DNA from: Bacteroidota bacterium
GTDB taxonomy: Bacteria > Bacteroidota > Bacteroidia > Cytophagales > Cyclobacteriaceae
NCBI GenBank assembly: GCA_016866235.1
Contig: VGMW01000008.1
Location: 1-64,000, forward strand
Reading direction: 5' to 3'
Length of the DNA: 64,000 bases
The stretch's first letter is position 1. Every line of letters starts with the position of its first letter. Under the pieces are notes generated by a model. It was not told the origin of the DNA and ran no database searches. It worked only from the letters and a program-made list of their open reading frames with translations. The position numbers and the translations under genes are program-made. Below are positions 1-64,000 of the stretch, piece after piece.

Positions 1-1613
<1,613 letters not shown>

Positions 1614-1693
1614 CACCATCACCAACACGCACAGCAACCATCGTTGCTATTAAACCGAAAGTAAACTACCTTCATTCGATTTAGTAGCCCTGA

Positions 1694-3316
1694 ATGCCAC
1701 TTCAACCAGCCTTCTTAGATAAATCCCGCACCATCGCACCTCCCGGATACAACCGCTGGCTGGTGCCGCCCGCCGCTTTGGCCATCCACCTCTGCATTGG
1801 AATGGCTTATGGATTCAGTGTATTCTGGATTCCCCTGTCACAATCCATCGGCATTGACCACTCACTTCCTTGCCCCTCCGATAGGCCATGGTGGCAACAA
1901 CTTTACCAGACTTCCTGCGACTGGCCCATCAGTATGCTGGGATGGATGTACACTTTATTCTTTGTTGTACTTGGATTGTCCGCAGCGCTGTGGGGTGGAT
2001 GGATTGAAAAATCCGGACCAAGAAAAGCAGCATTTGTATCGGCCTGCTGCTGGTGCGGCGGACTGTTAATCTCAGCCTTCGGAATTAAATACCACCAACT
2101 CTGGATGCTCTGGCTTGGATCTGGTATCATCGGAGGAATCGGTCTGGGACTTGGATACATCTCTCCTATCTCCACCCTGATCAAATGGTTCCCCGACCAT
2201 AGAGGCATGGCAACCGGCATGGCGATCATGGGATTTGGAGGAGGCGCCATGGTTGGTTCACCCTTAGCCAATCGTCTGATGTTATGGTTTGCCTCTGAAG
2301 ACGCTACCGGCACCTTCGAAACGTTTATCGTACTGGCATTGGTCTATTTGATTTTTATGATGGGTGGCACCTTTGCTTACCGACTGCCACCAGAAAACTG
2401 GAAACCAGATGGATTCGTTCCGCCCGTCCATAAGAAACTGATCACCAAAGGAAATGTGCACGTCAATACCGCCATGAAGACACCTCAGTTCTGGATGCTA
2501 TGGGTTGTTCTTTGCATGAATGTAACGGCAGGTATTGGAATCCTCGGCATGGCTTCTCCTCTGCTGCAGGAAATATTTGGCGGAAAGCTGATGGGCATCG
2601 AACTTAGTTTCAGCACACTTACCATAGAACAAAAACAATCTATTGCCACCATCGCTGCAGGATTCACTGGATTGCTCTCTTTGTTCAATATTGCAGGTCG
2701 ATTTTTCTGGTCAACCCTATCGGATAAAATTGGTAGAAAGAATACCTACCACATTTTCCTGGCCTTAGGTTGTTTGTTGTACTGGTCCATTCCATCTCTC
2801 GGTACATCGGGCAACCTGTTTGTGTTTGTGTTATGCTTCTGCATCATTCTATCGATGTACGGCGGAGGCTTCGCGACCATCCCGGCCTATCTGGCCGATT
2901 TATTTGGAACCAAAATGGTGAGTGCCATTCACGGGCGACTCCTGACAGCCTGGTCTACAGCCGGTATTTTAGGGCCTGTTTTCGTTAACTACATCAGAGA
3001 ATATCAAATCAATCAGGGAACTACCCTATCGGAAGTTTATAACGACACCATGTATTTGTTAGGAGCACTGTTGATTATAGGACTGGTCGCCAATCTGCTT
3101 GTAAAACCAGTGGATCCTAAATATTTCATTAAGGAAACAGCCGTTGTGGATCAAAATAATCTACCTGAAAGTGCCCAATCTACCACTGTGAAATTGATGA
3201 CAGTCCCATTCAATGAAAAATTAATTATTGCATTGGCATGGCTTGCGGTGATAATCCCAATGACTTGGGGGTTATCAGTCACAATAAGAATTGCAGCAGG
3301 GCTGTTTCAATTCTAG
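1694..3316 (+). CDS. MFS transporter, oxalate/formate antiporter (OFA) type
   Basis: A 540-residue inner-membrane carrier with about 12 to 14 hydrophobic helices. The loop after helix 4 (LIKWFPDHRGMATGMAIMGFGGGA) resembles the WFPD-RG-ATG-GFG signature of the OFA subfamily of the major facilitator superfamily. A second cytoplasmic motif, GRFFWSTLSDKIGRKN, is the MFS motif A equivalent before helix 8. OFA members exchange small carboxylates such as oxalate, formate or lactate, but the substrate cannot be read from the sequence. A soluble insert between helices 1 and 2 (residues about 40-75) contains two Cys. The gene is a single unit, and its neighbours on both sides are not functionally related. 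Confidence 0.85.
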   Translation: MPLQPAFLDKSRTIAPPGYNRWLVPPAALAIHLCIGMAYGFSVFWIPLSQSIGIDHSLPCPSDRPWWQQLYQTSCDWPISMLGWMYTLFFVVLGLSAALWGGWIEKSGPRKAAFVSACCWCGGLLISAFGIKYHQLWMLWLGSGIIGGIGLGLGYISPISTLIKWFPDHRGMATGMAIMGFGGGAMVGSPLANRLMLWFASEDATGTFETFIVLALVYLIFMMGGTFAYRLPPENWKPDGFVPPVHKKLITKGNVHVNTAMKTPQFWMLWVVLCMNVTAGIGILGMASPLLQEIFGGKLMGIELSFSTLTIEQKQSIATIAAGFTGLLSLFNIAGRFFWSTLSDKIGRKNTYHIFLALGCLLYWSIPSLGTSGNLFVFVLCFCIILSMYGGGFATIPAYLADLFGTKMVSAIHGRLLTAWSTAGILGPVFVNYIREYQINQGTTLSEVYNDTMYLLGALLIIGLVANLLVKPVDPKYFIKETAVVDQNNLPESAQSTTVKLMTVPFNEKLIIALAWLAVIIPMTWGLSVTIRIAAGLFQF

Positions 3317-3379
3317 TCTCATATTTATTTCAACTGAAAATCATCTTAGTGGTTTAAAAAACTACAAACAATAAACCAA

Positions 3380-4093
3380 TCAGTATTCCTGACTTAACGG
3401 ATGAATCATTAGTTCATCGATGACCACATGTCTAGGCTGATTCATCACAAAAGCGATCGACCTGGCCATATCGGATACCTGAAGCCAATCACGATGCGCG
3501 GCATCTCCCTGAGGCTCCTGATGAAACATGGAGTCCACCAATCCTGAATAAATCACCGACACCTTAATACCAAATTCCCTAACCTCTTTTCGTAAGGCCA
3601 TGGAGAAAGCATCCTGAGCATACTTCGAAGAACAGTACAATGAACCACCATCAAAAACCCGCTTCGCTACATCAGACGCTACATTAATAATATGTCCGGA
3701 TCCCTGCTTTTTCATACAGGATAAAACTGCTTTCGAAAAAATAAAAGTTCCTTTAACGTTGACATCATACAGCCTATCCCATTCTTCAACCGAAATCTCA
3801 GAGGCACGTTTGAAAACGCCATATCCAGCGTTGTTGATCATAAAATCAATGCCACCAAAACTACTCGCCGAATAATCTGCTACCTGTTTTGCCAATGCCT
3901 CATCATCAACACTTCCTGCAAAAATCTCACATCGAGCACCAAACGTCTTACAGGAAGCAGCTACTTGCTCCAGATCGCTTTTATCCCGAGCCACCAGACA
4001 AAGATTCATTCCGGACTCAGCCAGCTGCAGTGCAAGCGCTGCACCAATGCCACGTGATGCACCTGTGATAATGGCAGTTTTTTTAGTCTCCAT
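3380..4093 (-). CDS. SDR family NAD(P)-dependent oxidoreductase
   Basis: A 237-residue classical short-chain dehydrogenase/reductase. It has the nucleotide-binding motif TGASRGIG (residues 10-17), the NNAG motif (87-90), the catalytic Ser at about 140 and the YxxxK pair Tyr153-Lys157. The size is typical for the family. Substrate specificity is unknown. Such cytosolic enzymes reduce or oxidise carbonyl/alcohol groups using NAD(P)(H). It starts 18 bases after the SGNH hydrolase gene on the same strand, so the two are probably co-transcribed. Confidence 0.9.
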   Translation of the reverse strand: METKKTAIITGASRGIGAALALQLAESGMNLCLVARDKSDLEQVAASCKTFGARCEIFAGSVDDEALAKQVADYSASSFGGIDFMINNAGYGVFKRASEISVEEWDRLYDVNVKGTFIFSKAVLSCMKKQGSGHIINVASDVAKRVFDGGSLYCSSKYAQDAFSMALRKEVREFGIKVSVIYSGLVDSMFHQEPQGDAAHRDWLQVSDMARSIAFVMNQPRHVVIDELMIHPLSQEY

Positions 4094-4111
4094 AGGGTTG
4101 TATTATTTCTA

Positions 4112-4771
4112 TTATTTAATCAGATGAGGCTCAATCACTCGCTTCCAAATGGCATATCCATCGCTATTCATATGAAGCATATCCTGTAAAAACAATTCAC
4201 GACAAAAATCTCCATTTTCGTCAAGCATATCACCATAGACATCGATGTAAGAGGTGTTTTTTTCATTTTCAAGAAAGTTTTTAATCATGGCATTGGCCTG
4301 TATTAGCCGGTCTTGAATGACTGCCCTGGATGGACTGGGTTTCATCGATACATAACTGATCTTGGCTTCAGGAAGATTGATCCGAATCATTTGGAAAAAC
4401 GTCTGGAGACGCCTCAATACTTCTTCCGGCGAAACATCTTTGGATGCCGCTAAATCATTTTCACCGCAATAAATAACCACCTGCTTCGGACGGTATGGCA
4501 GTACAACATCATAGGAATATCGGATGAGGTCGGGTAAAGAGGAACCTCCAAATCCACGGTTCAGCACAGGCTTTCCCGGAAATGCCTGTTTAAGGTCGCT
4601 CCACATGGTAAAGGAAGAGCTTCCTACAAATAGAATCGGCGCCACAGGAGGTGGGGATATCTTATCTGCCGTTTTAAATTTCTGAATGTCATTCCAAAAC
4701 GGAGGTGTATCCTGGCCAAAGCCTACCAAACCATAGGTGATCCAAAGAAACAATAAAATGCATCTCTTCAT
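4112..4771 (-). CDS. Secreted SGNH/GDSL-type esterase
   Basis: A 219-residue protein with an N-terminal signal peptide (cleavage near residue 20). The four SGNH blocks are present: block I as VGSSSF (nucleophile about Ser52), block II Gly in GFGGS (about 75), block III Asn in GEND (105), and block V as DMLH with Asp197 and His200. This fold covers lipases, acyl esterases and carbohydrate esterases. The GSS instead of GDS block I is common in Bacteroidetes GDSL-like acylhydrolases. It is the first gene of a probable two-gene unit with the SDR enzyme. Confidence 0.85.
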   Translation of the reverse strand: MKRCILLFLWITYGLVGFGQDTPPFWNDIQKFKTADKISPPPVAPILFVGSSSFTMWSDLKQAFPGKPVLNRGFGGSSLPDLIRYSYDVVLPYRPKQVVIYCGENDLAASKDVSPEEVLRRLQTFFQMIRINLPEAKISYVSMKPSPSRAVIQDRLIQANAMIKNFLENEKNTSYIDVYGDMLDENGDFCRELFLQDMLHMNSDGYAIWKRVIEPHLIK

Positions 4772-4875
4772 AGACTTTAGGATAAACCAAATTCGTCGCT
4801 AAAATTAGTCAATGATAACAAGGCCTGTTATTTATAGCAGATTTATGACAAGGTAAAATTTCCAATATGAAATCG

Positions 4876-4883
4876 TAGTTTTG
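4876..4883 (+). promoter_or_regulatory. Bacteroidetes -7 element (TAGTTTTG) upstream of TlpA-like gene
   Basis: TAGTTTTG matches the TAnnTTTG consensus of the Bacteroidetes housekeeping sigma factor. Transcription would start near 4889, 17 bases before the ATG at 4906. That makes the upstream TTG at 4888 an unlikely start codon. No clear -33 TTG is seen. Confidence 0.45.
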
Positions 4884-4905
4884 ACCATTGAATCATCTAT
4901 CCATA

Positions 4906-5706
4906 ATGAAACATCTTTTGATCCAACTATTCATTTTATTATTTCTTTTCACCAGTTCATTTCAAGCCGCTGCCCAAAGGAATAAAAAGGACAACAAAAG
5001 TCAATCAAGCGTATTAGCCGGCCTGCACAAAGCCTTGCCTGATGAGCTTGATCAAAATGAACCGCTAATGCTTGACGGAGTTACCATTCCGGTTTACTCC
5101 GAAAACCTGGAGAAGTTAACAGGCGATAAAATGATGGAGTACATGATGTCCGGCGATTACCTACCAGAGCCTTACATCGACGAGCAGAAAAAAGTAAAAT
5201 TATTCCTACTCCGAAAAGCGACCGAAGAAGAAAAAAACAGAATCAAACAGGTGATGAGACAAAACCAACCCGGAGGTCAGCCGATGATTGGACAGGACGC
5301 CAAAAACTTTGAAGTAACCGACATCAATGGTAACTCATACACCCTGGAAGGTCTAAAGGGAAAGGTAGTGGTCCTGAATTTCTGGTTTGTGGAGTGCAAA
5401 CCCTGCATCATGGAAATGCCAGAACTCAATAAACTAACCGAAAAATTCAATCAATCCGATGTTGTTTTCCTTGGCCTGGCCACCAGCGATGAAAACAAAA
5501 TCAAAAACTTCCTTAAGAACAGAGAATTTAAATACAACCTGGTGGCCAACACCAAAGCCATTGCAGATACCTATCAGGTCTTTGGATTTCCATCGCACGT
5601 CATCATAGATAAAGCAGGAAAGATTACTTTCTATGTAACCGGCCTCGGACCCAGCACAATGGCTGACCTTGAAAAAGGGATTGAAGTACTGCTGGAGGAA
5701 AAATAA
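4906..5706 (+). CDS. TlpA-like thioredoxin domain protein, exported
   Basis: The ATG at 4906 is preferred over a TTG at 4888 because the signal peptide begins directly with it. The protein is 266 residues: signal peptide (1-24), an unassigned region of about 100 residues that is not part of the thioredoxin fold, then a TlpA/AhpC-type thioredoxin domain. The redox-active pair is CKPC (Cys164, Cys167), with the cis-Pro of the fold in GFPSHVIID. Such proteins reduce disulfides in the periplasm, for example during cytochrome c or cell envelope protein maturation. The gene stands alone between divergent and convergent neighbours. Confidence 0.85.
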   Translation: MKHLLIQLFILLFLFTSSFQAAAQRNKKDNKSQSSVLAGLHKALPDELDQNEPLMLDGVTIPVYSENLEKLTGDKMMEYMMSGDYLPEPYIDEQKKVKLFLLRKATEEEKNRIKQVMRQNQPGGQPMIGQDAKNFEVTDINGNSYTLEGLKGKVVVLNFWFVECKPCIMEMPELNKLTEKFNQSDVVFLGLATSDENKIKNFLKNREFKYNLVANTKAIADTYQVFGFPSHVIIDKAGKITFYVTGLGPSTMADLEKGIEVLLEEK

Positions 5707-5742
5707 TATCAGTAAAAAAACAGAATACAATCCAGGCTAAGC

Positions 5743-7290
5743 CTATGGATTCGACGGACGGGAATTGCTGACAAAAGCAATGAATCTCCCATCAGGAGAC
5801 CAGGATGGGACATTGATGGTTCCTTGTCCACCATAAAGATGTGCTAACACTTTTGCCGGTCCGCCCCCTGCAGCCATCATCCTTATCATAACCTTCTTAT
5901 ACGCCGGGTGGGCATCGGGATCGATGTCGGGTAAATAAGAAAGAAAAACCAATGCCTTGCCATCCGGAGAAGGATGTGGAAACCAATTGTTGTAATCATC
6001 AAAGGTTAGCCTGACCAAATTTTTCCCATCTGGATTCATTCTCCAAAGCTGCATCTTACCGGTTTGACTGCCATTGTAATAAATGTGCTTTCCATGTGGT
6101 GAAAATTCAGGTCCGTCGACATGTCCAACATCAAATGAAGTCAGTGCAACCTCTTTTCCACCATTAATATCCTTGCTATAGATCTGGTAGCGCTTGCTCC
6201 CATTACGCTGTGCAACATACAGTACCTCCCGATGGTTTGGATTCCACCCATGCCAGTATGAAGGGGTTTCCCCTGTAACCAATTTAGGTTCGCCGCCTGC
6301 GAGTGGCATTACATACACCGCAGAGCCGCCACCAGGCATGCCGTCACGATGACTACTCAATGCAAGCAACTTTCCATCAAAGGAAATTCCGTGGTCATTG
6401 TTGTTTCGACGCGCTGAACCGGTTTCGAAAATTTTCGGAGTCCCACCATCGGTAGAAATGGTGTACAACAATCCTTTCATATTGAACAACAACGATTTCC
6501 CATCTGGCATAAAATTTGGCGCTTCAAACCGCTCGGTTGACTCATAGATAACTTTCCTTGATCCTGACTTCAGATCAAGTATTTCCAATCTGCTCCCGGG
6601 GCTTACGGAACGACTGGCATCAAAAGGTTCGGTCACCGGTTTATCCAGCCTTACCTCTGAAAAAATAATTTTCGAAGCAGTGGAATTGGCTGACTCAAGA
6701 AACATTCCAAGCTTCAAACTATTTGGAAGCGATGAAAATGAATGGTCGTAAATTAAGGCTAAAGGCTCCCTATAAGCGGAGGCGCGAACGGTCAGACTAT
6801 TTCCATTGCGCTCAATTTGCAGATCATCCAAGTCACCGTTTAATTTTTTGATAACCGGATTTGAAGGAATATCAGCAGCAGTTCTAAAGTGCAATAATCC
6901 TGAGGACGTTCGAGTGACAGAAAACAACAAACCATTGGAATTGTCAGTGAGTGTCCACCCACCAATGCCAGTAGTCTGACTGGATATACGGCATGTGAGA
7001 AGAAAATTCCCGTTAACTGTCCCCATTAAACCAATCGGACCTCCCTTATCAGAATTTCTATGCTCCAGAATAAATTCCTGTGTATCCTCATCAAAACGGG
7101 CTACTGAATAAGTAGATAAAGCCGCTGGAATTTGGACCTCTCCGAAAATTTCTTTTTCAGTAATCTGAGCAGTGGAAAAAATACTGTAACAGGAGAAAAT
7201 TAAAATCAAAGGCCATTTGGATTTGGCTTGACCCTGACTGGAGGCCAACAGCCAGCCCCTGTCAACCACCAATTTGTTTTTCGTTTTCAT
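5743..7290 (-). CDS. TolB-like PD40 beta-propeller protein, probably exported
   Basis: The ATG at 7290 gives 515 residues; an upstream ATG at 7341 would add 17 residues of poor signal character. A hydrophobic export segment lies at about residues 28-43. Residues about 55-220 resemble a concanavalin-like/DUF1349-type beta-sandwich. Residues about 235-510 hold at least five WD40-like PD40 repeats, with the recurring pattern of FSPDGK, LVFLS or MPDGKSLLF strands, as in TolB and in dipeptidyl peptidase propellers. No peptidase domain follows, so a binding or sensing role is more likely than catalysis. This is inferred from fold only. Confidence 0.75.
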   Translation of the reverse strand: MKTKNKLVVDRGWLLASSQGQAKSKWPLILIFSCYSIFSTAQITEKEIFGEVQIPAALSTYSVARFDEDTQEFILEHRNSDKGGPIGLMGTVNGNFLLTCRISSQTTGIGGWTLTDNSNGLLFSVTRTSSGLLHFRTAADIPSNPVIKKLNGDLDDLQIERNGNSLTVRASAYREPLALIYDHSFSSLPNSLKLGMFLESANSTASKIIFSEVRLDKPVTEPFDASRSVSPGSRLEILDLKSGSRKVIYESTERFEAPNFMPDGKSLLFNMKGLLYTISTDGGTPKIFETGSARRNNNDHGISFDGKLLALSSHRDGMPGGGSAVYVMPLAGGEPKLVTGETPSYWHGWNPNHREVLYVAQRNGSKRYQIYSKDINGGKEVALTSFDVGHVDGPEFSPHGKHIYYNGSQTGKMQLWRMNPDGKNLVRLTFDDYNNWFPHPSPDGKALVFLSYLPDIDPDAHPAYKKVMIRMMAAGGGPAKVLAHLYGGQGTINVPSWSPDGRFIAFVSNSRPSNP

Positions 7291-7462
7291 GAGCAATTCA
7301 ATTAATTCCAGGTAATCCCTCCTGAATATATCCGAATTCAATCAATTGAGTGAGGAAACTACCAAAAAACACTCTTACCATGTAAAACATGTTTCCATTG
7401 GCCATACAGTTGATTATCTTAAAGGAATTAATGTCTTATAGCATCCTTTAAATAAATACCCA

Positions 7463-8521
7463 ATGAAGCAGCCTATGAAAAATGGATACCAAGATTTTAC
7501 CAGACGTAATTTCCTTAAGTCAGCCGTGCTGGCAACAGCCGGTTTAACAACCACTGCCATACAAAGTCATGGATTTCCGGCAATAATTTTTCGTGATCTA
7601 AAATCTAAATCCATTGTTAACGGTGTGAGAATCGGTGTGATTACCTACTCTTTTCGTGACCTACCGGACCAGAGTGCAGAGGCCGTTCTTGGCTACATCA
7701 AAGATTGTGGAATCCACGCAGTGGAACTGATGGGCGGCCCAGCTGAATCCTTTGCCGGTGCACCTAAAAATCCGGTAGATATGCGCAGCGTTTTCCCGCT
7801 CATGAGGAAGCGAAACGAGAAGAAGGAATTAACCGACACCGAAGCTAAACTTCTCGGCGAAGCTGAAGCACAATTGAAGGCTTACCGTGCCGAACTTGCC
7901 CAATGGCGTACCGCGGCGCCAATGAATAGTTTTGCGACACTCAAAAAAATGTTTTCCGATGCTGGTGTTGAGATCTACGCTTTCAAACCCGATGCCTTTG
8001 GAATAAATAATTCAGATGCAGAAATCGACTATGGTTTAAGAGCAGCCAAGGTGCTTGGGGCCTCACACATTACTTTGGAACACCCTTCTAATGATTCGCA
8101 CACGCTTAAACTTGGAACAATGGCTGAAAAGCACGGGGTACGTGTGGGATACCATGGCCATGAGCAGCAAACTCCGACGCTGTGGGATACAGCCATCCAG
8201 CAATCCAAATCCAATGCCCTTAACCTCGATCTTGGACATTACATTGCTGCAGGTAATACAGATGCCCGTGAGCTCATTCAGCGCAGAAGCAATAAAATAG
8301 TTAGCATGCACGTGAAGGATAGGAAAAATAAAGTCAATGGCGGCGCCAATCTTCCATGGGGCGAGGGTGACACCCTTATTGTTGAGACCTTACAGTTAAT
8401 GAAAAAAAATCGTTACGATTTCCCAGCCACCATCGAGTTGGAGTACAAGGTTCCGGATGGTTCAGGATCCGTCGCAGAGGTTCGCAAATGCCTTGAGTAT
8501 TGTATCAAAGCCTTGTCCTGA
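7463..8521 (+). CDS. Tat-exported sugar phosphate isomerase/epimerase-like TIM barrel protein
   Basis: A 352-residue protein. The N-terminus has a twin-arginine signal (TRRNFLKSAVLATAG, residues 14-28). The rest is a xylose isomerase-like TIM barrel (AP endonuclease 2 family). Candidate metal/substrate residues are in the strands ending THITLEHPS, GYHGHEQ, LDLGHY and MHVKDR, and the Glu of ATIELEY near the C-terminus. Bacteroidetes encode many such periplasmic proteins, often in sugar or inositol catabolism, but the substrate here is unknown. A charged helical insert at residues about 110-150 is extra to the basic barrel. It is transcribed divergently from the PD40 protein. Confidence 0.85.
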   Translation: MKQPMKNGYQDFTRRNFLKSAVLATAGLTTTAIQSHGFPAIIFRDLKSKSIVNGVRIGVITYSFRDLPDQSAEAVLGYIKDCGIHAVELMGGPAESFAGAPKNPVDMRSVFPLMRKRNEKKELTDTEAKLLGEAEAQLKAYRAELAQWRTAAPMNSFATLKKMFSDAGVEIYAFKPDAFGINNSDAEIDYGLRAAKVLGASHITLEHPSNDSHTLKLGTMAEKHGVRVGYHGHEQQTPTLWDTAIQQSKSNALNLDLGHYIAAGNTDARELIQRRSNKIVSMHVKDRKNKVNGGANLPWGEGDTLIVETLQLMKKNRYDFPATIELEYKVPDGSGSVAEVRKCLEYCIKALS

Positions 8522-8539
8522 TTCTTAATACTACTTTTG
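8513..8539 (+). promoter_or_regulatory. Bacteroidetes-type promoter for the luciferase-like gene
   Basis: TTG at 8513-8515 and TACTTTTG at 8532-8539 (matches TAnnTTTG) are separated by 16 bases. The predicted start of transcription is about 8545, with the ATG at 8593. The -33 element overlaps the end of the upstream gene. Confidence 0.5.
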
Positions 8540-8592
8540 TCGGATTTAAATATTGATGGTATAACGGCTATAAGCCGCTTTAAAACTTTTTT

Positions 8593-9621
8593 ATGGAAAT
8601 AGGTGTAGACAGTTTTGTGTGGAAGTCCAGTGAAGGCGCACCAAAAAACGGAGCTAGTGCCGAACAACTTATTGCTCAGTTTCTAGACCGCGTGACCTTT
8701 GCAGATCGGGTTGGATTGGACGTCTTCGGAATTGGTGAACATTACCGAAAGGATTTTTTAGACTCTGCCCCAATCGTTCTTCTTTCTGCTGCTGCAGCGA
8801 GAACAAAAAAGATAAGACTCATGAGCGCCGTTACCGTTCTTAGTGCGGCAGATCCGGTTCGCGTTTTTCAAAACTTTGCAACGCTGGATCTGGTATCGAA
8901 TGGACGCGCTGAAATCATTGCCGGCAGGGGATCGTTTGTAGAGGCCTATCCGCTTTTTGGTTTAAAACTGGAGGACTACGACGATCTGTTCATTGAAAAA
9001 CTTGACTTGTTGTTGCAAATCAGAGACAAGGAAACCCTTAGCTGGAAGGGTAAGTTCAGAGCACCATTGCATGAGCAATCGGTTTATCCACGACCGATTC
9101 AGAAAAAATTACCGATCTGGTTGGGGGTAGGCGGCACTCCTCAATCTTTTGTGCGCGCTGGTTTTTTAGGACTTCCACTAATGATAGCCGTAATAGGCGG
9201 TGAGACCCATCGGTTTAGACCACTTGTTGATTTGTATCGGGAAGCCTGGATCAAATCAGGTCATCCTGAATCCGAAATGAATGTTGGCTTACATTCTTTT
9301 GGATACGTTTCTAATTCAACCGATAAAGCGAAAAATGAATTTTTCCCGGGCTATGCAGAAAGTATGACCCGTATTGGAAAAGAAAGAGGGTGGCCTCCGG
9401 TGAGCAGAGCACAATTTGAAGCACAGTGCGGACCGACCGGAGCCTACATCATAGGTGATCCTGCGACAGTCGCAGAAAAAATCCATCGTCACAGTCAGGC
9501 ACTTGGAGGCATCTCAAGATTGACCTTTCAAATGGATAGTGCGGGACTTTCGCACGAACAGCTTTTGGGTTCAATTGAGTTGATGGGAAAAGAGGTTAGA
9601 CCTTTGATTGAAGGGATTTAG
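8593..9621 (+). CDS. LLM class flavin-dependent oxidoreductase (bacterial luciferase-like)
   Basis: A 342-residue protein with the bacterial luciferase-like TIM barrel. Diagnostic segments are FADRVGLDVFGIGEHY near residue 40, the AAARTKKIRLMSAVTVL strand, the flavin-binding loop AEIIAGRGSF, YPRPIQKKLPIWLGVGG, and a C-terminal YIIGDPATVAEKI. The closest pattern is the MsnO8/YhbW-like group of FMNH2-dependent monooxygenases. Substrate is unknown. The cytosolic enzyme would need reduced flavin from a separate reductase, and none is adjacent. It is a single gene with its own promoter. Confidence 0.88.
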   Translation: MEIGVDSFVWKSSEGAPKNGASAEQLIAQFLDRVTFADRVGLDVFGIGEHYRKDFLDSAPIVLLSAAAARTKKIRLMSAVTVLSAADPVRVFQNFATLDLVSNGRAEIIAGRGSFVEAYPLFGLKLEDYDDLFIEKLDLLLQIRDKETLSWKGKFRAPLHEQSVYPRPIQKKLPIWLGVGGTPQSFVRAGFLGLPLMIAVIGGETHRFRPLVDLYREAWIKSGHPESEMNVGLHSFGYVSNSTDKAKNEFFPGYAESMTRIGKERGWPPVSRAQFEAQCGPTGAYIIGDPATVAEKIHRHSQALGGISRLTFQMDSAGLSHEQLLGSIELMGKEVRPLIEGI

Positions 9622-9834
9622 GGTGCAGTGAAGGGCAAATCGGACTTCAAACAAAAACAAAGATTCCCATGTGAATCTCGCACGCGGCCTCAGGCTGTAG
9701 TAGAAAGAGAATGAGGGAGGAGATGGTTTGTGAGGCAATTTTTTGTTTGAACCAAACACCAAACTATGCGGATGTTTCTTTACCCTCCAATGATTAAATT
9801 GGACATCCCTATTAAACCTTAAAAACCCTGCCGA

Positions 9835-11856
9835 ATGAAGAGAATTTTATCCCTGGCACTCTTTTTAACTTTCACCATTCCAGGCAAAGCACAAATCGAT
9901 CCGAACCGAAGTTTCAAACTGGGCGCTCCCATCCGCGGGATGTCCAATTATGGCTGGAAGTTATTTTTGATGACCGACGATGGTCTTTACTACTGGGGTA
10001 AAAAAGTGCCTGAAATGGGAAAAGGCGCTTATGTCTGCTCTCCACTCGGCAACTCATTCTTCCTGGCTACCGAAAAAGGTGATCTGATTCAGTACAACAC
10101 CAACGACTTCGAAAAACAAGATGACTTTAACATCAGTCTTAAAGATGAAAAGTTTACCAGGATCTTCTTTGAAGGCAAAGGTCAGGAGATGTACGGAATC
10201 ACCAGTCTCGGCCGACTGATCCGAATCTATCCCGGTAAGGGAAAAGAGACCTTAAAACCAGTTCAAAAAGGTTTCAATGGACTCAAAATTGCCTGGAATC
10301 CAAACCTGAACACTTTTTTAACCTCACGCGCCAAGCAACTTCAATACGCACGACTCGATGGTAAACCCGCCACCACAACACTCAATTTGGACCGAAGCGT
10401 TACTGCCATCCAGGTAGAACCTGCCAAATATGAAATCCTTGCAGGCCTCGATAATGGAAAAGTGGCTGTTATTGATCAGGGACTCACCCAAAAGAAAAAT
10501 ACGCTCAACATCGGCGTCGCATCCATAACCTCGCTGGCCTATCACCCGGTAGACCATTACCTCTTCGCCGGCGACATCACCGGCAAGCTTCACGTATACG
10601 ACCTGCGCAAGAAGAAAATTATTTTCTCCAAAAAAATTCACGCCAGCTCTGTAGACATTAGAATCTTAAGAAACGCTAATGGAAAAATCAATCTGGTCAC
10701 CATTGGCAATGATGCGGAGATCAAGTCATGGTCTGTGGATAAACTTGCACCTGATTACAATAGAATCGTTAATGAAAAATTGGCTGCATCAGAGGTGACT
10801 TACATTAAAAAGGATTCCAAAGAATCTCAACAGGATTATCAAAACAGGACGTCGCAGGAAAATCTCAGTAAGTTTTTATCAGACCGCAAACAGGATTTGA
10901 TCGATAGCCTCGCCTCCACCCTTCGCGTACAAGGCAATCCAAACCTAATGGTCAAAGGTGATTCTTTGACTTTGGATGTAAAGCCGTTTAAACCTGTAAC
11001 TTTTTACGCAGCAGCGGGCAGTGTAACGCTTGCAACCATGGACAGCCTCAGGTTTATGCTGCATGAAGACAATGACTTTTCGCCCCGTCGTTTTAACCTG
11101 ACCTTCACCAATGGTAAAAAGCTGCGCTACGATTCCAATGCACCAATGGCCGTTAAAAAGACGGAGGTTCCACTGGAGTTGGCAAGGGAAATAGCTCAGG
11201 AAGAGCAAACGCTTCGTGATGAACTGGCTGTTCTGGTGGCCAACATGAAAAAACGAGGTGAACTCAATAATGTAGAGCTCAGCATGGAATCATCCCTAAA
11301 AACCGAAAAAGACTCCCTCGGCAGAGACGAGCTCAATCTACATGTAACCTTTATGTACCGCGGCACCAAAGGTGAGGGATCGGGCGCGAGTGCTGACTAC
11401 CCTTCCGGGAAATTCAAACTTTCCGATTCTCGTGCTGCCAGCACCCTGGTGGACTTCATGCTTCGGACAGCCAAAGAGCAACTTTGGAAACATATGAACA
11501 ATGAAACAAGGGTGACCTTCAGACTTACCGGTTCAACGGATAAAATGAAGGTGAGCTCTAAAATCCCATACAACAACGAGTTCGGCCCTTTCCGGGAATA
11601 TCCATATTACTTCCAGGGTGATTTAGCCGGTCTGAATGTTGATCCAACCACCGGTATCACCGAAAACAGTCAGCTTGGATTCTTAAGAACCTATGGCGTA
11701 AGAGACTATTTGGAAAAGGTGAAAAGCTCCTTCAGCACCACCAAAAATAAGTATGAGCACTATTCCGAAGAAGGTGATGGCATCGGCCCTGAATTCAGAA
11801 AGGTGAAAATCGAGGTGATCCTCCACGACATCAACAAGAAAAATGCAGGTGGCTGA
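9835..11856 (+). CDS. Exported WD40/beta-propeller repeat protein
   Basis: A 673-residue protein with signal peptide (residues 1-19). Residues about 30-320 contain degenerate propeller repeats, the clearest being SITSLAYHPVDHYLFAGDITGKLHVYD, a normal WD40 blade. The C-terminal half (about 340-673) has no domain I recognise. It is rich in charged helices and ends in a region suggesting a beta-rich fold (HVTFMYRGTKGEGSG..., VTFRLTGSTDK...). No catalytic motif is visible. The upstream gap 9622-9834 holds an imperfect hairpin (AGATTC/GAATCT, 9671-9688) but no recognised promoter. Confidence 0.7.
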   Translation: MKRILSLALFLTFTIPGKAQIDPNRSFKLGAPIRGMSNYGWKLFLMTDDGLYYWGKKVPEMGKGAYVCSPLGNSFFLATEKGDLIQYNTNDFEKQDDFNISLKDEKFTRIFFEGKGQEMYGITSLGRLIRIYPGKGKETLKPVQKGFNGLKIAWNPNLNTFLTSRAKQLQYARLDGKPATTTLNLDRSVTAIQVEPAKYEILAGLDNGKVAVIDQGLTQKKNTLNIGVASITSLAYHPVDHYLFAGDITGKLHVYDLRKKKIIFSKKIHASSVDIRILRNANGKINLVTIGNDAEIKSWSVDKLAPDYNRIVNEKLAASEVTYIKKDSKESQQDYQNRTSQENLSKFLSDRKQDLIDSLASTLRVQGNPNLMVKGDSLTLDVKPFKPVTFYAAAGSVTLATMDSLRFMLHEDNDFSPRRFNLTFTNGKKLRYDSNAPMAVKKTEVPLELAREIAQEEQTLRDELAVLVANMKKRGELNNVELSMESSLKTEKDSLGRDELNLHVTFMYRGTKGEGSGASADYPSGKFKLSDSRAASTLVDFMLRTAKEQLWKHMNNETRVTFRLTGSTDKMKVSSKIPYNNEFGPFREYPYYFQGDLAGLNVDPTTGITENSQLGFLRTYGVRDYLEKVKSSFSTTKNKYEHYSEEGDGIGPEFRKVKIEVILHDINKKNAGG

Positions 11857-11871
11857 TGTATAGCCGCCTGC

Positions 11872-13383
11872 TTACCTCGTCAATTCTTGAATAAACTGAG
11901 CGACATCCTTCCTGAATTTTTCTAAGGAAGGCTGATGGGTGTACATCATGTGCCCCGCCTCGTAATATTTCATTATGATGTTGTCCTTGAGCCGCTTTGG
12001 TAAACCTAGGTGATCAATGGTATGCTCTACACCATAAAATACGGTGGCCACATCATAGTAGCCATTCAAGACCAATACCTTCATATTTGGATCATGCGAT
12101 AAGGCTTCAGCCATATCGATCCCGCTGTGGATGGCCGCAGAAGTTCCCCACCGCAAATTTCCCTCATGGGTCCAATCCCATTTAAATCCTTTCCTTACGC
12201 CCGCAGTGAGGGCATACTGATGCTTACGGTTTACTTTCAAATCATTGTGAAAATAATCCAGGAATCCTGTGATGTACGCTGGTGAAATGGCAAGACTCTG
12301 GGGATCATAATCGGCAGTCTGTGCGATAACATCCTGCGCAGGACCTTTAAAACGGGAATCCAAACGACCTACAACATTGCCTTCCTCCCGGAGCAGCTCC
12401 GCATAAAATTCGGATGCCTCCATCCGAAGGTCGGCTTTAAGCCAATAGGCAGCAGCAACGCCGGAGAAACGTTCGAGCCTGGCAGCAAGTTTGTTTCTAT
12501 CTTCTAAACTTAAGCGATCACCCTTGTACAATGCCGGCGCATATTCACCTTCGGTGAACTGTCGGACTTCGGATAGGAATGCCTCAAGATTTTCGGGCCT
12601 GGAGTTAATTTTCTTATGGTACCAAGCGGTTGCAGCATAAGTAGGAAAGTGAACCAGGTATGGCAAGTCGTCGTTGGGCGGAAACAACAACGTGCGAAGG
12701 TCAAAAACCGCTGAAACCATGATCACGCCATTTAAGGCAATGCCCTGATTTAGCAACCTGTTCATCACCACGGCGTTTCGGAAGGTACCATAGCTTTCCC
12801 CCAACAGAAATTTTGGTGAATTCATCCGACCGTATTCGGTGAGGAACTGCCGGATGAACATTGAAATACTTTTTGCATCCTGATCCACACCCCAGAAATC
12901 CTGATAGGTTGCTTTTCCGGCCGGGACACTTAAGCCGGTGCCCACGGGATCGATCATAACCAGATCAGCCAGGTCAAGGAATGAATATTCATTGTTGACC
13001 AGTTGGTAGGGTGAAGCGGGCGTGAATCCCGGATCGTTGATCACGATCCGCTTAGGACCGAGGACTCCCATGTGCAGCCAAAAAGATGAGGAGCCTGGCC
13101 CACCGTTGTAAGCAAACAAAATCGGCCGTCTGGCGTTGGCGCCATCTTTAAAATAGGCTGTGAATCCCATCAATGCGACCGGATCGCTGTTTTCATCACG
13201 CACAACTATAGTCCCTGCGCGGGCAGTAAGAGGAATGGTCACACCATTAATCTTAACCGATTGATTGGTCGTTGATACTTCACCGGTTGGAGCAGTATCT
13301 GATTTTGATTGTTCCTGTGCGCGGGTCGTTTCAGCAAAAAGGAACAGGCACAATAAAGATGGGAGGATGAACTTTTTAGTCAT
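11872..13383 (-). CDS. Secreted serine carboxypeptidase, peptidase family S10
   Basis: The ATG at 13383 gives 503 residues and starts directly with a signal peptide; the ATG at 13422 would add 13 residues before it. S10 hallmarks are present: oxyanion motif NGGPGSSSFW (about 93-102), the nucleophile in GESYG (Ser197), the Asp in LVLNGYYDVAT, and the His in YEAGHMMYTH near the C-terminus, all in order. These alpha/beta-hydrolase-fold enzymes cleave C-terminal residues from peptides, usually at acidic pH, in the periplasm or outside the cell. Length is typical of bacterial members. Confidence 0.92.
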   Translation of the reverse strand: MTKKFILPSLLCLFLFAETTRAQEQSKSDTAPTGEVSTTNQSVKINGVTIPLTARAGTIVVRDENSDPVALMGFTAYFKDGANARRPILFAYNGGPGSSSFWLHMGVLGPKRIVINDPGFTPASPYQLVNNEYSFLDLADLVMIDPVGTGLSVPAGKATYQDFWGVDQDAKSISMFIRQFLTEYGRMNSPKFLLGESYGTFRNAVVMNRLLNQGIALNGVIMVSAVFDLRTLLFPPNDDLPYLVHFPTYAATAWYHKKINSRPENLEAFLSEVRQFTEGEYAPALYKGDRLSLEDRNKLAARLERFSGVAAAYWLKADLRMEASEFYAELLREEGNVVGRLDSRFKGPAQDVIAQTADYDPQSLAISPAYITGFLDYFHNDLKVNRKHQYALTAGVRKGFKWDWTHEGNLRWGTSAAIHSGIDMAEALSHDPNMKVLVLNGYYDVATVFYGVEHTIDHLGLPKRLKDNIIMKYYEAGHMMYTHQPSLEKFRKDVAQFIQELTR

Positions 13384-13525
13384 TTTTAATGGATTTGAAG
13401 CGGTTGAATATAGTAAAAACAATCGGCGGCAACAGCTTCAAATTATTTGACAAAAAAGTATGGGTGCAATAATTCGGTTTTGATTTAACAATCCACCTGG
13501 CCAAATTGAAGGAAATTTCAGACCC

Positions 13526-15346
13526 ATGAAAAGATTGATGTTGATCGCCGTTTTCCCCTGCCTTTATTCTGTGCTGTTGTCCTGCACATCAAAACCAAAA
13601 GAATCGATAGCACAGGATCAGCGCCTTGATAGCTTGTTCAGGGCATACTACGAATTCAAAAAAGCCATCAATCCACTGGAGGCAACGAAAGCAGGTTACA
13701 ACGAGTACAATGGACAACTGGCCAACTACATCTCTGCTCCCTATCTGAATAATTTAAGAGAGAGCTATGGCCAATTTCTTCAAGCCATTTCATCCATTGA
13801 TACCACCCAGATTTCAGCGGAAAACTTATTAAGCATGAAGGTAATGCAGTGGGATTGTTCTATAAAACTTGAAGGACTTAATAATCCGTTGGTTACGGTT
13901 GCATCGCCGTTGTATGATCTTCCCAATTTTGAATTAATGCCATTGATTCAAATGCAGTCGTTGCACTTGTATGTGCCGCAATTGGCTTCGGGGAGCAGTG
14001 TTCACCCTTTCAAAACCACACAGGATTATGAGAATTGGCTAAAACGCCTGGAAGTCTATCTATCATTTTTAGATACTGCCCAACAAAATATGGAAGAAGG
14101 TATGAGCAGGGGAATCGTGCTTCCTAAATCCCTTATCGTTAAAGTCATACCCCAGGTGGAAGCTTTTGCCAAGGGACCAGTCGAGGAACACCTGTTTTTT
14201 CAACCGATAAAAAAATTACCAGAGGCCATATCCACTGCGGACAAGAAGAGGTTGCAAGATTCATATGCCGCATTCATTGGAAATCGGTTGATCCCTGCCC
14301 ACCAAAAGCTTTCCAGGTTCTTAAAGGAGCGTTATCTGCCGGCTGGTCGTGCAACCTCCGGGCTTGGAAGTCTTCCCGACGGACCGAAAACCTATGATTA
14401 TCTTCTCCGACTTAGCACTACGACCAGAATGAACTATGAGGAGATTCACCAACTTGGATTAAATGAAGTGGAGCGAATCAAAACGGAGATGCTTGGCGTA
14501 AAGGAGCAACTTGGATTTAAGGGGAGCCTGAAGGAATTCATTGTGTGGGTAAGGAATCATCCAAAGTACAGGCAATACCAAAAACCAGAAGCAGTTCTTG
14601 ATAATTTTGAGGCGATACGGAGGAAGGTTGAAGCCAATCTGAGTAGAGTTTTTTCGGCGCAACCCAAAGCAGGGTTTGAGGTAAGACGAACGGAGGCATT
14701 CCGTGAGGCCTCGGCGAGCGCGGAGTATGTCCCCGGTTCGAAGGACGCAACACGGGCGGGTATCTTTTATGTTCCGATTCCGGATGTTCGTCGGTACAAT
14801 GGTTTTGCCGATGAGTCGCTTTTTCTCCATGAAGCCATTCCGGGTCATCACTATCAGTTGTCGCTGCAGCAGGAAAATACCGGTATACCGGAATTTCTTC
14901 ATCCGGAAAGCATGTCGGTTTTTGTTGAAGGTTGGGCGCTTTATGCCGAGTCGCTTGGAAAAGAGCTGGGCTTGTATGAGGATCCAATCCAATATTTTGG
15001 GATGCTGAACATGGAAATGCACCGCGCCATTCGACTGGTGGTGGATACCGGTTTGCATGGAAAGGGATGGACAAGGGAAGAAGCCATTAAATTTTCAATG
15101 GAAAATGAAGCTGATTCAGAGGAAGAAATCATTTCCAGTATTGAGCGTTATATGGCTACGCCCGGACAGGCAGTATCTTATAAAATAGGGCAGCTTAAGA
15201 TCAGGGAATTGAGGGGTAAAGCAGAGCGGCAAATGGGTGAAAAATTCAGTCTGCCTGAATTTCACCGCCAGCTTTTAAACTCAGGCAGTTTACCGTTGTT
15301 TTTGCTGGAACAGAAAATAGAAGGATGGATTTTAAAGCAGAGGTAA
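13526..15346 (+). CDS. DUF885 family lipoprotein, putative metal-dependent peptidase
   Basis: A 606-residue lipoprotein. The lipobox LLSC places the lipidated Cys at residue 20. The DUF885 family is defined by long helical segments and a conserved HEAIPGHH motif, present here at about residues 437-444, with a downstream Glu-rich stretch (FVEGWALYAE) that likely supplies another metal ligand. This arrangement resembles gluzincin peptidases (HExxH-like). Catalysis is inferred, not shown. It is divergent from the S10 carboxypeptidase gene, so the two may be a peptide-degrading pair in the envelope. Confidence 0.88.
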   Translation: MKRLMLIAVFPCLYSVLLSCTSKPKESIAQDQRLDSLFRAYYEFKKAINPLEATKAGYNEYNGQLANYISAPYLNNLRESYGQFLQAISSIDTTQISAENLLSMKVMQWDCSIKLEGLNNPLVTVASPLYDLPNFELMPLIQMQSLHLYVPQLASGSSVHPFKTTQDYENWLKRLEVYLSFLDTAQQNMEEGMSRGIVLPKSLIVKVIPQVEAFAKGPVEEHLFFQPIKKLPEAISTADKKRLQDSYAAFIGNRLIPAHQKLSRFLKERYLPAGRATSGLGSLPDGPKTYDYLLRLSTTTRMNYEEIHQLGLNEVERIKTEMLGVKEQLGFKGSLKEFIVWVRNHPKYRQYQKPEAVLDNFEAIRRKVEANLSRVFSAQPKAGFEVRRTEAFREASASAEYVPGSKDATRAGIFYVPIPDVRRYNGFADESLFLHEAIPGHHYQLSLQQENTGIPEFLHPESMSVFVEGWALYAESLGKELGLYEDPIQYFGMLNMEMHRAIRLVVDTGLHGKGWTREEAIKFSMENEADSEEEIISSIERYMATPGQAVSYKIGQLKIRELRGKAERQMGEKFSLPEFHRQLLNSGSLPLFLLEQKIEGWILKQR

Positions 15347-15396
15347 GGGACGAAATATAATTTGCTGGAAAACTTTTTGATCTAGGGTATCTGAAC

Positions 15397-16323
15397 TTAT
15401 TTCCTTATAAAAATAAAATCCCCACCCTCGTCACCGGCGCCATAGATCACTGCGAACTGCGGAATGGTTTCCGAGTTGTTCATGATCGGTTCATACATCC
15501 TGGAAAAAAGCGCTGAAGCAGGCAGAAAATCCTGTTCGTTGTCTGTTAAGATTTTCAACAGGAATTTAAGGAAGTAACTCTCGTCCGGTACCTGGGTCAG
15601 ATTACCACTGGTGATGGCCTTACGGCTCTTTTCTCGGTACATCTCATAAACTTTTCTGGTATCAAGCGCCGTGGCAGCACGGGTCTTGAAAATACTTCCA
15701 GCAAAACAAGCATCGGAAATCAGTAATGTGTGCTTGGAAGGAATCGCTGATACATAGTCTTTAATGGTGCTGTTGGCAATCCAATTGGATCTTGAAGTCA
15801 TCTTCGCATCCGAAGGAAGCCAATAACCGAAATCCGTATTCTTATCATAGAAACCATGTCCGGCATAGAAGATCAAAAGATTGTCCCGCTCCCCTACCTT
15901 TTGCGTGAGCTCATCCATCGAGTTGATCAACTGCTCACGCGTTGGATTCGTCAGCACGTAGGTTGTTTCTTCGGTAAATAAATATTTAGAAATCAGAATT
16001 TCTTTCAGTCGCTGTGCATCTTTTAATGGATTGTCGAGATTGGTCAGCTGAGGACCAGCGTATTGATACTCAGAAACACCTATAATCAGTGCATGGTAAA
16101 CAGGCTGCTTGTTGACTCTAAGTTCTGCCTGAACCGTAGCCGGATCAACCATTTCCATCTGTTGACCTTGTATAGATCGGGATTCACTAAAGTCAACTTG
16201 AATGGATCCACTGCGTACCCTGACAGGATTGGAAGGATTTTGTGCGGTTGTAAAATTTGGGGCTACTATTAACACAAACCCGAGTAGAACAATCGGATAT
16301 TTATTTCTCCATATCGCTTTCAT
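15397..16323 (-). CDS. Secreted caspase-like cysteine protease (peptidase C14)
   Basis: The ATG at 16323 is chosen because the signal peptide (residues 1-27) starts there; a longer reading from 16365 adds 14 hydrophobic residues. The protein is 308 residues. The caspase fold begins at about 76 (HALIIGVSEY). The catalytic His156 lies in FYAGHGF and Cys206 in SDACFAGS, so the dyad is intact. The last 90 residues form the rest of the p10-like part. Such proteases usually cleave after Arg/Lys or Asp. The secreted form and its position 63 bases after a T9SS surface protein suggest a role in surface or secreted protein processing. That role is inference. Confidence 0.88.
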   Translation of the reverse strand: MKAIWRNKYPIVLLGFVLIVAPNFTTAQNPSNPVRVRSGSIQVDFSESRSIQGQQMEMVDPATVQAELRVNKQPVYHALIIGVSEYQYAGPQLTNLDNPLKDAQRLKEILISKYLFTEETTYVLTNPTREQLINSMDELTQKVGERDNLLIFYAGHGFYDKNTDFGYWLPSDAKMTSRSNWIANSTIKDYVSAIPSKHTLLISDACFAGSIFKTRAATALDTRKVYEMYREKSRKAITSGNLTQVPDESYFLKFLLKILTDNEQDFLPASALFSRMYEPIMNNSETIPQFAVIYGAGDEGGDFIFIRK

Positions 16324-16337
16324 GATCAATATTTTAA

Positions 16338-16365
16338 CTAAAGTAAATATTAAAATAATAAACAA
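16338..16365 (-). promoter_or_regulatory. Candidate promoter for the caspase-like gene
   Basis: On the minus strand TTG (16365-16363), 17 bases, then TACTTTAG (16345-16338), one mismatch to TAnnTTTG. Transcription would start near 16332, close to the ATG at 16323. This gives the protease its own promoter even if the upstream T9SS gene is dead. Confidence 0.4.
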
Positions 16366-16386
16366 CTCTATTTCCTATCCGTCAGG

Positions 16387-17898
16387 TCATCTGACTAATA
16401 CTTTTCGCGTATACTCCATCTGACCCGTCTGGCACCGGAGCAGATACATTCCGGAGACTGCACTTCCCTCTCCACGGCTAAGATCCAGCTCTACCTCGTG
16501 TAACCCTGAACCGAACTTGCCCTTCAACCCACCTTCCGATTCTCTTCCATGCTGATCAAACACCGTCAGCTCCACCGGCCAGAGTCTGCCATCGTCAGGA
16601 ACCAAAAACGAGACGCGAACCCTGCCCGTGGTTGGGTTCGGTGATGGATCCTGCAATAGGAAGGTTCGTACCACCGACTCCTTCTCAACAAAGGCCTCAT
16701 CGCCATACAATATCCTGAAGCTACCCGGTGCACGGAACTCGTATTGCGTCTGGGTAAGCATATCCACCGAACGGCCTCTTTGCACATCCCATAACCTCAG
16801 CTGTTTGTTACCCTCCCAGTGTTCTGGCACACCCCACGTAAGTCGATGCTTCTCCCCTGCCTCACTCGATAGCACCTCAAACTCCCAGGCATGGTTCGGC
16901 GCAGGCGCGATGACATCTCTGCTGTAGCTGGTCTCATGGAGGGTCTTAAGGTGGTTTAACTCTACGTACTCCGACATCCTTGGAAGTGTGAAGTCATCGA
17001 AGCGGTCAAATCCTTCTCCCGCCTCAGGATGCATCCCCACCCCTGCCATAATCTTTCGTTTAACCCCCTGAACCTCCATCGGCAACAACCACTGATTTTC
17101 TCCCGTGGTCTTATAAAGTATATCTTCATCTTCATTTCCACCTGACTCCCCCTCTCCCAAAGCCATCTGCCTTCCATTTTTCTTCTGTGACGGGTAGGTC
17201 AGTTTCGTGCCGCTGTTCACAAAGATGAAGCCTCCCTGGAACGACTCCAGACCAGTGCCATTGCTGAACGCACCGTTCTTAAACAACCTCAGGTTCGGCT
17301 GCAGGCTCAACCCACTGTTTGCCCCATCGCTTTGGATGTCCGACCAGCTGATCGCATACGTATATGGGTTACCTATCTGGTTCCATCCCGCGTTCAGCGT
17401 TATCTCCACCGGCTTATCCGAGCCTCCGCCCGTAGAGCCTGGACCAGTATTGAGTGTAGCTGCCTTGGAGGATATCAGCCAATATCCTTTTCCACGTTCC
17501 AGCTGACTGCTTCCATTAAGTTCCTCGTTCACTCCATTGCGGTAATGGAACATCCGCCACTTATCCTTATCTCCATACTGTCCCAGTACCGGGCCAAACA
17601 CCGCGTTCACCGCATTGCTGGTAAGCTTTAGCGGTATGGCAATTATAGAATACGCATCCAGCGTAGTGCCTGATGTAGTATACGGAATAGGAAGTCCTTC
17701 CTGCGGGTAGCTGATACCAACCAAATAACCTTCGCTTCCCGTAAGCCCATAGCTGTTGGTGGCCGTCACCTTAAATCTTACCCCCGACCCCGTCGATGAG
17801 CTGCCCGGGATCTTGTAGGTCCACGTATCGGATCCCCCGTCGCTCATAGTCTGATCCACCACCGAATAGTTCGTCTCTCCGGCAGGTCCATAGGAGAT
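16387..17898 (-). pseudogene. C-terminal part of modular T9SS-secreted surface protein, after an amber stop
   Basis: This is in the same frame as the upstream part, separated only by TAG at 17901-17899. The first in-frame start after the stop is a GTG at 17862, so translation of this part alone is doubtful. It begins with the end of an Ig/fibronectin-like domain (about 17898-17700). It continues with a region of hydrophobic strands around the WRMFHY and GKGYWLISS motifs that is common in Bacteroidetes surface proteins. It ends with a type A T9SS sorting domain of about 80 residues starting at PSPNPTTGRVRVSF and finishing with SGMYLLRC and RKVLVR. The sorting domain directs secretion through the outer membrane and cell surface attachment. 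Without the N-terminal part the signal peptide is missing. Confidence 0.75.
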
Positions 17899-20800
17899 CT
17901 AAACCGAATTCACCTTCGTCTCCCCGTCGCTCACCTTTAAGGATACACTGATCTCTTTATTCACTTCAACCGCCTCCGGCGTAGTATTCGATGAAAATAC
18001 CGGTGCAGTTACATCCAGCGGTACCAGCTGACTGCCCGACAGCGGACTTTTGATGTTGTAGTTCACCGAACCGCCGCTTCCATTATAGGCGAACACCGCA
18101 TAGTGATACGTCTGTTCTTTCTCCAGGTCGTTCTGGCCAAACGAGGTTCCCGTTCCATTGTAGACCACCGTGGCATCCCCTAAGGTTGTGCTCACCTGGT
18201 AGGCTGTGCCATCGACCGGTACAGCCGTTACCGCTGAGCCTTTCTTGCGAAGCACCAGGTATGCTCCAGGAGGTGTTGACGGTGCCGAGTAGCCAACCGT
18301 AAACGAGCTGGTCGTAATCGAAGAGAACGTTAAACCCGACGGCTGACCTGAAGGTTCCAGCGCAAGGGTGCTCTGGCTTCCCGACAGTGCCGTGGATTGT
18401 AGATAGTTGATCCCATCACCCTGGCCGTTGTAGCTATAGATCTTATAGTGGTAAGTCGTCCCGTCTTTGAGGTTGGTCTCACTCAATGTAAGTGCCGTTC
18501 CTAGGTAGGCCACTTGTCCATCTCCGATGGCATCGCCCACTGCATAGGTGGTGCCATCTGTTGGATCGGTCTGTGGTTGGGCGCCTGACTTTCGAATGAT
18601 CAGGTAGCCGCTGGGGTTGCCACCGGCTGCCGTGAAGCTCAGCTTAAAGGAGTTCACCGTGATCTCTGAAAACTGGATCGCTGTTGGCTGCGCTGTAGGC
18701 TCATTGAAGATCGTATAGCGGTTGCCCTCCAAGGGGGTAGTCGTGTTGTAGTTAATCGTCTGGCCTACTCCATTGTAGGAGAAGACCCTATAAAAATATT
18801 GCTTGCCCGCTTCCAGTTGTGTTTCGTTGGTGCCGGTTGCATTGCCTGCATACACTACCGTTGCATCGCCTATCTGCGTGGTAGCAGAGTAGGCACTTCC
18901 ATCGACGGGAAGGGCCGTCATAGCGCTGCCCTGTTTCCTTAGGATCAGGTAACCCGCCGGTGCCGGAGTTGCGGCCGTAAACCCAACCGATAGTGCGCCA
19001 GAGGTAACGCCAGTGAATTTAAGTGCCGTCGGTTGAGCGGTAGGTTCTGCAGCGACCACCAGAATGGTAAAGGACTTTTCGAAGAACAGTCCGCCGGCCT
19101 CCGTCACACGAACCCGAATCGAGTAAAAAGCCTTCGTAGCGCTATTGAATACAGCAGCAGACTTTAGCGTGCCGCCTTCAATGGTAAAGCTCGCGTTATC
19201 GGTAGCGCCTTCTCCGCTTACAAGCGTGAAGGAGAAGCTACCCCCCGCAACATTGGTGGATGTAAAAGTGCCAACCGTTGTCCCGATCGCCAGTCCTTCT
19301 GTTATCGAGGTTACACTTAAGGAAAGATTCGTTGGAGCTTCACTCAAATCATTAATCGAAATAACAAACGACTTCTCAAAAAACAATCCCCCGTTGTCGG
19401 TGGTTCTTACCCGGATGGTATAAGAAGACTTTGATTCAAAATCAAAGACCACGGCTGACTTTAGTGCAGCCCCCTCAATGGTAAAGCTGGCGTTGTTGGT
19501 ACTTCCTTCACCTGCAACAAGGGAATAACTAAACGTACCACCCTCGGCATCGGTGGTAGAAAAGGTGCCAACGGTGGTGCCGGAGCTTAGACCTTCATTG
19601 ATCGAAGCAGAACTTAAAGTTAAACCCGTTGGCGCAGTAACGTTCACATCAGCAAGGCAGCGAATGGAAAAGCCGAATGACTTAGGGTTAGAATAGATAT
19701 TAATGTAATTATTAGCAGCACCTAAAAATCTGAGCCATGCATTCTTATCATCAGATTCAGTTGAACTCCACCAGCCTCCCTGTGATGCATCGGTAGCGGG
19801 AAATTCACCGGATGCGTATCGGGAACCTCCAGGTAAAGCAGAGAAGCCAGTAATATTTGTTGAACCAGCATTACTTTTCCATCCCTCAACAGCCTTTAAT
19901 GCCCCACCAGCAATTTTACTTTGGACTTCGGAAGTAGGAACGATTTCGGGATCCAGAAACTTTATTAAATCATTCCACTCGTTGTTGCTTGGGACGTGCC
20001 ATCCATTAGGACAAATTCCCTTTGCATCAGAAACAGCATACCAGTTATAAAGTTTACCATATTTTTCATTGTTGGATTGAAGATTGCTGAGATACACCCA
20101 TGCACCCGAATTTGTTGATGACCATAAACTGACATCGGCACCATTAGGTATCTCCTCTCCGTTTCTATACTTAGAAACTTTCAGGTTAGACTTCAGCCAT
20201 ATCTGTGTTCCGATGGCAACCATTTCATAAGCATTGCCATCCACATCGGTTACTGTAGAGCCAATGGGCACCAGCTGGCTACCCCGAAGTGGATTGGTTG
20301 GATTGTAATTAGTGCCTGAACCAGAACCATTGTATGCAAATACAGCGTAGTGGTACGTTACACCCATTTTCAGGGATGTCTGATCAAAACTTGTGGCATT
20401 ACCGGAATAGACTACTTCTGAATCGCCGATGGAAGTGCTTGGTGTATAAGTATTGCCATCTACCGGAAGCGCGGTGACCGTACCACCTTCTTTGCGCAGA
20501 ACAAGATAACCGGAAGGCGCGGTACTCGGTGCTGTAAAGGCAACGAAAAAGGAACTAGACGTTACTTTGCTGAAAGTAAGAGCGGTAGGTTGGGCAGTGG
20601 GTTCAACGGCAGTTACCACAATGGTGAAGACCTTCTCTAAAGACAGTCCACCGGAATCGGTTGTCCTAACCCTTATGGAGTAGCTGGATTTGGTGGAAGC
20701 ATTAAAAACAGCTGCAGTTTTTAATGTTGAACCGGTAATGGTGAAGCTGGCGTTATCGGTAGAGCTTGTGCCGGAGACAAGAGAATAAGAGAACGTTCCA

Positions 20801-20978
20801 CCTTCGGCGTCGGTGGTGGAGAAGGTGCCGACGGTGGTGCCAACGGGGAGGCTTTCAGAGATGGAGGAGGAAGAGAGGGTTAGGTTGGTGGGAGCCGATT
20901 GAGCAAAAACATAAACAGAAAAAATCGACCATAAAAAAAGGTAAAATACAAAGAATATTTAGGGATCCGCATACTCAT
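17899..20978 (-). pseudogene. N-terminal part of modular T9SS surface protein: cadherin-like, fibronectin III-like and FISUMP domains; frameshift near start, amber stop at end
   Basis: The likely start is ATG 20978, one base after the stop of the upstream gene (TGAGATG coupling). The signal peptide is split by a run of seven A on the plus strand (20933-20939). Adding one base joins MSMRIPKYSLYFTFF to LWSIFSVYVFAQ, a complete signal peptide ending in AQ. From there the frame is open to TAG at 17901-17899. Domains in order: a cadherin-like repeat (about 20900-20640), an FN3-like repeat, a FISUMP domain (about 20256-19648), two cadherin-like repeats (about 19630-19060), then three more FN3-like repeats sharing the NYN-PL-GSQ pattern. 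Length with the downstream part is about 1530 residues. The family is known for surface adhesion or binding. No ligand can be named. Confidence 0.78.
19648..20256 (-). other. FISUMP domain embedded in the T9SS surface protein
   Basis: Residues run from VTDVDGNAYEMVAIGTQIW to GFSIRCLAD. The segment carries the hallmarks of the Fibrobacter succinogenes major paralogous domain: W-K-NL, YGKLYNWYAV, CPNGWHVPSNNEW, GFSALPGG, WWSSTE and FSIRC. The domain has a C-type-lectin-like pattern and is found on surface proteins. It sits between an FN3-like and a cadherin-like repeat as a cassette. Confidence 0.8.
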
Positions 20979-20979
20979 C

Positions 20980-21756
20980 TCAATTCGGCTCCGGTGCTAC
21001 CGGAAGTTCTTTAACTGCATTACCTCCTCCGCCACCCGATAGGAATACATATACCCATGCCGCAACCGCCACCGGAAGCCCAACCTTTAACAACAGCTTA
21101 GACTTCTTCTTCACCTCAAAGGGCTGGCTAAACACTTCGCCCGCCGTCGACAACAACCGCACCTGATACTCGCCGTAAGGCTCACCGTTGTCAACCTTTA
21201 AATCATAGCTTCCTTTATTGGAAACAGTCTCCACCTTTCGGTGCAGGTCAGAACCTTTCACCATCTGAACTTCGATCGGCTCATCCACCACGCCACCCGT
21301 CCAGGTTATCCGTAACGTCTTACCCCTTCTTACCACCGATCCGCCCTTGGGGGATAATAGCGTTATAGGTTCAGCAATAACCACAGGTGTTGCCGCCAGC
21401 TCAAACTGAAGTTCACCTTTGTATCCGGCCGCCTCAGAACGCGCCTGCCAGAGGATCACTTTATTTGGTCCGGGCTTTACACCAGAACCAACATCACCGG
21501 TTACCTGTACCAGTGGCTTAGAGAAATTGTTGTAGGAAGAAAATACCTCGACCTTGAATTCAGCTTTGTCTAAGGAAGCCGTGAGATCGTATCGGATTTC
21601 TATCTGACCATCTCTTAGTTGGGTTCGGATGTTTGCAATGGTCTGTGCCTGAAGTGAGGCAGCAAGGGCAAGGAAAAAACAAACCGTGAGAAGATGTATA
21701 AAGAATTTATATCCTCTGGATTTGACCAATAATCCCGCTTGTAGATTAAACCCCAT
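20980..21756 (-). CDS. Kre9/KNH-like Ig domain protein with C-terminal membrane anchor
   Basis: A 258-residue protein. A long N-terminal signal peptide (cleaved near residue 38, LQAQ) is followed by a beta-sandwich region (about 40-125). Next comes an Ig-like domain of the Kre9/KNH type (about 128-222: LLSPKGGSVVRRGKTLRITWTGG and YQVRLLSTAGEVFSQPFEV). A basic patch KKKSK precedes a single transmembrane helix (about 229-243), then a Gly-rich short tail. The topology suggests an envelope protein anchored by its C-terminus. Its stop is one base before the ATG of the T9SS surface protein, so the two are translationally coupled. A helper role in secretion or anchoring of that protein is inference. 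Confidence 0.75.
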   Translation of the reverse strand: MGFNLQAGLLVKSRGYKFFIHLLTVCFFLALAASLQAQTIANIRTQLRDGQIEIRYDLTASLDKAEFKVEVFSSYNNFSKPLVQVTGDVGSGVKPGPNKVILWQARSEAAGYKGELQFELAATPVVIAEPITLLSPKGGSVVRRGKTLRITWTGGVVDEPIEVQMVKGSDLHRKVETVSNKGSYDLKVDNGEPYGEYQVRLLSTAGEVFSQPFEVKKKSKLLLKVGLPVAVAAWVYVFLSGGGGGNAVKELPVAPEPN

Positions 21757-22054
21757 TTTCCACCTGGTTGGACCGAGTGAAAATACAACTTATGTATTGA
21801 TTTTAATCAGGATAAGGAAGGAAATATGGGTTTTTACCGCTTTATAATATTTTAATTGGGCAAAATATTATAACTGAGGGGGTTTTAATAACATCTACGA
21901 GGGGGGTTGGGGTGGGGTTAGGGGACGATAAACATGCTCAGCAACTCGGCTTCGGGCACCTCATTAATTTTAAATGTCGGCAGGATGTCACCTCGACTCC
22001 ACCTCGGGTTCCCTCGGTGTTAACGCTCGGTGACCATTTAGGAATAACCCGATG

Positions 22055-22108
22055 CCTCGACACCTTCGACACCTTCGACCCCTTCGACACCTTCGACACC
22101 TTCGACAG
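22055..22108. repeat. 9-bp tandem repeat, unit CACCTTCGA, about six copies
   Basis: Consecutive copies of the nonamer ACCTTCGAC, one with A to C change, run directly into the left arm of the 17-bp inverted repeat. The minus-strand reading frame through it gives a repeated SKVSKV pattern, not a real protein. Confidence 0.85.
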
Positions 22109-22166
22109 GCTCAGGTGTCGGCTCAGGGGTCTACTGGCTTTGAAGGAGGCCTGAGCTTGTCGAAGG
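22099..22166. repeat. 17-bp inverted repeat, CCTTCGACAGGCTCAGG type
   Basis: The left arm 22099-22115 and the right arm 22150-22166 are reverse complements with one mismatch, around a 34-base loop. The core CTTCGACAGGCTCAG / CTGAGC-TGTCGAAG is a repetitive palindromic sequence I recognise from intergenic DNA of many Bacteroidetes and other genomes. Function is unknown; a transcript end or a mobile repeat are both possible. Confidence 0.75.
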
Positions 22167-22282
22167 CCGACGTCACCTCGGGTTCCCTCGGTGTAAACGC
22201 TCGGCATAAATAAGATCAGGGGTCTACTGGCTTTGAAGGAGGCTCAGTCGATTTTGCCAGTTGAAGGCTGGGCAACCAGATT

Positions 22283-23629
22283 TTAACTTTTCACCAATTC
22301 AACGCGTCGATTGTTGGCTTTGTTTTCAGTAGTACTGTTTGGCATCAGTGGCTTCGTTTCGCCATAACCTTTGGCGGTCAACCTTGCCCCATCAATTCCA
22401 AGCTCCATAAGTTTACCCCTCACAGTTTCAGCACGCTGCTGAGAAAGTTTCATGTTCGATGCGTCATCACCATCGCTGTCGGTGTGTCCACCAACCTCAA
22501 ACTTTAATTGAGCGTTCTGTTTCATGAGCTCAGCAATAGCATTTAACTCACCGAAACTTTCCGGCTTCAGCGTTGCCTTGCCAACATCAAACGTAATGCC
22601 CCGAGCGATCATCCGTCCATCGGTAACCAACTGCTTATAAGGATCAGCCCCACCCTCTGCAATTCGGACATTCTTGAAAAAAACCTGATAGCCATCGTTA
22701 TCCGAACTGCAACTGAAACAGGATATCTGAAAGGTGAAAGATCGACCCTTTCCAATTACGGAATTGATCACCCGTTGGCTGTTGAGATAAACTTTCATGG
22801 AACGTTCGGTTATGGCCACAGAAACGTGAACCCATTTGTCGGTGATGTCATCATAAGCTTTTACATAACCCATATCGGTTGTCTTGCCCTGATTGAAATC
22901 ACCATTCATTTTACCAAACGTTACTTTTCCCAACGACGTAACATCCAGTCGCTCGATAAAATCACCCAACTCCATTTGCTTGTCGTTATCATAAAAATCC
23001 TCATCGACCGCGAATTGAATGGTGAAATATTCATTGCCAAAAGCACCCTTACGGTAAGTCTCCATCATGGTGCCATTGTTCTTTCTGAACAAATAATCAA
23101 ACTCAAGGGTAGTTCGAGTTGCATTCTTGCTGTTGTTCTCAGCACGACGTGGATAAACGGTACTGCTTTCCTCTAATAATCCCATTACCTTCTCACCATT
23201 AATGGTAGAGACCTCCACCTGACCTTTGGTCGGAATCCAATAGGAAGGCACTTCATCATCTGTTTCATTCTGAAAATTATCCTCGAACATGACTTTTTCA
23301 CCTGGGATGAAATCAAAACGAGCATAGGACTTTTCAGGTGAAACAGAGGCCTGGGTGGGCGCCGCTGGTGCAGCTTCCTCCGTTTTCTCCTCCGCCGGTG
23401 CAGGATTTTGATTTGGTTCCTCCGTCTGTCCGTCACCCTGCTGTGGTTGACCAGGAGCCTGGCCTGGATTTTTGCCTTTGCCCTCCAGCCTATCCAGTCC
23501 TTTATTAATGGCGTTGTTCACCTTTGCATCCTTGCGCTGGTTCAGCTGGTCTTTGAGACGATTACCGATCTGGGCATTGGAACCAGTGGCTGTTAACATG
23601 ACACTCAAAAGAAGAATTGCGTATCTCAT
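22283..23629 (-). CDS. OmpA family protein with N-terminal laminin G-like region
   Basis: The ATG at 23629 starts the signal peptide directly (448 residues; the ATG at 23659 adds 10). Signal peptide 1-20, then a Gln/Pro/Glu-rich low-complexity linker (about 35-100). A beta-sandwich region follows (about 105-320) with laminin/concanavalin-like strands (VMFEDNFQNE, TTLEFDYLFRKNNG). The C-terminal OmpA/MotB domain (about 335-448) carries GGHTDSDGDDASNMKLSQQRAETVR and the KGYGETKP loop. The OmpA domain binds peptidoglycan, so the protein tethers the outer membrane or a surface module to the wall. Similar proteins are frequent in gliding Bacteroidetes. Confidence 0.88.
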   Translation of the reverse strand: MRYAILLLSVMLTATGSNAQIGNRLKDQLNQRKDAKVNNAINKGLDRLEGKGKNPGQAPGQPQQGDGQTEEPNQNPAPAEEKTEEAAPAAPTQASVSPEKSYARFDFIPGEKVMFEDNFQNETDDEVPSYWIPTKGQVEVSTINGEKVMGLLEESSTVYPRRAENNSKNATRTTLEFDYLFRKNNGTMMETYRKGAFGNEYFTIQFAVDEDFYDNDKQMELGDFIERLDVTSLGKVTFGKMNGDFNQGKTTDMGYVKAYDDITDKWVHVSVAITERSMKVYLNSQRVINSVIGKGRSFTFQISCFSCSSDNDGYQVFFKNVRIAEGGADPYKQLVTDGRMIARGITFDVGKATLKPESFGELNAIAELMKQNAQLKFEVGGHTDSDGDDASNMKLSQQRAETVRGKLMELGIDGARLTAKGYGETKPLMPNSTTENKANNRRVELVKS

Positions 23630-23708
23630 ATGATATTTTATTTCTTTTTTAGACATCAAATGGAAAAATCCTCCCTAAAGTGGGGATTTCAATCGTAATT
23701 TTCAAGCA

Positions 23709-25529
23709 ATGATAATGGGTGTTTCAACTTACAACAGCAAATCAAACAAAGCCTCCAAGGTGCGCCTCAACGGGAAACGCATATTTTTTAAAAACTTTCT
23801 GCCTTCCCTCGAGTCGATGGGCTTAATCATCCTTTTAGCATTTATCCATATTTCATGTGGACCCAAACATGAATTGCCAACACCGGACCCTGACAATGGT
23901 GGGCTCATTTTGCCAAAAGGCTTTCGAGCACTGGTCGTAGCCGATAGTGTTGGACCTACGCGGCATATTGCGGTGAGTCCGGAGGGTTTCATTTATGCCA
24001 AACTCAGAATTACCACCGCCGAGCCCGGAAACCTTGCGCTGCGCGACACAACAGGAGATGGACGAGTTGATATGGTTGTTCCTTTCGGAGATTATCCCAA
24101 CGACGGAACATTTGCGACCGAAATGCGCATTCATAATGGTTATCTCTATTATAGTTCGGAGCAGGTGGTGTATCGGCAAAAATTGATTCCAGGAAAATTG
24201 CTGCCAGAAGGAAAACCAGAAGCCATTATGACCGACCACCACCCAAGGCAATGGCACAACGCAAAATCACTTGCGTTCGATGACCAGGACGGAATGTATG
24301 TCACTTTCAGTGCACCAACCAATGTCTGTGAAGACTGGACGAACCACATCAGCAATTCATCGGCACATATACCAGGTGAATATCCCTGCACCCAACTTTA
24401 TGATCAGGCGGGCATATGGAAGTTTAATGCCAAAAAACCCGGTCAAAAGCAATCGGATGGAAAACGCTTTGCCACGGGACTGAGAAGCGTCGTCGGAATT
24501 ACATGGAGTAAGGAGGATGGGCAATTGTATGCCGTCCAACATGGAAGAGATTATTTATACGCCCATGCACCACACCTTTATACTCCATGGCAAAATGCAA
24601 TTCTGCCGGCAGAGGAATTTGTGCGGATTAAGGAGGGTGATGATTTTGGATGGCCATATACCTATTACGATCCATTTAAAAAGCGAAGGATTGTAGCGCC
24701 TGAATATGGTGGTGATGGTGATCGTTCGCCAGAAGGAATGACATTGGCCAGTCCACTCATGGGATTCCCTGCACATTGGGCACCCAATGATTTGTTGTTT
24801 TATCAGGGTGATCTTTTTCCGGAGCATTATAAAAATGGCGCATTCGTAGCCTTTCATGGATCGACGAATCGCTCACCCTATCCGCAGGGCGGCTATGTTG
24901 TTGCCTTTGTTCCATTTGAAAACGGACAGCCGTCAGGCAACTGGGAGGTATTCGCCGATGGATTTGTTGGAACCGATACTGTAGCCGATATGAGTCAGGC
25001 CAAATACAGACCGATGGGAATTGCAGAGGGCCCGGATGGTTCGCTTTATATCTCCGAATCCAAGAATGGAAAAATCTGGCGCATAACGTTTGATGGCGAT
25101 AAAAATGACTTTGGAGACATTGAGTTGAATGAGATGGAGCGACTTAAAAATAAACCGCATCTGAAGTTATTGAGCGAGCAGGAAGATAATTTGAGTCTCA
25201 GAGGAGCGCAGGATGGGAAGGAACTATACGCGATTTATTGTACGGCTTGTCATCAGGATAACGGTCTTGGTGAGGGTGAGCATTATCCCCCACTCGCAGG
25301 TTCGGAATGGGTTATCGGTCCAAAGGACAGATTGATTAAGTCGGTTGTCAATGGCTTAAATGAAGAGATCAGGGTAAAGGGTAAAACGTATAATACCATT
25401 ATGCCGGCGTTTAACTTTTTAAGTGATGAACAGGTGGCCGCCATCTTGAATTATGTTCGATCGGAATACGGAAAGACTGAGGGCGGGATAAGGGAGGAGG
25501 AAATTAGAAGGCTAAGAGAGAGAGAATGA
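23709..25529 (+). CDS. Sorbosone dehydrogenase-like PQQ sugar dehydrogenase fused to cytochrome c, lipoprotein
   Basis: The reading frame gives 606 residues from ATG 23709. A later ATG at 23817 would begin directly with a lipoprotein signal (LLAFIHISC) and is a good alternative. The six-bladed propeller of soluble glucose/sorbosone dehydrogenases spans about residues 60-480 (PKGFRALVVAD, YAVQHGRDYL, GDDFGWPYTYYDP, GVAFVPF-like strands). A class I cytochrome c domain follows (about 500-590) with CTACH as haem motif and the Met ligand in TIMPAF. Electrons from sugar oxidation would pass to the attached haem and on to the respiratory chain. The last 15 residues are encoded by GA-rich sequence that continues into the following intergenic region, so the true C-terminus may have been extended. 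Confidence 0.85.
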   Translation: MIMGVSTYNSKSNKASKVRLNGKRIFFKNFLPSLESMGLIILLAFIHISCGPKHELPTPDPDNGGLILPKGFRALVVADSVGPTRHIAVSPEGFIYAKLRITTAEPGNLALRDTTGDGRVDMVVPFGDYPNDGTFATEMRIHNGYLYYSSEQVVYRQKLIPGKLLPEGKPEAIMTDHHPRQWHNAKSLAFDDQDGMYVTFSAPTNVCEDWTNHISNSSAHIPGEYPCTQLYDQAGIWKFNAKKPGQKQSDGKRFATGLRSVVGITWSKEDGQLYAVQHGRDYLYAHAPHLYTPWQNAILPAEEFVRIKEGDDFGWPYTYYDPFKKRRIVAPEYGGDGDRSPEGMTLASPLMGFPAHWAPNDLLFYQGDLFPEHYKNGAFVAFHGSTNRSPYPQGGYVVAFVPFENGQPSGNWEVFADGFVGTDTVADMSQAKYRPMGIAEGPDGSLYISESKNGKIWRITFDGDKNDFGDIELNEMERLKNKPHLKLLSEQEDNLSLRGAQDGKELYAIYCTACHQDNGLGEGEHYPPLAGSEWVIGPKDRLIKSVVNGLNEEIRVKGKTYNTIMPAFNFLSDEQVAAILNYVRSEYGKTEGGIREEEIRRLRERE

Positions 25530-25672
25530 GAAGGTGAATAAGAGCGAGAGCGAGGTCGAGCGCGAGAGGAGAGAGAAAAGAAACTACACTCCCATCTCGA
25601 TCTCGGACTCGAGCTAAAATAGAGCGAGATCGAGAGCGAGAAAAGAGAGAAAAAAACAGATCGAGGTCGAGC

Positions 25673-26270
25673 GCGAGAGGTGAGAGAAATAATCAGATTG
25701 AGAATGAGAGGGTGATTCAGAGCGAGAGCGAGAAGGGAGAGAACAGAATGAGAGGGAGTGGGGAGTTGGAGGATTGATTGAGGTCAGAGCGCAGGCAAAT
25801 TCGTCGAAGCAAGGTGGCTGAGCGAAGTCGAAGCCACCGCATCCAAAGCCCAAATTCTTTTTAGGCCAATTGAGGTTAGCCAAGAAAGTTACGTTTTTGA
25901 TCTATAAATTATCGGACTCCCCCTTCGGCTACGCTCAGGGGTCGGCTCAGGGGTCGGCTTAGAGGGCGGTCCAAATTAAAAGTGGTCGACCATTCTCCCA
26001 TCTCGATCTTCCATCTCCATCTCAATTCAGAGCGAGCGCGAGAGCGAGAAGGGAGAAAGAAAAGCTGCTACACTCGAAAATCGATCTTAAGACAGAGCGA
26101 GAGCGAGAGAAGAGAATGAGAGTGAGAATGAGTGGGGGAATTATTGCCTTAAATAAAGCCTAAGAAAACAATCCTCTCGAAACTCCATCTCGAACTCGAT
26201 CTTAGGGTAGAGCGAGAGCGAGAGGTGAGAGAAATAATCATATTGAGAATGAGAGGGAGATTCAGAGCGA
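25673..26270. repeat. 53-bp direct repeat, copies 25673-25725 and 26218-26270
   Basis: Both copies start GCGAGAGGTGAGAGAAATAA and end with ATTCAGAGCGA, and they differ at only two positions. They sit 545 bp apart in the GA-rich region. The high identity suggests a recent segmental copy rather than chance low complexity. Confidence 0.85.
25813..25838. repeat. Short hairpin repeat GGTGGCT...AGCCACC
   Basis: A perfect 7-bp stem (25813-25819 with 25832-25838) encloses a 12-base loop, GAGCGAAGTCGA. On the minus strand this and its flank would translate as a GFDFAQPP peptide, which I know from spurious reading frames across Bacteroidetes genomes. It is therefore likely one copy of a dispersed palindromic element. 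Confidence 0.6.
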
Positions 26271-26306
26271 GCGCGAGAGAAGAGAGTTAACGGCTTATTT
26301 AGATTT

Positions 26307-28217
26307 TCATTTTTGAACGAGGAGATATTTTTCGAGTACCTGAATGATTTTTCTGAATTCTACCGGCTTGGTTAGAAAATCACTGAAGCCCATATTCAAA
26401 TAATTCTTTTTTTGCTCACCAAAAACATCAGCAGTCAGACAAATGACTGGGATACCTCGCAGGTTATCCATGTTCGCAATGGTTCGCGTTGCCTCAATGC
26501 CATCCATTACCGGCATATGAATGTCCATGAAAATAGCATCGGGCTTGTGTTCCATCGCCATGGATATACCCTCCTTGCCATTCATGGCCATTAAAACTCT
26601 AAGTCCTGTTTCCTGCAGAAAACCACAAAGCACCTGCATGTTCACAGGATTATCCTCAACCACCAGTACTTTCTGACCCTCTGTAAACTTGATGGAGTTT
26701 AGATTAAAAACATCATTCGATGGGGTATGATCGGTCATGATGGCCCGGATCAACGGAAGTCTGACTGTAAACCTGGAGCCCTCGCCCTGCTTGCTTTCAA
26801 CCGTTATCTGACCCCCGAACAGCTCAACCAACCGCTTGGTGATGGCTAGCCCTAAACCAGTTCCACCATATTTTTTGAGAATGGTATTGTTGGCCTGGGT
26901 GAATGGCTGGAAAATCAACTCAAGCTTGTCTGACTCAATACCAATACCTTCATCTTCAACCCTAAAGACCAACTGCTTACCTTCCATTACCACGGAGATG
27001 TTGATCCGCTTTCCTTCGTCAGTAAACTTTAAGGCATTGGAACACAAATTCATTAGAATCTGATTGAGCTTGGTGGCATCTGTTTCAATGTCTTCAGGCA
27101 GGTCTGCGGAAATGCTGTAGCTGCAATGCAATCCTTTTTGGCTGGCTTTCGCCTGACTGATTTCATAAACTCTTTTTACCAACTGCCGGAGATTGACCGT
27201 TTCCATCGAAAGGGTCATTTTTCCGGAATCGATACGGGACAAGTCCAGAACATTATTGATCAGTTCCAGCAGATGTGTCCCACTTGTCTCAATCCCACCG
27301 ACGAATTCTTTAAGGTCACTCGGAAAACTCTGATCACGCATCCGCATCTGCATAATTTGGGTGTAGCCCAGGATGGCATTAAGCGGCGTACGGATTTCAT
27401 GGCTGATGCTGGTCAGGTAATAGCTTTTGGATTCTGTTGCCTCCTGCGCGCGAAGCATTGCACGCTTCATTTCATTTTTTGTTTCCTTAAGCATTTCGAC
27501 GCTGGCCTCTAAATCGGTGGTACGCTTAAAGATTTTACCTTCGAGTTCCAGCTTATAGTCTTCCAGGTCCTGATTGCTGGATTTTAATTTTTGAATAAAG
27601 TATTGATCAAGGTTTACCCTTCTTTCAGCAATGACGAATATGACGGCGCCAATCATCAGAATATTGGCCATTAACAGCCGAATGGCAATCTCATCTGTTA
27701 CCACAGATGGTCGCATGGATCGGAACAAAGGATCCAGGAAAAAGGCAGCGAAATAAAACACCACAAAGGCCACAATCCAGCTGTATAAATTGATCTTTCT
27801 ACGCGTTCCCAATACAGCAAGAAATGAAATGCTTGACCACAACATGACCAAACCGGAAGCATAATAACCGCCAAGGATGGCTTGCATAAAGAAAGGCAGC
27901 ACAAGACTTATGGTTATTTGAAGTGTATAGCCGAGGCGATAAGAGAGCCGGCTGATTAAACCAAGGTTAACGATGGAAAGCAATACATAGCCCGCAGGAA
28001 CCAGTGCATGACCATATAAATCGAGGTACAACATGATACCAACCCAGACAAGACCACCGGTTGACATAAATGTTGCCAGTGAGAAAAGCATTCGCTTTGT
28101 ATTTTTTTCTCCAACCTGGGTCTCCATTTGTGGAAAAGCAAAGTAGAGAACATTCCTTATCAAGTTAGGAATCTTGCTTTCTGATGGAGACTTCAGTGGT
28201 TGATTAGTTTGGGACAT
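26307..28217 (-). CDS. Membrane-bound hybrid histidine kinase
   Basis: A 636-residue inner-membrane sensor. Six hydrophobic segments fill residues about 42-197, with no large extracytoplasmic loop, so the signal is probably sensed in or near the membrane. A coiled coil (205-265) leads to the HisKA domain with phospho-accepting His273 (SHEIRTP). The HATPase has the N box Asn394 (CSNALKF), the G1 box EDEGIGI (421-427) and the G2 box GGTGLGL (451-457). A C-terminal receiver (515-636) has Asp565 as phosphoacceptor and the conserved LTKP Lys. It probably passes phosphate to the receiver-only proteins encoded just upstream on the same strand. No output domain gene is adjacent. Confidence 0.92.
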   Translation of the reverse strand: MSQTNQPLKSPSESKIPNLIRNVLYFAFPQMETQVGEKNTKRMLFSLATFMSTGGLVWVGIMLYLDLYGHALVPAGYVLLSIVNLGLISRLSYRLGYTLQITISLVLPFFMQAILGGYYASGLVMLWSSISFLAVLGTRRKINLYSWIVAFVVFYFAAFFLDPLFRSMRPSVVTDEIAIRLLMANILMIGAVIFVIAERRVNLDQYFIQKLKSSNQDLEDYKLELEGKIFKRTTDLEASVEMLKETKNEMKRAMLRAQEATESKSYYLTSISHEIRTPLNAILGYTQIMQMRMRDQSFPSDLKEFVGGIETSGTHLLELINNVLDLSRIDSGKMTLSMETVNLRQLVKRVYEISQAKASQKGLHCSYSISADLPEDIETDATKLNQILMNLCSNALKFTDEGKRINISVVMEGKQLVFRVEDEGIGIESDKLELIFQPFTQANNTILKKYGGTGLGLAITKRLVELFGGQITVESKQGEGSRFTVRLPLIRAIMTDHTPSNDVFNLNSIKFTEGQKVLVVEDNPVNMQVLCGFLQETGLRVLMAMNGKEGISMAMEHKPDAIFMDIHMPVMDGIEATRTIANMDNLRGIPVICLTADVFGEQKKNYLNMGFSDFLTKPVEFRKIIQVLEKYLLVQK

Positions 28218-28289
28218 AAAATCAAAGACTTGAATTTAATCAAAACAGGGAGTTGAATTTATGGTTCATTTCAGATGTCGCCTTAAGAA

Positions 28290-29009
28290 TTAAACAGGTT
28301 GAACACAACGGACAGAGAACCCGCTGGATTTAAATCCATCTTTTCGGATGATCATTGAACTGTCGATAAAGGTAAGGTAGACAAAGCAGGCATCATTGGG
28401 GCTTGCTTCATTGGCTGCCCACCAGTTTCCATAATCACCCAAGTCCAGAAAAGAGCCAAAGACTCCCCTACCTCCACCAGGCATTGCTGAAAATCCGGAC
28501 TGATTGTTACCATTGCCCATCATATTCCAACCGGACTTACTTTTCAAACGACGTCCTGCCAACGGAAATCCACCAAGCTCCAATGCTAACCGCTCCCAAT
28601 CACTCAACATTGGAATACGCCAACCTTCAGGTGCGAGACCACGCGAATCATTTAAAGCAAACCAATTGTACAATCTCCCGTAAGCGGCGCCGATTTGCCT
28701 ATCATTTCTATACCAGCAACATGCGGGCTCTCCCATCTGACCAATAGCTTCCCAGTCCTCAGCACTTTCAGCCACTGGGATAATGTCACCATTTCGAAAG
28801 TGGTCGGTATTTAGATTGAAAGCACTCCAACGGAGACCAGCGGCAATGCAGGTTGTCGGAAGTGAAGTAGTATTAGAGATCGTTGGATTAGAATTCAAGA
28901 TTTGATTCTCGAATCTTTTAGCAATAAAAATTAAACCTGAAATGAATTGACAGACTGATGGATCAAATGGTTGCCACGCGACGGTTGAGCCAGGCTTCCC
29001 ACTCAGCAA
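28290..29009 (-). CDS. Stand-alone FISUMP domain protein, start uncertain
   Basis: The open frame gives 239 residues from a TTG at 29009 that overlaps the preceding receiver gene by 47 bases. Another in-frame TTG at 28898 would give 202 residues. Neither start has an ATG, and no signal peptide or lipobox is visible. From about residue 60 the FISUMP pattern is clear: WSAFNLNTDHFRNG, CCWYRND, AAYGRLYNWFAL, PEGWRIPMLSDWE, SGFSAMPGGG, WWAANEAS, GFSVRCVQPV. The usual WWSSTE is changed to WWAANE. FISUMP proteins are normally exported, so the missing signal and its place inside a two-component cluster are odd. It may be a decaying or cytosolic variant. Confidence 0.7.
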   Translation of the reverse strand: MLSGKPGSTVAWQPFDPSVCQFISGLIFIAKRFENQILNSNPTISNTTSLPTTCIAAGLRWSAFNLNTDHFRNGDIIPVAESAEDWEAIGQMGEPACCWYRNDRQIGAAYGRLYNWFALNDSRGLAPEGWRIPMLSDWERLALELGGFPLAGRRLKSKSGWNMMGNGNNQSGFSAMPGGGRGVFGSFLDLGDYGNWWAANEASPNDACFVYLTFIDSSMIIRKDGFKSSGFSVRCVQPV

Positions 29010-29427
29010 CCATGGTTAACAATTGATCAACGGCTTTACCAATTCCTGAACCACCGTTGCCATTGTTGTTAAGGTGTTTATCAACCAGACCAAACAACTC
29101 ACTTGCCCGGAAAGGTTTTGTCAGATAATTGTTCGCACCCAATTGTAACCCTTTTTGAATGTCAGATTCCATCGCCTTGGCTGACAGAAATACAAAAGGT
29201 GTTTTGGTGAAGCTGGGATTGTTACGAATGGCTTCAATGACTTCGTAGCCGGTGAGGCCTGGCATCATAATATCACACAGAATCATGTCTGGTTTTTGAT
29301 CGAGCGCCATTTGCAAACCAGCGGTGCCGTTATCAGCAGAAAATATTTCATACGACTTCATCTCCAGGAGTTCAACCAGACTCTCGCGGATGTTTTCGTC
29401 GTCTTCAATGACCAGTATTTTTTTCAT
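28963..29427 (-). CDS. Receiver-only response regulator with C-terminal extension
   Basis: A 154-residue protein. The CheY-like receiver (1-120) is complete: acidic pair in VIEDDEN, phosphoacceptor Asp52 in LCDIMMPG, Ser in FLSAKA, and Lys in TKPF. A Gly/Asn-rich linker leads to a short helix (LLTMVAEWEAWLNRR) that is not a DNA-binding domain. It is probably a phosphate shuttle or protein-interaction regulator for the neighbouring hybrid kinase. It lies 20 bases after the second receiver gene, in one operon. Confidence 0.9.
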   Translation of the reverse strand: MKKILVIEDDENIRESLVELLEMKSYEIFSADNGTAGLQMALDQKPDMILCDIMMPGLTGYEVIEAIRNNPSFTKTPFVFLSAKAMESDIQKGLQLGANNYLTKPFRASELFGLVDKHLNNNGNGGSGIGKAVDQLLTMVAEWEAWLNRRVATI

Positions 29428-29447
29428 GTTTTGTCTAAGGTAATCCG

Positions 29448-29810
29448 TTATTTAGTCAATTCATCAATAGCACTAAACAGATCTTCAGCCTTAAAAGGCT
29501 TTACAATATAGCGATTGGCACCTTTACTGAGACCCTGATCGATAAATTTTTGTTCAGATAGGGCTGAAAGGAAAATAAATGGCGTCTTCTCGAACTGTGA
29601 CATAGCCCTTAACGCACTCAAAACAGAAAATCCATTCAAATTGGCCATCATCACATCACACAGGATCAAATCAGGGCGCTTATCCACAGCGAGATCCAAA
29701 CCGTCTTTACCATTGGAGGCGCGCAGGATTTCATAGCCACGTATCTCGAGCAAGTCGACGATGCTTTCCTGCACTTTTTCGTCGTCTTCAATTACGAGTA
29801 TTCTTTTCAT
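29448..29810 (-). CDS. Receiver-only response regulator
   Basis: A 120-residue CheY-like protein made of a receiver only. It has IEDDEK, phosphoacceptor Asp52 (LCDVMM), LSALSE and the VKPF Lys104. The Pro that normally follows the MM motif is Ala here. It is about half identical by eye to the next receiver, so the two are probably tandem duplicates. Its ATG overlaps the stop of the histidine kinase remnant (ATGA), which shows that it was once coupled to a kinase gene that has since been deleted. Confidence 0.9.
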   Translation of the reverse strand: MKRILVIEDDEKVQESIVDLLEIRGYEILRASNGKDGLDLAVDKRPDLILCDVMMANLNGFSVLSALRAMSQFEKTPFIFLSALSEQKFIDQGLSKGANRYIVKPFKAEDLFSAIDELTK

Positions 29811-29959
29811 TGAATTTGCTGTTCATCTCCATCAACGACCGATCGGTAGTTGAATTCCATTCTGACTTCAGTTCCTAAATTTTCTTTGCTGCTGATGGAA
29901 ATCTTGGCACCGTGAAGGTCAATAAATTGTTTGACAATTGACAAATCTCCAGCCACTTT
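29807..29959 (-). pseudogene. Remnant of a histidine kinase gene (last about 50 codons)
   Basis: The frame ends with TGA (29809-29807) overlapping the next gene's ATG. Its final residues are the end of an HATPase_c domain: GDLSIVKQFIDLHGA (the tail of the G2 box and the next helix), then KISISSKENLGTEVRMEF. Nothing upstream of the G2 box exists in this frame. The start of the fragment fuses out of frame into an H-NOX N-terminus. Confidence 0.8.
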
Positions 29960-30018
29960 TCTTCACCGGCCAATTGAACCACAAGGTCTTTGATCGCTTT
30001 ATTGACGAGTCCGTACAT
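29875..30018 (-). pseudogene. Remnant of an H-NOX (haem NO/oxygen-binding) gene, first about 25 codons
   Basis: From ATG 30018 the reading MYGLVNKAIKDLVVQLAGEE, then KWLEI, matches the highly conserved N-terminus of H-NOX proteins (MYGLxNKAIxDLV...GEExW). After about 25 codons it runs out of frame into kinase sequence and stops at 29877-29875. The haem His and the YxSxR motif are gone, so no haem binding is possible. The junction lies at about 29944-29962. In Bacteroidetes H-NOX genes usually sit beside a histidine kinase, which is exactly the pair lost here. Confidence 0.75.
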
Positions 30019-30047
30019 ACGCGTTAACTTTTAAAAATTTAGGATTG

Positions 30048-30076
30048 TAAATATAATGACTTCCGTCACCCCCCAA
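30048..30076 (-). promoter_or_regulatory. Promoter upstream of the H-NOX remnant and receiver operon
   Basis: On the minus strand TTG (30076-30074), 18 bases, TATATTTA (30055-30048), one mismatch to TAnnTTTG. It lies 30 bases before the H-NOX start. It probably still drives the two receiver genes, the FISUMP gene and perhaps the hybrid kinase. Confidence 0.5.
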
Positions 30077-30132
30077 TCACATTAAATCAATCACGTATCA
30101 GGAAAAACAACAGATTACAATATGTAAACTGG

Positions 30133-31449
30133 TTAACGGATCAACAATACCTTTTCGTTGACAGGATAAACCCATTCAACCCCCCGGTCAGTTACGATGG
30201 CATCATCTTCCAATGGAATTCTGAGCTTTTTACCTCCCCATTCAGGCAAGGGCGTATAGGCAAAAAGCTCAATAGACAGCAAATTGGTTGGCCTGATGGT
30301 GTAGGTTAGTTGAAGGGGATTAAAATGTGCAATGGATGGACCGGTGCCATGACCCCAATCACCGACGGCATGGCAGCCTATCATCACATCCGTTTTACCA
30401 GATTCACCTGGTTTATTGAATTCTTTCATTCTTTCAAATCCCGATGAAACCAAGGCAGCATAAATGCGATCCATGTTTTGTTGGGCGGTATATCCTGGCT
30501 TGATGGCGTCGGTCACTACCTTCCTTGCCTTTACACCCTGATCGAATGCATGTCTGATGCCCGCCGGCACCTCACGCTCCCCTTCCTTTAAGACGTAAGC
30601 AATTCGCTTCATATCGGTGTAATAAGAAAGATATCCAACGCCCCAGTCGATCATTAAAATATCACCACGCTGTATGATGCGATCATTGGAAGTCGCCACA
30701 ATCCCATCCGGCCCGGTCACATAAACCGATGGCATACCAAAAGAGGACTCCAAACCAGCAGCATGCAATTGCTCCAACATCCACCACGCCACCTCTTCTA
30801 ACCTCGTTACCCCAGGCGTAATGATCTCGTTGGACAAAGCGCGTTCTGCTATCTGATAGGAATAATTGCCCGCCTCAGCAAAAGCAGCAATTTCTGTTGC
30901 TGTATGTCTTGATTTGAAATCACTGTACAGTTTCTCCGCAGAAACAAAACGATCCTGATATTTTTTACCCAGTATCGATGACAACTCTGCATATTCGGTG
31001 TACGACAAACCATCGGCGCGCCCAATGTCTTTGGACATATTCAAACCAATTTTTTTTGGATCACGCTTGAGCACAAAATCTTTTAATTCGGATTCCTGGC
31101 CGAAATAATCCCATGCGCCCGATTGCTCCAACAAGTAGCCATCGATGCCCAACACGCTCCGCTCGATCCGACCATTGCCCTTATCAAAAAATACATAATA
31201 GCCGTTGCGGCCAACATAGCCCGCCCCCAGGTCACGGTACAAGGGATCAAATTTTCCTTCGCGCCCTGTGATGATCCACATGTCTATCTGATTTTCCTTC
31301 ATCACCTGTGGGAGAATCAGATCAAACTTATCTCTTCTGATCTGGTTCATGATCCGCCATCGATGCTGTGCTTGCTGAGCATAGGAAGCAACCGATAAAA
31401 CAAAAAAAGTAAGTATGAACAGCGATTTCCGAAACGATAAGATGGCCAT
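30133..31449 (-). CDS. Secreted Xaa-Pro aminopeptidase-like M24 peptidase
   Basis: A 438-residue protein with a signal peptide (1-24). The N-terminal creatinase-like domain spans about 30-180, and the pita-bread catalytic domain about 185-438. Dinuclear metal ligands are visible as Asp in DWGVGY, Asp in YYTDMKR, His in GHGTGPSIAH, Glu in LSIELFAY and the acidic EDDAIV segment. M24B enzymes remove an N-terminal residue before Pro. Export is unusual for the general family but common for Bacteroidetes members. Confidence 0.85.
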   Translation of the reverse strand: MAILSFRKSLFILTFFVLSVASYAQQAQHRWRIMNQIRRDKFDLILPQVMKENQIDMWIITGREGKFDPLYRDLGAGYVGRNGYYVFFDKGNGRIERSVLGIDGYLLEQSGAWDYFGQESELKDFVLKRDPKKIGLNMSKDIGRADGLSYTEYAELSSILGKKYQDRFVSAEKLYSDFKSRHTATEIAAFAEAGNYSYQIAERALSNEIITPGVTRLEEVAWWMLEQLHAAGLESSFGMPSVYVTGPDGIVATSNDRIIQRGDILMIDWGVGYLSYYTDMKRIAYVLKEGEREVPAGIRHAFDQGVKARKVVTDAIKPGYTAQQNMDRIYAALVSSGFERMKEFNKPGESGKTDVMIGCHAVGDWGHGTGPSIAHFNPLQLTYTIRPTNLLSIELFAYTPLPEWGGKKLRIPLEDDAIVTDRGVEWVYPVNEKVLLIR

Positions 31450-31573
31450 AAGTGTGGGTTTTCCCGAAATAAAAACAATTCCTGCAGCTTGACAACTGTG
31501 ACGATGATCAGGATCATTTTAACAACCGCAGCAACTCATGCCCGAAGGTTTCGTCCTCCAATAATTTGGCCCA

Positions 31574-33301
31574 ATGAATGCTACACAGACCTATACAGCA
31601 CCCCCTCCTCTGCTTTCCAATTATGATGAGGCGGTTAAGGAGTTCGAGCGACTATCCAGTGAGCGAATAATCTCAGGGTTACCGGATGGACAGGGAATAA
31701 ATCTGGCCTATGAAGCGGTGGACCGACACCTGCTCGACGGTAACGGATTTCAAACGGCCTTGCGTTGGATTAAAAAAGACAGAAGTTTTAAAGATTTCAG
31801 TTTTCGAAATTTCCATGATTTATCCAATCAGTTTGCCAATGTATTGGACAAGCTAACCCTACCTGTTGGCGCGGTGGTGTCGACCATTGTCGGACGCATT
31901 CCGGAATTTTATACAACCGTATTGGGTAGTTTGAAATACAGGGCTATACATTGTCCGATATACCCCGTATTTGGACCAGAGCCGATCGTACAACGTTTGC
32001 TGAGGAGCAATGCCGCGGTGGTGGTCACGGATTTGGATACCTACACGTTAAAACTCAAGCAAAACATTGAACGACTTCCGGCAGTGCGGTTTATTCTGCT
32101 CACCGATACCATGGTAGATCTTGAAAAGAATGTTTTTTCTTTACCGGTCAGAATGCAAAGGGCTTCGATTGAGTTTGACATCAAGCCGACCAACGCTACA
32201 GATCCCTGTTTGCTTCATTATACCAATGGCGTGAGTGGTATGCCAAAAGGTGTGCTGCACAGCCATAAAGGTTATGCATCGCTGATGCAAACCACCCGAA
32301 CAGTTCTCGACCTGCAGCACGGCGATAAATACTGGTGTACAGCCGATCCGGGAAATTTGGTGGCAACCACCTACGGGATTCTAGCGCCTATGCTGGCTGG
32401 CGTTACTACCATTATGGACGAAGATGATTTTGATGCGGCCAGATGGTATTCCATACTGGAGGAACATCAGGTCAATGTTTGGTACACCACACCGGCTTCG
32501 ATACGACGATTGATGAAGATGAATGTTCAGCCAACGGGCAACTATAACCTTCAGCACCTTCGAATGATTTTAAGTGGTGGTGAGCCCCTTCATGCTGAAG
32601 CGGTTAAATGGGGGGAGCAGACTTTTCATGTTCCGATGCTTGACCATTGGTGGCAAACGGAAACCGGTGGCATCATGATTTCAAATTATCGATGCCTGAA
32701 GGTTAAGCCTGGGTCGATGGGTAAACCAGTGCCGGGTGTGGACGTTGGACTTGCCGCCATCAGGGGCGATCACTTTCAACTTATTGATGAGGTCGATACA
32801 CCTGGCCATCTTGTTTTCAAAAAAACATGGCCCGGGATGTTCAGCAACTACCTGCATGAAACTGCGAAGTACGAGAGCTCCTTCCATGGTGATTGGTTTA
32901 TCAGTGGCGACATTGCCAAGAAGGACAGCGAGGGGTATTACTGGTTCATTGGAAGGGCGGATGATCTCATTACCACGGGTGGCTTAAAAATTGGGCCTTA
33001 TGAGATTGAGAAAGTATTCATGGAGCATCCAGCGATTTTAGAGGCAGCGGCCATCGGTAAACCTGACCCGGACAAAGGTGAGGTCATCAAAATTTTTGTG
33101 GTCACCAGAAATGGAAGCATTCATGGTGCGGTATTATCGGAAGAAATTCTGGCCTATGGACTTAAGCGACTTGGTCCATCGGCGGCCCCTGTTCAATTGG
33201 AATTTATGCAGGGCTTGCCTAAGACAAGAAGCGGAAAGGTGCTGAGAAGATTGTTGAAAACAAGGGAGCTTGGGTTACCTGAAGAGGAAGCGAAGGAATA
33301 G
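31574..33301 (+). CDS. acsA: AMP-forming acetyl-CoA synthetase-like ligase
   Basis: A 575-residue ANL superfamily enzyme that activates a short carboxylate with ATP and CoA. The phosphate-binding loop is YTNGVSGMPKGVLH (about 215-228; the usual TSGTTG is TNGVSG), the A5 motif WWQTETGG, the A7/A8 hinge YYWFIGRADDLITTGG, and the A10 lysine is in KTRSGKVLRR (about 552-561). The length and hinge match the shorter acetyl-CoA synthetases of the Bacillus AcsA type rather than the 650-residue Acs. The altered P-loop is worth noting. Propionate or another short acid cannot be excluded as substrate. Confidence 0.8.
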   Translation: MNATQTYTAPPPLLSNYDEAVKEFERLSSERIISGLPDGQGINLAYEAVDRHLLDGNGFQTALRWIKKDRSFKDFSFRNFHDLSNQFANVLDKLTLPVGAVVSTIVGRIPEFYTTVLGSLKYRAIHCPIYPVFGPEPIVQRLLRSNAAVVVTDLDTYTLKLKQNIERLPAVRFILLTDTMVDLEKNVFSLPVRMQRASIEFDIKPTNATDPCLLHYTNGVSGMPKGVLHSHKGYASLMQTTRTVLDLQHGDKYWCTADPGNLVATTYGILAPMLAGVTTIMDEDDFDAARWYSILEEHQVNVWYTTPASIRRLMKMNVQPTGNYNLQHLRMILSGGEPLHAEAVKWGEQTFHVPMLDHWWQTETGGIMISNYRCLKVKPGSMGKPVPGVDVGLAAIRGDHFQLIDEVDTPGHLVFKKTWPGMFSNYLHETAKYESSFHGDWFISGDIAKKDSEGYYWFIGRADDLITTGGLKIGPYEIEKVFMEHPAILEAAAIGKPDPDKGEVIKIFVVTRNGSIHGAVLSEEILAYGLKRLGPSAAPVQLEFMQGLPKTRSGKVLRRLLKTRELGLPEEEAKE

Positions 33302-33376
33302 GTTTGTTATATATTGAGTTTAGCATTGGGATTTATTGAATACGCGCAGATCGAGGCAGCAGCAGATATTCGCTAA

Positions 33377-33796
33377 ATGCGTATATTTGAGGCTGTTGTG
33401 AAAATTAAGACCAAAATATCGGCCTTGTTTTTAGCCCTGATGACGCTGGTTTCATCCAGCCAATTCATGGTTTCAGCACATTTTTGCGGGGGTGACCTCA
33501 AGAGCTTTTCACTGCTAACCAAAGCGGATCCCTGTCACACCACCAAACAAGTTCCCCCTTGTCATCGAAGCGAAAAACCATGCTGCGAAGACCTCACGAC
33601 AGTTCACGCTTCAGACGAATTCAACTCAATTGCTCAGATCGCCAACCTGACCGTTCAGGACTTTACAGCCATCCCATCTTTTGAAGTCAACATTCCTGAG
33701 GTCAATTACACCTCAATCGTTGCCTCAACACCAACCAACACTGACACCGGTCCACCGACCGACTTTCAGGTTCTGTATCAGGTATTCCTGATTTAA
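33377..33796 (+). CDS. HYC_CC_PP family small Cys-rich exported protein
   Basis: A 139-residue protein from ATG 33377; a GTG at 33398 starts the signal peptide more directly (VKIKTKISALF...) and may be the true start. After the signal come HFCGG, PCH, PCHR, CCED and a terminal GPPTDFQVLYQ. This matches the HYC_CC_PP pattern of a family found next to metal efflux genes in Bacteroidetes. The Cys/His content suggests metal binding in the periplasm. A TATATTTG (33382-33389) inside the first codons matches a -7 promoter element, which also favours the later start. It precedes the RND pump genes. Confidence 0.75.
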   Translation: MRIFEAVVKIKTKISALFLALMTLVSSSQFMVSAHFCGGDLKSFSLLTKADPCHTTKQVPPCHRSEKPCCEDLTTVHASDEFNSIAQIANLTVQDFTAIPSFEVNIPEVNYTSIVASTPTNTDTGPPTDFQVLYQVFLI

Positions 33797-33890
33797 ACTT
33801 AGTTGCGGCGGCGCCCATTGAGCCGCAGTAGTAAAACAATCCCTGTTCAGGGTGTTGTTCCATTCACTTTTATTTCAAAATACTGAGTTT

Positions 33891-35174
33891 ATGACTGGTA
33901 AAATTATTTCGTGGTCTTTAAAAAACCGATTCCTCGTCGTGCTGGTTGCAACAGCACTGTTTTTATGGGGACTCAACAGCATGCGCCATTCACGGGTAGA
34001 TGCCATCCCTGACTTATCCGAAAATCAGGTGATTGTTTTCACGGAATGGAATGGACGCGGGCCGCAGGTAATCGAAGATCAAATCACCTATCCACTGGTG
34101 ACCAATCTTCAATCGTTACCCCGCGTAAAATATGTTCGTGCCAACTCCATGTTTGGAATGAGTTTCATCTACGTGATTTTCGAAGATGATGCCGATGTCT
34201 ATGAAGCACGTACCCGGGTACTGGAGCGATTGAATTATGCGTCACGGCTTTTGCCGGAAGGGGTTGCCCCTACCCTCGGGCCTGATGGCACCGGTGTCGG
34301 CCACATTTTGTGGTACACCCTGGAAGCACCCGGTATGGATCTCGGTGAGCTGCGCGCACTGCAGGACTGGTACGTAAAATTCGGATTACAGGATGTTGAA
34401 GGCGTTAGCGAAGTAGCGTCGTTCGGTGGATTTCAAAAACAATATGAGGTAACCGTTGATCCAAATAAACTCAACGCCTTCCGACTAGGCTTTGGTGATG
34501 TTTTACAAACCCTCCAAGAGAACAACAATGAAACCGGCGGTAGAAAATTTGAAATGGGTGGCGCTGGTTACATCGTCAAAACAACAGGCTACCTGGGTAA
34601 GGCAGAAGAAATTGAACAACTGGCCCTGAAGTCAGAAGGAAACTCCGTGGTGCGGATTAAAGATGTTGGGGTGGTGCAAACCACCGGCGAATCGCGGACC
34701 GGAATTTTTGATTTGAACGGAGAGGGCGAAGCGGTAGGCGGTATTGTGGTCATGCGCTATGGGGCCAACGCTACCGAAGTCATTGAAAAAGTCCGGGGTA
34801 AAATGATGTCTGTTGCACGTGGATTTCCAGCTGGTGTAAAGTTCAATGTAGTCTACGACAGAAGTGAACTCGTACAGGAGGCCATCACCTCTGTACGCAA
34901 TACGCTGTTGGAGGAAATGTTGGTGGTGGGCATGGTGGTTATTTTCTTTTTGTTTAACTGGCGGGGAGCGTTAAGTATTCTGATTCAGATCCCGGTAACG
35001 GTCGCCACCAGTTTTGTTTTACTCAACGCCTTCGGAATTGAGTCCAACATCATGTCACTCACCGGAATTGCACTGGCCATTGGCGTGATCGCCGACAACG
35101 GCATCATCATGGCCGAGAACGCCCACAAGCACTTGAGCGAAAGACATCAGCAACTCAATCCTTCCTCCTTCTGA
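33891..35174 (+). CDS. CusA/CzcA-type heavy-metal RND pump, N-terminal part (frameshifted)
   Basis: The ATG at 33891 is chosen (MTGKIISWSLKNRF); an ATG-free extension to 33852 is less likely. These 427 residues hold TM1, the first periplasmic porter domain (RVDAIPDLSENQVIVFTEW... is the heavy-metal efflux signature) and TM2 to TM4 with IGVIADNGIIMAENAHKH. The frame stops at TGA 35172-35174 in the cytoplasmic loop between TM4 and TM5. The rest continues in the +1 frame. Adding one base, or losing two, at about 35160-35172 would restore a normal pump of about 1,067 residues. The pump exports Cu+/Ag+ or divalent cations from periplasm or cytosol, powered by protons. Confidence 0.85.
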   Translation: MTGKIISWSLKNRFLVVLVATALFLWGLNSMRHSRVDAIPDLSENQVIVFTEWNGRGPQVIEDQITYPLVTNLQSLPRVKYVRANSMFGMSFIYVIFEDDADVYEARTRVLERLNYASRLLPEGVAPTLGPDGTGVGHILWYTLEAPGMDLGELRALQDWYVKFGLQDVEGVSEVASFGGFQKQYEVTVDPNKLNAFRLGFGDVLQTLQENNNETGGRKFEMGGAGYIVKTTGYLGKAEEIEQLALKSEGNSVVRIKDVGVVQTTGESRTGIFDLNGEGEAVGGIVVMRYGANATEVIEKVRGKMMSVARGFPAGVKFNVVYDRSELVQEAITSVRNTLLEEMLVVGMVVIFFLFNWRGALSILIQIPVTVATSFVLLNAFGIESNIMSLTGIALAIGVIADNGIIMAENAHKHLSERHQQLNPSSF

Positions 35175-35175
35175 T

Positions 35176-37092
35176 ATGAGCAACAACCACAATTTCAGCA
35201 GCATGAGTGAAGAGGAGCGCATCGGTATCATTGAAAAATCAAGCCGACAGGTTTCGCGTGGCGTCTTCTATTCCACGATTATCATCATCACCTCTTTTCT
35301 GCCGGTGTTTATGTTAACCGGACAGGAAGGCAAACTGTTCCATCCCCTGGCCTGGACCAAGACATTTATTCTGGCGGTCGATGCCTTGTTGGTGATCACA
35401 CTTGCTCCGGTAATCATATCCTTTTTTATGAAGGGGAAATTCAGACCAGAGCAGCACAATCCCATAAATCGATTTCTGGAAAGGATGTACGCTCCGGTGA
35501 TTCGGGCATGCATTAAATACCGTCGCACCACGCTGTTCATCAACCTGCTTGCCCTTGGTATTTCCATTCCGTTGCTGATGAATACCGGTCGGGAATTCAT
35601 GCCACCGTTGGACGAACAGTCGATCTTATTTATGCCCGTTACGTTACCGGATGTTTCCAATGCAGAGGCCAAACGCATTTTACAACTCCAGGATAAAATC
35701 ATTGCTGGTATTCCGGAAGTAAAGCAGGTCCTTGGAAAAGCGGGCAGAGCATCGACTGCCACCGACAACTCCCCCATCAGCATGATCGAAACCATCATCA
35801 TGCTGAAGCCCAAAAGCGAATGGAGGGACGGCATCACCAAAAAAGACATTATAGCTGAACTCGACGCCAAACTTCGGATTCCAGGCGTGGTGAATGGCTG
35901 GACCCAACCCATCATCAACCGAATCAACATGTTGTCGACGGGGATTCGGACTGATGCCGGAATAAAAGTCTTTGGCAGCCGGATCGATTCAATTGAAATG
36001 GTGTCGGCGAAGATTAAAAAAATTCTTTCGGGGATGGATGGCGTGAAGGACCTCTATGTTGAACCCCTCAGTGGAGGAAAATACCTGGAGATTGTCGTGG
36101 ATCGTGATGCTGCCGGGCGATTGGGTGTAACCATGGATGACATCAATATGGCAACGGAGGCAGCGTTGGGTAGTGCGATGGCCGGACAGACCATTGAAGG
36201 TCGCAGGCGTTTTAACATCAGCGTGCGGTTGGCACAGGATTACCGTGATGATCTTCAAAAAATTGGCAGGATCCCCGTGATGACCATGAGCCGTGGAGCG
36301 GTACCCCTCACCGAGGTAGCTGAAATAAAAATAGCGGATGGACCGGCGATGATAACCTCTGAGAACGCCCTTTTACGCGGGGGTGTATTGTTCAATGTTA
36401 GGGGAAAGGATTTGGCGGGGACCATTGAGGCCGCCATTAGCGCCCTTCAAAACGAAAAAGACCTTCTTCCACAGGGATACTTTATTGAGTGGAGCGGGCA
36501 ATATGAAAACCTGATTCGTTCACAGGAAAGATTGGCATTGATCATACCTGTGGTGCTCATCATAATTTTTCTGTCACTATACTTTGCTTTTCATTCCATT
36601 CGGGAAGCCTTTTTGAATCTGATTACGGTACCCTTCGCACTGGTCGGTGGTGTATTTATGATTTGGTTTTATGACGTTAACCTTTCGGTTGCGGTGGCCG
36701 TCGGATTTATTGCACTCTTCGGAATTGCCGTAGAAACAGGCGTCGTTATGGTGATATACCTCAATGATGCCGTTCTGCAAATGAAAAAGCGAAAAGAAGC
36801 CAGCGGCGAAACCATCACCGCAGACGATTTAAAAGAAGCGGTGATCGAAGGTGCAGCGAAGCGACTGCGTCCAAAAATAATGACGGTGTGTGTCGCTTTG
36901 TTTGGCTTGGTGCCTGTCTTATGGTCAACAGGCGTTGGCAGCGATGTTATGATCCCGATTGTGTTGCCCATGATCGGTGGTGTTATTTCTTCATCGACCC
37001 ACATTTTGTTGGTGACACCGCTGATCTTTTTAATGACCAAAGAATATGAACTAAAAAAATTTGGCAAACCGGAAGTTTATGAAGCACATTAA
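35176..37092 (+). CDS. CusA/CzcA-type heavy-metal RND pump, C-terminal part (frameshifted)
   Basis: 638 residues in the +1 frame. An ATG at 35176 directly follows the TGA of the first part (TGATATG), so restart by coupling is possible. It contains TM5-TM6 (FYSTIIIITSFLPVFMLTGQEGKLFHPLAWTKT is a typical CusA segment) and the second porter domain with TM7-TM12. The second half has the ANNN-free ITVPFALVGGVFMIWFYDVN and AVEVG-like FGIAVETGVVMV segments. The split falls in a cytosolic loop, so two chains could in principle reassemble. A frameshift mutation or assembly error is simpler. The 3' end overlaps the TolC gene by 14 bases. Confidence 0.85.
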   Translation: MSNNHNFSSMSEEERIGIIEKSSRQVSRGVFYSTIIIITSFLPVFMLTGQEGKLFHPLAWTKTFILAVDALLVITLAPVIISFFMKGKFRPEQHNPINRFLERMYAPVIRACIKYRRTTLFINLLALGISIPLLMNTGREFMPPLDEQSILFMPVTLPDVSNAEAKRILQLQDKIIAGIPEVKQVLGKAGRASTATDNSPISMIETIIMLKPKSEWRDGITKKDIIAELDAKLRIPGVVNGWTQPIINRINMLSTGIRTDAGIKVFGSRIDSIEMVSAKIKKILSGMDGVKDLYVEPLSGGKYLEIVVDRDAAGRLGVTMDDINMATEAALGSAMAGQTIEGRRRFNISVRLAQDYRDDLQKIGRIPVMTMSRGAVPLTEVAEIKIADGPAMITSENALLRGGVLFNVRGKDLAGTIEAAISALQNEKDLLPQGYFIEWSGQYENLIRSQERLALIIPVVLIIIFLSLYFAFHSIREAFLNLITVPFALVGGVFMIWFYDVNLSVAVAVGFIALFGIAVETGVVMVIYLNDAVLQMKKRKEASGETITADDLKEAVIEGAAKRLRPKIMTVCVALFGLVPVLWSTGVGSDVMIPIVLPMIGGVISSSTHILLVTPLIFLMTKEYELKKFGKPEVYEAH

Positions 37093-38317
37093 ACCTTATT
37101 TGATTTTGCTGGGCAGTTTGATAATGTCCAGTGCGTTTTCACAAGTGCTGAGTCTGGACAGTATTTTGAACAGGATTGAACGACATCATCCTATGCTGCA
37201 GGAATACAGCGGAAGAGCAAAAGCCATGGAAACCTATGCCGGTGGTGCGAGATCCTGGATGGCTCCGATGGCTGGGATCGGTACTTTCATGACCCCGTAT
37301 CCCGGACAAAATCCTGAAGCGATGGAGCGAGGCGCAGTCATGGTTTCATTTGAGCAATCGATTCCCAACCGCAGCAAACTGAATGCCTCCGAACAGTTGC
37401 TCAGAGCGCGTTCAGGAACTTTTGAACTGCAGCGAAAAAAAGTATGGAACCAGTTGCGCTTCGAAGCGAGGTCGGCAGCGTTTAGCCTATTGATTGAAAG
37501 GGAAAAAATTTCAGCCATTGAAAATCAGATAGGCATACTACAGACGGCAGCCAAAATGGAGCAAACGCGCCTGGAGAGCAACAAGGGCTCTTTAAGCAGT
37601 CTGTATAGAGCAGAGGCCCGAATCGCCGAATTACAGAACATGTTGGCCATGGCCAAAAGCAGTGAAGTTGAGCAACAGACGATTCTCCTGGGCCTGATCG
37701 GAATGGAGAACAGTGAAAGCGTCGAATTGACCATTGGCACTCCTGCATTACCAACTGTGCTTTTAGAGCCGGGTGAATCTGATTTGGCGGCTGCCCGGAG
37801 CGATGTGCAGGAAATTGATCAGCAAATCAGGTTGATGAAGCTCAATCAGGATCTGCAGCGCATGCAATCGAAGCCTGAGTACAAACTCAGGTTCGACCAC
37901 ATGCAGCCCCTTGGCTCCACACCGGTGCAGTTTACGGCAATGGCCATGGTATCGATACCCATTGCGCCCTGGTCTTCCGGGATGTATAAATCAGAAGTAG
38001 CCGGTATGAACCACGAAATCGGATCGATGGAAAAAAACCGTGAAGCGCTGATCAGAGATTCAAAAATTATGGTGAGAAGAATGTTGATTCAGATTTCCTC
38101 CATGAAAGATCAGGTTAGGCGGTATGAGGAAAGTATCATCCCATCCATGAATCGAAACTATGAGGCCCAGAAAATTTCGTGGGAAGAAAACCGGGGAAGT
38201 TTAATGGATTTATTGGAGGCCTGGGAAGTACTGAGTATGACTCAAATTGAATTATTGAATAAGAAAGGAGCACTTTATTTAATGCTTGCCAATTATGAAA
38301 AAGTTATTGAACAATAG
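37079..38317 (+). CDS. TolC-type outer membrane efflux protein
   Basis: 412 residues from ATG 37079, which overlaps the pump stop by 14 bases; a longer TTG start at 37061 is less likely. Signal peptide at 1-22, then two outer membrane efflux protein repeats with long coiled-coil helices (about 90-200 and 270-390). This is the channel part of the tripartite metal efflux system. The strand order and overlaps show one transcript with the pump and adaptors. Confidence 0.88.
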   Translation: MKHIKPYLILLGSLIMSSAFSQVLSLDSILNRIERHHPMLQEYSGRAKAMETYAGGARSWMAPMAGIGTFMTPYPGQNPEAMERGAVMVSFEQSIPNRSKLNASEQLLRARSGTFELQRKKVWNQLRFEARSAAFSLLIEREKISAIENQIGILQTAAKMEQTRLESNKGSLSSLYRAEARIAELQNMLAMAKSSEVEQQTILLGLIGMENSESVELTIGTPALPTVLLEPGESDLAAARSDVQEIDQQIRLMKLNQDLQRMQSKPEYKLRFDHMQPLGSTPVQFTAMAMVSIPIAPWSSGMYKSEVAGMNHEIGSMEKNREALIRDSKIMVRRMLIQISSMKDQVRRYEESIIPSMNRNYEAQKISWEENRGSLMDLLEAWEVLSMTQIELLNKKGALYLMLANYEKVIEQ

Positions 38318-39518
38318 CCTGTTTCTTTTGGTGTTTGCCGCGGTGTTTTTCGCTTGCAGCAACAAAGAATCAGAGCGTAAAACAGAATTGCATTACTGTC
38401 CGATGCATCCAACTGTAAAATCCAATGGTCCCGGTATTTGCCCGATCTGTAACATGGATTTGGTAGCGATGGATGGCGTTATGGAGGCAGGCGAACTGGG
38501 AGCTGCAGCGGTTAATGCAGCACCGGTTTCAGAAAAAATAATCTCTAAGGCAAAAACCATCCGTGGGCGTTACCATGAAGGCGGTGGCGTTATTGCCGCT
38601 GAAGCATGGGTGGATGTGGACAGAAGAAATACTAAAAGTATTTCCACCTTCTATAGCGGAAGGGTTGAATCGGCGGAAGCACGTTACCCATTTCAACGCG
38701 TAACCAAAGGCCAGATTTTGTTGACTGTGTACAGTCCTGAGTTGGTGGAAGCCCAACGAAATCACCTGCTGGCGTTAAAGAGTTCAGACGGAACATTTAC
38801 CAGGAAAACACTACTGACCCTTGGAATGGAGGAAAGCATGATCAAATCCATAGAAACCAGTGGCGAGCCAATGCGCGTTGTACCGGTAAGGAGTCCGATG
38901 ACCGGGATTTTAATTGCAGCTGAAACGGAAACAAAAAGTGGTGGAAGTCCATTTGGGGATAATGGCATGAAGGAGGCATCAGAAAAAATGGATTATACCT
39001 CGGAAAAAAATGAATTCATCAGGCCCGGCGAAATCCTAAGAGCCGGCGCAACCGTATACAGCATTGCACCGAGCGATGACCTCAGGGTTTTCATCAATAT
39101 TCCTGCATCGACTATTGGCCTAGTGAAAGAAGGCGATCGTGTTAGCCTTAGGTTTCCGGATGGAAAAGAGGTGGTAACCAAAATTGAATCGATTGAAGGA
39201 CTTACCGATAAGAACCAGGATTTTATTCGGGCAAAGACTTCAGTAAACCTTAAAAACATCCAGCCCGGGACCATTCTTAAAGCAGAAATTGCAGCCGATA
39301 AAAAAAGAGGACTTTGGATTCCCAAATCAGCGGCATTGTGGCTCGGGAAAAAGAATGTCGTATTTATTAGGGACGGAAATGGATTTGCCGCTCGGGAAAT
39401 AGAAATCGGACAGGCAAGCCAGGACAGCTTACTGATTAAAAAAGGGCTTTCCTCGATGGATGAAATTGCCACGCATGCCGGTATGCTGCAGGATGGGGAT
39501 ACATTCATCAAAAATTAA
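38295..39518 (+). CDS. RND periplasmic adaptor (CusB-like) with heavy-metal-binding domain
   Basis: 407 residues from ATG 38295, overlapping TolC by 23 bases. The lipobox VFFACS places the lipid Cys near residue 22. A zinc-ribbon-like heavy-metal-binding domain follows: CPMHP (about 35-39) and CPICNMDLV (about 51-59), as at the start of CusB-like and copper ATPase proteins. The membrane-fusion core has barrel-sandwich halves around RYPFQRVTKGQILLTVYSPELV and VRSPMTGILIAAETE, and a beta-barrel DDLRVFINIPAS. It links pump and TolC and presents metal to the pump. Confidence 0.88.
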   Translation: MKKLLNNSLFLLVFAAVFFACSNKESERKTELHYCPMHPTVKSNGPGICPICNMDLVAMDGVMEAGELGAAAVNAAPVSEKIISKAKTIRGRYHEGGGVIAAEAWVDVDRRNTKSISTFYSGRVESAEARYPFQRVTKGQILLTVYSPELVEAQRNHLLALKSSDGTFTRKTLLTLGMEESMIKSIETSGEPMRVVPVRSPMTGILIAAETETKSGGSPFGDNGMKEASEKMDYTSEKNEFIRPGEILRAGATVYSIAPSDDLRVFINIPASTIGLVKEGDRVSLRFPDGKEVVTKIESIEGLTDKNQDFIRAKTSVNLKNIQPGTILKAEIAADKKRGLWIPKSAALWLGKKNVVFIRDGNGFAAREIEIGQASQDSLLIKKGLSSMDEIATHAGMLQDGDTFIKN

Positions 39519-39523
39519 CAGCT

Positions 39524-40621
39524 ATGAAAATCAAAATATTTGTGTTGACCACCCTTATCATAGGATTGATGGGGTGCGGGGGAGGAAACAAGAGGGAGAG
39601 AGAGATGGAGATGGAGAAAGAGATGGAGAGGGAGCACAAGGGCTCGACAAAGAATGTGAATGGTTGGGATCGAACGATCATGCTTTCAGAAAGAGAAATG
39701 CAGATGGCCAATGTAACGGTAGGATTGCCGGAGCCAGCCGGTAGGCCTTCTGATTTATCGGTTTCGGGAAAAATTGTTCCCACACCAACAGGGTCTGCAG
39801 TGATCGCTTCCAAATTTGGTGGACGGGTTATCAAATTATTGGTTCGGGAAACTGCGGTTCCGATTCGCACAGGTCAAGCGGTTGCCGTATTGTACAGCCC
39901 CGAGCTGCAAGCGTTGCTGCGGGAATATCAATCCGCTGTCGAATTACAATCCAAGGACCTGATCAAAGCATCTTTGCGAAGGCTTGGCAACCTAGGGCTC
40001 AACGAAAATGATGTCAAGGAAATGATTCAACAAAATAAGACGCTGGGTGAATTCACCCTGAAATCAAACGCTTCGGGACTGGTTTCCTCCGTAAGCATCT
40101 TAGAGGGACAATATGTGGAAGCCGGCGCACCCATCCTTCGAGTTGAAAGCAACAATAGATTGTGGGCAGCCATTGATCTGTACTCAAGCGATGCACAATA
40201 CCTGCAGGCGGAGACTCAAATAACCATATACCACCAGGGTACAAATGAATTGATTGGCGTGGGCAGACTGACCCACAACATCCGCGAAACCGGGACCAAC
40301 CAAAACATTCGCTATTTGGTTGAGATCAGAGACATTAAAATGAATGCATCACCAGGAACAAAAATCACTGCTCAATTTTCCACAAGAAGAACAGGCTCCT
40401 TTACCCTTCCCTCAGAGGCGGTGGTGAGGTCTGGCGACAAATCCTATGTTTTTATTGAAAAGCAAAAACTAGCCTTTGAGCGGAAGGAAATAACTGTTGC
40501 CCAATCCTCTTCCAACAGGGTTACCATTGCGACAGGGATCGAAAAAACAGACCGCATAGCCATATCAGGAGGGTATCTTCTACAAAGTACCTACCAGCTT
40601 AGGTTTGGAGATCAGCCTTAA
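39524..40621 (+). CDS. Second RND periplasmic adaptor lipoprotein
   Basis: 365 residues, starting 6 bases after the previous gene. The lipobox LMGC puts the lipid Cys at residue 18. Residues 22-39 are an Arg/Glu/Met stretch encoded by GA-rich DNA (39590-39645), which looks like a local repeat expansion. The membrane-fusion core begins at about 65 (IVPTPTGSAVIASKFGGRVIKLLV, VLYSPELQALLREYQSA), with a returning half ASGLVSSVSILEGQYVEAGAP. There is no metal-binding head domain, in contrast to the first adaptor. Two different adaptors for one pump may form a hetero-hexamer. Confidence 0.86.
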   Translation: MKIKIFVLTTLIIGLMGCGGGNKREREMEMEKEMEREHKGSTKNVNGWDRTIMLSEREMQMANVTVGLPEPAGRPSDLSVSGKIVPTPTGSAVIASKFGGRVIKLLVRETAVPIRTGQAVAVLYSPELQALLREYQSAVELQSKDLIKASLRRLGNLGLNENDVKEMIQQNKTLGEFTLKSNASGLVSSVSILEGQYVEAGAPILRVESNNRLWAAIDLYSSDAQYLQAETQITIYHQGTNELIGVGRLTHNIRETGTNQNIRYLVEIRDIKMNASPGTKITAQFSTRRTGSFTLPSEAVVRSGDKSYVFIEKQKLAFERKEITVAQSSSNRVTIATGIEKTDRIAISGGYLLQSTYQLRFGDQP

Positions 40622-40640
40622 CATCTAACCTACACTTAAC

Positions 40641-40648
40641 TAATTTTG
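40641..40648 (+). promoter_or_regulatory. Bacteroidetes -7 element (TAATTTTG) before the DUF3347 gene
   Basis: TAATTTTG matches TAnnTTTG exactly and would start transcription at about 40655, 15 bases before the ATG. No TTG is at the right distance, so the match is tentative. It may give the DUF3347-TlpA-sialidase genes separate expression from the pump. Confidence 0.4.
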
Positions 40649-40669
40649 TAACCGTAAAAACCAAATCCA

Positions 40670-41287
40670 ATGATTAAGCCAGCCATAAAATTTTTCCATT
40701 CTACTCTTTTGTTGATCCTTATTGTTTCCTGCACGTCACCCAAGGAATCATCGGAACAAGCCGATGCAACAGACAACATGGAACACCCGATGGATGAGTC
40801 CAATGAACCGCTGGAGCAACCTGAAACGGTGTTTAAGGCAGACAGCTTATTCCGAGTTCAGCTCTCTGAATTATTCAACCATTACAACCTCCTGCAAAAA
40901 GCTTTGGTGGCCTCAGATTCGAAAGCCGTGGCGGATGCGGCAAAATCCATGAACACCAGCCACAAGAAACTTGATCAAAAACTACTAACCGGCGATGCCC
41001 TTCATGAGTGGGTAGGATTTTCCGGTGTCATGGAAGCCGCCTTAACCAACCTGTCCTCTGACCCATCGTTAAGCGAGCAACGCAAAGCCTTCAGTGGCGT
41101 AACTGATCAGATGTACCGCTACATCAGAGCCTTTGGACTTTCAGGCACAACTGCCTACTACGCGTATTGTCCAATGGCACTGAATAATAAAGGAGCCTAT
41201 TGGTTGACAGATGCTCGTGAAGTTAGAAACCCCTACTTCGGTGATCAGATGCTGAAGTGTGGCTCACTTCGCCAACAACTCAATTAA
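40670..41287 (+). CDS. DUF3347 domain lipoprotein
   Basis: 205 residues. The lipobox IVSC puts the lipid Cys at about residue 21, followed by an acidic linker. The DUF3347 domain (about 60-200) is helical. It ends with the family signature AYYAYCPMALNNKGAYWLTD and RNPYFGDQMLKCG, whose Cys and Met residues suggest copper contact. In many Bacteroidetes this domain is fused to CusB or encoded beside copper systems. Its place after two adaptors and before a TlpA protein fits a copper-handling role in the periplasm. Confidence 0.88.
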   Translation: MIKPAIKFFHSTLLLILIVSCTSPKESSEQADATDNMEHPMDESNEPLEQPETVFKADSLFRVQLSELFNHYNLLQKALVASDSKAVADAAKSMNTSHKKLDQKLLTGDALHEWVGFSGVMEAALTNLSSDPSLSEQRKAFSGVTDQMYRYIRAFGLSGTTAYYAYCPMALNNKGAYWLTDAREVRNPYFGDQMLKCGSLRQQLN

Positions 41288-41308
41288 TTGAATTTGAAGT
41301 ACCCTGCA

Positions 41309-41791
41309 ATGAAACAAGTCACCCTTTATTTTTTGGTTTTACTCACCGCTGCTTCCTGCGGTCCAGTGAAAGAAAAGGACGGAAGAGCTGTACAACTCAG
41401 CGACATCGAACTCTATGATTTAACAGGAAATGCCGTCAATCCCGATGACTATAAAGGCAAAAGAATATTTCTGAATTTCTGGGCAACCTGGTGTGGGCCG
41501 TGTATTCAGGAAATGCCTTCCATAGCTGCAGCGCGACAAATCTTGAACGGAAAACCCATTGAATTTCTGCTTGCTTCGGATGAAGAGATGGAGCGCATCC
41601 TAAAATTCACGGAGAAAAAGAATTTTGATCTGCCGTTTGCTCAGGTTAGAAACATGGATGCATTCAACATCAATGCCTTACCCACGACTTTTATATTTGA
41701 TCAGGATGGCAATTTAGAATACACAGAAATGGGTGCGCGAGACTGGTCTACGGAAGAAGCACTTGAATTGATAACCGGTAATAAAAAGTAA
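41309..41791 (+). CDS. TlpA-like thioredoxin lipoprotein
   Basis: 160 residues from ATG 41309 (a TTG at 41288 abuts the previous stop but is not needed). The lipobox AASC gives the lipid Cys near residue 17. A short TlpA/ResA-type thioredoxin follows with ATWCGPC (about 57-63) and cis-Pro in NALPTTFIFD. It reduces periplasmic disulfides or metal-binding Cys. The next gene starts directly after its stop, so these are co-translated. Confidence 0.88.
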   Translation: MKQVTLYFLVLLTAASCGPVKEKDGRAVQLSDIELYDLTGNAVNPDDYKGKRIFLNFWATWCGPCIQEMPSIAAARQILNGKPIEFLLASDEEMERILKFTEKKNFDLPFAQVRNMDAFNINALPTTFIFDQDGNLEYTEMGARDWSTEEALELITGNKK

Positions 41792-42991
41792 ATGATCAAA
41801 AAACTATCCCTCGGGCTCTGTGCCACACTGCTGTTTTTTTCTGCCTGCCAGCCAAAAAAGGTACAACAACAGGATTCATTGCTTTCCATCTCTCCTACCG
41901 GACCCAATGCATCACTTCCCTTTCTTTACAGTGACGCTTCCGGGGTGATTTTCTTATCCTGGGTAGAGCAAACCGACAGCATCGATCGACTGCTGTTCTC
42001 TTCCACCACCGGTGAGCAGTGGACAACCCCAAAGGAAATCGCCAAATCAAACCACTGGTTTGTAAACTGGGCTGATTACCCGATGATCATCAGCGACGGA
42101 AATGGCCATCTGGCTGCCCATGTTCTTGAAAAAACAGGGCCTGAAAAATTCTCCTACAGCATTAAAATATTTCTTTCGGACAACCAGGGTGAAACCTGGA
42201 CCAAAAATTTCTTATTAAACACCGACACCGTAGAAGGGGAACATGGTTTTGTGTCCGCTGCGGTGTACCAAAACGACTGGTTTTTTGCCTGGCTGGACGG
42301 AAGAAACGCTGGTAGCGGTCACGAAGGACACGATGGTCACCACGGCTCCATGACCTTGCGCGGTGCGCTGGTGGCTAAAGATGGAACCAGAAAAAATGAA
42401 TGGCTGCTGGATCCTAAAACCTGCGATTGTTGTCAGACCACGGCCGTTGCAACGGATCAGGGGGTGACGGTTTTTTACCGTGACCGATCCGATGAAGAAA
42501 TCAGAGATATGTCGTTCGTACACTTTAATGGAGGAAGTTGGACAGATCCGAAAAACCTTTCTGTTGATCAATGGAAAATTCAGGGATGTCCGGTGAACGG
42601 GCCCCGAGCCATCGCTGATAAAAATTTTACCGGTGTAGCGTGGTTTACCGGTGCAGCTGATGCCCCAAGGGTTAATTTTGCCAGCAGTCCGACGGTTGAT
42701 ATGGATTTCAACAACACCATCAGGCTCGATGAAGGCAACACCTCGGGACGTGTAGACATCGAATCGTTATCGAATGGAAAATTTGCAGTGAGCTTTTTGG
42801 AGGGCGACGAAATAAAACTTCGTGTCATCACTAAGGAGGGACAGCCGGAGAAAATTATTTCAGTAGCCAAAACTACTACCGGCAGAAAAAGTGGATTTCC
42901 TCAAATGACCAGGGCCGGTGACGGATTGTTGTTTGCCTGGACTGATGAAGCAACGGGCAGCATCCGAACGAAGTGGATTTCCGAACCGTAA
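41792..42991 (+). CDS. Sialidase-fold (BNR-like) lipoprotein
   Basis: 399 residues. The lipobox FSAC sets the lipid Cys at 19. The rest is a six-bladed propeller of the exo-alpha-sialidase superfamily, with Asp-box-like turns (SDNQGETWT, SSTTGEQWT). The sialidase catalytic Arg triad and Tyr cannot be found with confidence, so enzyme function is doubtful. A HEGHDGHHG stretch and a CDCC motif in the middle are potential metal ligands and fit the copper context. It starts at the base after the TlpA stop. Its own stop abuts the DUF6132 gene on the other strand. Confidence 0.72.
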   Translation: MIKKLSLGLCATLLFFSACQPKKVQQQDSLLSISPTGPNASLPFLYSDASGVIFLSWVEQTDSIDRLLFSSTTGEQWTTPKEIAKSNHWFVNWADYPMIISDGNGHLAAHVLEKTGPEKFSYSIKIFLSDNQGETWTKNFLLNTDTVEGEHGFVSAAVYQNDWFFAWLDGRNAGSGHEGHDGHHGSMTLRGALVAKDGTRKNEWLLDPKTCDCCQTTAVATDQGVTVFYRDRSDEEIRDMSFVHFNGGSWTDPKNLSVDQWKIQGCPVNGPRAIADKNFTGVAWFTGAADAPRVNFASSPTVDMDFNNTIRLDEGNTSGRVDIESLSNGKFAVSFLEGDEIKLRVITKEGQPEKIISVAKTTTGRKSGFPQMTRAGDGLLFAWTDEATGSIRTKWISEP

Positions 42992-43198
42992 TCAGGTATC
43001 TTCAGATTTTCCGGACGGCTGTACAATGCCAGCCAACAGATAACCCATCATACCACCATAACCGGAGCTAATCCAAGGAGAGGAAGTTATCGGGCATGAG
43101 CCGCTGACACATCCAATTTGTTGCCAATAAAGCAGGCCACCTGCCATTCCTAACATTAGCCCTGCGACCGGTATAAACCATTTATGCCGAAACCACAT
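42992..43198 (-). CDS. DUF6132 family small membrane protein
   Basis: 68 residues from ATG 43198. Two short hydrophobic segments (about 8-25 and 47-60) flank the family signature IGCVSGSCPITSSPWISSGYGG, which contains two Cys five residues apart. DUF6132 genes lie beside rhodanese and sulfide/persulfide metabolism genes, as here, and the protein may move sulfur across the membrane in the way YeeE/YedE does. It starts 5 bases after the MBL-rhodanese gene, in one operon. Confidence 0.8.
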   Translation of the reverse strand: MWFRHKWFIPVAGLMLGMAGGLLYWQQIGCVSGSCPITSSPWISSGYGGMMGYLLAGIVQPSGKSEDT

Positions 43199-43203
43199 TG
43201 GAT

Positions 43204-44613
43204 TTATTTTTTGGAGGAACAAACAAAGTCCGTTCTGGAAATATTGGTTTCAGCAATGGCCTTGAATCCACCAGCCACATCAATGATGTTGTTCCAACCT
43301 CGGGCGCGAAGGATGGAGTTGGCAATCATAGACCGGTAACCACCTGCGCAATAACAATACACCTTTCCTTCTTTGGGGATTTCGGCCAGGTGATCATTTA
43401 AGAAATCCAGTGGCGTGGATACTGAATCAGTGACATGTTCAGCAGAATATTCACTTGGTTTACGAACGTCAATTACAGAAACTTTTTCCTTTGACAGGAT
43501 GGACTCAAACTCATTGGCAGATATGGATTTTATGAGGTCGATTGTTTTACCAAAGGACTTCCAGGTGGAGATGCCACCTTCCAGATAACCCAGTACATTG
43601 GTATAACCAACCCTGGCCAGACGCATAATCACTTCCTCTTCCCTACCCGGCATTGTTACCAATAAGAGCGGATGATCTACACCGGGGATCAATGCACCCA
43701 CCCAGGGAGCGAAACTTCCATCGATTCCAATGTTCACAGAATTTGGAATAAAACCACCAGCAAAATCTTGTGCAGCCCGGGTATCCAGGACCAATGCACC
43801 GGCTTCATTGGCTGCAGCTTCGAACGCATCTGCCGAAAGACTATGCAAACCCCGCTTCATCATTTGATCGTAATTCTCATAACCCTCCCTATTCAGGCGA
43901 ACGTTATCAGGGAAGTAGGCTGGCGGCGGAAGTAAATCGTACGTAAGCTCATGGATAAACTCATCCCTTGACATGTTATCACGTAAGGCGTAATTCATTT
44001 TCTTCTGGTTGCCCAGGGAGTCTACCGTTTCCTTCATCATGTTTTTACCACATGCCGAGCCTGCACCATGGGCAGGGTAAACCGTGATGTCATCTGAAAG
44101 CACCATGATTTTGGTCCGCAAAGAATCGTACAGCATTCCCGCCAACTGTTCCTGCGTCATGTTGGCTGCTTTTTGTGCCAGATCCGGACGGCCTACGTCG
44201 CCCAGGAAAAGGGTGTCGCCAGTAAAAATGGCGACCTCTTTTTCCTGCTCATCTCTTAAGAGATAGGTCACCGATTCCATGGTATGGCCAGGGGTGTGCA
44301 ACACCATTATGGAAACTTTTCCAAACCTTAAAATTTCCCCGTCGGCAGCTATGTGGGCCTTGAAAGAAGGTTTTGCGGTTGGACCATAAACAATGGTTGC
44401 TCCGGTTTCTCTTGAGAGATCAAGATGGCCCGAAACAAAGTCGGCATGGAAATGGGTCTCGAGCACATATTTAATGGAGGCGCCATCGGCGGCCGCTCTT
44501 TCCATATAAGGCTTAACTTCTCGTAGTGGATCGATAATAACTGCCTCATTTTCAGAAAGAATATAGTATGCACCTTGTGCAAGACATCCGGTGTAAATCT
44601 GCTCTACTTTCAT
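43204..44613 (-). CDS. Persulfide dioxygenase-like MBL fold enzyme with two rhodanese domains
   Basis: 469 residues. The N-terminal metallo-beta-lactamase domain (1-245) has the HFHADFVSGH motif (His54, His56, Asp58, His63), the HTPGHT His and the GDTLFLGDVGRPDL Asp. This is the ETHE1/BigR-type pattern with a mononuclear iron for oxidising glutathione or other persulfide to sulfite. Two rhodanese domains follow. The first (about 275-355) ends in TMPGREEEV and lacks the active-site Cys. The second (about 375-465) has a loop YCAGGYRS with the catalytic Cys. The enzyme likely detoxifies persulfide. It is co-transcribed with DUF6132 and close to a Crp/Fnr regulator. Confidence 0.9.
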   Translation of the reverse strand: MKVEQIYTGCLAQGAYYILSENEAVIIDPLREVKPYMERAAADGASIKYVLETHFHADFVSGHLDLSRETGATIVYGPTAKPSFKAHIAADGEILRFGKVSIMVLHTPGHTMESVTYLLRDEQEKEVAIFTGDTLFLGDVGRPDLAQKAANMTQEQLAGMLYDSLRTKIMVLSDDITVYPAHGAGSACGKNMMKETVDSLGNQKKMNYALRDNMSRDEFIHELTYDLLPPPAYFPDNVRLNREGYENYDQMMKRGLHSLSADAFEAAANEAGALVLDTRAAQDFAGGFIPNSVNIGIDGSFAPWVGALIPGVDHPLLLVTMPGREEEVIMRLARVGYTNVLGYLEGGISTWKSFGKTIDLIKSISANEFESILSKEKVSVIDVRKPSEYSAEHVTDSVSTPLDFLNDHLAEIPKEGKVYCYCAGGYRSMIANSILRARGWNNIIDVAGGFKAIAETNISRTDFVCSSKK

Positions 44614-44648
44614 AGACTCAGTTGTTTTTCAATTGTTTCCACAAAGAA

Positions 44649-44656
44649 CAAAACTA
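44649..44656 (-). promoter_or_regulatory. Bacteroidetes -7 element (TAGTTTTG) for the MBL-rhodanese operon
   Basis: TAGTTTTG on the minus strand, 36 bases before the ATG at 44613, with a TTA at 44675-44673, 16 bases further upstream, as a weak -33. It lies between the Crp/Fnr gene and its probable target operon. No clear Fnr-type palindrome was seen in the 88-base gap. Confidence 0.5.
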
Positions 44657-44701
44657 ACGATAAAACAATCTGTAACCCAGATCACCTAACATAGTCCATG
44701 A

Positions 44702-45331
44702 CTACATATTTCTTCGGATGATTTCCTGCCTTGAGGCCTCAATTAGGCCACGATTTTCCATCTTCTTAAGCAGTCTGGAAATAACCTCCCTGGAGGAGTT
44801 CAGATCATCTGCGATCTGCTGGTGGGTGATCTGAATCCGTCCTCCAATCACGTCAAACTGACGCTTAAGATAAAACTCCAACTTCTCGTCCATGCTATGA
44901 AAGACAACCTGGTCCATTAATTCAAGAAGCCCCTCAAAGCGATCGCGATAGGTTTGCAGAACAAAATGATACCATTCTTTATGGTCTCGCATGAGGCCAT
45001 CCATGTGATCGATTGGGATTGCAAGAGCCCTCACGGGGCCATCGGCCGTTGCTTTCAACTGGCTTTGCTCCTGTTTCATGGCACAAATCATCGAAAGTGC
45101 ACAAGCACCACCTGGCTCCAGGTGATATAGAAAAAATTCGCCACCATCATCACCTTCACGGTAAACCTTAACCCGTCCTTCCAAAACAATTAATGTGCTG
45201 CGGAAAAATTGACCGGGCCTCATGATTTGTTCTCCGTCACTGAATTCCACCACTTTACCTAGACGTGTTAATTCCCTAGACAGTTTTTCACCAAAACCGG
45301 GAAATGCCTTTCTTAATTCCTGATCCATCAT
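44702..45331 (-). CDS. Crp/Fnr family transcriptional regulator
   Basis: 209 residues. The cyclic-nucleotide-binding fold (about 15-135) is followed by a helix-turn-helix of the Crp type (ITHQQIADDLNSSREVISRLLKKMENRGLIE, about 170-200). The N-terminal Fe-S Cys cluster of Fnr is absent. Instead a CALSMIC motif after the GG turn, with two Cys at about 74 and 79, is typical of a Bacteroidetes group that may respond to redox, sulfur or NO. It is likely to regulate the adjacent MBL-rhodanese-DUF6132 operon. Start ATG 45331 is followed by a second Met; either could be used. Confidence 0.88.
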   Translation of the reverse strand: MMDQELRKAFPGFGEKLSRELTRLGKVVEFSDGEQIMRPGQFFRSTLIVLEGRVKVYREGDDGGEFFLYHLEPGGACALSMICAMKQEQSQLKATADGPVRALAIPIDHMDGLMRDHKEWYHFVLQTYRDRFEGLLELMDQVVFHSMDEKLEFYLKRQFDVIGGRIQITHQQIADDLNSSREVISRLLKKMENRGLIEASRQEIIRRNM

Positions 45332-45459
45332 AATTCACGTAAAAATAGTTAATGAAAATTCAGGGTATAAAATTTCCAAATCGCTTACTGATTACGATCA
45401 TTTAAACCCTTGTAAATCATCAGCCTGACGCGCAATGGTGCGAGCCTACTTTCGGGCTC

Positions 45460-46137
45460 ATGAACGGCATCAGGTCAACTCGAGGTTTTTCAGCAACAGA
45501 AAATTTAGAATTCAAACTTCGCTCCGGAAAAATCAGCTGTCTGGTTCTTGTCCCTGAAAAATTTTCTGGTGTTATGCTGGTTACCAATGGAAGGTTCCAG
45601 GATAAGGATAGCTCCAGAAGGGAAGCCATAGAGGCTTTTACTGAAAATGGATGGGCACCTGCCTTTCCAAACCTTTTAACACCCAGGGAAGCCTCGGAGC
45701 ACCACTTTCGCATGGATTCCGAATTGCAGACTTCGCGCCTGATAATGGTTATACGTCACCTGAGGTCCATGCCAAGGTTTATCGACAAACCCTTGGCACT
45801 TTTCGGAAGTGGTTGGGGTGCGGTGATTGCCTGGAAAACAGCCTTGAGAATGCCAGGTGAATTGCACGGATTGGCGTTTAGCGATCCACCGGAATATTTT
45901 GAACCCAATGATTTAAGAGAGATAACGATCCCATGCCTGGTTATTTCGGATCGACTGCCTGATTTGAATTCAAACCACTCACCAATCCCAGTGCAGTGGC
46001 ACGTGAGCAGCAGAAAACATCGGAAAGGGTTATGCAACGCCGTTAAAATGGCCTCTGACTGGATCTCCAGAAGCTATAGAATAAGAGACCATCACCAGGG
46101 AAGATTCAACACCGAAGCCTTACTTCAACACAACTGA
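45460..46137 (+). CDS. Alpha/beta-hydrolase-like protein lacking the nucleophile Ser
   Basis: 225 residues with a dienelactone hydrolase-like fold. The nucleophile elbow, usually G-A-S-T-G in this group, reads GSGWG (residues 116-120), so Gly118 occupies the Ser position and classic hydrolysis is not expected. A downstream Asp loop (VISDRLPD) is kept, while the His loop reads SSRKHRKG. Homologous hydrolase domains are often fused to phosphoribosyltransferases. Here the next gene is exactly such a transferase, overlapping by one base (TGATG). A non-enzymatic partner role is inference. This gene starts a plus-strand block that includes the following regulator. Confidence 0.7.
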   Translation: MNGIRSTRGFSATENLEFKLRSGKISCLVLVPEKFSGVMLVTNGRFQDKDSSRREAIEAFTENGWAPAFPNLLTPREASEHHFRMDSELQTSRLIMVIRHLRSMPRFIDKPLALFGSGWGAVIAWKTALRMPGELHGLAFSDPPEYFEPNDLREITIPCLVISDRLPDLNSNHSPIPVQWHVSSRKHRKGLCNAVKMASDWISRSYRIRDHHQGRFNTEALLQHN

Positions 46138-46802
46138 TGAAACTCTTTCTCGACCGTGAAGATGGGGCCGCACAACTTGCACCGCTTATCCATGTTTCCC
46201 CACATGAACAGGCATTGGTTCTGGCGATCCCGAGAGGTGGCGTAATAACAGGCAAGGTTTTATGCGAGCGGTTAAAATTAAATCTGGATATAATTCTATG
46301 TAAGAAGGTCGGTCATCCCGAAAATCCTGAGTACGCTGTTGGGTCGGTTTGTGCCGATGGAACCACCATTCAGACCGTTTCCGACGAATACCTCTCGTAT
46401 AAGATCTTCGATCAAAAAGCGACCCAAATCCGTTCATGGCTAATATCGCGCTACAAAGATTTAACAGGAAAGGAATATCCTACCTCGGTTAAAGCAAGGA
46501 CAGTTATTTTAACAGACGACGGCATGGCAACAGGAAGTACCATGCTGGCAGCCATCCGGAGCCTTCGACTCGCAGGGGCGAAAAAAATCCTTGTCGCCGT
46601 ACCTGTTGCCTCCACCTCTGCAGCTGATGCCATCCGAAAGTCAGGAACAACACTGGTTTGCCCCTATACGCCTGAGCCATTTAATGCCGTCGGTGAATTT
46701 TACGACTCGTTTCCGACGGTAACAGACGATGAAGTGAGGGCCATTATGAAGACCTGGGTAAATATTTCATCAGCACATGAGCGCAAACCTGTTGAACAAT
46801 GA
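46137..46802 (+). CDS. Phosphoribosyltransferase domain protein
   Basis: 221 residues of the type I PRTase fold. The PRPP loop VILTDDGMATGST (123-135) is canonical, with Asp127-Asp128. An IPRGG loop (31-35) and the KKVGHPENPEYAVGSV segment match the group that is often fused to a dienelactone hydrolase or erythromycin esterase domain. The substrate base is unknown. These proteins are frequent in stress and low-oxygen gene sets. The start overlaps the end of the hydrolase-like gene, so the two are translated together. Confidence 0.88.
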   Translation: MKLFLDREDGAAQLAPLIHVSPHEQALVLAIPRGGVITGKVLCERLKLNLDIILCKKVGHPENPEYAVGSVCADGTTIQTVSDEYLSYKIFDQKATQIRSWLISRYKDLTGKEYPTSVKARTVILTDDGMATGSTMLAAIRSLRLAGAKKILVAVPVASTSAADAIRKSGTTLVCPYTPEPFNAVGEFYDSFPTVTDDEVRAIMKTWVNISSAHERKPVEQ

Positions 46803-46861
46803 CCGTCCTCATCAACACATCCTTATGACAACCACTAATTTTTCACTAAAAATAAACCACT

Positions 46862-47911
46862 ATGCAAAAACGAATACTGTTAATCGATGGGGACCCGGAA
46901 TCCAGAATGTCGACAGCCTCCATGCTCAAACTCGGAGGTTACGATGTGTATGAGGCGACCGAAGGAAAAACCGGTTTAGAATTGGCGTTACAAGAGATAC
47001 CGGATTTGATTCTTTGCGAAATGGATATGGACGGATTGGATGGCGCCGGCGTATTGCATGTGCTGGGTAAAAATCCAGAAACAGCCTCCATACCTTTTAT
47101 TTTTCAAGGCGATGGAAGCACCCCGGAAGATATCAGGAATGGAATGAACCTTGGCGCTGACGATTACCTTTCCAAACCGTTCAACAGTACCGATCTTCTG
47201 AGTGTTATTGAAATACGAATGCGAAAAAGGGAGGCACTAAATGGCTATAGCGAACCCGATAATGAAACACTGGAGGAAGTCTTCAAGGAAAACAAACCAA
47301 TAAGGGAAATTCAAACGCTGATGGACGGCCGTATTCACCGGGTGATGAAAAGAAAAGAGGTGATTTATGCTGAAGGTCAGGTTCCTGCCGACATCTTTTA
47401 TGTGCAGTCAGGCATGGTAAAAACTTATAAAATCAATAAGGACGGTAAAGAGCTTATCACAGGCCTTTACCGTGAAGGTAGTTTCATTGGATACCTGCCT
47501 GTGCTGCGTATGTCTACCTACACCGAGAACGCTGAAGTCCTTAGCGATGCAGAAATTGGATTCATTTCAAAACAAGATTTTCTGAAATTACTGTACAAAA
47601 ACAACGAAGCAGCAACCCGATTTATTCAGTTGCTAACCAGACAAATCGCTGAAACAGAAAACCGAATGCTGACCATCGCCTATGATTCGGTCCGTCAAAA
47701 AGTTGCACAGGCCTTGTTAACAGTCGGCAAATACAACGAAGAGATCACCAAACCATTCAGAATTGCCAGACGGGATTTATCCGGGCTTATTGGTACAGCC
47801 ACCGAATCACTAAATCGGACGCTGGCTGATTTCAAAGACGAAGGCTTGATCAACATTAACCCTGAAGGCATTCAAATATTGAATCCAGTTAAACTTGAAC
47901 GTATGCGCTGA
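46862..47911 (+). CDS. REC-Crp/Fnr fusion transcription regulator with degenerate receiver
   Basis: 349 residues. The N-terminal receiver (1-120) has lost its phosphorylation site. The phosphoacceptor position is Glu53 (LILCEMDMDG, where neighbours have LILCD), the acidic pair is reduced to IDGD, and the conserved Ser/Thr is Gly83. Lys105 is kept. Residues about 150-265 form a cyclic-nucleotide-like sensor domain, and a Crp-type helix-turn-helix follows (RRDLSGLIGTATESLNRTLADFKDEGLI, about 302-330). Glu at this site often mimics phospho-Asp, so the receiver may be locked or sense something else. It is adjacent to the PRTase pair and convergent with ftsH, overlapping its end by 23 bases. Confidence 0.88.
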   Translation: MQKRILLIDGDPESRMSTASMLKLGGYDVYEATEGKTGLELALQEIPDLILCEMDMDGLDGAGVLHVLGKNPETASIPFIFQGDGSTPEDIRNGMNLGADDYLSKPFNSTDLLSVIEIRMRKREALNGYSEPDNETLEEVFKENKPIREIQTLMDGRIHRVMKRKEVIYAEGQVPADIFYVQSGMVKTYKINKDGKELITGLYREGSFIGYLPVLRMSTYTENAEVLSDAEIGFISKQDFLKLLYKNNEAATRFIQLLTRQIAETENRMLTIAYDSVRQKVAQALLTVGKYNEEITKPFRIARRDLSGLIGTATESLNRTLADFKDEGLININPEGIQILNPVKLERMR

Positions 47912-49838
47912 GCCTTACAGGCTCTTCCATTACTTCCCGTTTTCCAAGGATTTGTTGAAGCTCAGGTTGATAAACCACCTCATGGGCAAGCAGGCTTTCG
48001 GCCAGTTGCTCCAATTGGAGTCGGTGTGCCATCAGAATGTCCTTGCTTCGCTTGAAAGCTTGTTGAAGTACGTTGCGAACCTCTTCGTCCATTAGCCTGG
48101 CTGTCTCGTCGCTGAAAGGCTTTTGGATCATGTTTTCTTGTCGACCGGTGCTGTCGAAATAACTGACATGGCCCAACTTTGGATTAAATCCATAGTAAAC
48201 CACCATCATATAGGCTTCGCGTGTCACCTTCTCCAGATCGTCCAATGCTCCGGAAGAAAACTCACCGAAGATCAATTCTTCGGCTGCCCTGCCGGCCAAT
48301 AGTGCCGACAAGTGCTCGGTCAACTCCGTTTGCGTTCGAATCTGTCGCTCCGCTGGCAAGTACCAGGCAGCTCCCAGCGTTTTGCCGCGTGGTATGACGG
48401 AAACTTTTAACAACGGATCGGTATGCGCAAGAAACCAACTCACCACGGCATGGCCGGCTTCATGGTATGCAATGATCTTTTTTTCATGACTGCTGATGAT
48501 TCGGCTCTTTTTTTCCAATCCGGCAACCACCCGATCCAAAGCATCCATGAAATCTTTTTTGTCCACCCTGACTTTAGAAATTCGTGCTGCGATCAAAGCA
48601 GCCTCGTTGCAGATGTTGGCGATATCTGCCCCGGAAAATCCAGGCGTTTGACCGGCTAAAAATTCAATATCCACATCAGGTGCAGTTCGGATGTTTTTAA
48701 GGTGGACATTAAAAATTGATTTGCGCTCCAGCATACTTGGCAATTCAAGATAAATGTGACGGTCGAACCGCCCAGGTCGGAGCAGCGCCGGATCCAACAC
48801 ATCGGCCCTGTTGGTTGCCGCCAGCACAATCACGCCGCTGTTGGTGCCAAAGCCATCCATTTCCGTGAGCAACTGATTGAGCGTACTTTCTCTTTCATCG
48901 TTGGCACCGGTGTACAAAGAATTCCTGCCTCTTGACCTTCCAACCGCATCGATTTCATCTATAAAAACAATACACGGCGCCTTTTCTTTTGCCCGCCGAA
49001 AAAGATCCCTGACCCTGCTGGCACCAACACCAACAAACATTTCAACAAATTCAGAACCCGATAAATTAAAAAAGGGAACCCGTGCCTCTCCTGCCACCGC
49101 CCGAGCCAGCAATGTTTTGCCGGTTCCGGGCGGACCGACAATCATGATGCCCTTTGGAATGCGCGCACCAAGCTTGGTGTATCGTGCAGGATCTTTTAAA
49201 AAATCACAAATCTCACGGACCTCCAGTTTGGCTTCTTCGAGGCCTGCAACATCTGCGAACGTCACCGGACTTTTATTTCCTTCTTCAATTAACCGCGCTG
49301 TACTCTTTCCAAAAGAGAAAATGGAGGGGCCTGCCCCAGGCGAACCTGTGCTGCCCTGTGAAACAGAACCATACATCCGAAACAGAAAAAACAGCAGCAA
49401 CAAGGGAAAGAGCCATGGCAAAAAGTCCATCCAGAGACTGTGCTCTGCAGTATACTTTACTTCAATCCGTTGATCGGCAGGTAAATTGGCTTGAGCCAGA
49501 TCCAACTTCCGCTCGAAGGACTCGGGCGAGCCGATGGTGAAACGGTAGTGCGGACCCGGATTGATTTTATCAGTCGATAACGGACCGGTTCTAAAAGCAT
49601 CCTTAAAACGTGTGTCATCCGAAAAATTGGATTTAATGAATACCCTGGCTTCGTTGTTGTTGACGATGAGAACCCTGTCCACTGCACCAGTGAGTAACAT
49701 TTGGCGCTCAAACCGCTGCCACGAAATTTCCTCTACCGGGTAAAGGTCTTTCACGCTCAGGAATACAATTAAGGCCAGTACACCTACAATGACCAACCAA
49801 CCGCCCTGAAAGGCTTGTGGGTATTTATCAGCATTCAT
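47889..49838 (-). CDS. ftsH: ATP-dependent zinc metalloprotease FtsH (accessory paralogue)
   Basis: 649 residues. Two N-terminal membrane helices (about 13-28 and 135-153) flank a small periplasmic domain. The AAA+ module has Walker A GPPGTGKT (235-242), Walker B VFIDEID (291-297) and the second region of homology with arginine fingers ([20 protein letters not shown]). The M41 protease has HEAGH (459-463) and [12 protein letters not shown] with the third zinc ligand. It degrades membrane and soluble proteins. Housekeeping FtsH in Bacteroidetes is usually near other genes, and pairing with DUF2267 in a stress region suggests this is an extra, inducible copy. The two genes are 16 bases apart. 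Confidence 0.92.
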
Positions 49839-49854
49839 CTATTAAGGGTTATGA

Positions 49855-50319
49855 TTATCCGGTGATTGGAGCCTTGGCTTTTCCCCAGGAAAGTATCTCA
49901 TTCCGAAGATCTTCGGGAACCGTTGCGGCGATGTCCTGCAATTCCCCTGGTGAAATAAATTCAGTAAGTACACCCATCACCAATCGGATGGCATGTGCCG
50001 CTTCCTGCTGACTGGAGAAATCGCGCCAAACCGTCCGACCATCCTCCTTCATTACTTCATCGGCCAAATCCTCGAGAGAACGAATGGATTTATTAAGCTT
50101 TTCCGGTTTCCAGCCTTCCACATAAACGGACTTCAATGCCATGGGCAGCTGTGCCATGAATTGAAATGACTCCTCCATCGAAAACCGGTTGCGCAGTGCA
50201 TGCAAAACACTTCGAAGAACCCTCGCAGCATGATCGGTTCCTTTGCTTCCCAATACCAGATCCAGCCGGTGGACAATTTCATTTCCACGGGCAGCATATT
50301 TCTCAAAATTCAACGTCAT
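49855..50319 (-). CDS. DUF2267 domain protein
   Basis: 154 residues, all helical, cytosolic. The DUF2267 pattern includes DHAARVLRSVLHALRNRFSMEESFQFMAQLP and the VYVEGW turn, with a second half repeat ending in LPxELR-like VPEDLRNEIL. The biochemical function is unknown. The family is common in stress, photosynthetic and low-oxygen regulons. It is the first gene of a two-gene unit with ftsH and has a near-perfect promoter. Confidence 0.88.
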   Translation of the reverse strand: MTLNFEKYAARGNEIVHRLDLVLGSKGTDHAARVLRSVLHALRNRFSMEESFQFMAQLPMALKSVYVEGWKPEKLNKSIRSLEDLADEVMKEDGRTVWRDFSSQQEAAHAIRLVMGVLTEFISPGELQDIAATVPEDLRNEILSWGKAKAPITG

Positions 50320-50335
50320 AAATTTTTGGTTTGGT

Positions 50336-50363
50336 CAAAGCTATCGGTGATCTCTATAGTCAA
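50336..50363 (-). promoter_or_regulatory. Consensus Bacteroidetes promoter of the DUF2267-ftsH operon
   Basis: On the minus strand TTG (50363-50361), exactly 17 bases, TAGCTTTG (50343-50336). Both boxes match the consensus. Transcription would start at about 50330, giving a leader of about 11 bases before the ATG at 50319. This is the best promoter match in the window. Confidence 0.7.
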
Positions 50364-50465
50364 AAATGATGTCTGTTCGGTATCCTCATAACCACGATTA
50401 CCGATGGTCATTGAAAGAGCAGATTTTCATCATTGAATGATTTAATTGGATGAATTACTTTGCGG

Positions 50466-50828
50466 ATGACCATGAAAGCTGAGCATCTCCGTTTTATACA
50501 ATGGCTTCCCAGAGTAGCCAATTTTGGAATCGCTGTTTTCCTAAGCTTGTTTGCCATGGATGTTTTCAGTGAAGGTTACCGCCCGCTTCAATTGGCACAA
50601 AATCTCTTCCTTCATCTTTTGCCGGCCTTATCTATGATTTTGATTCTGTTCGTTTCATGGCGAAGACCTATGGCAGGTGGCTTGGTGCTTCCGCTCCTTG
50701 CGGTGGCTTATGCATGGATGAGTCGACACAATCTGAGTGCGGTGGCCGCCATCAGCGGACCGCTTTTGGTTACCGGCTTGTTGTATTGGGTTAGTCACCG
50801 AACCAGAACCTCCTATCGTAGGGGATAG
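50466..50828 (+). CDS. Small four-helix membrane protein (DUF7670-like)
   Basis: 120 residues from ATG 50466 (MTMKAEH); a TTG at 50460 and an ATG at 50472 are alternatives. Four predicted membrane helices (about 17-33, 43-60, 66-82, 89-105). The first helix carries the motif LPRVANFGIAVFLSLFAMDVFSEG, which I recognise from a widespread small membrane protein family (DUF7670) of unknown function. No charged catalytic residues lie inside the helices. It is divergent from the DUF2267 gene and 38 bases upstream of the formate dehydrogenase genes. Confidence 0.65.
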   Translation: MTMKAEHLRFIQWLPRVANFGIAVFLSLFAMDVFSEGYRPLQLAQNLFLHLLPALSMILILFVSWRRPMAGGLVLPLLAVAYAWMSRHNLSAVAAISGPLLVTGLLYWVSHRTRTSYRRG

Positions 50829-50866
50829 CACCAGGTTTAGTATCTTTCTCATTCGAAACCTCGTGC

Positions 50867-52540
50867 ATGTCGGAAAACCTGAGTTATTTATCCGGAAGAA
50901 AGGGCCTTAAACAAAACCTCTTTGAATTAATGGGCGACGCAGCCCATGGTACCGGCACACCGGATCTGGATAAACTGGAACAACTGCGCAAAGCGTTTTT
51001 GGTCGGCAAGAGCTCAGTTTACGGCGCGATGTCCTTCTATGATTTCCTGAAACCCGAAAATGCAGGTAAAAAGATTTATTACTGCAGCGGAAGCGCCTGT
51101 ATGACCGCCGGCACTCAGGATCAACTCAAACATGAAATTCAAAAGCATTTTAAATCCGAGGAAATTGGTGCCATGTGCTGCCTTGGAAGATGCCATGAAA
51201 ACCATGCCTTTCATTTTAATGGCAAAAACTATAGTGGCAAAGAAGGACTTCGCGCCCTCAAGGAAGATTCATTGACCAGCATTTCCAGTGGCACCACCGA
51301 CCAATACCAGGTAAAAAGTTTAGGCAGGGGCATTTTAACTGGAAGCCAATCAGATCTTAACAGCTTTCGAGGTTGGTTTGAAAAGGTTCGATCCCTGGAA
51401 ACAGTGCAATGGCTGGAAGAAATAAAAAAGTCTGGCTTGCGAGGACGTGGTGGTGCCGGATTTTCCACTGCCTTTAAACTGGATGCCTGCCGAAAAGCAA
51501 AAGGCACAGAAAAGTTTATTGTTTGTAATGCCGACGAAGGAGATCCGGGAGCATTTTCGGATCGATATCTTCTGGAACACCAACCGTTTTTGGTTTTGGG
51601 CGGAATGTTGTTGGCCGGATTGGCCGCTGGCGCCAAATGGGGTGTTGTTTACATCCGTGGAGAATATCCTGAATCGGTGGAGGTTATAACAAAAACCATC
51701 CACGAACTTGAACAAGCCGGGCTAATTGGCGAAAACATCAGGAACACCGGCGCTTCATTTCAATTCAAGGTGATTAAGGCACAGGGTGCTTATATCTGCG
51801 GAGAGGAAACTGCTTTACTCTCTTCGATTGAAGGCCAGCGACCGGAAGTCAGGGTCCGACCACCTTATCCTGCAGTCCAAGGATTGTTCAATCAACCGAC
51901 GGTGGTCAGCAATGTTGAGACGCTCGCCAACCTCCCCTTTATTCTTAAAAATGGCGGATTAGAATTTTCCAAAATAGGCAGGGGTAAATCCACCGGCACC
52001 AAACTTGTTTCATTAGACGGTTTCTTTAAAACACCGGGCATTGTTGAAGCAGAAATGGGAACGCCCGTGGATCGAATAATCATGGAGGCCGGCGGTGGAT
52101 ACCGCGTGCCGGTTAAAGCGCTTCATATTGGCGGTCCACTGGGAGGCCTAGTTCCGATCCATAAAACAAAGGATCTGTGCCTTGATTTTGAATCCTTCGC
52201 AGAGCATGGATTCCTGCTGGGTCATGCATCGGTGGTTTGTATTCCTTCTGAATTTCCGCTTATAAAATACATTACCCACCTGTTTGAATTTACGGCCCAT
52301 GAAAGTTGCGGGAAATGTTTTCCCTGCCGACTGGGCTCACAACGCGGTGCCGAAATGTTTAAAAAAGCAGCGGAAGGTGAATACCGCATCGATCGAAAAT
52401 TATTGGATGATCTTTTGGAAACCCTTGAGTCCGGATCCTTGTGCATGCTTGGCGGAGGACTGCCGCTACCCATCCGGAATGGTTTACAATATTTTAGTGA
52501 GGAACTGACAACCTATTTCACTTCCAAAGCAAACACATGA
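50867..52540 (+). CDS. NAD-dependent formate dehydrogenase diaphorase subunit (NuoE-NuoF fusion)
   Basis: 557 residues. Residues 1-120 form a NuoE/FdsG-like thioredoxin domain with the [2Fe-2S] Cys set C73, C78, C105 and C109. Residues about 165-555 are NuoF/FdsB-like, with the FMN and NADH site GLRGRGGAGFSTAFK, NADEGDPGAFSDR, the GAYICGEETALL loop and the [4Fe-4S] Cys of ESCGKCFPCR plus the later CMLGG. In FdsABG-type formate dehydrogenases the two parts are separate chains. Here they are fused. Electrons from formate would pass to NAD+ via FMN. The stop overlaps the catalytic subunit start (ATGA). Confidence 0.9.
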   Translation: MSENLSYLSGRKGLKQNLFELMGDAAHGTGTPDLDKLEQLRKAFLVGKSSVYGAMSFYDFLKPENAGKKIYYCSGSACMTAGTQDQLKHEIQKHFKSEEIGAMCCLGRCHENHAFHFNGKNYSGKEGLRALKEDSLTSISSGTTDQYQVKSLGRGILTGSQSDLNSFRGWFEKVRSLETVQWLEEIKKSGLRGRGGAGFSTAFKLDACRKAKGTEKFIVCNADEGDPGAFSDRYLLEHQPFLVLGGMLLAGLAAGAKWGVVYIRGEYPESVEVITKTIHELEQAGLIGENIRNTGASFQFKVIKAQGAYICGEETALLSSIEGQRPEVRVRPPYPAVQGLFNQPTVVSNVETLANLPFILKNGGLEFSKIGRGKSTGTKLVSLDGFFKTPGIVEAEMGTPVDRIIMEAGGGYRVPVKALHIGGPLGGLVPIHKTKDLCLDFESFAEHGFLLGHASVVCIPSEFPLIKYITHLFEFTAHESCGKCFPCRLGSQRGAEMFKKAAEGEYRIDRKLLDDLLETLESGSLCMLGGGLPLPIRNGLQYFSEELTTYFTSKANT

Positions 52541-55239
52541 GCGGAATAGCCTACATCAACGGAAAGGGATATGAATGCAATGAGGGGGAAACCATCCTTT
52601 CTTTTGTTCGAAGACATACACACGAGGCTAAAATTCCAACACTTTGTGACGCCCCCAATCTTAAACCCTATGGTGCCTGTCGGGTTTGCAGCGTTGAAGT
52701 GTCGTTGAGTGAAAATGGAAATCTGAAAACCGTTGCATCCTGTCATACAACGGTTGCACCGGGTCAGTATATTCTAACTGATTCGGAAAAAATCCTCCGG
52801 TTGAGGAAAAATATCGTTGAGCTCGTTTTAACAGATCATCCGCTGGACTGCCTCACGTGCGAAGTCAACAACCACTGTGAACTGCAAAGCGTTGCAGCGG
52901 AGGTCGGCATAAGGGATGTTCGATATCCGAAGGGCAAAAATCATCAGGATGTTCCCAAAGACAGGTCGCATCCGTACATGACCTCTGACTTGTCGAAATG
53001 CATCAATTGTTCCAGATGTGTTCGTGCCTGTGATGAGGTGCAAGGATCTATGGTGCTGAGCATGGCGGGGCGTGGATTCGACAGTCGGATCATCAAAAGC
53101 TTTGATCAGAATTTTCTGGATTCCGATTGTGTGAGCTGTGGCGCCTGTGCACAGGCCTGTCCAACTTCGGCTATTTCAGATGTTTTTGAATCAAAGAGCA
53201 CGGTTGCCGATAAAAAGATCAGAACGGTGTGCACCTATTGCGGCGTCGGTTGCAATCTTGAAGTGTCTGTAAAAGCGGAGAAGGTAAAGTCTATCCAGGC
53301 CCCCTACGACGCTGAAGTCAATCAGGGACATACCTGTTTAAAAGGACGGTACGCCTTTTCGTTTTACAATCATCCGGAACGCTTGCGCACACCGCTCATT
53401 CGAAAGAATGGTGCCTTGGTTCCTGCCAGCTGGGATGAAACCTATGATTTTCTTGCCACCAAACTCAGCGATATAAGATTAAAACACGGTCCGGATTCGA
53501 TTGCCGGAATTTCCTCTGCCCGTTGCACCAATGAGGAAAATTATCTGATGCAAAAGTTCATCCGTGCCGTGGTTGGTACCAACAACATTGATTCCTGCGC
53601 CCGTGTTTGTCACTCTCCCACTGCCCTGGGTATGCAACGCGCCTTTGGTACCGGTGCAGCAACCAATTCCATCGAAGACCTTAAGCACACCGATTGTATT
53701 TTGGTTATTGGTGCGAATCCTACCGAAGCCCATCCGGTCACAGGAGCCAAATTCAAGCAATTCGCGATGAAAGGAAAGACCACCATTGTGATCGATCCCA
53801 GAAAAACCGAACTCGCCCGCTACGCCACGCATCATTTACCCTTGCGGCCCGGTACCAATGTCGCACTGCTCAACATGATGCTGCACTATATTCTCAAGGA
53901 AGGCCTCGAGGATAAAAAATTCATCGAAGAACGTACCGAGGCTTTTGAAGCTTTCAGAGAACAGTTGCTAAATCTGGATGTTGCAGCAATGGAGAAAATT
54001 TGCGGTGTTGATCGTGAGCTGGTTAAAAAAGCAGCGATCGCTTACGCATCAGCGCCCAATGCAATGTCCTTTCACGGACTGGGTGTAACCGAACATTCCT
54101 ATGGTACTTATTCAGTGATGCTGATTTCAGACCTCGCCATGATCACCGGCAACATTGGTAGACCTGGCGTCGGCGTGAATCCGCTTCGTGGACAAAACAA
54201 TGTGCAGGGTGCAGCCGACATGGGTTGTCAGCCCCATCAGGGTGCAGGCTATTTGGATGTAACAGACCAGGCTAATCATCTTCGGTACGAACAGCATTAC
54301 GGCGTTAAACTGCCAACCCAGAAAGGTTTAAAAATTCCGGAGATGTATGATGCGGCACTAGCCGGACAATTAAAAGTCATGTGGCTGATGGGTGAAGATG
54401 TTGCACAGACCGATCCCAATACAAGCCGGGTAAAAGAGGCACTCAGTCAACTTGAGCTTTTGGTGGTTCAGGAATTGTTTATGACGGAGACAGCCAGACT
54501 GGCAACCGTGGTTCTACCTGGTGCCAGTTTCCTTGAGAAGAGCGGCACATTTACGAATGGTGAGAGAAGGATTCAGCGCGTAAACCAGGTGGTCGATCCA
54601 TTGCCAGGCACAAAGTCTGACGGTCAGATTATTTGTGACATGATGAACCGAATGGGCTACACACAGGCCGACTATGATCCAGCGGTAGTGCTTAAAGAGA
54701 TTTCAGGCATTGTCCCTTTCTTCGAAGGGGTCCGATGGGATGAGTTGGGCGAAAATGGAAAACAATGGCCGGTAACCAAAGGTGGACAGGATACCAAAAT
54801 CCTTCATCAGGAAACTTTCAAACGTGGTAAAGGCAAGTTTCATTCTTTCAATTTTATTGAAAGCCATGAAATAACCGACAACGCCAAATCATTCCCTTAC
54901 ATCATCACCACCAACCGTGAACTGGAGCATTACAATTCAGGCACGATGACACGCCGAACCAGAAACAGTCAACTGCTGCAAGAGGATGTGCTCATGATCA
55001 ATCCACAGGACGCACACCGAAATCAGATTAATGAAGGCGATACAGTAGTGGTGGAGTCGGCACGAGGTCAGGTCAGGATTAAAGCCACGATTACAGAAGA
55101 GGTTAAACCTGGCGTACTGAGCAGCACTTTCCACTTTCCGGAAATCAACCTGAATGTACTGGGCTCTAACGAACACGACGTTGAGGCCTTATGTCCGGAA
55201 TATAAAGTTGTGGCTGTCCGAATCCGTAAGGCTGGATAG
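52537..55239 (+). CDS. fdhF: Formate dehydrogenase catalytic (alpha) subunit, molybdopterin, Cys type
   Basis: 900 residues, soluble. The N-terminal NuoG-like part carries [2Fe-2S] Cys37, 48, 51 and 69, the His-Cys3 cluster (His101, Cys105, 108, 114), and two [4Fe-4S] clusters (Cys155-165 and Cys198-208). The bis-MGD domain begins with its own [4Fe-4S] set Cys232, 235, 239 and 267. The active-site metal ligand is Cys358 in ARVCHSP (TGT codon, no selenocysteine), followed by His359. With the fused diaphorase subunit it forms an NAD+-dependent formate dehydrogenase. No FdhD or molybdopterin synthesis genes are in the window. No Tat signal is present. Confidence 0.92.
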   Translation: MSGIAYINGKGYECNEGETILSFVRRHTHEAKIPTLCDAPNLKPYGACRVCSVEVSLSENGNLKTVASCHTTVAPGQYILTDSEKILRLRKNIVELVLTDHPLDCLTCEVNNHCELQSVAAEVGIRDVRYPKGKNHQDVPKDRSHPYMTSDLSKCINCSRCVRACDEVQGSMVLSMAGRGFDSRIIKSFDQNFLDSDCVSCGACAQACPTSAISDVFESKSTVADKKIRTVCTYCGVGCNLEVSVKAEKVKSIQAPYDAEVNQGHTCLKGRYAFSFYNHPERLRTPLIRKNGALVPASWDETYDFLATKLSDIRLKHGPDSIAGISSARCTNEENYLMQKFIRAVVGTNNIDSCARVCHSPTALGMQRAFGTGAATNSIEDLKHTDCILVIGANPTEAHPVTGAKFKQFAMKGKTTIVIDPRKTELARYATHHLPLRPGTNVALLNMMLHYILKEGLEDKKFIEERTEAFEAFREQLLNLDVAAMEKICGVDRELVKKAAIAYASAPNAMSFHGLGVTEHSYGTYSVMLISDLAMITGNIGRPGVGVNPLRGQNNVQGAADMGCQPHQGAGYLDVTDQANHLRYEQHYGVKLPTQKGLKIPEMYDAALAGQLKVMWLMGEDVAQTDPNTSRVKEALSQLELLVVQELFMTETARLATVVLPGASFLEKSGTFTNGERRIQRVNQVVDPLPGTKSDGQIICDMMNRMGYTQADYDPAVVLKEISGIVPFFEGVRWDELGENGKQWPVTKGGQDTKILHQETFKRGKGKFHSFNFIESHEITDNAKSFPYIITTNRELEHYNSGTMTRRTRNSQLLQEDVLMINPQDAHRNQINEGDTVVVESARGQVRIKATITEEVKPGVLSSTFHFPEINLNVLGSNEHDVEALCPEYKVVAVRIRKAG

Positions 55240-55413
55240 TCATTTAAGTTTACTTTTTCGCTTCAAAAATTTTCCTTTTGGCTTTTTGGACTCCTTGAGT
55301 TGGGTCATGTTCTCTTCTTGAGGACGTCGGGCTTCCACCAAATAGGATTTCTCCTGATCACGTTTCAAAAAGCGCTCCGCCTTAACATACTGTCTGTTCT
55401 TCATAGGTTTCAT
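55240..55413 (-). CDS. Small basic hypothetical protein
   Basis: 57 residues, MKPMKNRQYVKAERFLKRD at the start and a Lys-rich tail (about 17 Lys and 6 Arg in all). No domain is recognised. Coding is suggested by an ATG start (55413) with a nearby Met alternative (55404), and by an extent that exactly fills the gap to the formate dehydrogenase stop on the other strand. It may be a nucleic-acid-binding small protein. Short length makes this uncertain. Confidence 0.5.
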   Translation of the reverse strand: MKPMKNRQYVKAERFLKRDQEKSYLVEARRPQEENMTQLKESKKPKGKFLKRKSKLK

Positions 55414-55497
55414 TTTGCAAACAAGGGTACGATATTAACCTACGATGTGACCATGATTTGAATCAATGGTCTCCGGTATGTTGTAACTTAGTGGCCC

Positions 55498-56403
55498 ATG
55501 CGACCAGCACTGCTTTTAATTGCTCTATCATTTTTACTGATTACCTGTCAACAGGAAAAATCAACGGATGATGGCTCCTATAAAAAAGAAATTGAGGCCT
55601 GGCACCAGGAACGGGTGAACAACCTCAAGGCACCTAATGGATGGCTCAACCTGGCTGGTCTTTATTGGCTGAAATCAGGCGCGAATTCATTCGGTAGCGG
55701 AAAGGAGAATGACTTAATTTTTCCAGAAAATAAAATTGCCGGGAATGCCGGTGTGTTCTTACTACAAAACGGACAGGTCAGTGTTCTGCCAGCGAAGGGC
55801 GTTCAGTTTTATGAAGATGGCAACCCATTTAATGGTGGCAAAATCTTTCCGCCGGACTCCGGCAATGCCATGTACCTCACCCATCAGTCCCTTCGTTTTA
55901 CGGTTATTAAAAGAAATGAACGGTTGGGGATCAGACTGCGGGATGATTCAATGCTGGAAGACGTTAATTTGAGTGGACTTGTTCGGTTTCCCGTGAACAA
56001 AAATTATGAAGTTGAAGGCATTTTAATCAGCGGTACCGAGAATGATTCGATCGATATCGCTAATGTCCTTGGACAACAAACCAGACAAAAAAGTGGTGGC
56101 CGATTTGCTTTTGAGTTGTTGGGCGAAGAATTTGAACTCACAACGATAGATGAAGGTGGCGCAGAGCTCTTTATTGTATTCGGGGACAAGACAACTGGAA
56201 AGGAAACCTACGGAGGCGGTAGATTTCTTTATGTTCCAAAACCAGATCAAGACGGGAAAACGATCATTGACTTCAATCGGGCCATCAACCCACCATGCGT
56301 ATTTACAGAATTTGCAACATGCCCTCTTCCACCCGCCTACAACAAATTAGGTCGCGCTGTTGAAGCGGGCGAAAAAGATTACCACCACCAGCCTAATCAA
56401 TAA
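55498..56403 (+). CDS. DUF1684 domain lipoprotein
   Basis: 301 residues. The lipobox LITC sets the lipid Cys at about residue 17. DUF1684 spans about 25-290 and starts with the WHQERVNNLKAPNGWLNLAGLYWLK segment. It ends with the signature DFNRAINPPCVFTEFATCPLPP and AGEKDY. Function of the family is unknown. It has Cys-rich and beta-strand-rich character. The gene stands alone with a converging thrS. Confidence 0.88.
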   Translation: MRPALLLIALSFLLITCQQEKSTDDGSYKKEIEAWHQERVNNLKAPNGWLNLAGLYWLKSGANSFGSGKENDLIFPENKIAGNAGVFLLQNGQVSVLPAKGVQFYEDGNPFNGGKIFPPDSGNAMYLTHQSLRFTVIKRNERLGIRLRDDSMLEDVNLSGLVRFPVNKNYEVEGILISGTENDSIDIANVLGQQTRQKSGGRFAFELLGEEFELTTIDEGGAELFIVFGDKTTGKETYGGGRFLYVPKPDQDGKTIIDFNRAINPPCVFTEFATCPLPPAYNKLGRAVEAGEKDYHHQPNQ

Positions 56404-56428
56404 AAGCCGCTGAAGACTAAGACTTCCA

Positions 56429-58360
56429 TTAAATCGGCATGGCCGCATCGGCCGTGATCTTTTCAATGAAATCACCGAGTGAAAGTGTGCCCAGATCACC
56501 CTGGCCATGCTTGCGAACCGAAACCTGTTTCGCGCCAGCCTCTTTCTCCCCTACAATCAACATGTAGGGTGTTTTGGAGACTTCCGCATCCCTGATTTTT
56601 CGTCCAATTTTTTCATCACGGTCGTCAACAAAACCGCGTACATCCTTCAGCTTCAGCTCGCTCAATACCTCACGCGCATAATCGTTGAATTTCTCAGAAA
56701 TTGGGAGTATGGCCAGTTGCTCCGGAGCGAGCCACAAGGGAAAATTACCAGCACAATGTTCAATCAGAACAGCCACGAAACGCTCCAGTGATCCAAATGG
56801 TGCGCGGTGGATCATGACAGGACGATGACGTTGGTTGTCGGCACCAATGTACTCCAGCTCAAATCGGTTCGGTAAGTTGTAATCAACCTGAATGGTACCA
56901 AGCTGCCAGCTTCTGCCGAGTGCATCCTTGACCATAAAGTCAAGCTTTGGTCCATAAAAAGCCGCCTCACCCTGAACAGCAACTGTCTTCAACCCTTTTT
57001 CATCAGCCGCTTCCTGGATTTCTCTTTCCGCCCGATCCCACAGCTCATCTGCACCTATGTATTTCTTCTTATCGTTTGGATCACGCAAAGAAACCTGAGC
57101 CGTATAATTTTCAAAACCAAGTGCTGTGAAAACATGGAGCACCAGGTCAATCACTTTCTTAAACTCATCCTTAACCTGATCGGGTCTGCAAAAAATATGT
57201 GCGTCATCCTGGGTAAAACCGCGAACTCTTGTGAGCCCGTGCAATTCACCACTTTGCTCGTAGCGATAAACCGTACCGAATTCAGCCAATCGAACTGGCA
57301 ATTCACGGTACGAACGCGGGCGCACCTTGTAAATCTCACAATGGTGCGGACAATTCATAGGCTTGAGTAAAAACTCTTCACCAACGTCCGGTGTTGCAAT
57401 CGGCTGGAAGGAATCCTTCCCGTATTTTTCGTAATGGCCTGAGGTAACGTAGAGTGATTTACCACCGATGTGCGGGGTTACCACCGGATCATATCCGGCT
57501 TTGACCTGAGCGCGACGCATAAACTGTTCAAGGCGCTCACGAAGTGCAGCTCCTTTAGGTAACCATAAGGGCAAACCCATTCCAACTTTTTCAGAGAAAG
57601 CAAAAAGTTCAAGCTCTTTACCAAGTTTTCGATGATCACGCTTTTTGGCTTCCTCCAGCAGATGAAGATATTCTTCCAGTTCCTTGGCTTTTGGGAAAGT
57701 GATTCCATAAATGCGGGTCAGCATTTTATTTTTTTCATTTCCCCGCCAATAGGCACCGGCAACATTGAGGAGTTTTATCGCCTTGATAAAACCAGTATTT
57801 GGCAGGTGTGGTCCACGGCAGAGGTCCGTAAAATTTCCCTGCTGATAAAATGTGATGGTTCCGTCCTGAAGGTCGTTGATCAGCTCGAGCTTATAAGGAT
57901 CACCCTTTGCGGTAAAATATTCCAGCGCCTCCTGTTTGGTAACATCCTTGCGTAGAAATGGAGATGCCACTTTTGCCAATTCCGCCATCTTTTTCTCAAT
58001 GGCTTGCAGTCCCTCCTCCCCCAACTCGCGATCTCCAAGATCAACGTCATAATAGAAACCATTATCAATGGGCGGACCGATTCCAAATTTCACCCCTGGA
58101 TATAGCGCCTCCAGCGCTTCAGCGAACAAGTGCGCGGATGAATGCCAGAATGCATATTTACCACCAGCATCGTTCCAGGTGAAAATTTTAATGGAAGCGT
58201 CGGTTGTAATGGTCCGACTTAAATCACGGATTTCTCCATTAACTTCTATTGAAAGAGCATTTCGGGCGAGACCTTCACTGATACTTTTTGCAATCTCCAT
58301 CCCGGTAACACCTGATGGAAACTCACGAACGCTTCCGTCTGGCAACGTAATCTTTAGCAT
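56429..58360 (-). CDS. thrS: Threonyl-tRNA synthetase
   Basis: 643 residues, a full-length class II enzyme. Domains in order: TGS (1-62), editing domain with [12 protein letters not shown] and HxxxH-type zinc residues (about 73-230), catalytic core (245-535) and anticodon-binding domain (540-640). Motif 2 reads [22 protein letters not shown], and the active-site Cys/His zinc ligands are in NCPHH and HRAPFGS. It charges tRNA-Thr and edits mischarged Ser. No T-box is expected in this phylum, and none was seen in the 71-base gap upstream. Confidence 0.97.
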
Positions 58361-58431
58361 ATAAATGAATTAAGGCGCAAAGATGGCCCAAAGCATCGAA
58401 CCCGAAAAATTTTTGGTTTGAAATGTCCGGT

Positions 58432-60957
58432 CTAAAGCTGGAACTGCGCAGTAAACAAAATGCCAAACCGGCGTGCATCAGGCCTGTCCTTGAGATAGGT
58501 TATCCGGTGAACAAAGTCCACCCTTAGAAACCTGAAGATATTTTCGACGCCATATCCAAGCTCCACATACGGACGCTTGCCGAAGAATCCCACCACCGGC
58601 GTTTCAACGCCCTCCGAATTGAAGGTTGCAATCAAATCGCGGTTCGCTTGGCGCATTCCGCCTGTAATCACATTGCCCGTTGCCAACAACCGCCAGTTGA
58701 GTTTTTTAATCAATGGTATCCGATTCAACAAGAAACCCTCCAGATACTGCCGGTACTGAAGCGAGGCAAAACGATCACTCACAAATTCCCCGAAATCCAT
58801 CAGGTTGTAGGTGATGGAAGAATACAATGGGGATTGATTGCCAAGGTGAAGCGATAACAATGGATAAGGAATCGTATTGAAAACATATTCACCGGCAAGG
58901 GTAACGTAAGCAGCACCCAGTGGTCCGGTTTTGATTCGTTTGGTCAGATTGAATCTCAGCTTATCGTATTCAAAATCACTTCCGAGTACACCTTTAAAAC
59001 CTCGCGTGTATTTAATCCACACCACCGGCCATTTCGCGGTGCCCAGGCTGATGCGTTCGTTATCGTCCTGAATAAACATTTCATCCTTCGCGTACCTGGC
59101 TTCCACAGAAACCTCGCTGGATTGAAATAAACTTTCCACTCCTGAGCCCACTACTGAAGGATTGGGATAATACGCAAAGGGATAGGTCGGCTCAAAAGTC
59201 CAATGGCGTGCGGAAAATTTGTAGGTAAAGCCTTTGAACCAATCGCGTTGCAAGGAGGCGCGGTACTCATCAAAATAATATCCACGTCGAATAAAACCCC
59301 AACGGAGCGCAGCAAGGAAGAGCGGATTGTCTGCCAATGCCTCATCGTCAACACCGATGCGGGCCACATCGTGTCGGGCACGAAATGAAAGTGTGGTCCA
59401 ATTGTTTTTTTCAATCAGCATGGTTGCCGAGGCAAGGTATTTGAAGCGTTGATCGTAAAGACCATAGCCTACGTGCCCGGAATAGATCCACTTTTTACTG
59501 AGTGCCATAGTGGTTTTAAAACCTGCGCTCAGCCGAAGACCTTCAACGTTGTTCCAGGCAGCAGCACTTAAGTATGGGCCCAGTTTAAGTGGACCAGCCC
59601 TGTAATAGCCCTCAAAAACAATTTTAAGGATGTCGGTGTACGTGCGCACCACGGGTATATTTTTCAGGGTGTCGATCATCCGATATACATTTTTCTCAGT
59701 GCTCGACAATGGCTCATGCCTGAGGGTATCCCAGTATTTATCGTCTTCAAATTTTCGGTAATCGTCTTCTGTTTCGATCGCCTTTTCATAAAAGATCGGA
59801 GGGTATGGCTTTCCAGTGACCACGTTTTGATTGCTCGTATAAAACTTTGCGAGCATTCCCGGAAAGTTTTTCCTGAGTTCACCTACATCGATCAGAATAC
59901 GATTTTTCACCGGCACCCAGGAATCACCTGCAGGACGTAACTCCTGCTGTATTTTTATCTTTTCAATAAAGTTCAGGTTAGCAAATTTGGTTACCGTAGC
60001 ATCAATTTGTTTTAAGGCATAACCCTCTTTGGTGATCCACATGCTTCCCGTAAAGGCCAGGTCTTGTTTACTCTTCGGATAAAAGTCCAGTCGATAACAA
60101 TAGAATCCATCAACCATCAGGCTGTCCATCAGGTCATAGTCGTAATAGGCCCTCCACCCATCGGCCAGCGGAGAGACGAAATCTTTGGTCAAAATACTGA
60201 GCCAATTCAAATAGAAATTGTACTCCTGAAAAGAAGATCCGACCATCTGCGTCACAGTCGTACCATCGGTTACACCCACGCCTGTTACTTTTGATTTAAG
60301 AATGCGTTCCTTTTTCAGGGAAGGGTTGTCACGATAATAAACCTTGGACACACTTTCGGTGATCATCACCGGTAAAACCGGCTGACCATCTTCACCCGCA
60401 ATGCGTTCGATGCTGTCGAGGACCTGCGTTATTTTTTTTACAATTTTTCGCTCCCGAAATTTTTGAGATAGCTTATCGACATCAACTTCAATTTTGGTGT
60501 AGGTGTCGTATTCGTAAGCCGCAAGCTTCCGCTTGTCATTTTTGTTTTTGTTGCGCATTACTTCGCGCAGGATCGGAAAAGCAGGGTTTTCACCCGGACG
60601 AACCACCACCACATCCAGCGCAACCACATCTTCAGCCAATTGAAAATTAACCGTTTGAACTGATGCTGGGGTGAGCGGTTTTACCCTCGGGCGATAGCCA
60701 ACATAAGCCGCAACGATGGAATCGCCTTTCAAATCCGTTTTAAAGGAATAGTTACCATCAAAATCGGTGGTGGCACCGGCCTGACTCCCTTTTAGATACA
60801 CGTTAACAAATGGAATTGGATCGCCCGAACCGGCGTCGGTTACCTTACCCTGAATGGTTCGAAGCTGAGCAAAAGAGTTTAAAACGGATACAAGACAAAA
60901 TAGGTGAACCAACACCACACGTATGTTAGTCAATTTGATCCACCTACCCTCATTCAT
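58432..60957 (-). CDS. DUF5686 family outer membrane protein with carboxypeptidase-like N-domain
   Basis: ATG 60957 gives 841 residues; an ATG at 60966 is the alternative. A -7-like TAGTTTTG overlaps this site (60971-60964), so the first Met is uncertain. Signal peptide to about 32 (NSFAQ). A carboxypeptidase regulatory-like/CarbopepD_reg_2 domain follows (about 35-120: IQGKVTDAGSGDPIPFVNVYLKG). The DUF5686 region runs from about 150 to 844, with many amphipathic strands and a terminal Phe-Gln-Leu, as expected for a beta-barrel. These are outer membrane proteins of unknown ligand. Confidence 0.88.
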   Translation of the reverse strand: MNEGRWIKLTNIRVVLVHLFCLVSVLNSFAQLRTIQGKVTDAGSGDPIPFVNVYLKGSQAGATTDFDGNYSFKTDLKGDSIVAAYVGYRPRVKPLTPASVQTVNFQLAEDVVALDVVVVRPGENPAFPILREVMRNKNKNDKRKLAAYEYDTYTKIEVDVDKLSQKFRERKIVKKITQVLDSIERIAGEDGQPVLPVMITESVSKVYYRDNPSLKKERILKSKVTGVGVTDGTTVTQMVGSSFQEYNFYLNWLSILTKDFVSPLADGWRAYYDYDLMDSLMVDGFYCYRLDFYPKSKQDLAFTGSMWITKEGYALKQIDATVTKFANLNFIEKIKIQQELRPAGDSWVPVKNRILIDVGELRKNFPGMLAKFYTSNQNVVTGKPYPPIFYEKAIETEDDYRKFEDDKYWDTLRHEPLSSTEKNVYRMIDTLKNIPVVRTYTDILKIVFEGYYRAGPLKLGPYLSAAAWNNVEGLRLSAGFKTTMALSKKWIYSGHVGYGLYDQRFKYLASATMLIEKNNWTTLSFRARHDVARIGVDDEALADNPLFLAALRWGFIRRGYYFDEYRASLQRDWFKGFTYKFSARHWTFEPTYPFAYYPNPSVVGSGVESLFQSSEVSVEARYAKDEMFIQDDNERISLGTAKWPVVWIKYTRGFKGVLGSDFEYDKLRFNLTKRIKTGPLGAAYVTLAGEYVFNTIPYPLLSLHLGNQSPLYSSITYNLMDFGEFVSDRFASLQYRQYLEGFLLNRIPLIKKLNWRLLATGNVITGGMRQANRDLIATFNSEGVETPVVGFFGKRPYVELGYGVENIFRFLRVDFVHRITYLKDRPDARRFGILFTAQFQL

Positions 60958-61028
60958 CGGGCGCAAAACTATTCAAATTATAATACGGAGCAGCTAACGT
61001 AAATTAATTCCAGAGGTTCAGAAAAAAA

Positions 61029-61664
61029 TCAGGTCGTGGTCTTAGAACCCTCCATTCCAGAGAAAAGATATACGTCTAAAACCGCTTTGGTTCTTGCGAA
61101 ATACTCTCTGATATAAACCTGAGGACCAACCTTTTCACCAGGTTCTCTTGCAGCAAATACCACAGCAGGAATATTGAGATGGTCACAAAGAAAAAGCGCC
61201 CGATAAGCATGGAAAGGCTGAGTAACCACAATAAGGGACTGCTTTCCGAAAACCATTTTGCTGCGTTCTATGCTGTCGAATGTCCTTAATCCCGCTGTAT
61301 CCAAAACCATTACAGAGCGAGGAATCCCCTTTTTGATCAGCGCGTCGAGCATTGCACCGGGTTCGTCATAGAACCGTGTTCGGTTGTCACCACTTAATAT
61401 CAATTGGTCCACCTTGCCATTCCGATACAACTGAGCTGCTTTATCCATCCGATAAACGAAAAACGGATTTGGCGCACCACCGCGCACTTTGCTGCTTGTA
61501 CCCAACACTAAGGCTGCATCGTAATGCGGCAACTGGTCCGCGGACTGATAAACGCGATCCTCGGTTGAATTGATGACCCAAAGGTTAGACCAAACAACAG
61601 CCGAAACAATCAGAATGAAAACAGTAAGAAGAAACAACCAAACCCGACTGAACCGAAATTTCAT
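61029..61664 (-). CDS. SanA/YdcF family (DUF218) membrane protein
   Basis: 211 residues with one N-terminal membrane helix (8-27). The DUF218 domain (about 45-195) includes DAALVLGTS, LILSGDNRT, DEPGAML and VTQPFHAYRALFLCDHLNIPA. The last motif is close to SanA, which contributes to envelope integrity. Acidic residues of the DUF218 active site are kept (Asp of GDN, Glu of DEPGA). The precise substrate is unknown. It stands 43 bases after the TrmH gene on the same strand. Confidence 0.88.
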   Translation of the reverse strand: MKFRFSRVWLFLLTVFILIVSAVVWSNLWVINSTEDRVYQSADQLPHYDAALVLGTSSKVRGGAPNPFFVYRMDKAAQLYRNGKVDQLILSGDNRTRFYDEPGAMLDALIKKGIPRSVMVLDTAGLRTFDSIERSKMVFGKQSLIVVTQPFHAYRALFLCDHLNIPAVVFAAREPGEKVGPQVYIREYFARTKAVLDVYLFSGMEGSKTTT

Positions 61665-61707
61665 GTCGACAAAAATAGTGCATCGACATCAAAAAATTCA
61701 GATATGA

Positions 61708-62424
61708 TCAAACTCTTGCGCGAAGAAACTCGCGCTCAAGCACATCCGATTTTTTCACCATCACCCGAACCCACGACAAACGCAATTCAGCCTTCTCCCC
61801 TTCGGTTAGTTTCCAATGATCACCTGAGGCTATGATTTTTTCACGAAGCTGAGAGAGAATGATGGCCGCACTGACCGATACATTAAAACTTTCGGTAAAG
61901 CCTACCATTGGAATATGAACAAGCTCATCAGCCAATTCCACCGCCTGCCCGCTGGCGCCGCGCAGTTCATTGCCCATGACGACCGCTAACTTACCTGCCG
62001 AAACATCAATGTCCTGAACCGGTCGCGATCCAGGATCAACGGAGGTGACCAAAATCCGATACCCCTGATTTTTAAGTTCCTCCAAAGCAGCCTTAGGGCC
62101 TGCCGCAACATTTCTGATCTTATGTTTGATTAAGTCAACCCAATAATGAGAGCCCTTAAGCACCTTTTTGTTAGTCCCATATTTCGCCTGCTCCTCGATA
62201 ATATGAACGTCCTGAATTCCCAGGCATTCACAAGTCCTAACGATGGCACTGGTATTTTGGGATTGATGCAGGTCCTCCATCACCACGGTCAGGTAACGCG
62301 TTCGCTGATCAAGCACCTGTTCCATCAATGCCAGTTTGTGCTCGCTCACAAATTGTGATAAAAAAACCGTTAGCTCCCCCCGGAGCACAGGATTCAACTC
62401 CTCGACATCCCTTCTTTTAACCAT
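61708..62424 (-). CDS. trmH: tRNA (guanosine-2'-O-)-methyltransferase of the SpoU/TrmH family
   Basis: 238 residues. SPOUT motifs are complete: motif 1 NTSAIVRTCECLGIQDVHII, motif 2 VVMGNELRGAS, motif 3 VHIPMVGFTESFNVSVSAAIIL. The knot binds SAM and the enzyme dimerises. TrmH methylates G18 of tRNAs, but other TrmH-like enzymes with different targets exist and the N-terminal extension here is short. The start lies 6 bases after the stop of the GMC oxidoreductase gene, so the two share a transcript. Confidence 0.85.
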   Translation of the reverse strand: MVKRRDVEELNPVLRGELTVFLSQFVSEHKLALMEQVLDQRTRYLTVVMEDLHQSQNTSAIVRTCECLGIQDVHIIEEQAKYGTNKKVLKGSHYWVDLIKHKIRNVAAGPKAALEELKNQGYRILVTSVDPGSRPVQDIDVSAGKLAVVMGNELRGASGQAVELADELVHIPMVGFTESFNVSVSAAIILSQLREKIIASGDHWKLTEGEKAELRLSWVRVMVKKSDVLEREFLRARV

Positions 62425-62430
62425 GCGCGA

Positions 62431-64000
62431 TCAATGGGTGGGTTGCAGCTGTCGCTCCGCCAATCGCTTGTCCAGGCTGTCGACTTTTACGCCATCTTTT
62501 GGTGGAACACATGACATCGCATATTCGCTCAACGCAGTAATGGTAAGCGACGGATTCACGCCAAGGTTACAGGGCACTATAGAACCGTCGAGGATCATCA
62601 TGTTGGGGTAACCATGCACCCTGAACTGATGGTCGACCACGCTGGTTTCAGGAGAACTCCCCGGTCGACAGCCTCCCAGAATGTGTGCCGTTGAAGAGAG
62701 CCCAAAGGTTACTTCGGTGATGGCGTTTTGTGGAACACCATTTACTTTTTTCGCGTAGCGATAAAGAACATCCTGACCGGACTGAATGTAACTGGGAACC
62801 TTACCACCCTTCTCTTGGCGAATAAATAGCTTCCACCCTGTCAGCCCTTTTCTGATACCCATTTTCATTGAGCTGTGGAGCGTTTGCATGATCAACAGAA
62901 TCACGGAGTTCCGCGCAGGGTTTCTCGCCAAAACGGATCGAAGGAAATCCCATGGATGAAGTAAGATGTTTCCCAACATTTTAGCGAAACGAACAGGCGG
63001 AGACCCCGGACCGGCAGCTTGTACAGCAAGCCGTAGCATGGATCCGGAGTGGTCTGGAAATTTTACCAATTCAATATGGGTGTCTTCATCGGGATCGAAA
63101 ATGGAACTGATGGCAAGTCCATGATTTAGTTTTCGATCGGCCGCCACTACCCCACTAAGCATTTCGCTGTTGGTCATCAGATTTTCTCCCAGTGAATCGG
63201 AGAGCCCGGGCATGGTTTTTAAAACATGCTTTTGATTCAACAACAAACGTAAAGTGCCCAATACGCCTGCTGAAACCACCACGCCTTTTGATTTATACAT
63301 GACTTCCTTCTTTCTAAGACCCAAACCTTGATGTGCTTTTATAGAATAGGTTGAATCTTTTTCAGAGAATTCAATGGACTTCACTTCTGTTTCAGGTTCT
63401 ATGGTTGCATCGAACATTTTCTCCGCAAACCATAGGTAATTTTTGTCCAACGTATTTTTTGCTTCATGACGGCATCCTACCATACAACCCGCACATTCGG
63501 TACAGCCCTTACGCATAGGTCCGAGTCCGGAAAAATAGGGATCGGTGGAGCGGCCAGGGTCTCCCAGATAAACACCAACATAATCAACCCTTGAATAGGT
63601 GTTCTCTCTTCCAAGGTCACGGGCTACTTCAGCCAAAACATCATCTTCAACATTTGTTTTTTCATATCGAGAGCTTCCCAACATAAATCTGGCCTTCTCA
63701 AAAAACGCAGGAAGAATTTTTTTCCAGTCGGCTAGATCTTTCCAGCCAGGATGATGGTAGAAAGGCTCCTTGGGCATCATGTGTGTGTTGGCGTAAACCA
63801 AAGATCCACCTCCAACGCCAACACCCGACAGCACAAATACCTGACTGAAAAAATCAAGCTTCAGAAAACCAAAAAAGCGAAGCAGCGGAATCCATAAGTA
63901 TTTACGAAGATTCCAGTTGGTTTTTGGGAAATCACGCGCGGCCCATCGTTTGCCTTTTTCCAGAACGAGCACAGAGTAACCTTTTTCAGCCAGCCGCATC
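62431..64000 (-). CDS. GMC family oxidoreductase (cholesterol oxidase-like), N-terminus outside window
   Basis: Only the C-terminal 522 residues are visible. The window edge begins inside the Rossmann FAD motif region (MRLAEKGYSVLVLEKGKRW), so about 20-25 residues with the GxGxxG motif are missing. The FAD-binding core continues (LSGVGVGGGSLVYANTHM). A Cys-rich block GCTECAGCMVGCRHEAKNT is typical of this GMC subfamily. The C-terminal catalytic segment has AHILGGCRPG and the VNPSLTITALSEYAM FAD motif. It oxidises an alcohol or sterol-like substrate; the actual one is unknown. Confidence 0.85.
   Translation of the reverse strand, partial: MRLAEKGYSVLVLEKGKRWAARDFPKTNWNLRKYLWIPLLRFFGFLKLDFFSQVFVLSGVGVGGGSLVYANTHMMPKEPFYHHPGWKDLADWKKILPAFFEKARFMLGSSRYEKTNVEDDVLAEVARDLGRENTYSRVDYVGVYLGDPGRSTDPYFSGLGPMRKGCTECAGCMVGCRHEAKNTLDKNYLWFAEKMFDATIEPETEVKSIEFSEKDSTYSIKAHQGLGLRKKEVMYKSKGVVVSAGVLGTLRLLLNQKHVLKTMPGLSDSLGENLMTNSEMLSGVVAADRKLNHGLAISSIFDPDEDTHIELVKFPDHSGSMLRLAVQAAGPGSPPVRFAKMLGNILLHPWDFLRSVLARNPARNSVILLIMQTLHSSMKMGIRKGLTGWKLFIRQEKGGKVPSYIQSGQDVLYRYAKKVNGVPQNAITEVTFGLSSTAHILGGCRPGSSPETSVVDHQFRVHGYPNMMILDGSIVPCNLGVNPSLTITALSEYAMSCVPPKDGVKVDSLDKRLAERQLQPTH

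What the first reader, a model, noticed from the sequence alone, without database searches (positions are those of the whole stretch)
42992..55413. Candidate low-oxygen/redox stress island
Twelve genes combine persulfide detoxification, two Crp-type regulators, a PRTase pair, accessory FtsH with DUF2267, a small membrane protein and formate dehydrogenase. Similar components occur in low-oxygen regulons of other phyla, but I do not know this combination with a phosphosite-mutant REC-Crp regulator from Bacteroidetes. This is the best candidate in the window for an undescribed system.
Basis: inference. Interest (0 to 1): 0.7.

Follow-up and report, generated by a model that had tools for sequence, protein, structure and literature searches.

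The report
Low-oxygen stress genes with silenced switch
Five genes in the middle of this stretch belong to a recurring set of stress genes, probably for low oxygen, found in related bacteria; the gene that should switch them on has lost the spot where its signal is normally written, and the genes on either side look like separate neighbours.

Summary
The twelve genes are present but are probably not one system. A core, 45,460-50,319 (hydrolase-like, PRTase, REC-CRP, FtsH, DUF2267), recurs in Cytophagales relatives with ACS, Hsp20, USP and BON genes, partly behind a palindrome, TGAT-N4-ATCA, that is strongly intergenic (59 of 104 and 62 of 94 hits in two locus sets; control palindromes 13% and 21%). 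In the window it lies between Crp1 and the hydrolase gene, and in perfect 14-base form before an acyl-CoA synthetase gene (31,574). Persulfide (42,992-45,331) and formate dehydrogenase (50,472-55,239) genes were absent from all 34 related REC-CRP neighbourhoods examined. The REC-CRP belongs to a stress-linked paralogue clade, apart from the cbb3-oxidase-linked one. Unlike all 77 distinct homologues in that comparison it has lost the phospho-aspartate (D53E) and the surrounding active-site loops, while its other domains are conserved; no kinase gene adjoins it. It is probably an aspartate-less receiver, constitutive or kinase-independent. The neighbouring hydrolase has also lost its nucleophile serine, so decay is a live rival. 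Low oxygen, box binding and kinase independence are inferred, not shown. Verdict: partly supported; new variant of a known kind.

The parts
31504..31517 (.). perfect ATGATNNNNATCAT box, 56 nt between it and the ACS start codon
   Evidence: one of 7 in the whole genome
42992..43222 (-). DUF6132 small membrane protein (persulfide module)
43204..44613 (-). metallo-beta-lactamase plus two rhodanese domains, persulfide dioxygenase type
44702..45331 (-). Crp1: Crp-type regulator with only two cysteines, C77 and C83 (C-x5-C)
45388..45401 (.). CTGATTACGATCAT box between Crp1 and the hydrolase gene (one mismatch to ATGATNNNNATCAT)
45460..46137 (+). alpha/beta-hydrolase-like protein, nucleophile serine lost (FGSGWG where 4 relatives have FGASTG)
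46137..46802 (+). phosphoribosyltransferase, DDGMATGST loop present (motif recalled); its ATG overlaps the hydrolase stop codon
46862..47911 (+). REC-CRP regulator with aspartate-less receiver (D10G, D53E, T83G)
47889..49838 (-). second-type FtsH protease; HEAGH and GPPGTGKT motifs present (motifs recalled)
49855..50319 (-). DUF2267 protein
50472..50828 (+). DUF7670 membrane protein (TTG start at 50460 also possible)
50867..52540 (+). FdhB, NuoE-NuoF type subunit
52537..55239 (+). FdhA, formate dehydrogenase alpha subunit
   Evidence: TIGR01591 792.9 bits, cut-off 666.25
55240..55413 (-). 57-aa basic ORF, no family tested

Best explanation
The stretch is a composite of three modules. The core (hydrolase-PRTase-REC-CRP on plus, FtsH-DUF2267 on minus) is this genome's version of a Cytophagales stress gene set, probably for low oxygen or dormancy, whose genes in relatives often stand behind a palindrome TGAT-N4-ATCA (enrichment shown). 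REC-CRP proteins usually sit next to a PAS histidine kinase gene and fall into a cbb3-linked group and a stress-linked clade (shown). The window's copy falls in the stress clade but has lost the phosphosite and has no kinase gene beside it (shown). I infer that it acts without phosphorylation, either constitutively (D to E mimic) or through another input, and helps to drive genes behind the box, its own operon and the ACS gene included. The persulfide and formate dehydrogenase modules came to lie beside it by rearrangement and are probably controlled apart from it (inferred from relatives).
For: Stress clade: 38 rows, FastTree support 0.976; an earlier 10-row version has 100/98 in IQ-TREE. Neighbours within 9.5 kb, 34 clade loci (window and 3 duplicates left out) against 43 others: BON 11 v 0, ketohexokinase-like (pfkB) 8 v 0, GH57 6 v 0, PRTase 8 v 2, Hsp20 11 v 5, cbb3 genes 1 v 20 (reference proteins checked with Pfam). 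The window's FtsH type was found in 3 relatives among 116 genomes (own included); in each it lies within 2 kb of DUF2267 or PRTase, and in Fulvivirga kasyanovii, at 64% identity, on the same 14 kb as REC-CRP, PRTase, Hsp20, BON and USPs. Hydrolase homologues in 4 fetched loci sit with PRTase, DUF2267, FtsH or ACS. Box: 60 of 105 hits intergenic in 12.1% of the DNA, 12 control palindromes pooled 43 of 328; recount without overlapping loci and the own-genome locus 59 of 104, controls 42 of 320; replicate in 35 other loci 62 of 94 in 16.2%, controls 31 of 151, with boxes before PRTase, FtsH, USP, Hsp20, BON, kinase and ccoN genes among others. Receiver: all 77 distinct other rows keep D53; of columns at least 90% conserved the window loses 15 of 59 in REC, 12 of them at active-site positions, but 4 of 40 in cNMP plus HTH. 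Published: Glu is the commonest replacement in aspartate-less receivers (26%) and can go with constitutive activity (PMC4395418, passages).
Against: FtsH (3 v 1) and DUF2267 (4 v 2) alone do not separate the stress clade from the other REC-CRPs (p 0.32 and 0.40), nor does USP (17 v 25). The DUF2267 and REC-CRP pairs of G010, G024, G043 and G061 involve nearly identical REC-CRPs that are not in the stress clade. No good box lies between DUF2267 and DUF7670 (best 2 mismatches). In one search, 39 of the 79 downstream genes listed were of no class I had named. Of the controls some reached 6 of 13 and 7 of 18 intergenic. In the window's own genome only 7 perfect ATGAT-N4-ATCAT sites exist and by my reading 2 are in promoter position. 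No USP or Hsp20 gene was seen in the window at 30-60 kb. Four more distant Crp1-like genes (36-40% identity) have a one-mismatch box starting 63-69 nt upstream, about where it lies before the window's Crp1; no control palindrome gave more than 2, so a role of the box for Crp1 stays open. Binding to the box is untested. The long branch (1.42) and the lost hydrolase nucleophile also fit decay.
Confidence: 0.58

Rival explanations
1. Relaxed selection: the hydrolase-PRTase-REC-CRP operon is decaying in a small genome; the receiver and hydrolase have lost their active sites because they are no longer needed.
For: Two active sites lost side by side; branch 1.42 against a median of 0.22; no kinase neighbour; genome 2.77 Mb, while most same-genus genomes listed are 3-5 Mb.
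Against: All frames open; 44 of 59 conserved REC columns kept and losses cluster at the phosphorylation site; 36 of 40 conserved cNMP plus HTH columns kept; PRTase loop present; a box with one mismatch lies upstream.
Confidence: 0.25
2. One twelve-gene low-oxygen and redox regulon, with persulfide removal and formate oxidation as working parts.
For: Physical adjacency; a box lies between Crp1 and the hydrolase gene and could serve both directions; four distant Crp1-like genes have a near-box at about the same distance; in G027 FdhB and a REC-CRP are 27.6 kb apart.
Against: 0 of 34 stress-clade loci hold MBL-rhodanese, Crp1 or FDH; the 10 closest Crp1 orthologues with a full frame (48-65% identity) have no box with up to one mismatch; of 12 FdhB loci 5 hold formate-tetrahydrofolate ligase and 6 FdhD, none the stress genes; no good box before FDH.
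Confidence: 0.15
3. The receiver is not dead but modified at Glu or bound by a ligand, so the regulator still answers a signal from an unlinked kinase or a small molecule.
For: K105 and an acidic residue at position 9 kept; published aspartate-less receivers keep acidic residue 1 in 65% of cases and some bind small molecules (PMC4395418, passages).
Against: D10 and T83 lost, residues that in ordinary receivers serve metal binding and switching (roles and recalled).
Confidence: 0.2

Closest known systems
Aspartate-less receiver (ALR) regulators, e.g. RitR, ChxR (PMC4395418, passages seen)
   Same: receiver by profile, phospho-Asp replaced by Glu, second acidic residue lost, Lys kept
   Different: CRP-type output; its homologues compared here all keep the phosphosite and mostly adjoin a kinase gene
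FixL-FixJ-FixK type microaerobic control of cbb3 oxidase (recalled)
   Same: 20 of 43 REC-CRPs outside the stress clade lie by cbb3 oxidase genes and 41 of 43 by a kinase gene; FNR-like palindrome
   Different: receiver and CRP output are one protein; window copy has no kinase neighbour and no phosphosite
DosR dormancy regulon of mycobacteria (PMC5309233, passages seen)
   Same: relatives' islands share USP, Hsp20 and a phosphoribosyltransferase (compare Rv0571c)
   Different: regulator is REC-CRP, not LuxR-type (recalled); the window core has no USP or Hsp20 beside it
Crp plus MBL-rhodanese persulfide module of Bacteroidota (seen here in relatives)
   Same: Crp1 homologue within 4 kb of MBL-rhodanese in G015, G016, G034, G041, G042, G054, G068, G073, G086, G107
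   Different: none of these lay beside REC-CRP in the loci fetched

Membership tests
Aspartate-less receiver | receiver domain by profile | tested here: met
   PF00072 66.6 bits
Aspartate-less receiver | conserved phospho-Asp replaced | tested here: met
   E53; all 80 other rows have D
Aspartate-less receiver | activity without Asp phosphorylation | not testable with these tools
FNR (oxygen-sensing Fe-S regulator) | cysteine cluster for an Fe-S centre | tested here: not met
   REC-CRP has one Cys (C52), Crp1 two (C77, C83); the four-Cys rule is recalled
FNR-like box regulon | palindrome related to TTGAT-N4-ATCAA before target genes | tested here: inconclusive
   TGAT-N4-ATCA enriched in intergenic DNA; exact TTGA-N6-TCAA hardly (10 of 60)
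Two-component REC-CRP with PAS kinase | kinase gene adjacent | tested here: not met
   window none; within 3.2 kb 26 of 34 clade loci and 41 of 43 others; kinase type by Pfam
DosR-like dormancy island | USP and Hsp20 in the island | tested here: not met
   none clustered at window 30-60 kb; present in relatives
Formate dehydrogenase, NAD-linked | TIGR01591 alpha subunit and NuoF-like subunit | tested here: met
   the NuoF-like subunit scores below the NuoF cut-off, as expected for a relative
Persulfide dioxygenase-rhodanese | MBL domain plus rhodanese domains | tested here: met
   PF00753 and two PF00581 stretches; no NCBIfam equivalog reached its cut-off among those listed; activity untested

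The most novel reading that the evidence does not exclude
A kinase-free switch: in one lineage a REC-CRP regulator of a low-oxygen stress island shed its phosphorylation site, changing mainly the active-site loops, kept its DNA-binding half, and so turned a signal-dependent dormancy programme into a standing or ligand-driven one, while its operon partner hydrolase became a non-catalytic protein.
Probability: 0.3. Interest if true: 0.6.

Novelty: new variant of a known kind. Interest (0 to 1): 0.42.

Why it matters
It gives a concrete, testable gene set and DNA box for a low-oxygen or dormancy response in Cytophagales, of which I saw no description in the searches made (open-access library, listings only). 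It is also a natural case of a receiver that lost phosphorylation inside a family that otherwise keeps it, with an ordinary paralogue in the same genome for comparison.

Tried and rejected
FNR consensus TTGAYNNNNRTCAA in the window: 16 matches with up to one mismatch, 12.6 expected; TTGA-N6-TCAA 2 against 2.7: no signal. Box as a Crp1 site: absent (up to one mismatch) upstream of the 10 closest Crp1 orthologues with a full frame, L140-L149, 48-65% identity. L150 and L152 (about 70%) were left out because only part of the frame matches. Against this, 4 of the more distant loci (L160, L162, L163, L164) have a one-mismatch box 63-69 nt upstream, so I weaken rather than drop this reading. A twelve-gene system: judged unlikely on linkage. 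PRTase pair: one PRTase only. Hydrolase relatives with the window protein as query: none but its own among 116 genomes at 1e-10; they came only with a relative's protein, among fetched loci alone.

REC-CRP frames of 300 aa or less left out. Loci were chosen by nearness to REC-CRP, DUF2267 or FdhB, so the box enrichment holds for such regions, not for random DNA; some loci overlap, mended. Rows are related and not independent, so p values are only a guide, and several classes were tested. Some loci are cut by contig ends. The first look of the family search scored 5 candidates a genome and sampled 390 genomes of a larger group; a mutant relative outside them would be missed.

The odds of the best reading went from 0.60 to 0.58 and of the single regulon from 0.12 to 0.15 because of the Crp1 near-boxes.
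Full report
What is there. The window is contig C8 of a 2.77 Mb genome in 12 contigs.

The regulator. At 1e-20, 99 of 116 genomes (own included) have a match to REC-CRP, many of them to one domain only. Among 81 frames over 300 aa (window, 77 distinct others and 3 duplicates) all 80 others keep the phospho-aspartate and the lysine, 79 the second acidic residue and 79 the threonine (1 has serine); the window has G10, E53, G83 and K105. In 79 proteins from 80 named loci the aspartate is kept in 79, but that search favoured intact sites. Losses at columns conserved in at least 90% of the others: 15 of 59 in REC, of which 12 lie at positions 9-11, 53-55, 57, 62 and 82-85 and 3 elsewhere (17, 21, 120); 1 of 1 in the linker; 3 of 21 in the cNMP domain; 1 of 19 in the HTH. 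The window protein is a long branch (1.42, median 0.22), so its exact place is unsure, but both trees put it in a clade apart from the cbb3-linked copies. The genome also has an ordinary paralogue at G000:C4:183313-184356 with ccoP- and ccoG-type genes nearby (types by Pfam on other members).

The neighbourhood. Within 9.5 kb, 34 stress-clade loci and 43 others differ in BON 11 v 0 (p 4.3e-5), ketohexokinase-like 8 v 0 (8.6e-4), GH57 6 v 0 (0.006), glycosyltransferase 4 v 0 (0.034), PRTase 8 v 2 (0.019), Hsp20 11 v 5 (0.046) and cbb3 genes 1 v 20 (1.6e-5); USP 17 v 25, FtsH 3 v 1, DUF2267 4 v 2 and kinase 29 v 41 do not differ significantly. The FtsH type of the window appears in 4 of 116 genomes at 1e-215, its own included; in the other three it lies about 1.0 kb (G040) and 0.8 kb (G107) from DUF2267 and 2 kb (G054) from PRTase. 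DUF2267 has 20 hits in 18 relatives at 1e-15; 7 lie within 13 kb of a full-length REC-CRP on the same contig (G010, G024, G043, G061, G048, G107, G044), four of these with nearly identical REC-CRPs. PRTase matches at 1e-20 occur in 12 of 116 genomes, own included. In Fulvivirga kasyanovii (L171) Hsp20, BON, USPs, REC-CRP, kinase, PRTase and FtsH lie within 14 kb. L122 has DUF2267, PRTase, hydrolase, an AMP-binding synthetase like the window's at 31,574, and a dehydrogenase E1 gene; L313 has REC-CRP, hydrolase and the synthetase.

The box. TGAT-N4-ATCA occurs 6 times in the window against 1.8 expected, a number reached by 1 of 100 shuffles; 4 of the 6 are intergenic. In 72 loci plus the window 60 of 105 hits are intergenic where 12.1% of the DNA is; twelve control palindromes give 43 of 328, single ones up to 7 of 18 and 6 of 13. 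Without overlapping loci and the own-genome locus it is 59 of 104, controls 42 of 320. In 35 further loci it is 62 of 94 with 16.2% intergenic, controls 31 of 151. Of 79 genes listed downstream, 39 were of no class named here; the rest are USP 11, kinase 8, BON 4, Hsp20 4, REC-CRP 3, PRTase 3, FtsH 2, ccoN 2 and others. In the window one copy lies between Crp1 and the hydrolase gene and a perfect 14-mer before the synthetase gene. The strict form occurs 7 times in the genome (reversed control 1); by my reading one other copy stands before a DUF4136 lipoprotein gene, a family also found next to DUF2267 in L118, and five lie within open frames.

The other modules. Crp1 homologues lie within 4 kb of MBL-rhodanese in ten relatives, read by eye from the lists, out of 75 relatives with a Crp1 match at 1e-25. 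The 10 closest orthologues with a full frame have no box with up to one mismatch in 150-250 nt upstream; four more distant ones have a one-mismatch box at 63-69 nt. FdhB has 12 relatives among 116 genomes; their loci hold no REC-CRP, DUF2267 or MBL-rhodanese hit at half coverage; 5 of 12 hold formate-tetrahydrofolate ligase and 6 FdhD. In G027 FdhB lies 27.6 kb from a REC-CRP. DUF7670 was found in no other locus searched. So I treat the twelve genes as three modules.

Mechanism and doubt. Shown: recurring gene association, box enrichment, loss of the phosphosite, no kinase gene beside it. Inferred: low oxygen as the signal, binding of the box by REC-CRP, phosphorylation-independent activity. 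The hydrolase has FGSGWG where four relatives have FGASTG, so a nucleophile serine is missing (nucleophile role recalled). Two lost active sites side by side make decay a serious rival; the conserved DNA-binding half, the PRTase loop and the nearby box speak against simple decay.

Literature. The aspartate-less receiver paper (PMC4395418, passages) gives Glu as the commonest replacement (26%) and reports constitutive activity in some cases. A mycobacterial dormancy review (PMC5309233, passages) lists Rv0571c as an uncharacterised phosphoribosyltransferase. Searches (listings only) showed no paper that by title or start of abstract describes this island in Bacteroidota; DUF2267 is named in one paper of the library. 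The library is open-access only, so this is weak evidence of absence.

Noticed in passing
33852-37092: An RND-type efflux pump (named by reading) appears as two adjacent frames, 33852-35174 and 35176-37092, in different reading frames; could be a split gene or a frameshift. Described only.
   Followed up: no
26307-29810: Hybrid histidine kinase and two receiver-only proteins (named by reading); a TTGAATTTAATCAA palindrome at 28230 lies just upstream of the kinase start.
   Followed up: no
L336 site 1501 (G000:C1:491696-491709): Perfect ATGAT-N4-ATCAT upstream of a DUF4136 lipoprotein gene, followed by a Na/phosphate-cotransporter-like gene (by reading).
   Followed up: partly
55454-55465: A TGAT-N4-ATCA box about 39 nt before the lipoprotein gene at 55498, just downstream of the formate dehydrogenase genes.
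   Followed up: no
L160, L162, L163, L164: Distant Crp1-like genes with a one-mismatch TGAT-N4-ATCA box 63-69 nt upstream.
   Followed up: partly
G107:C22:134330-134926: The PRTase next to REC-CRP in this relative carries two stop codons; described only.
   Followed up: no
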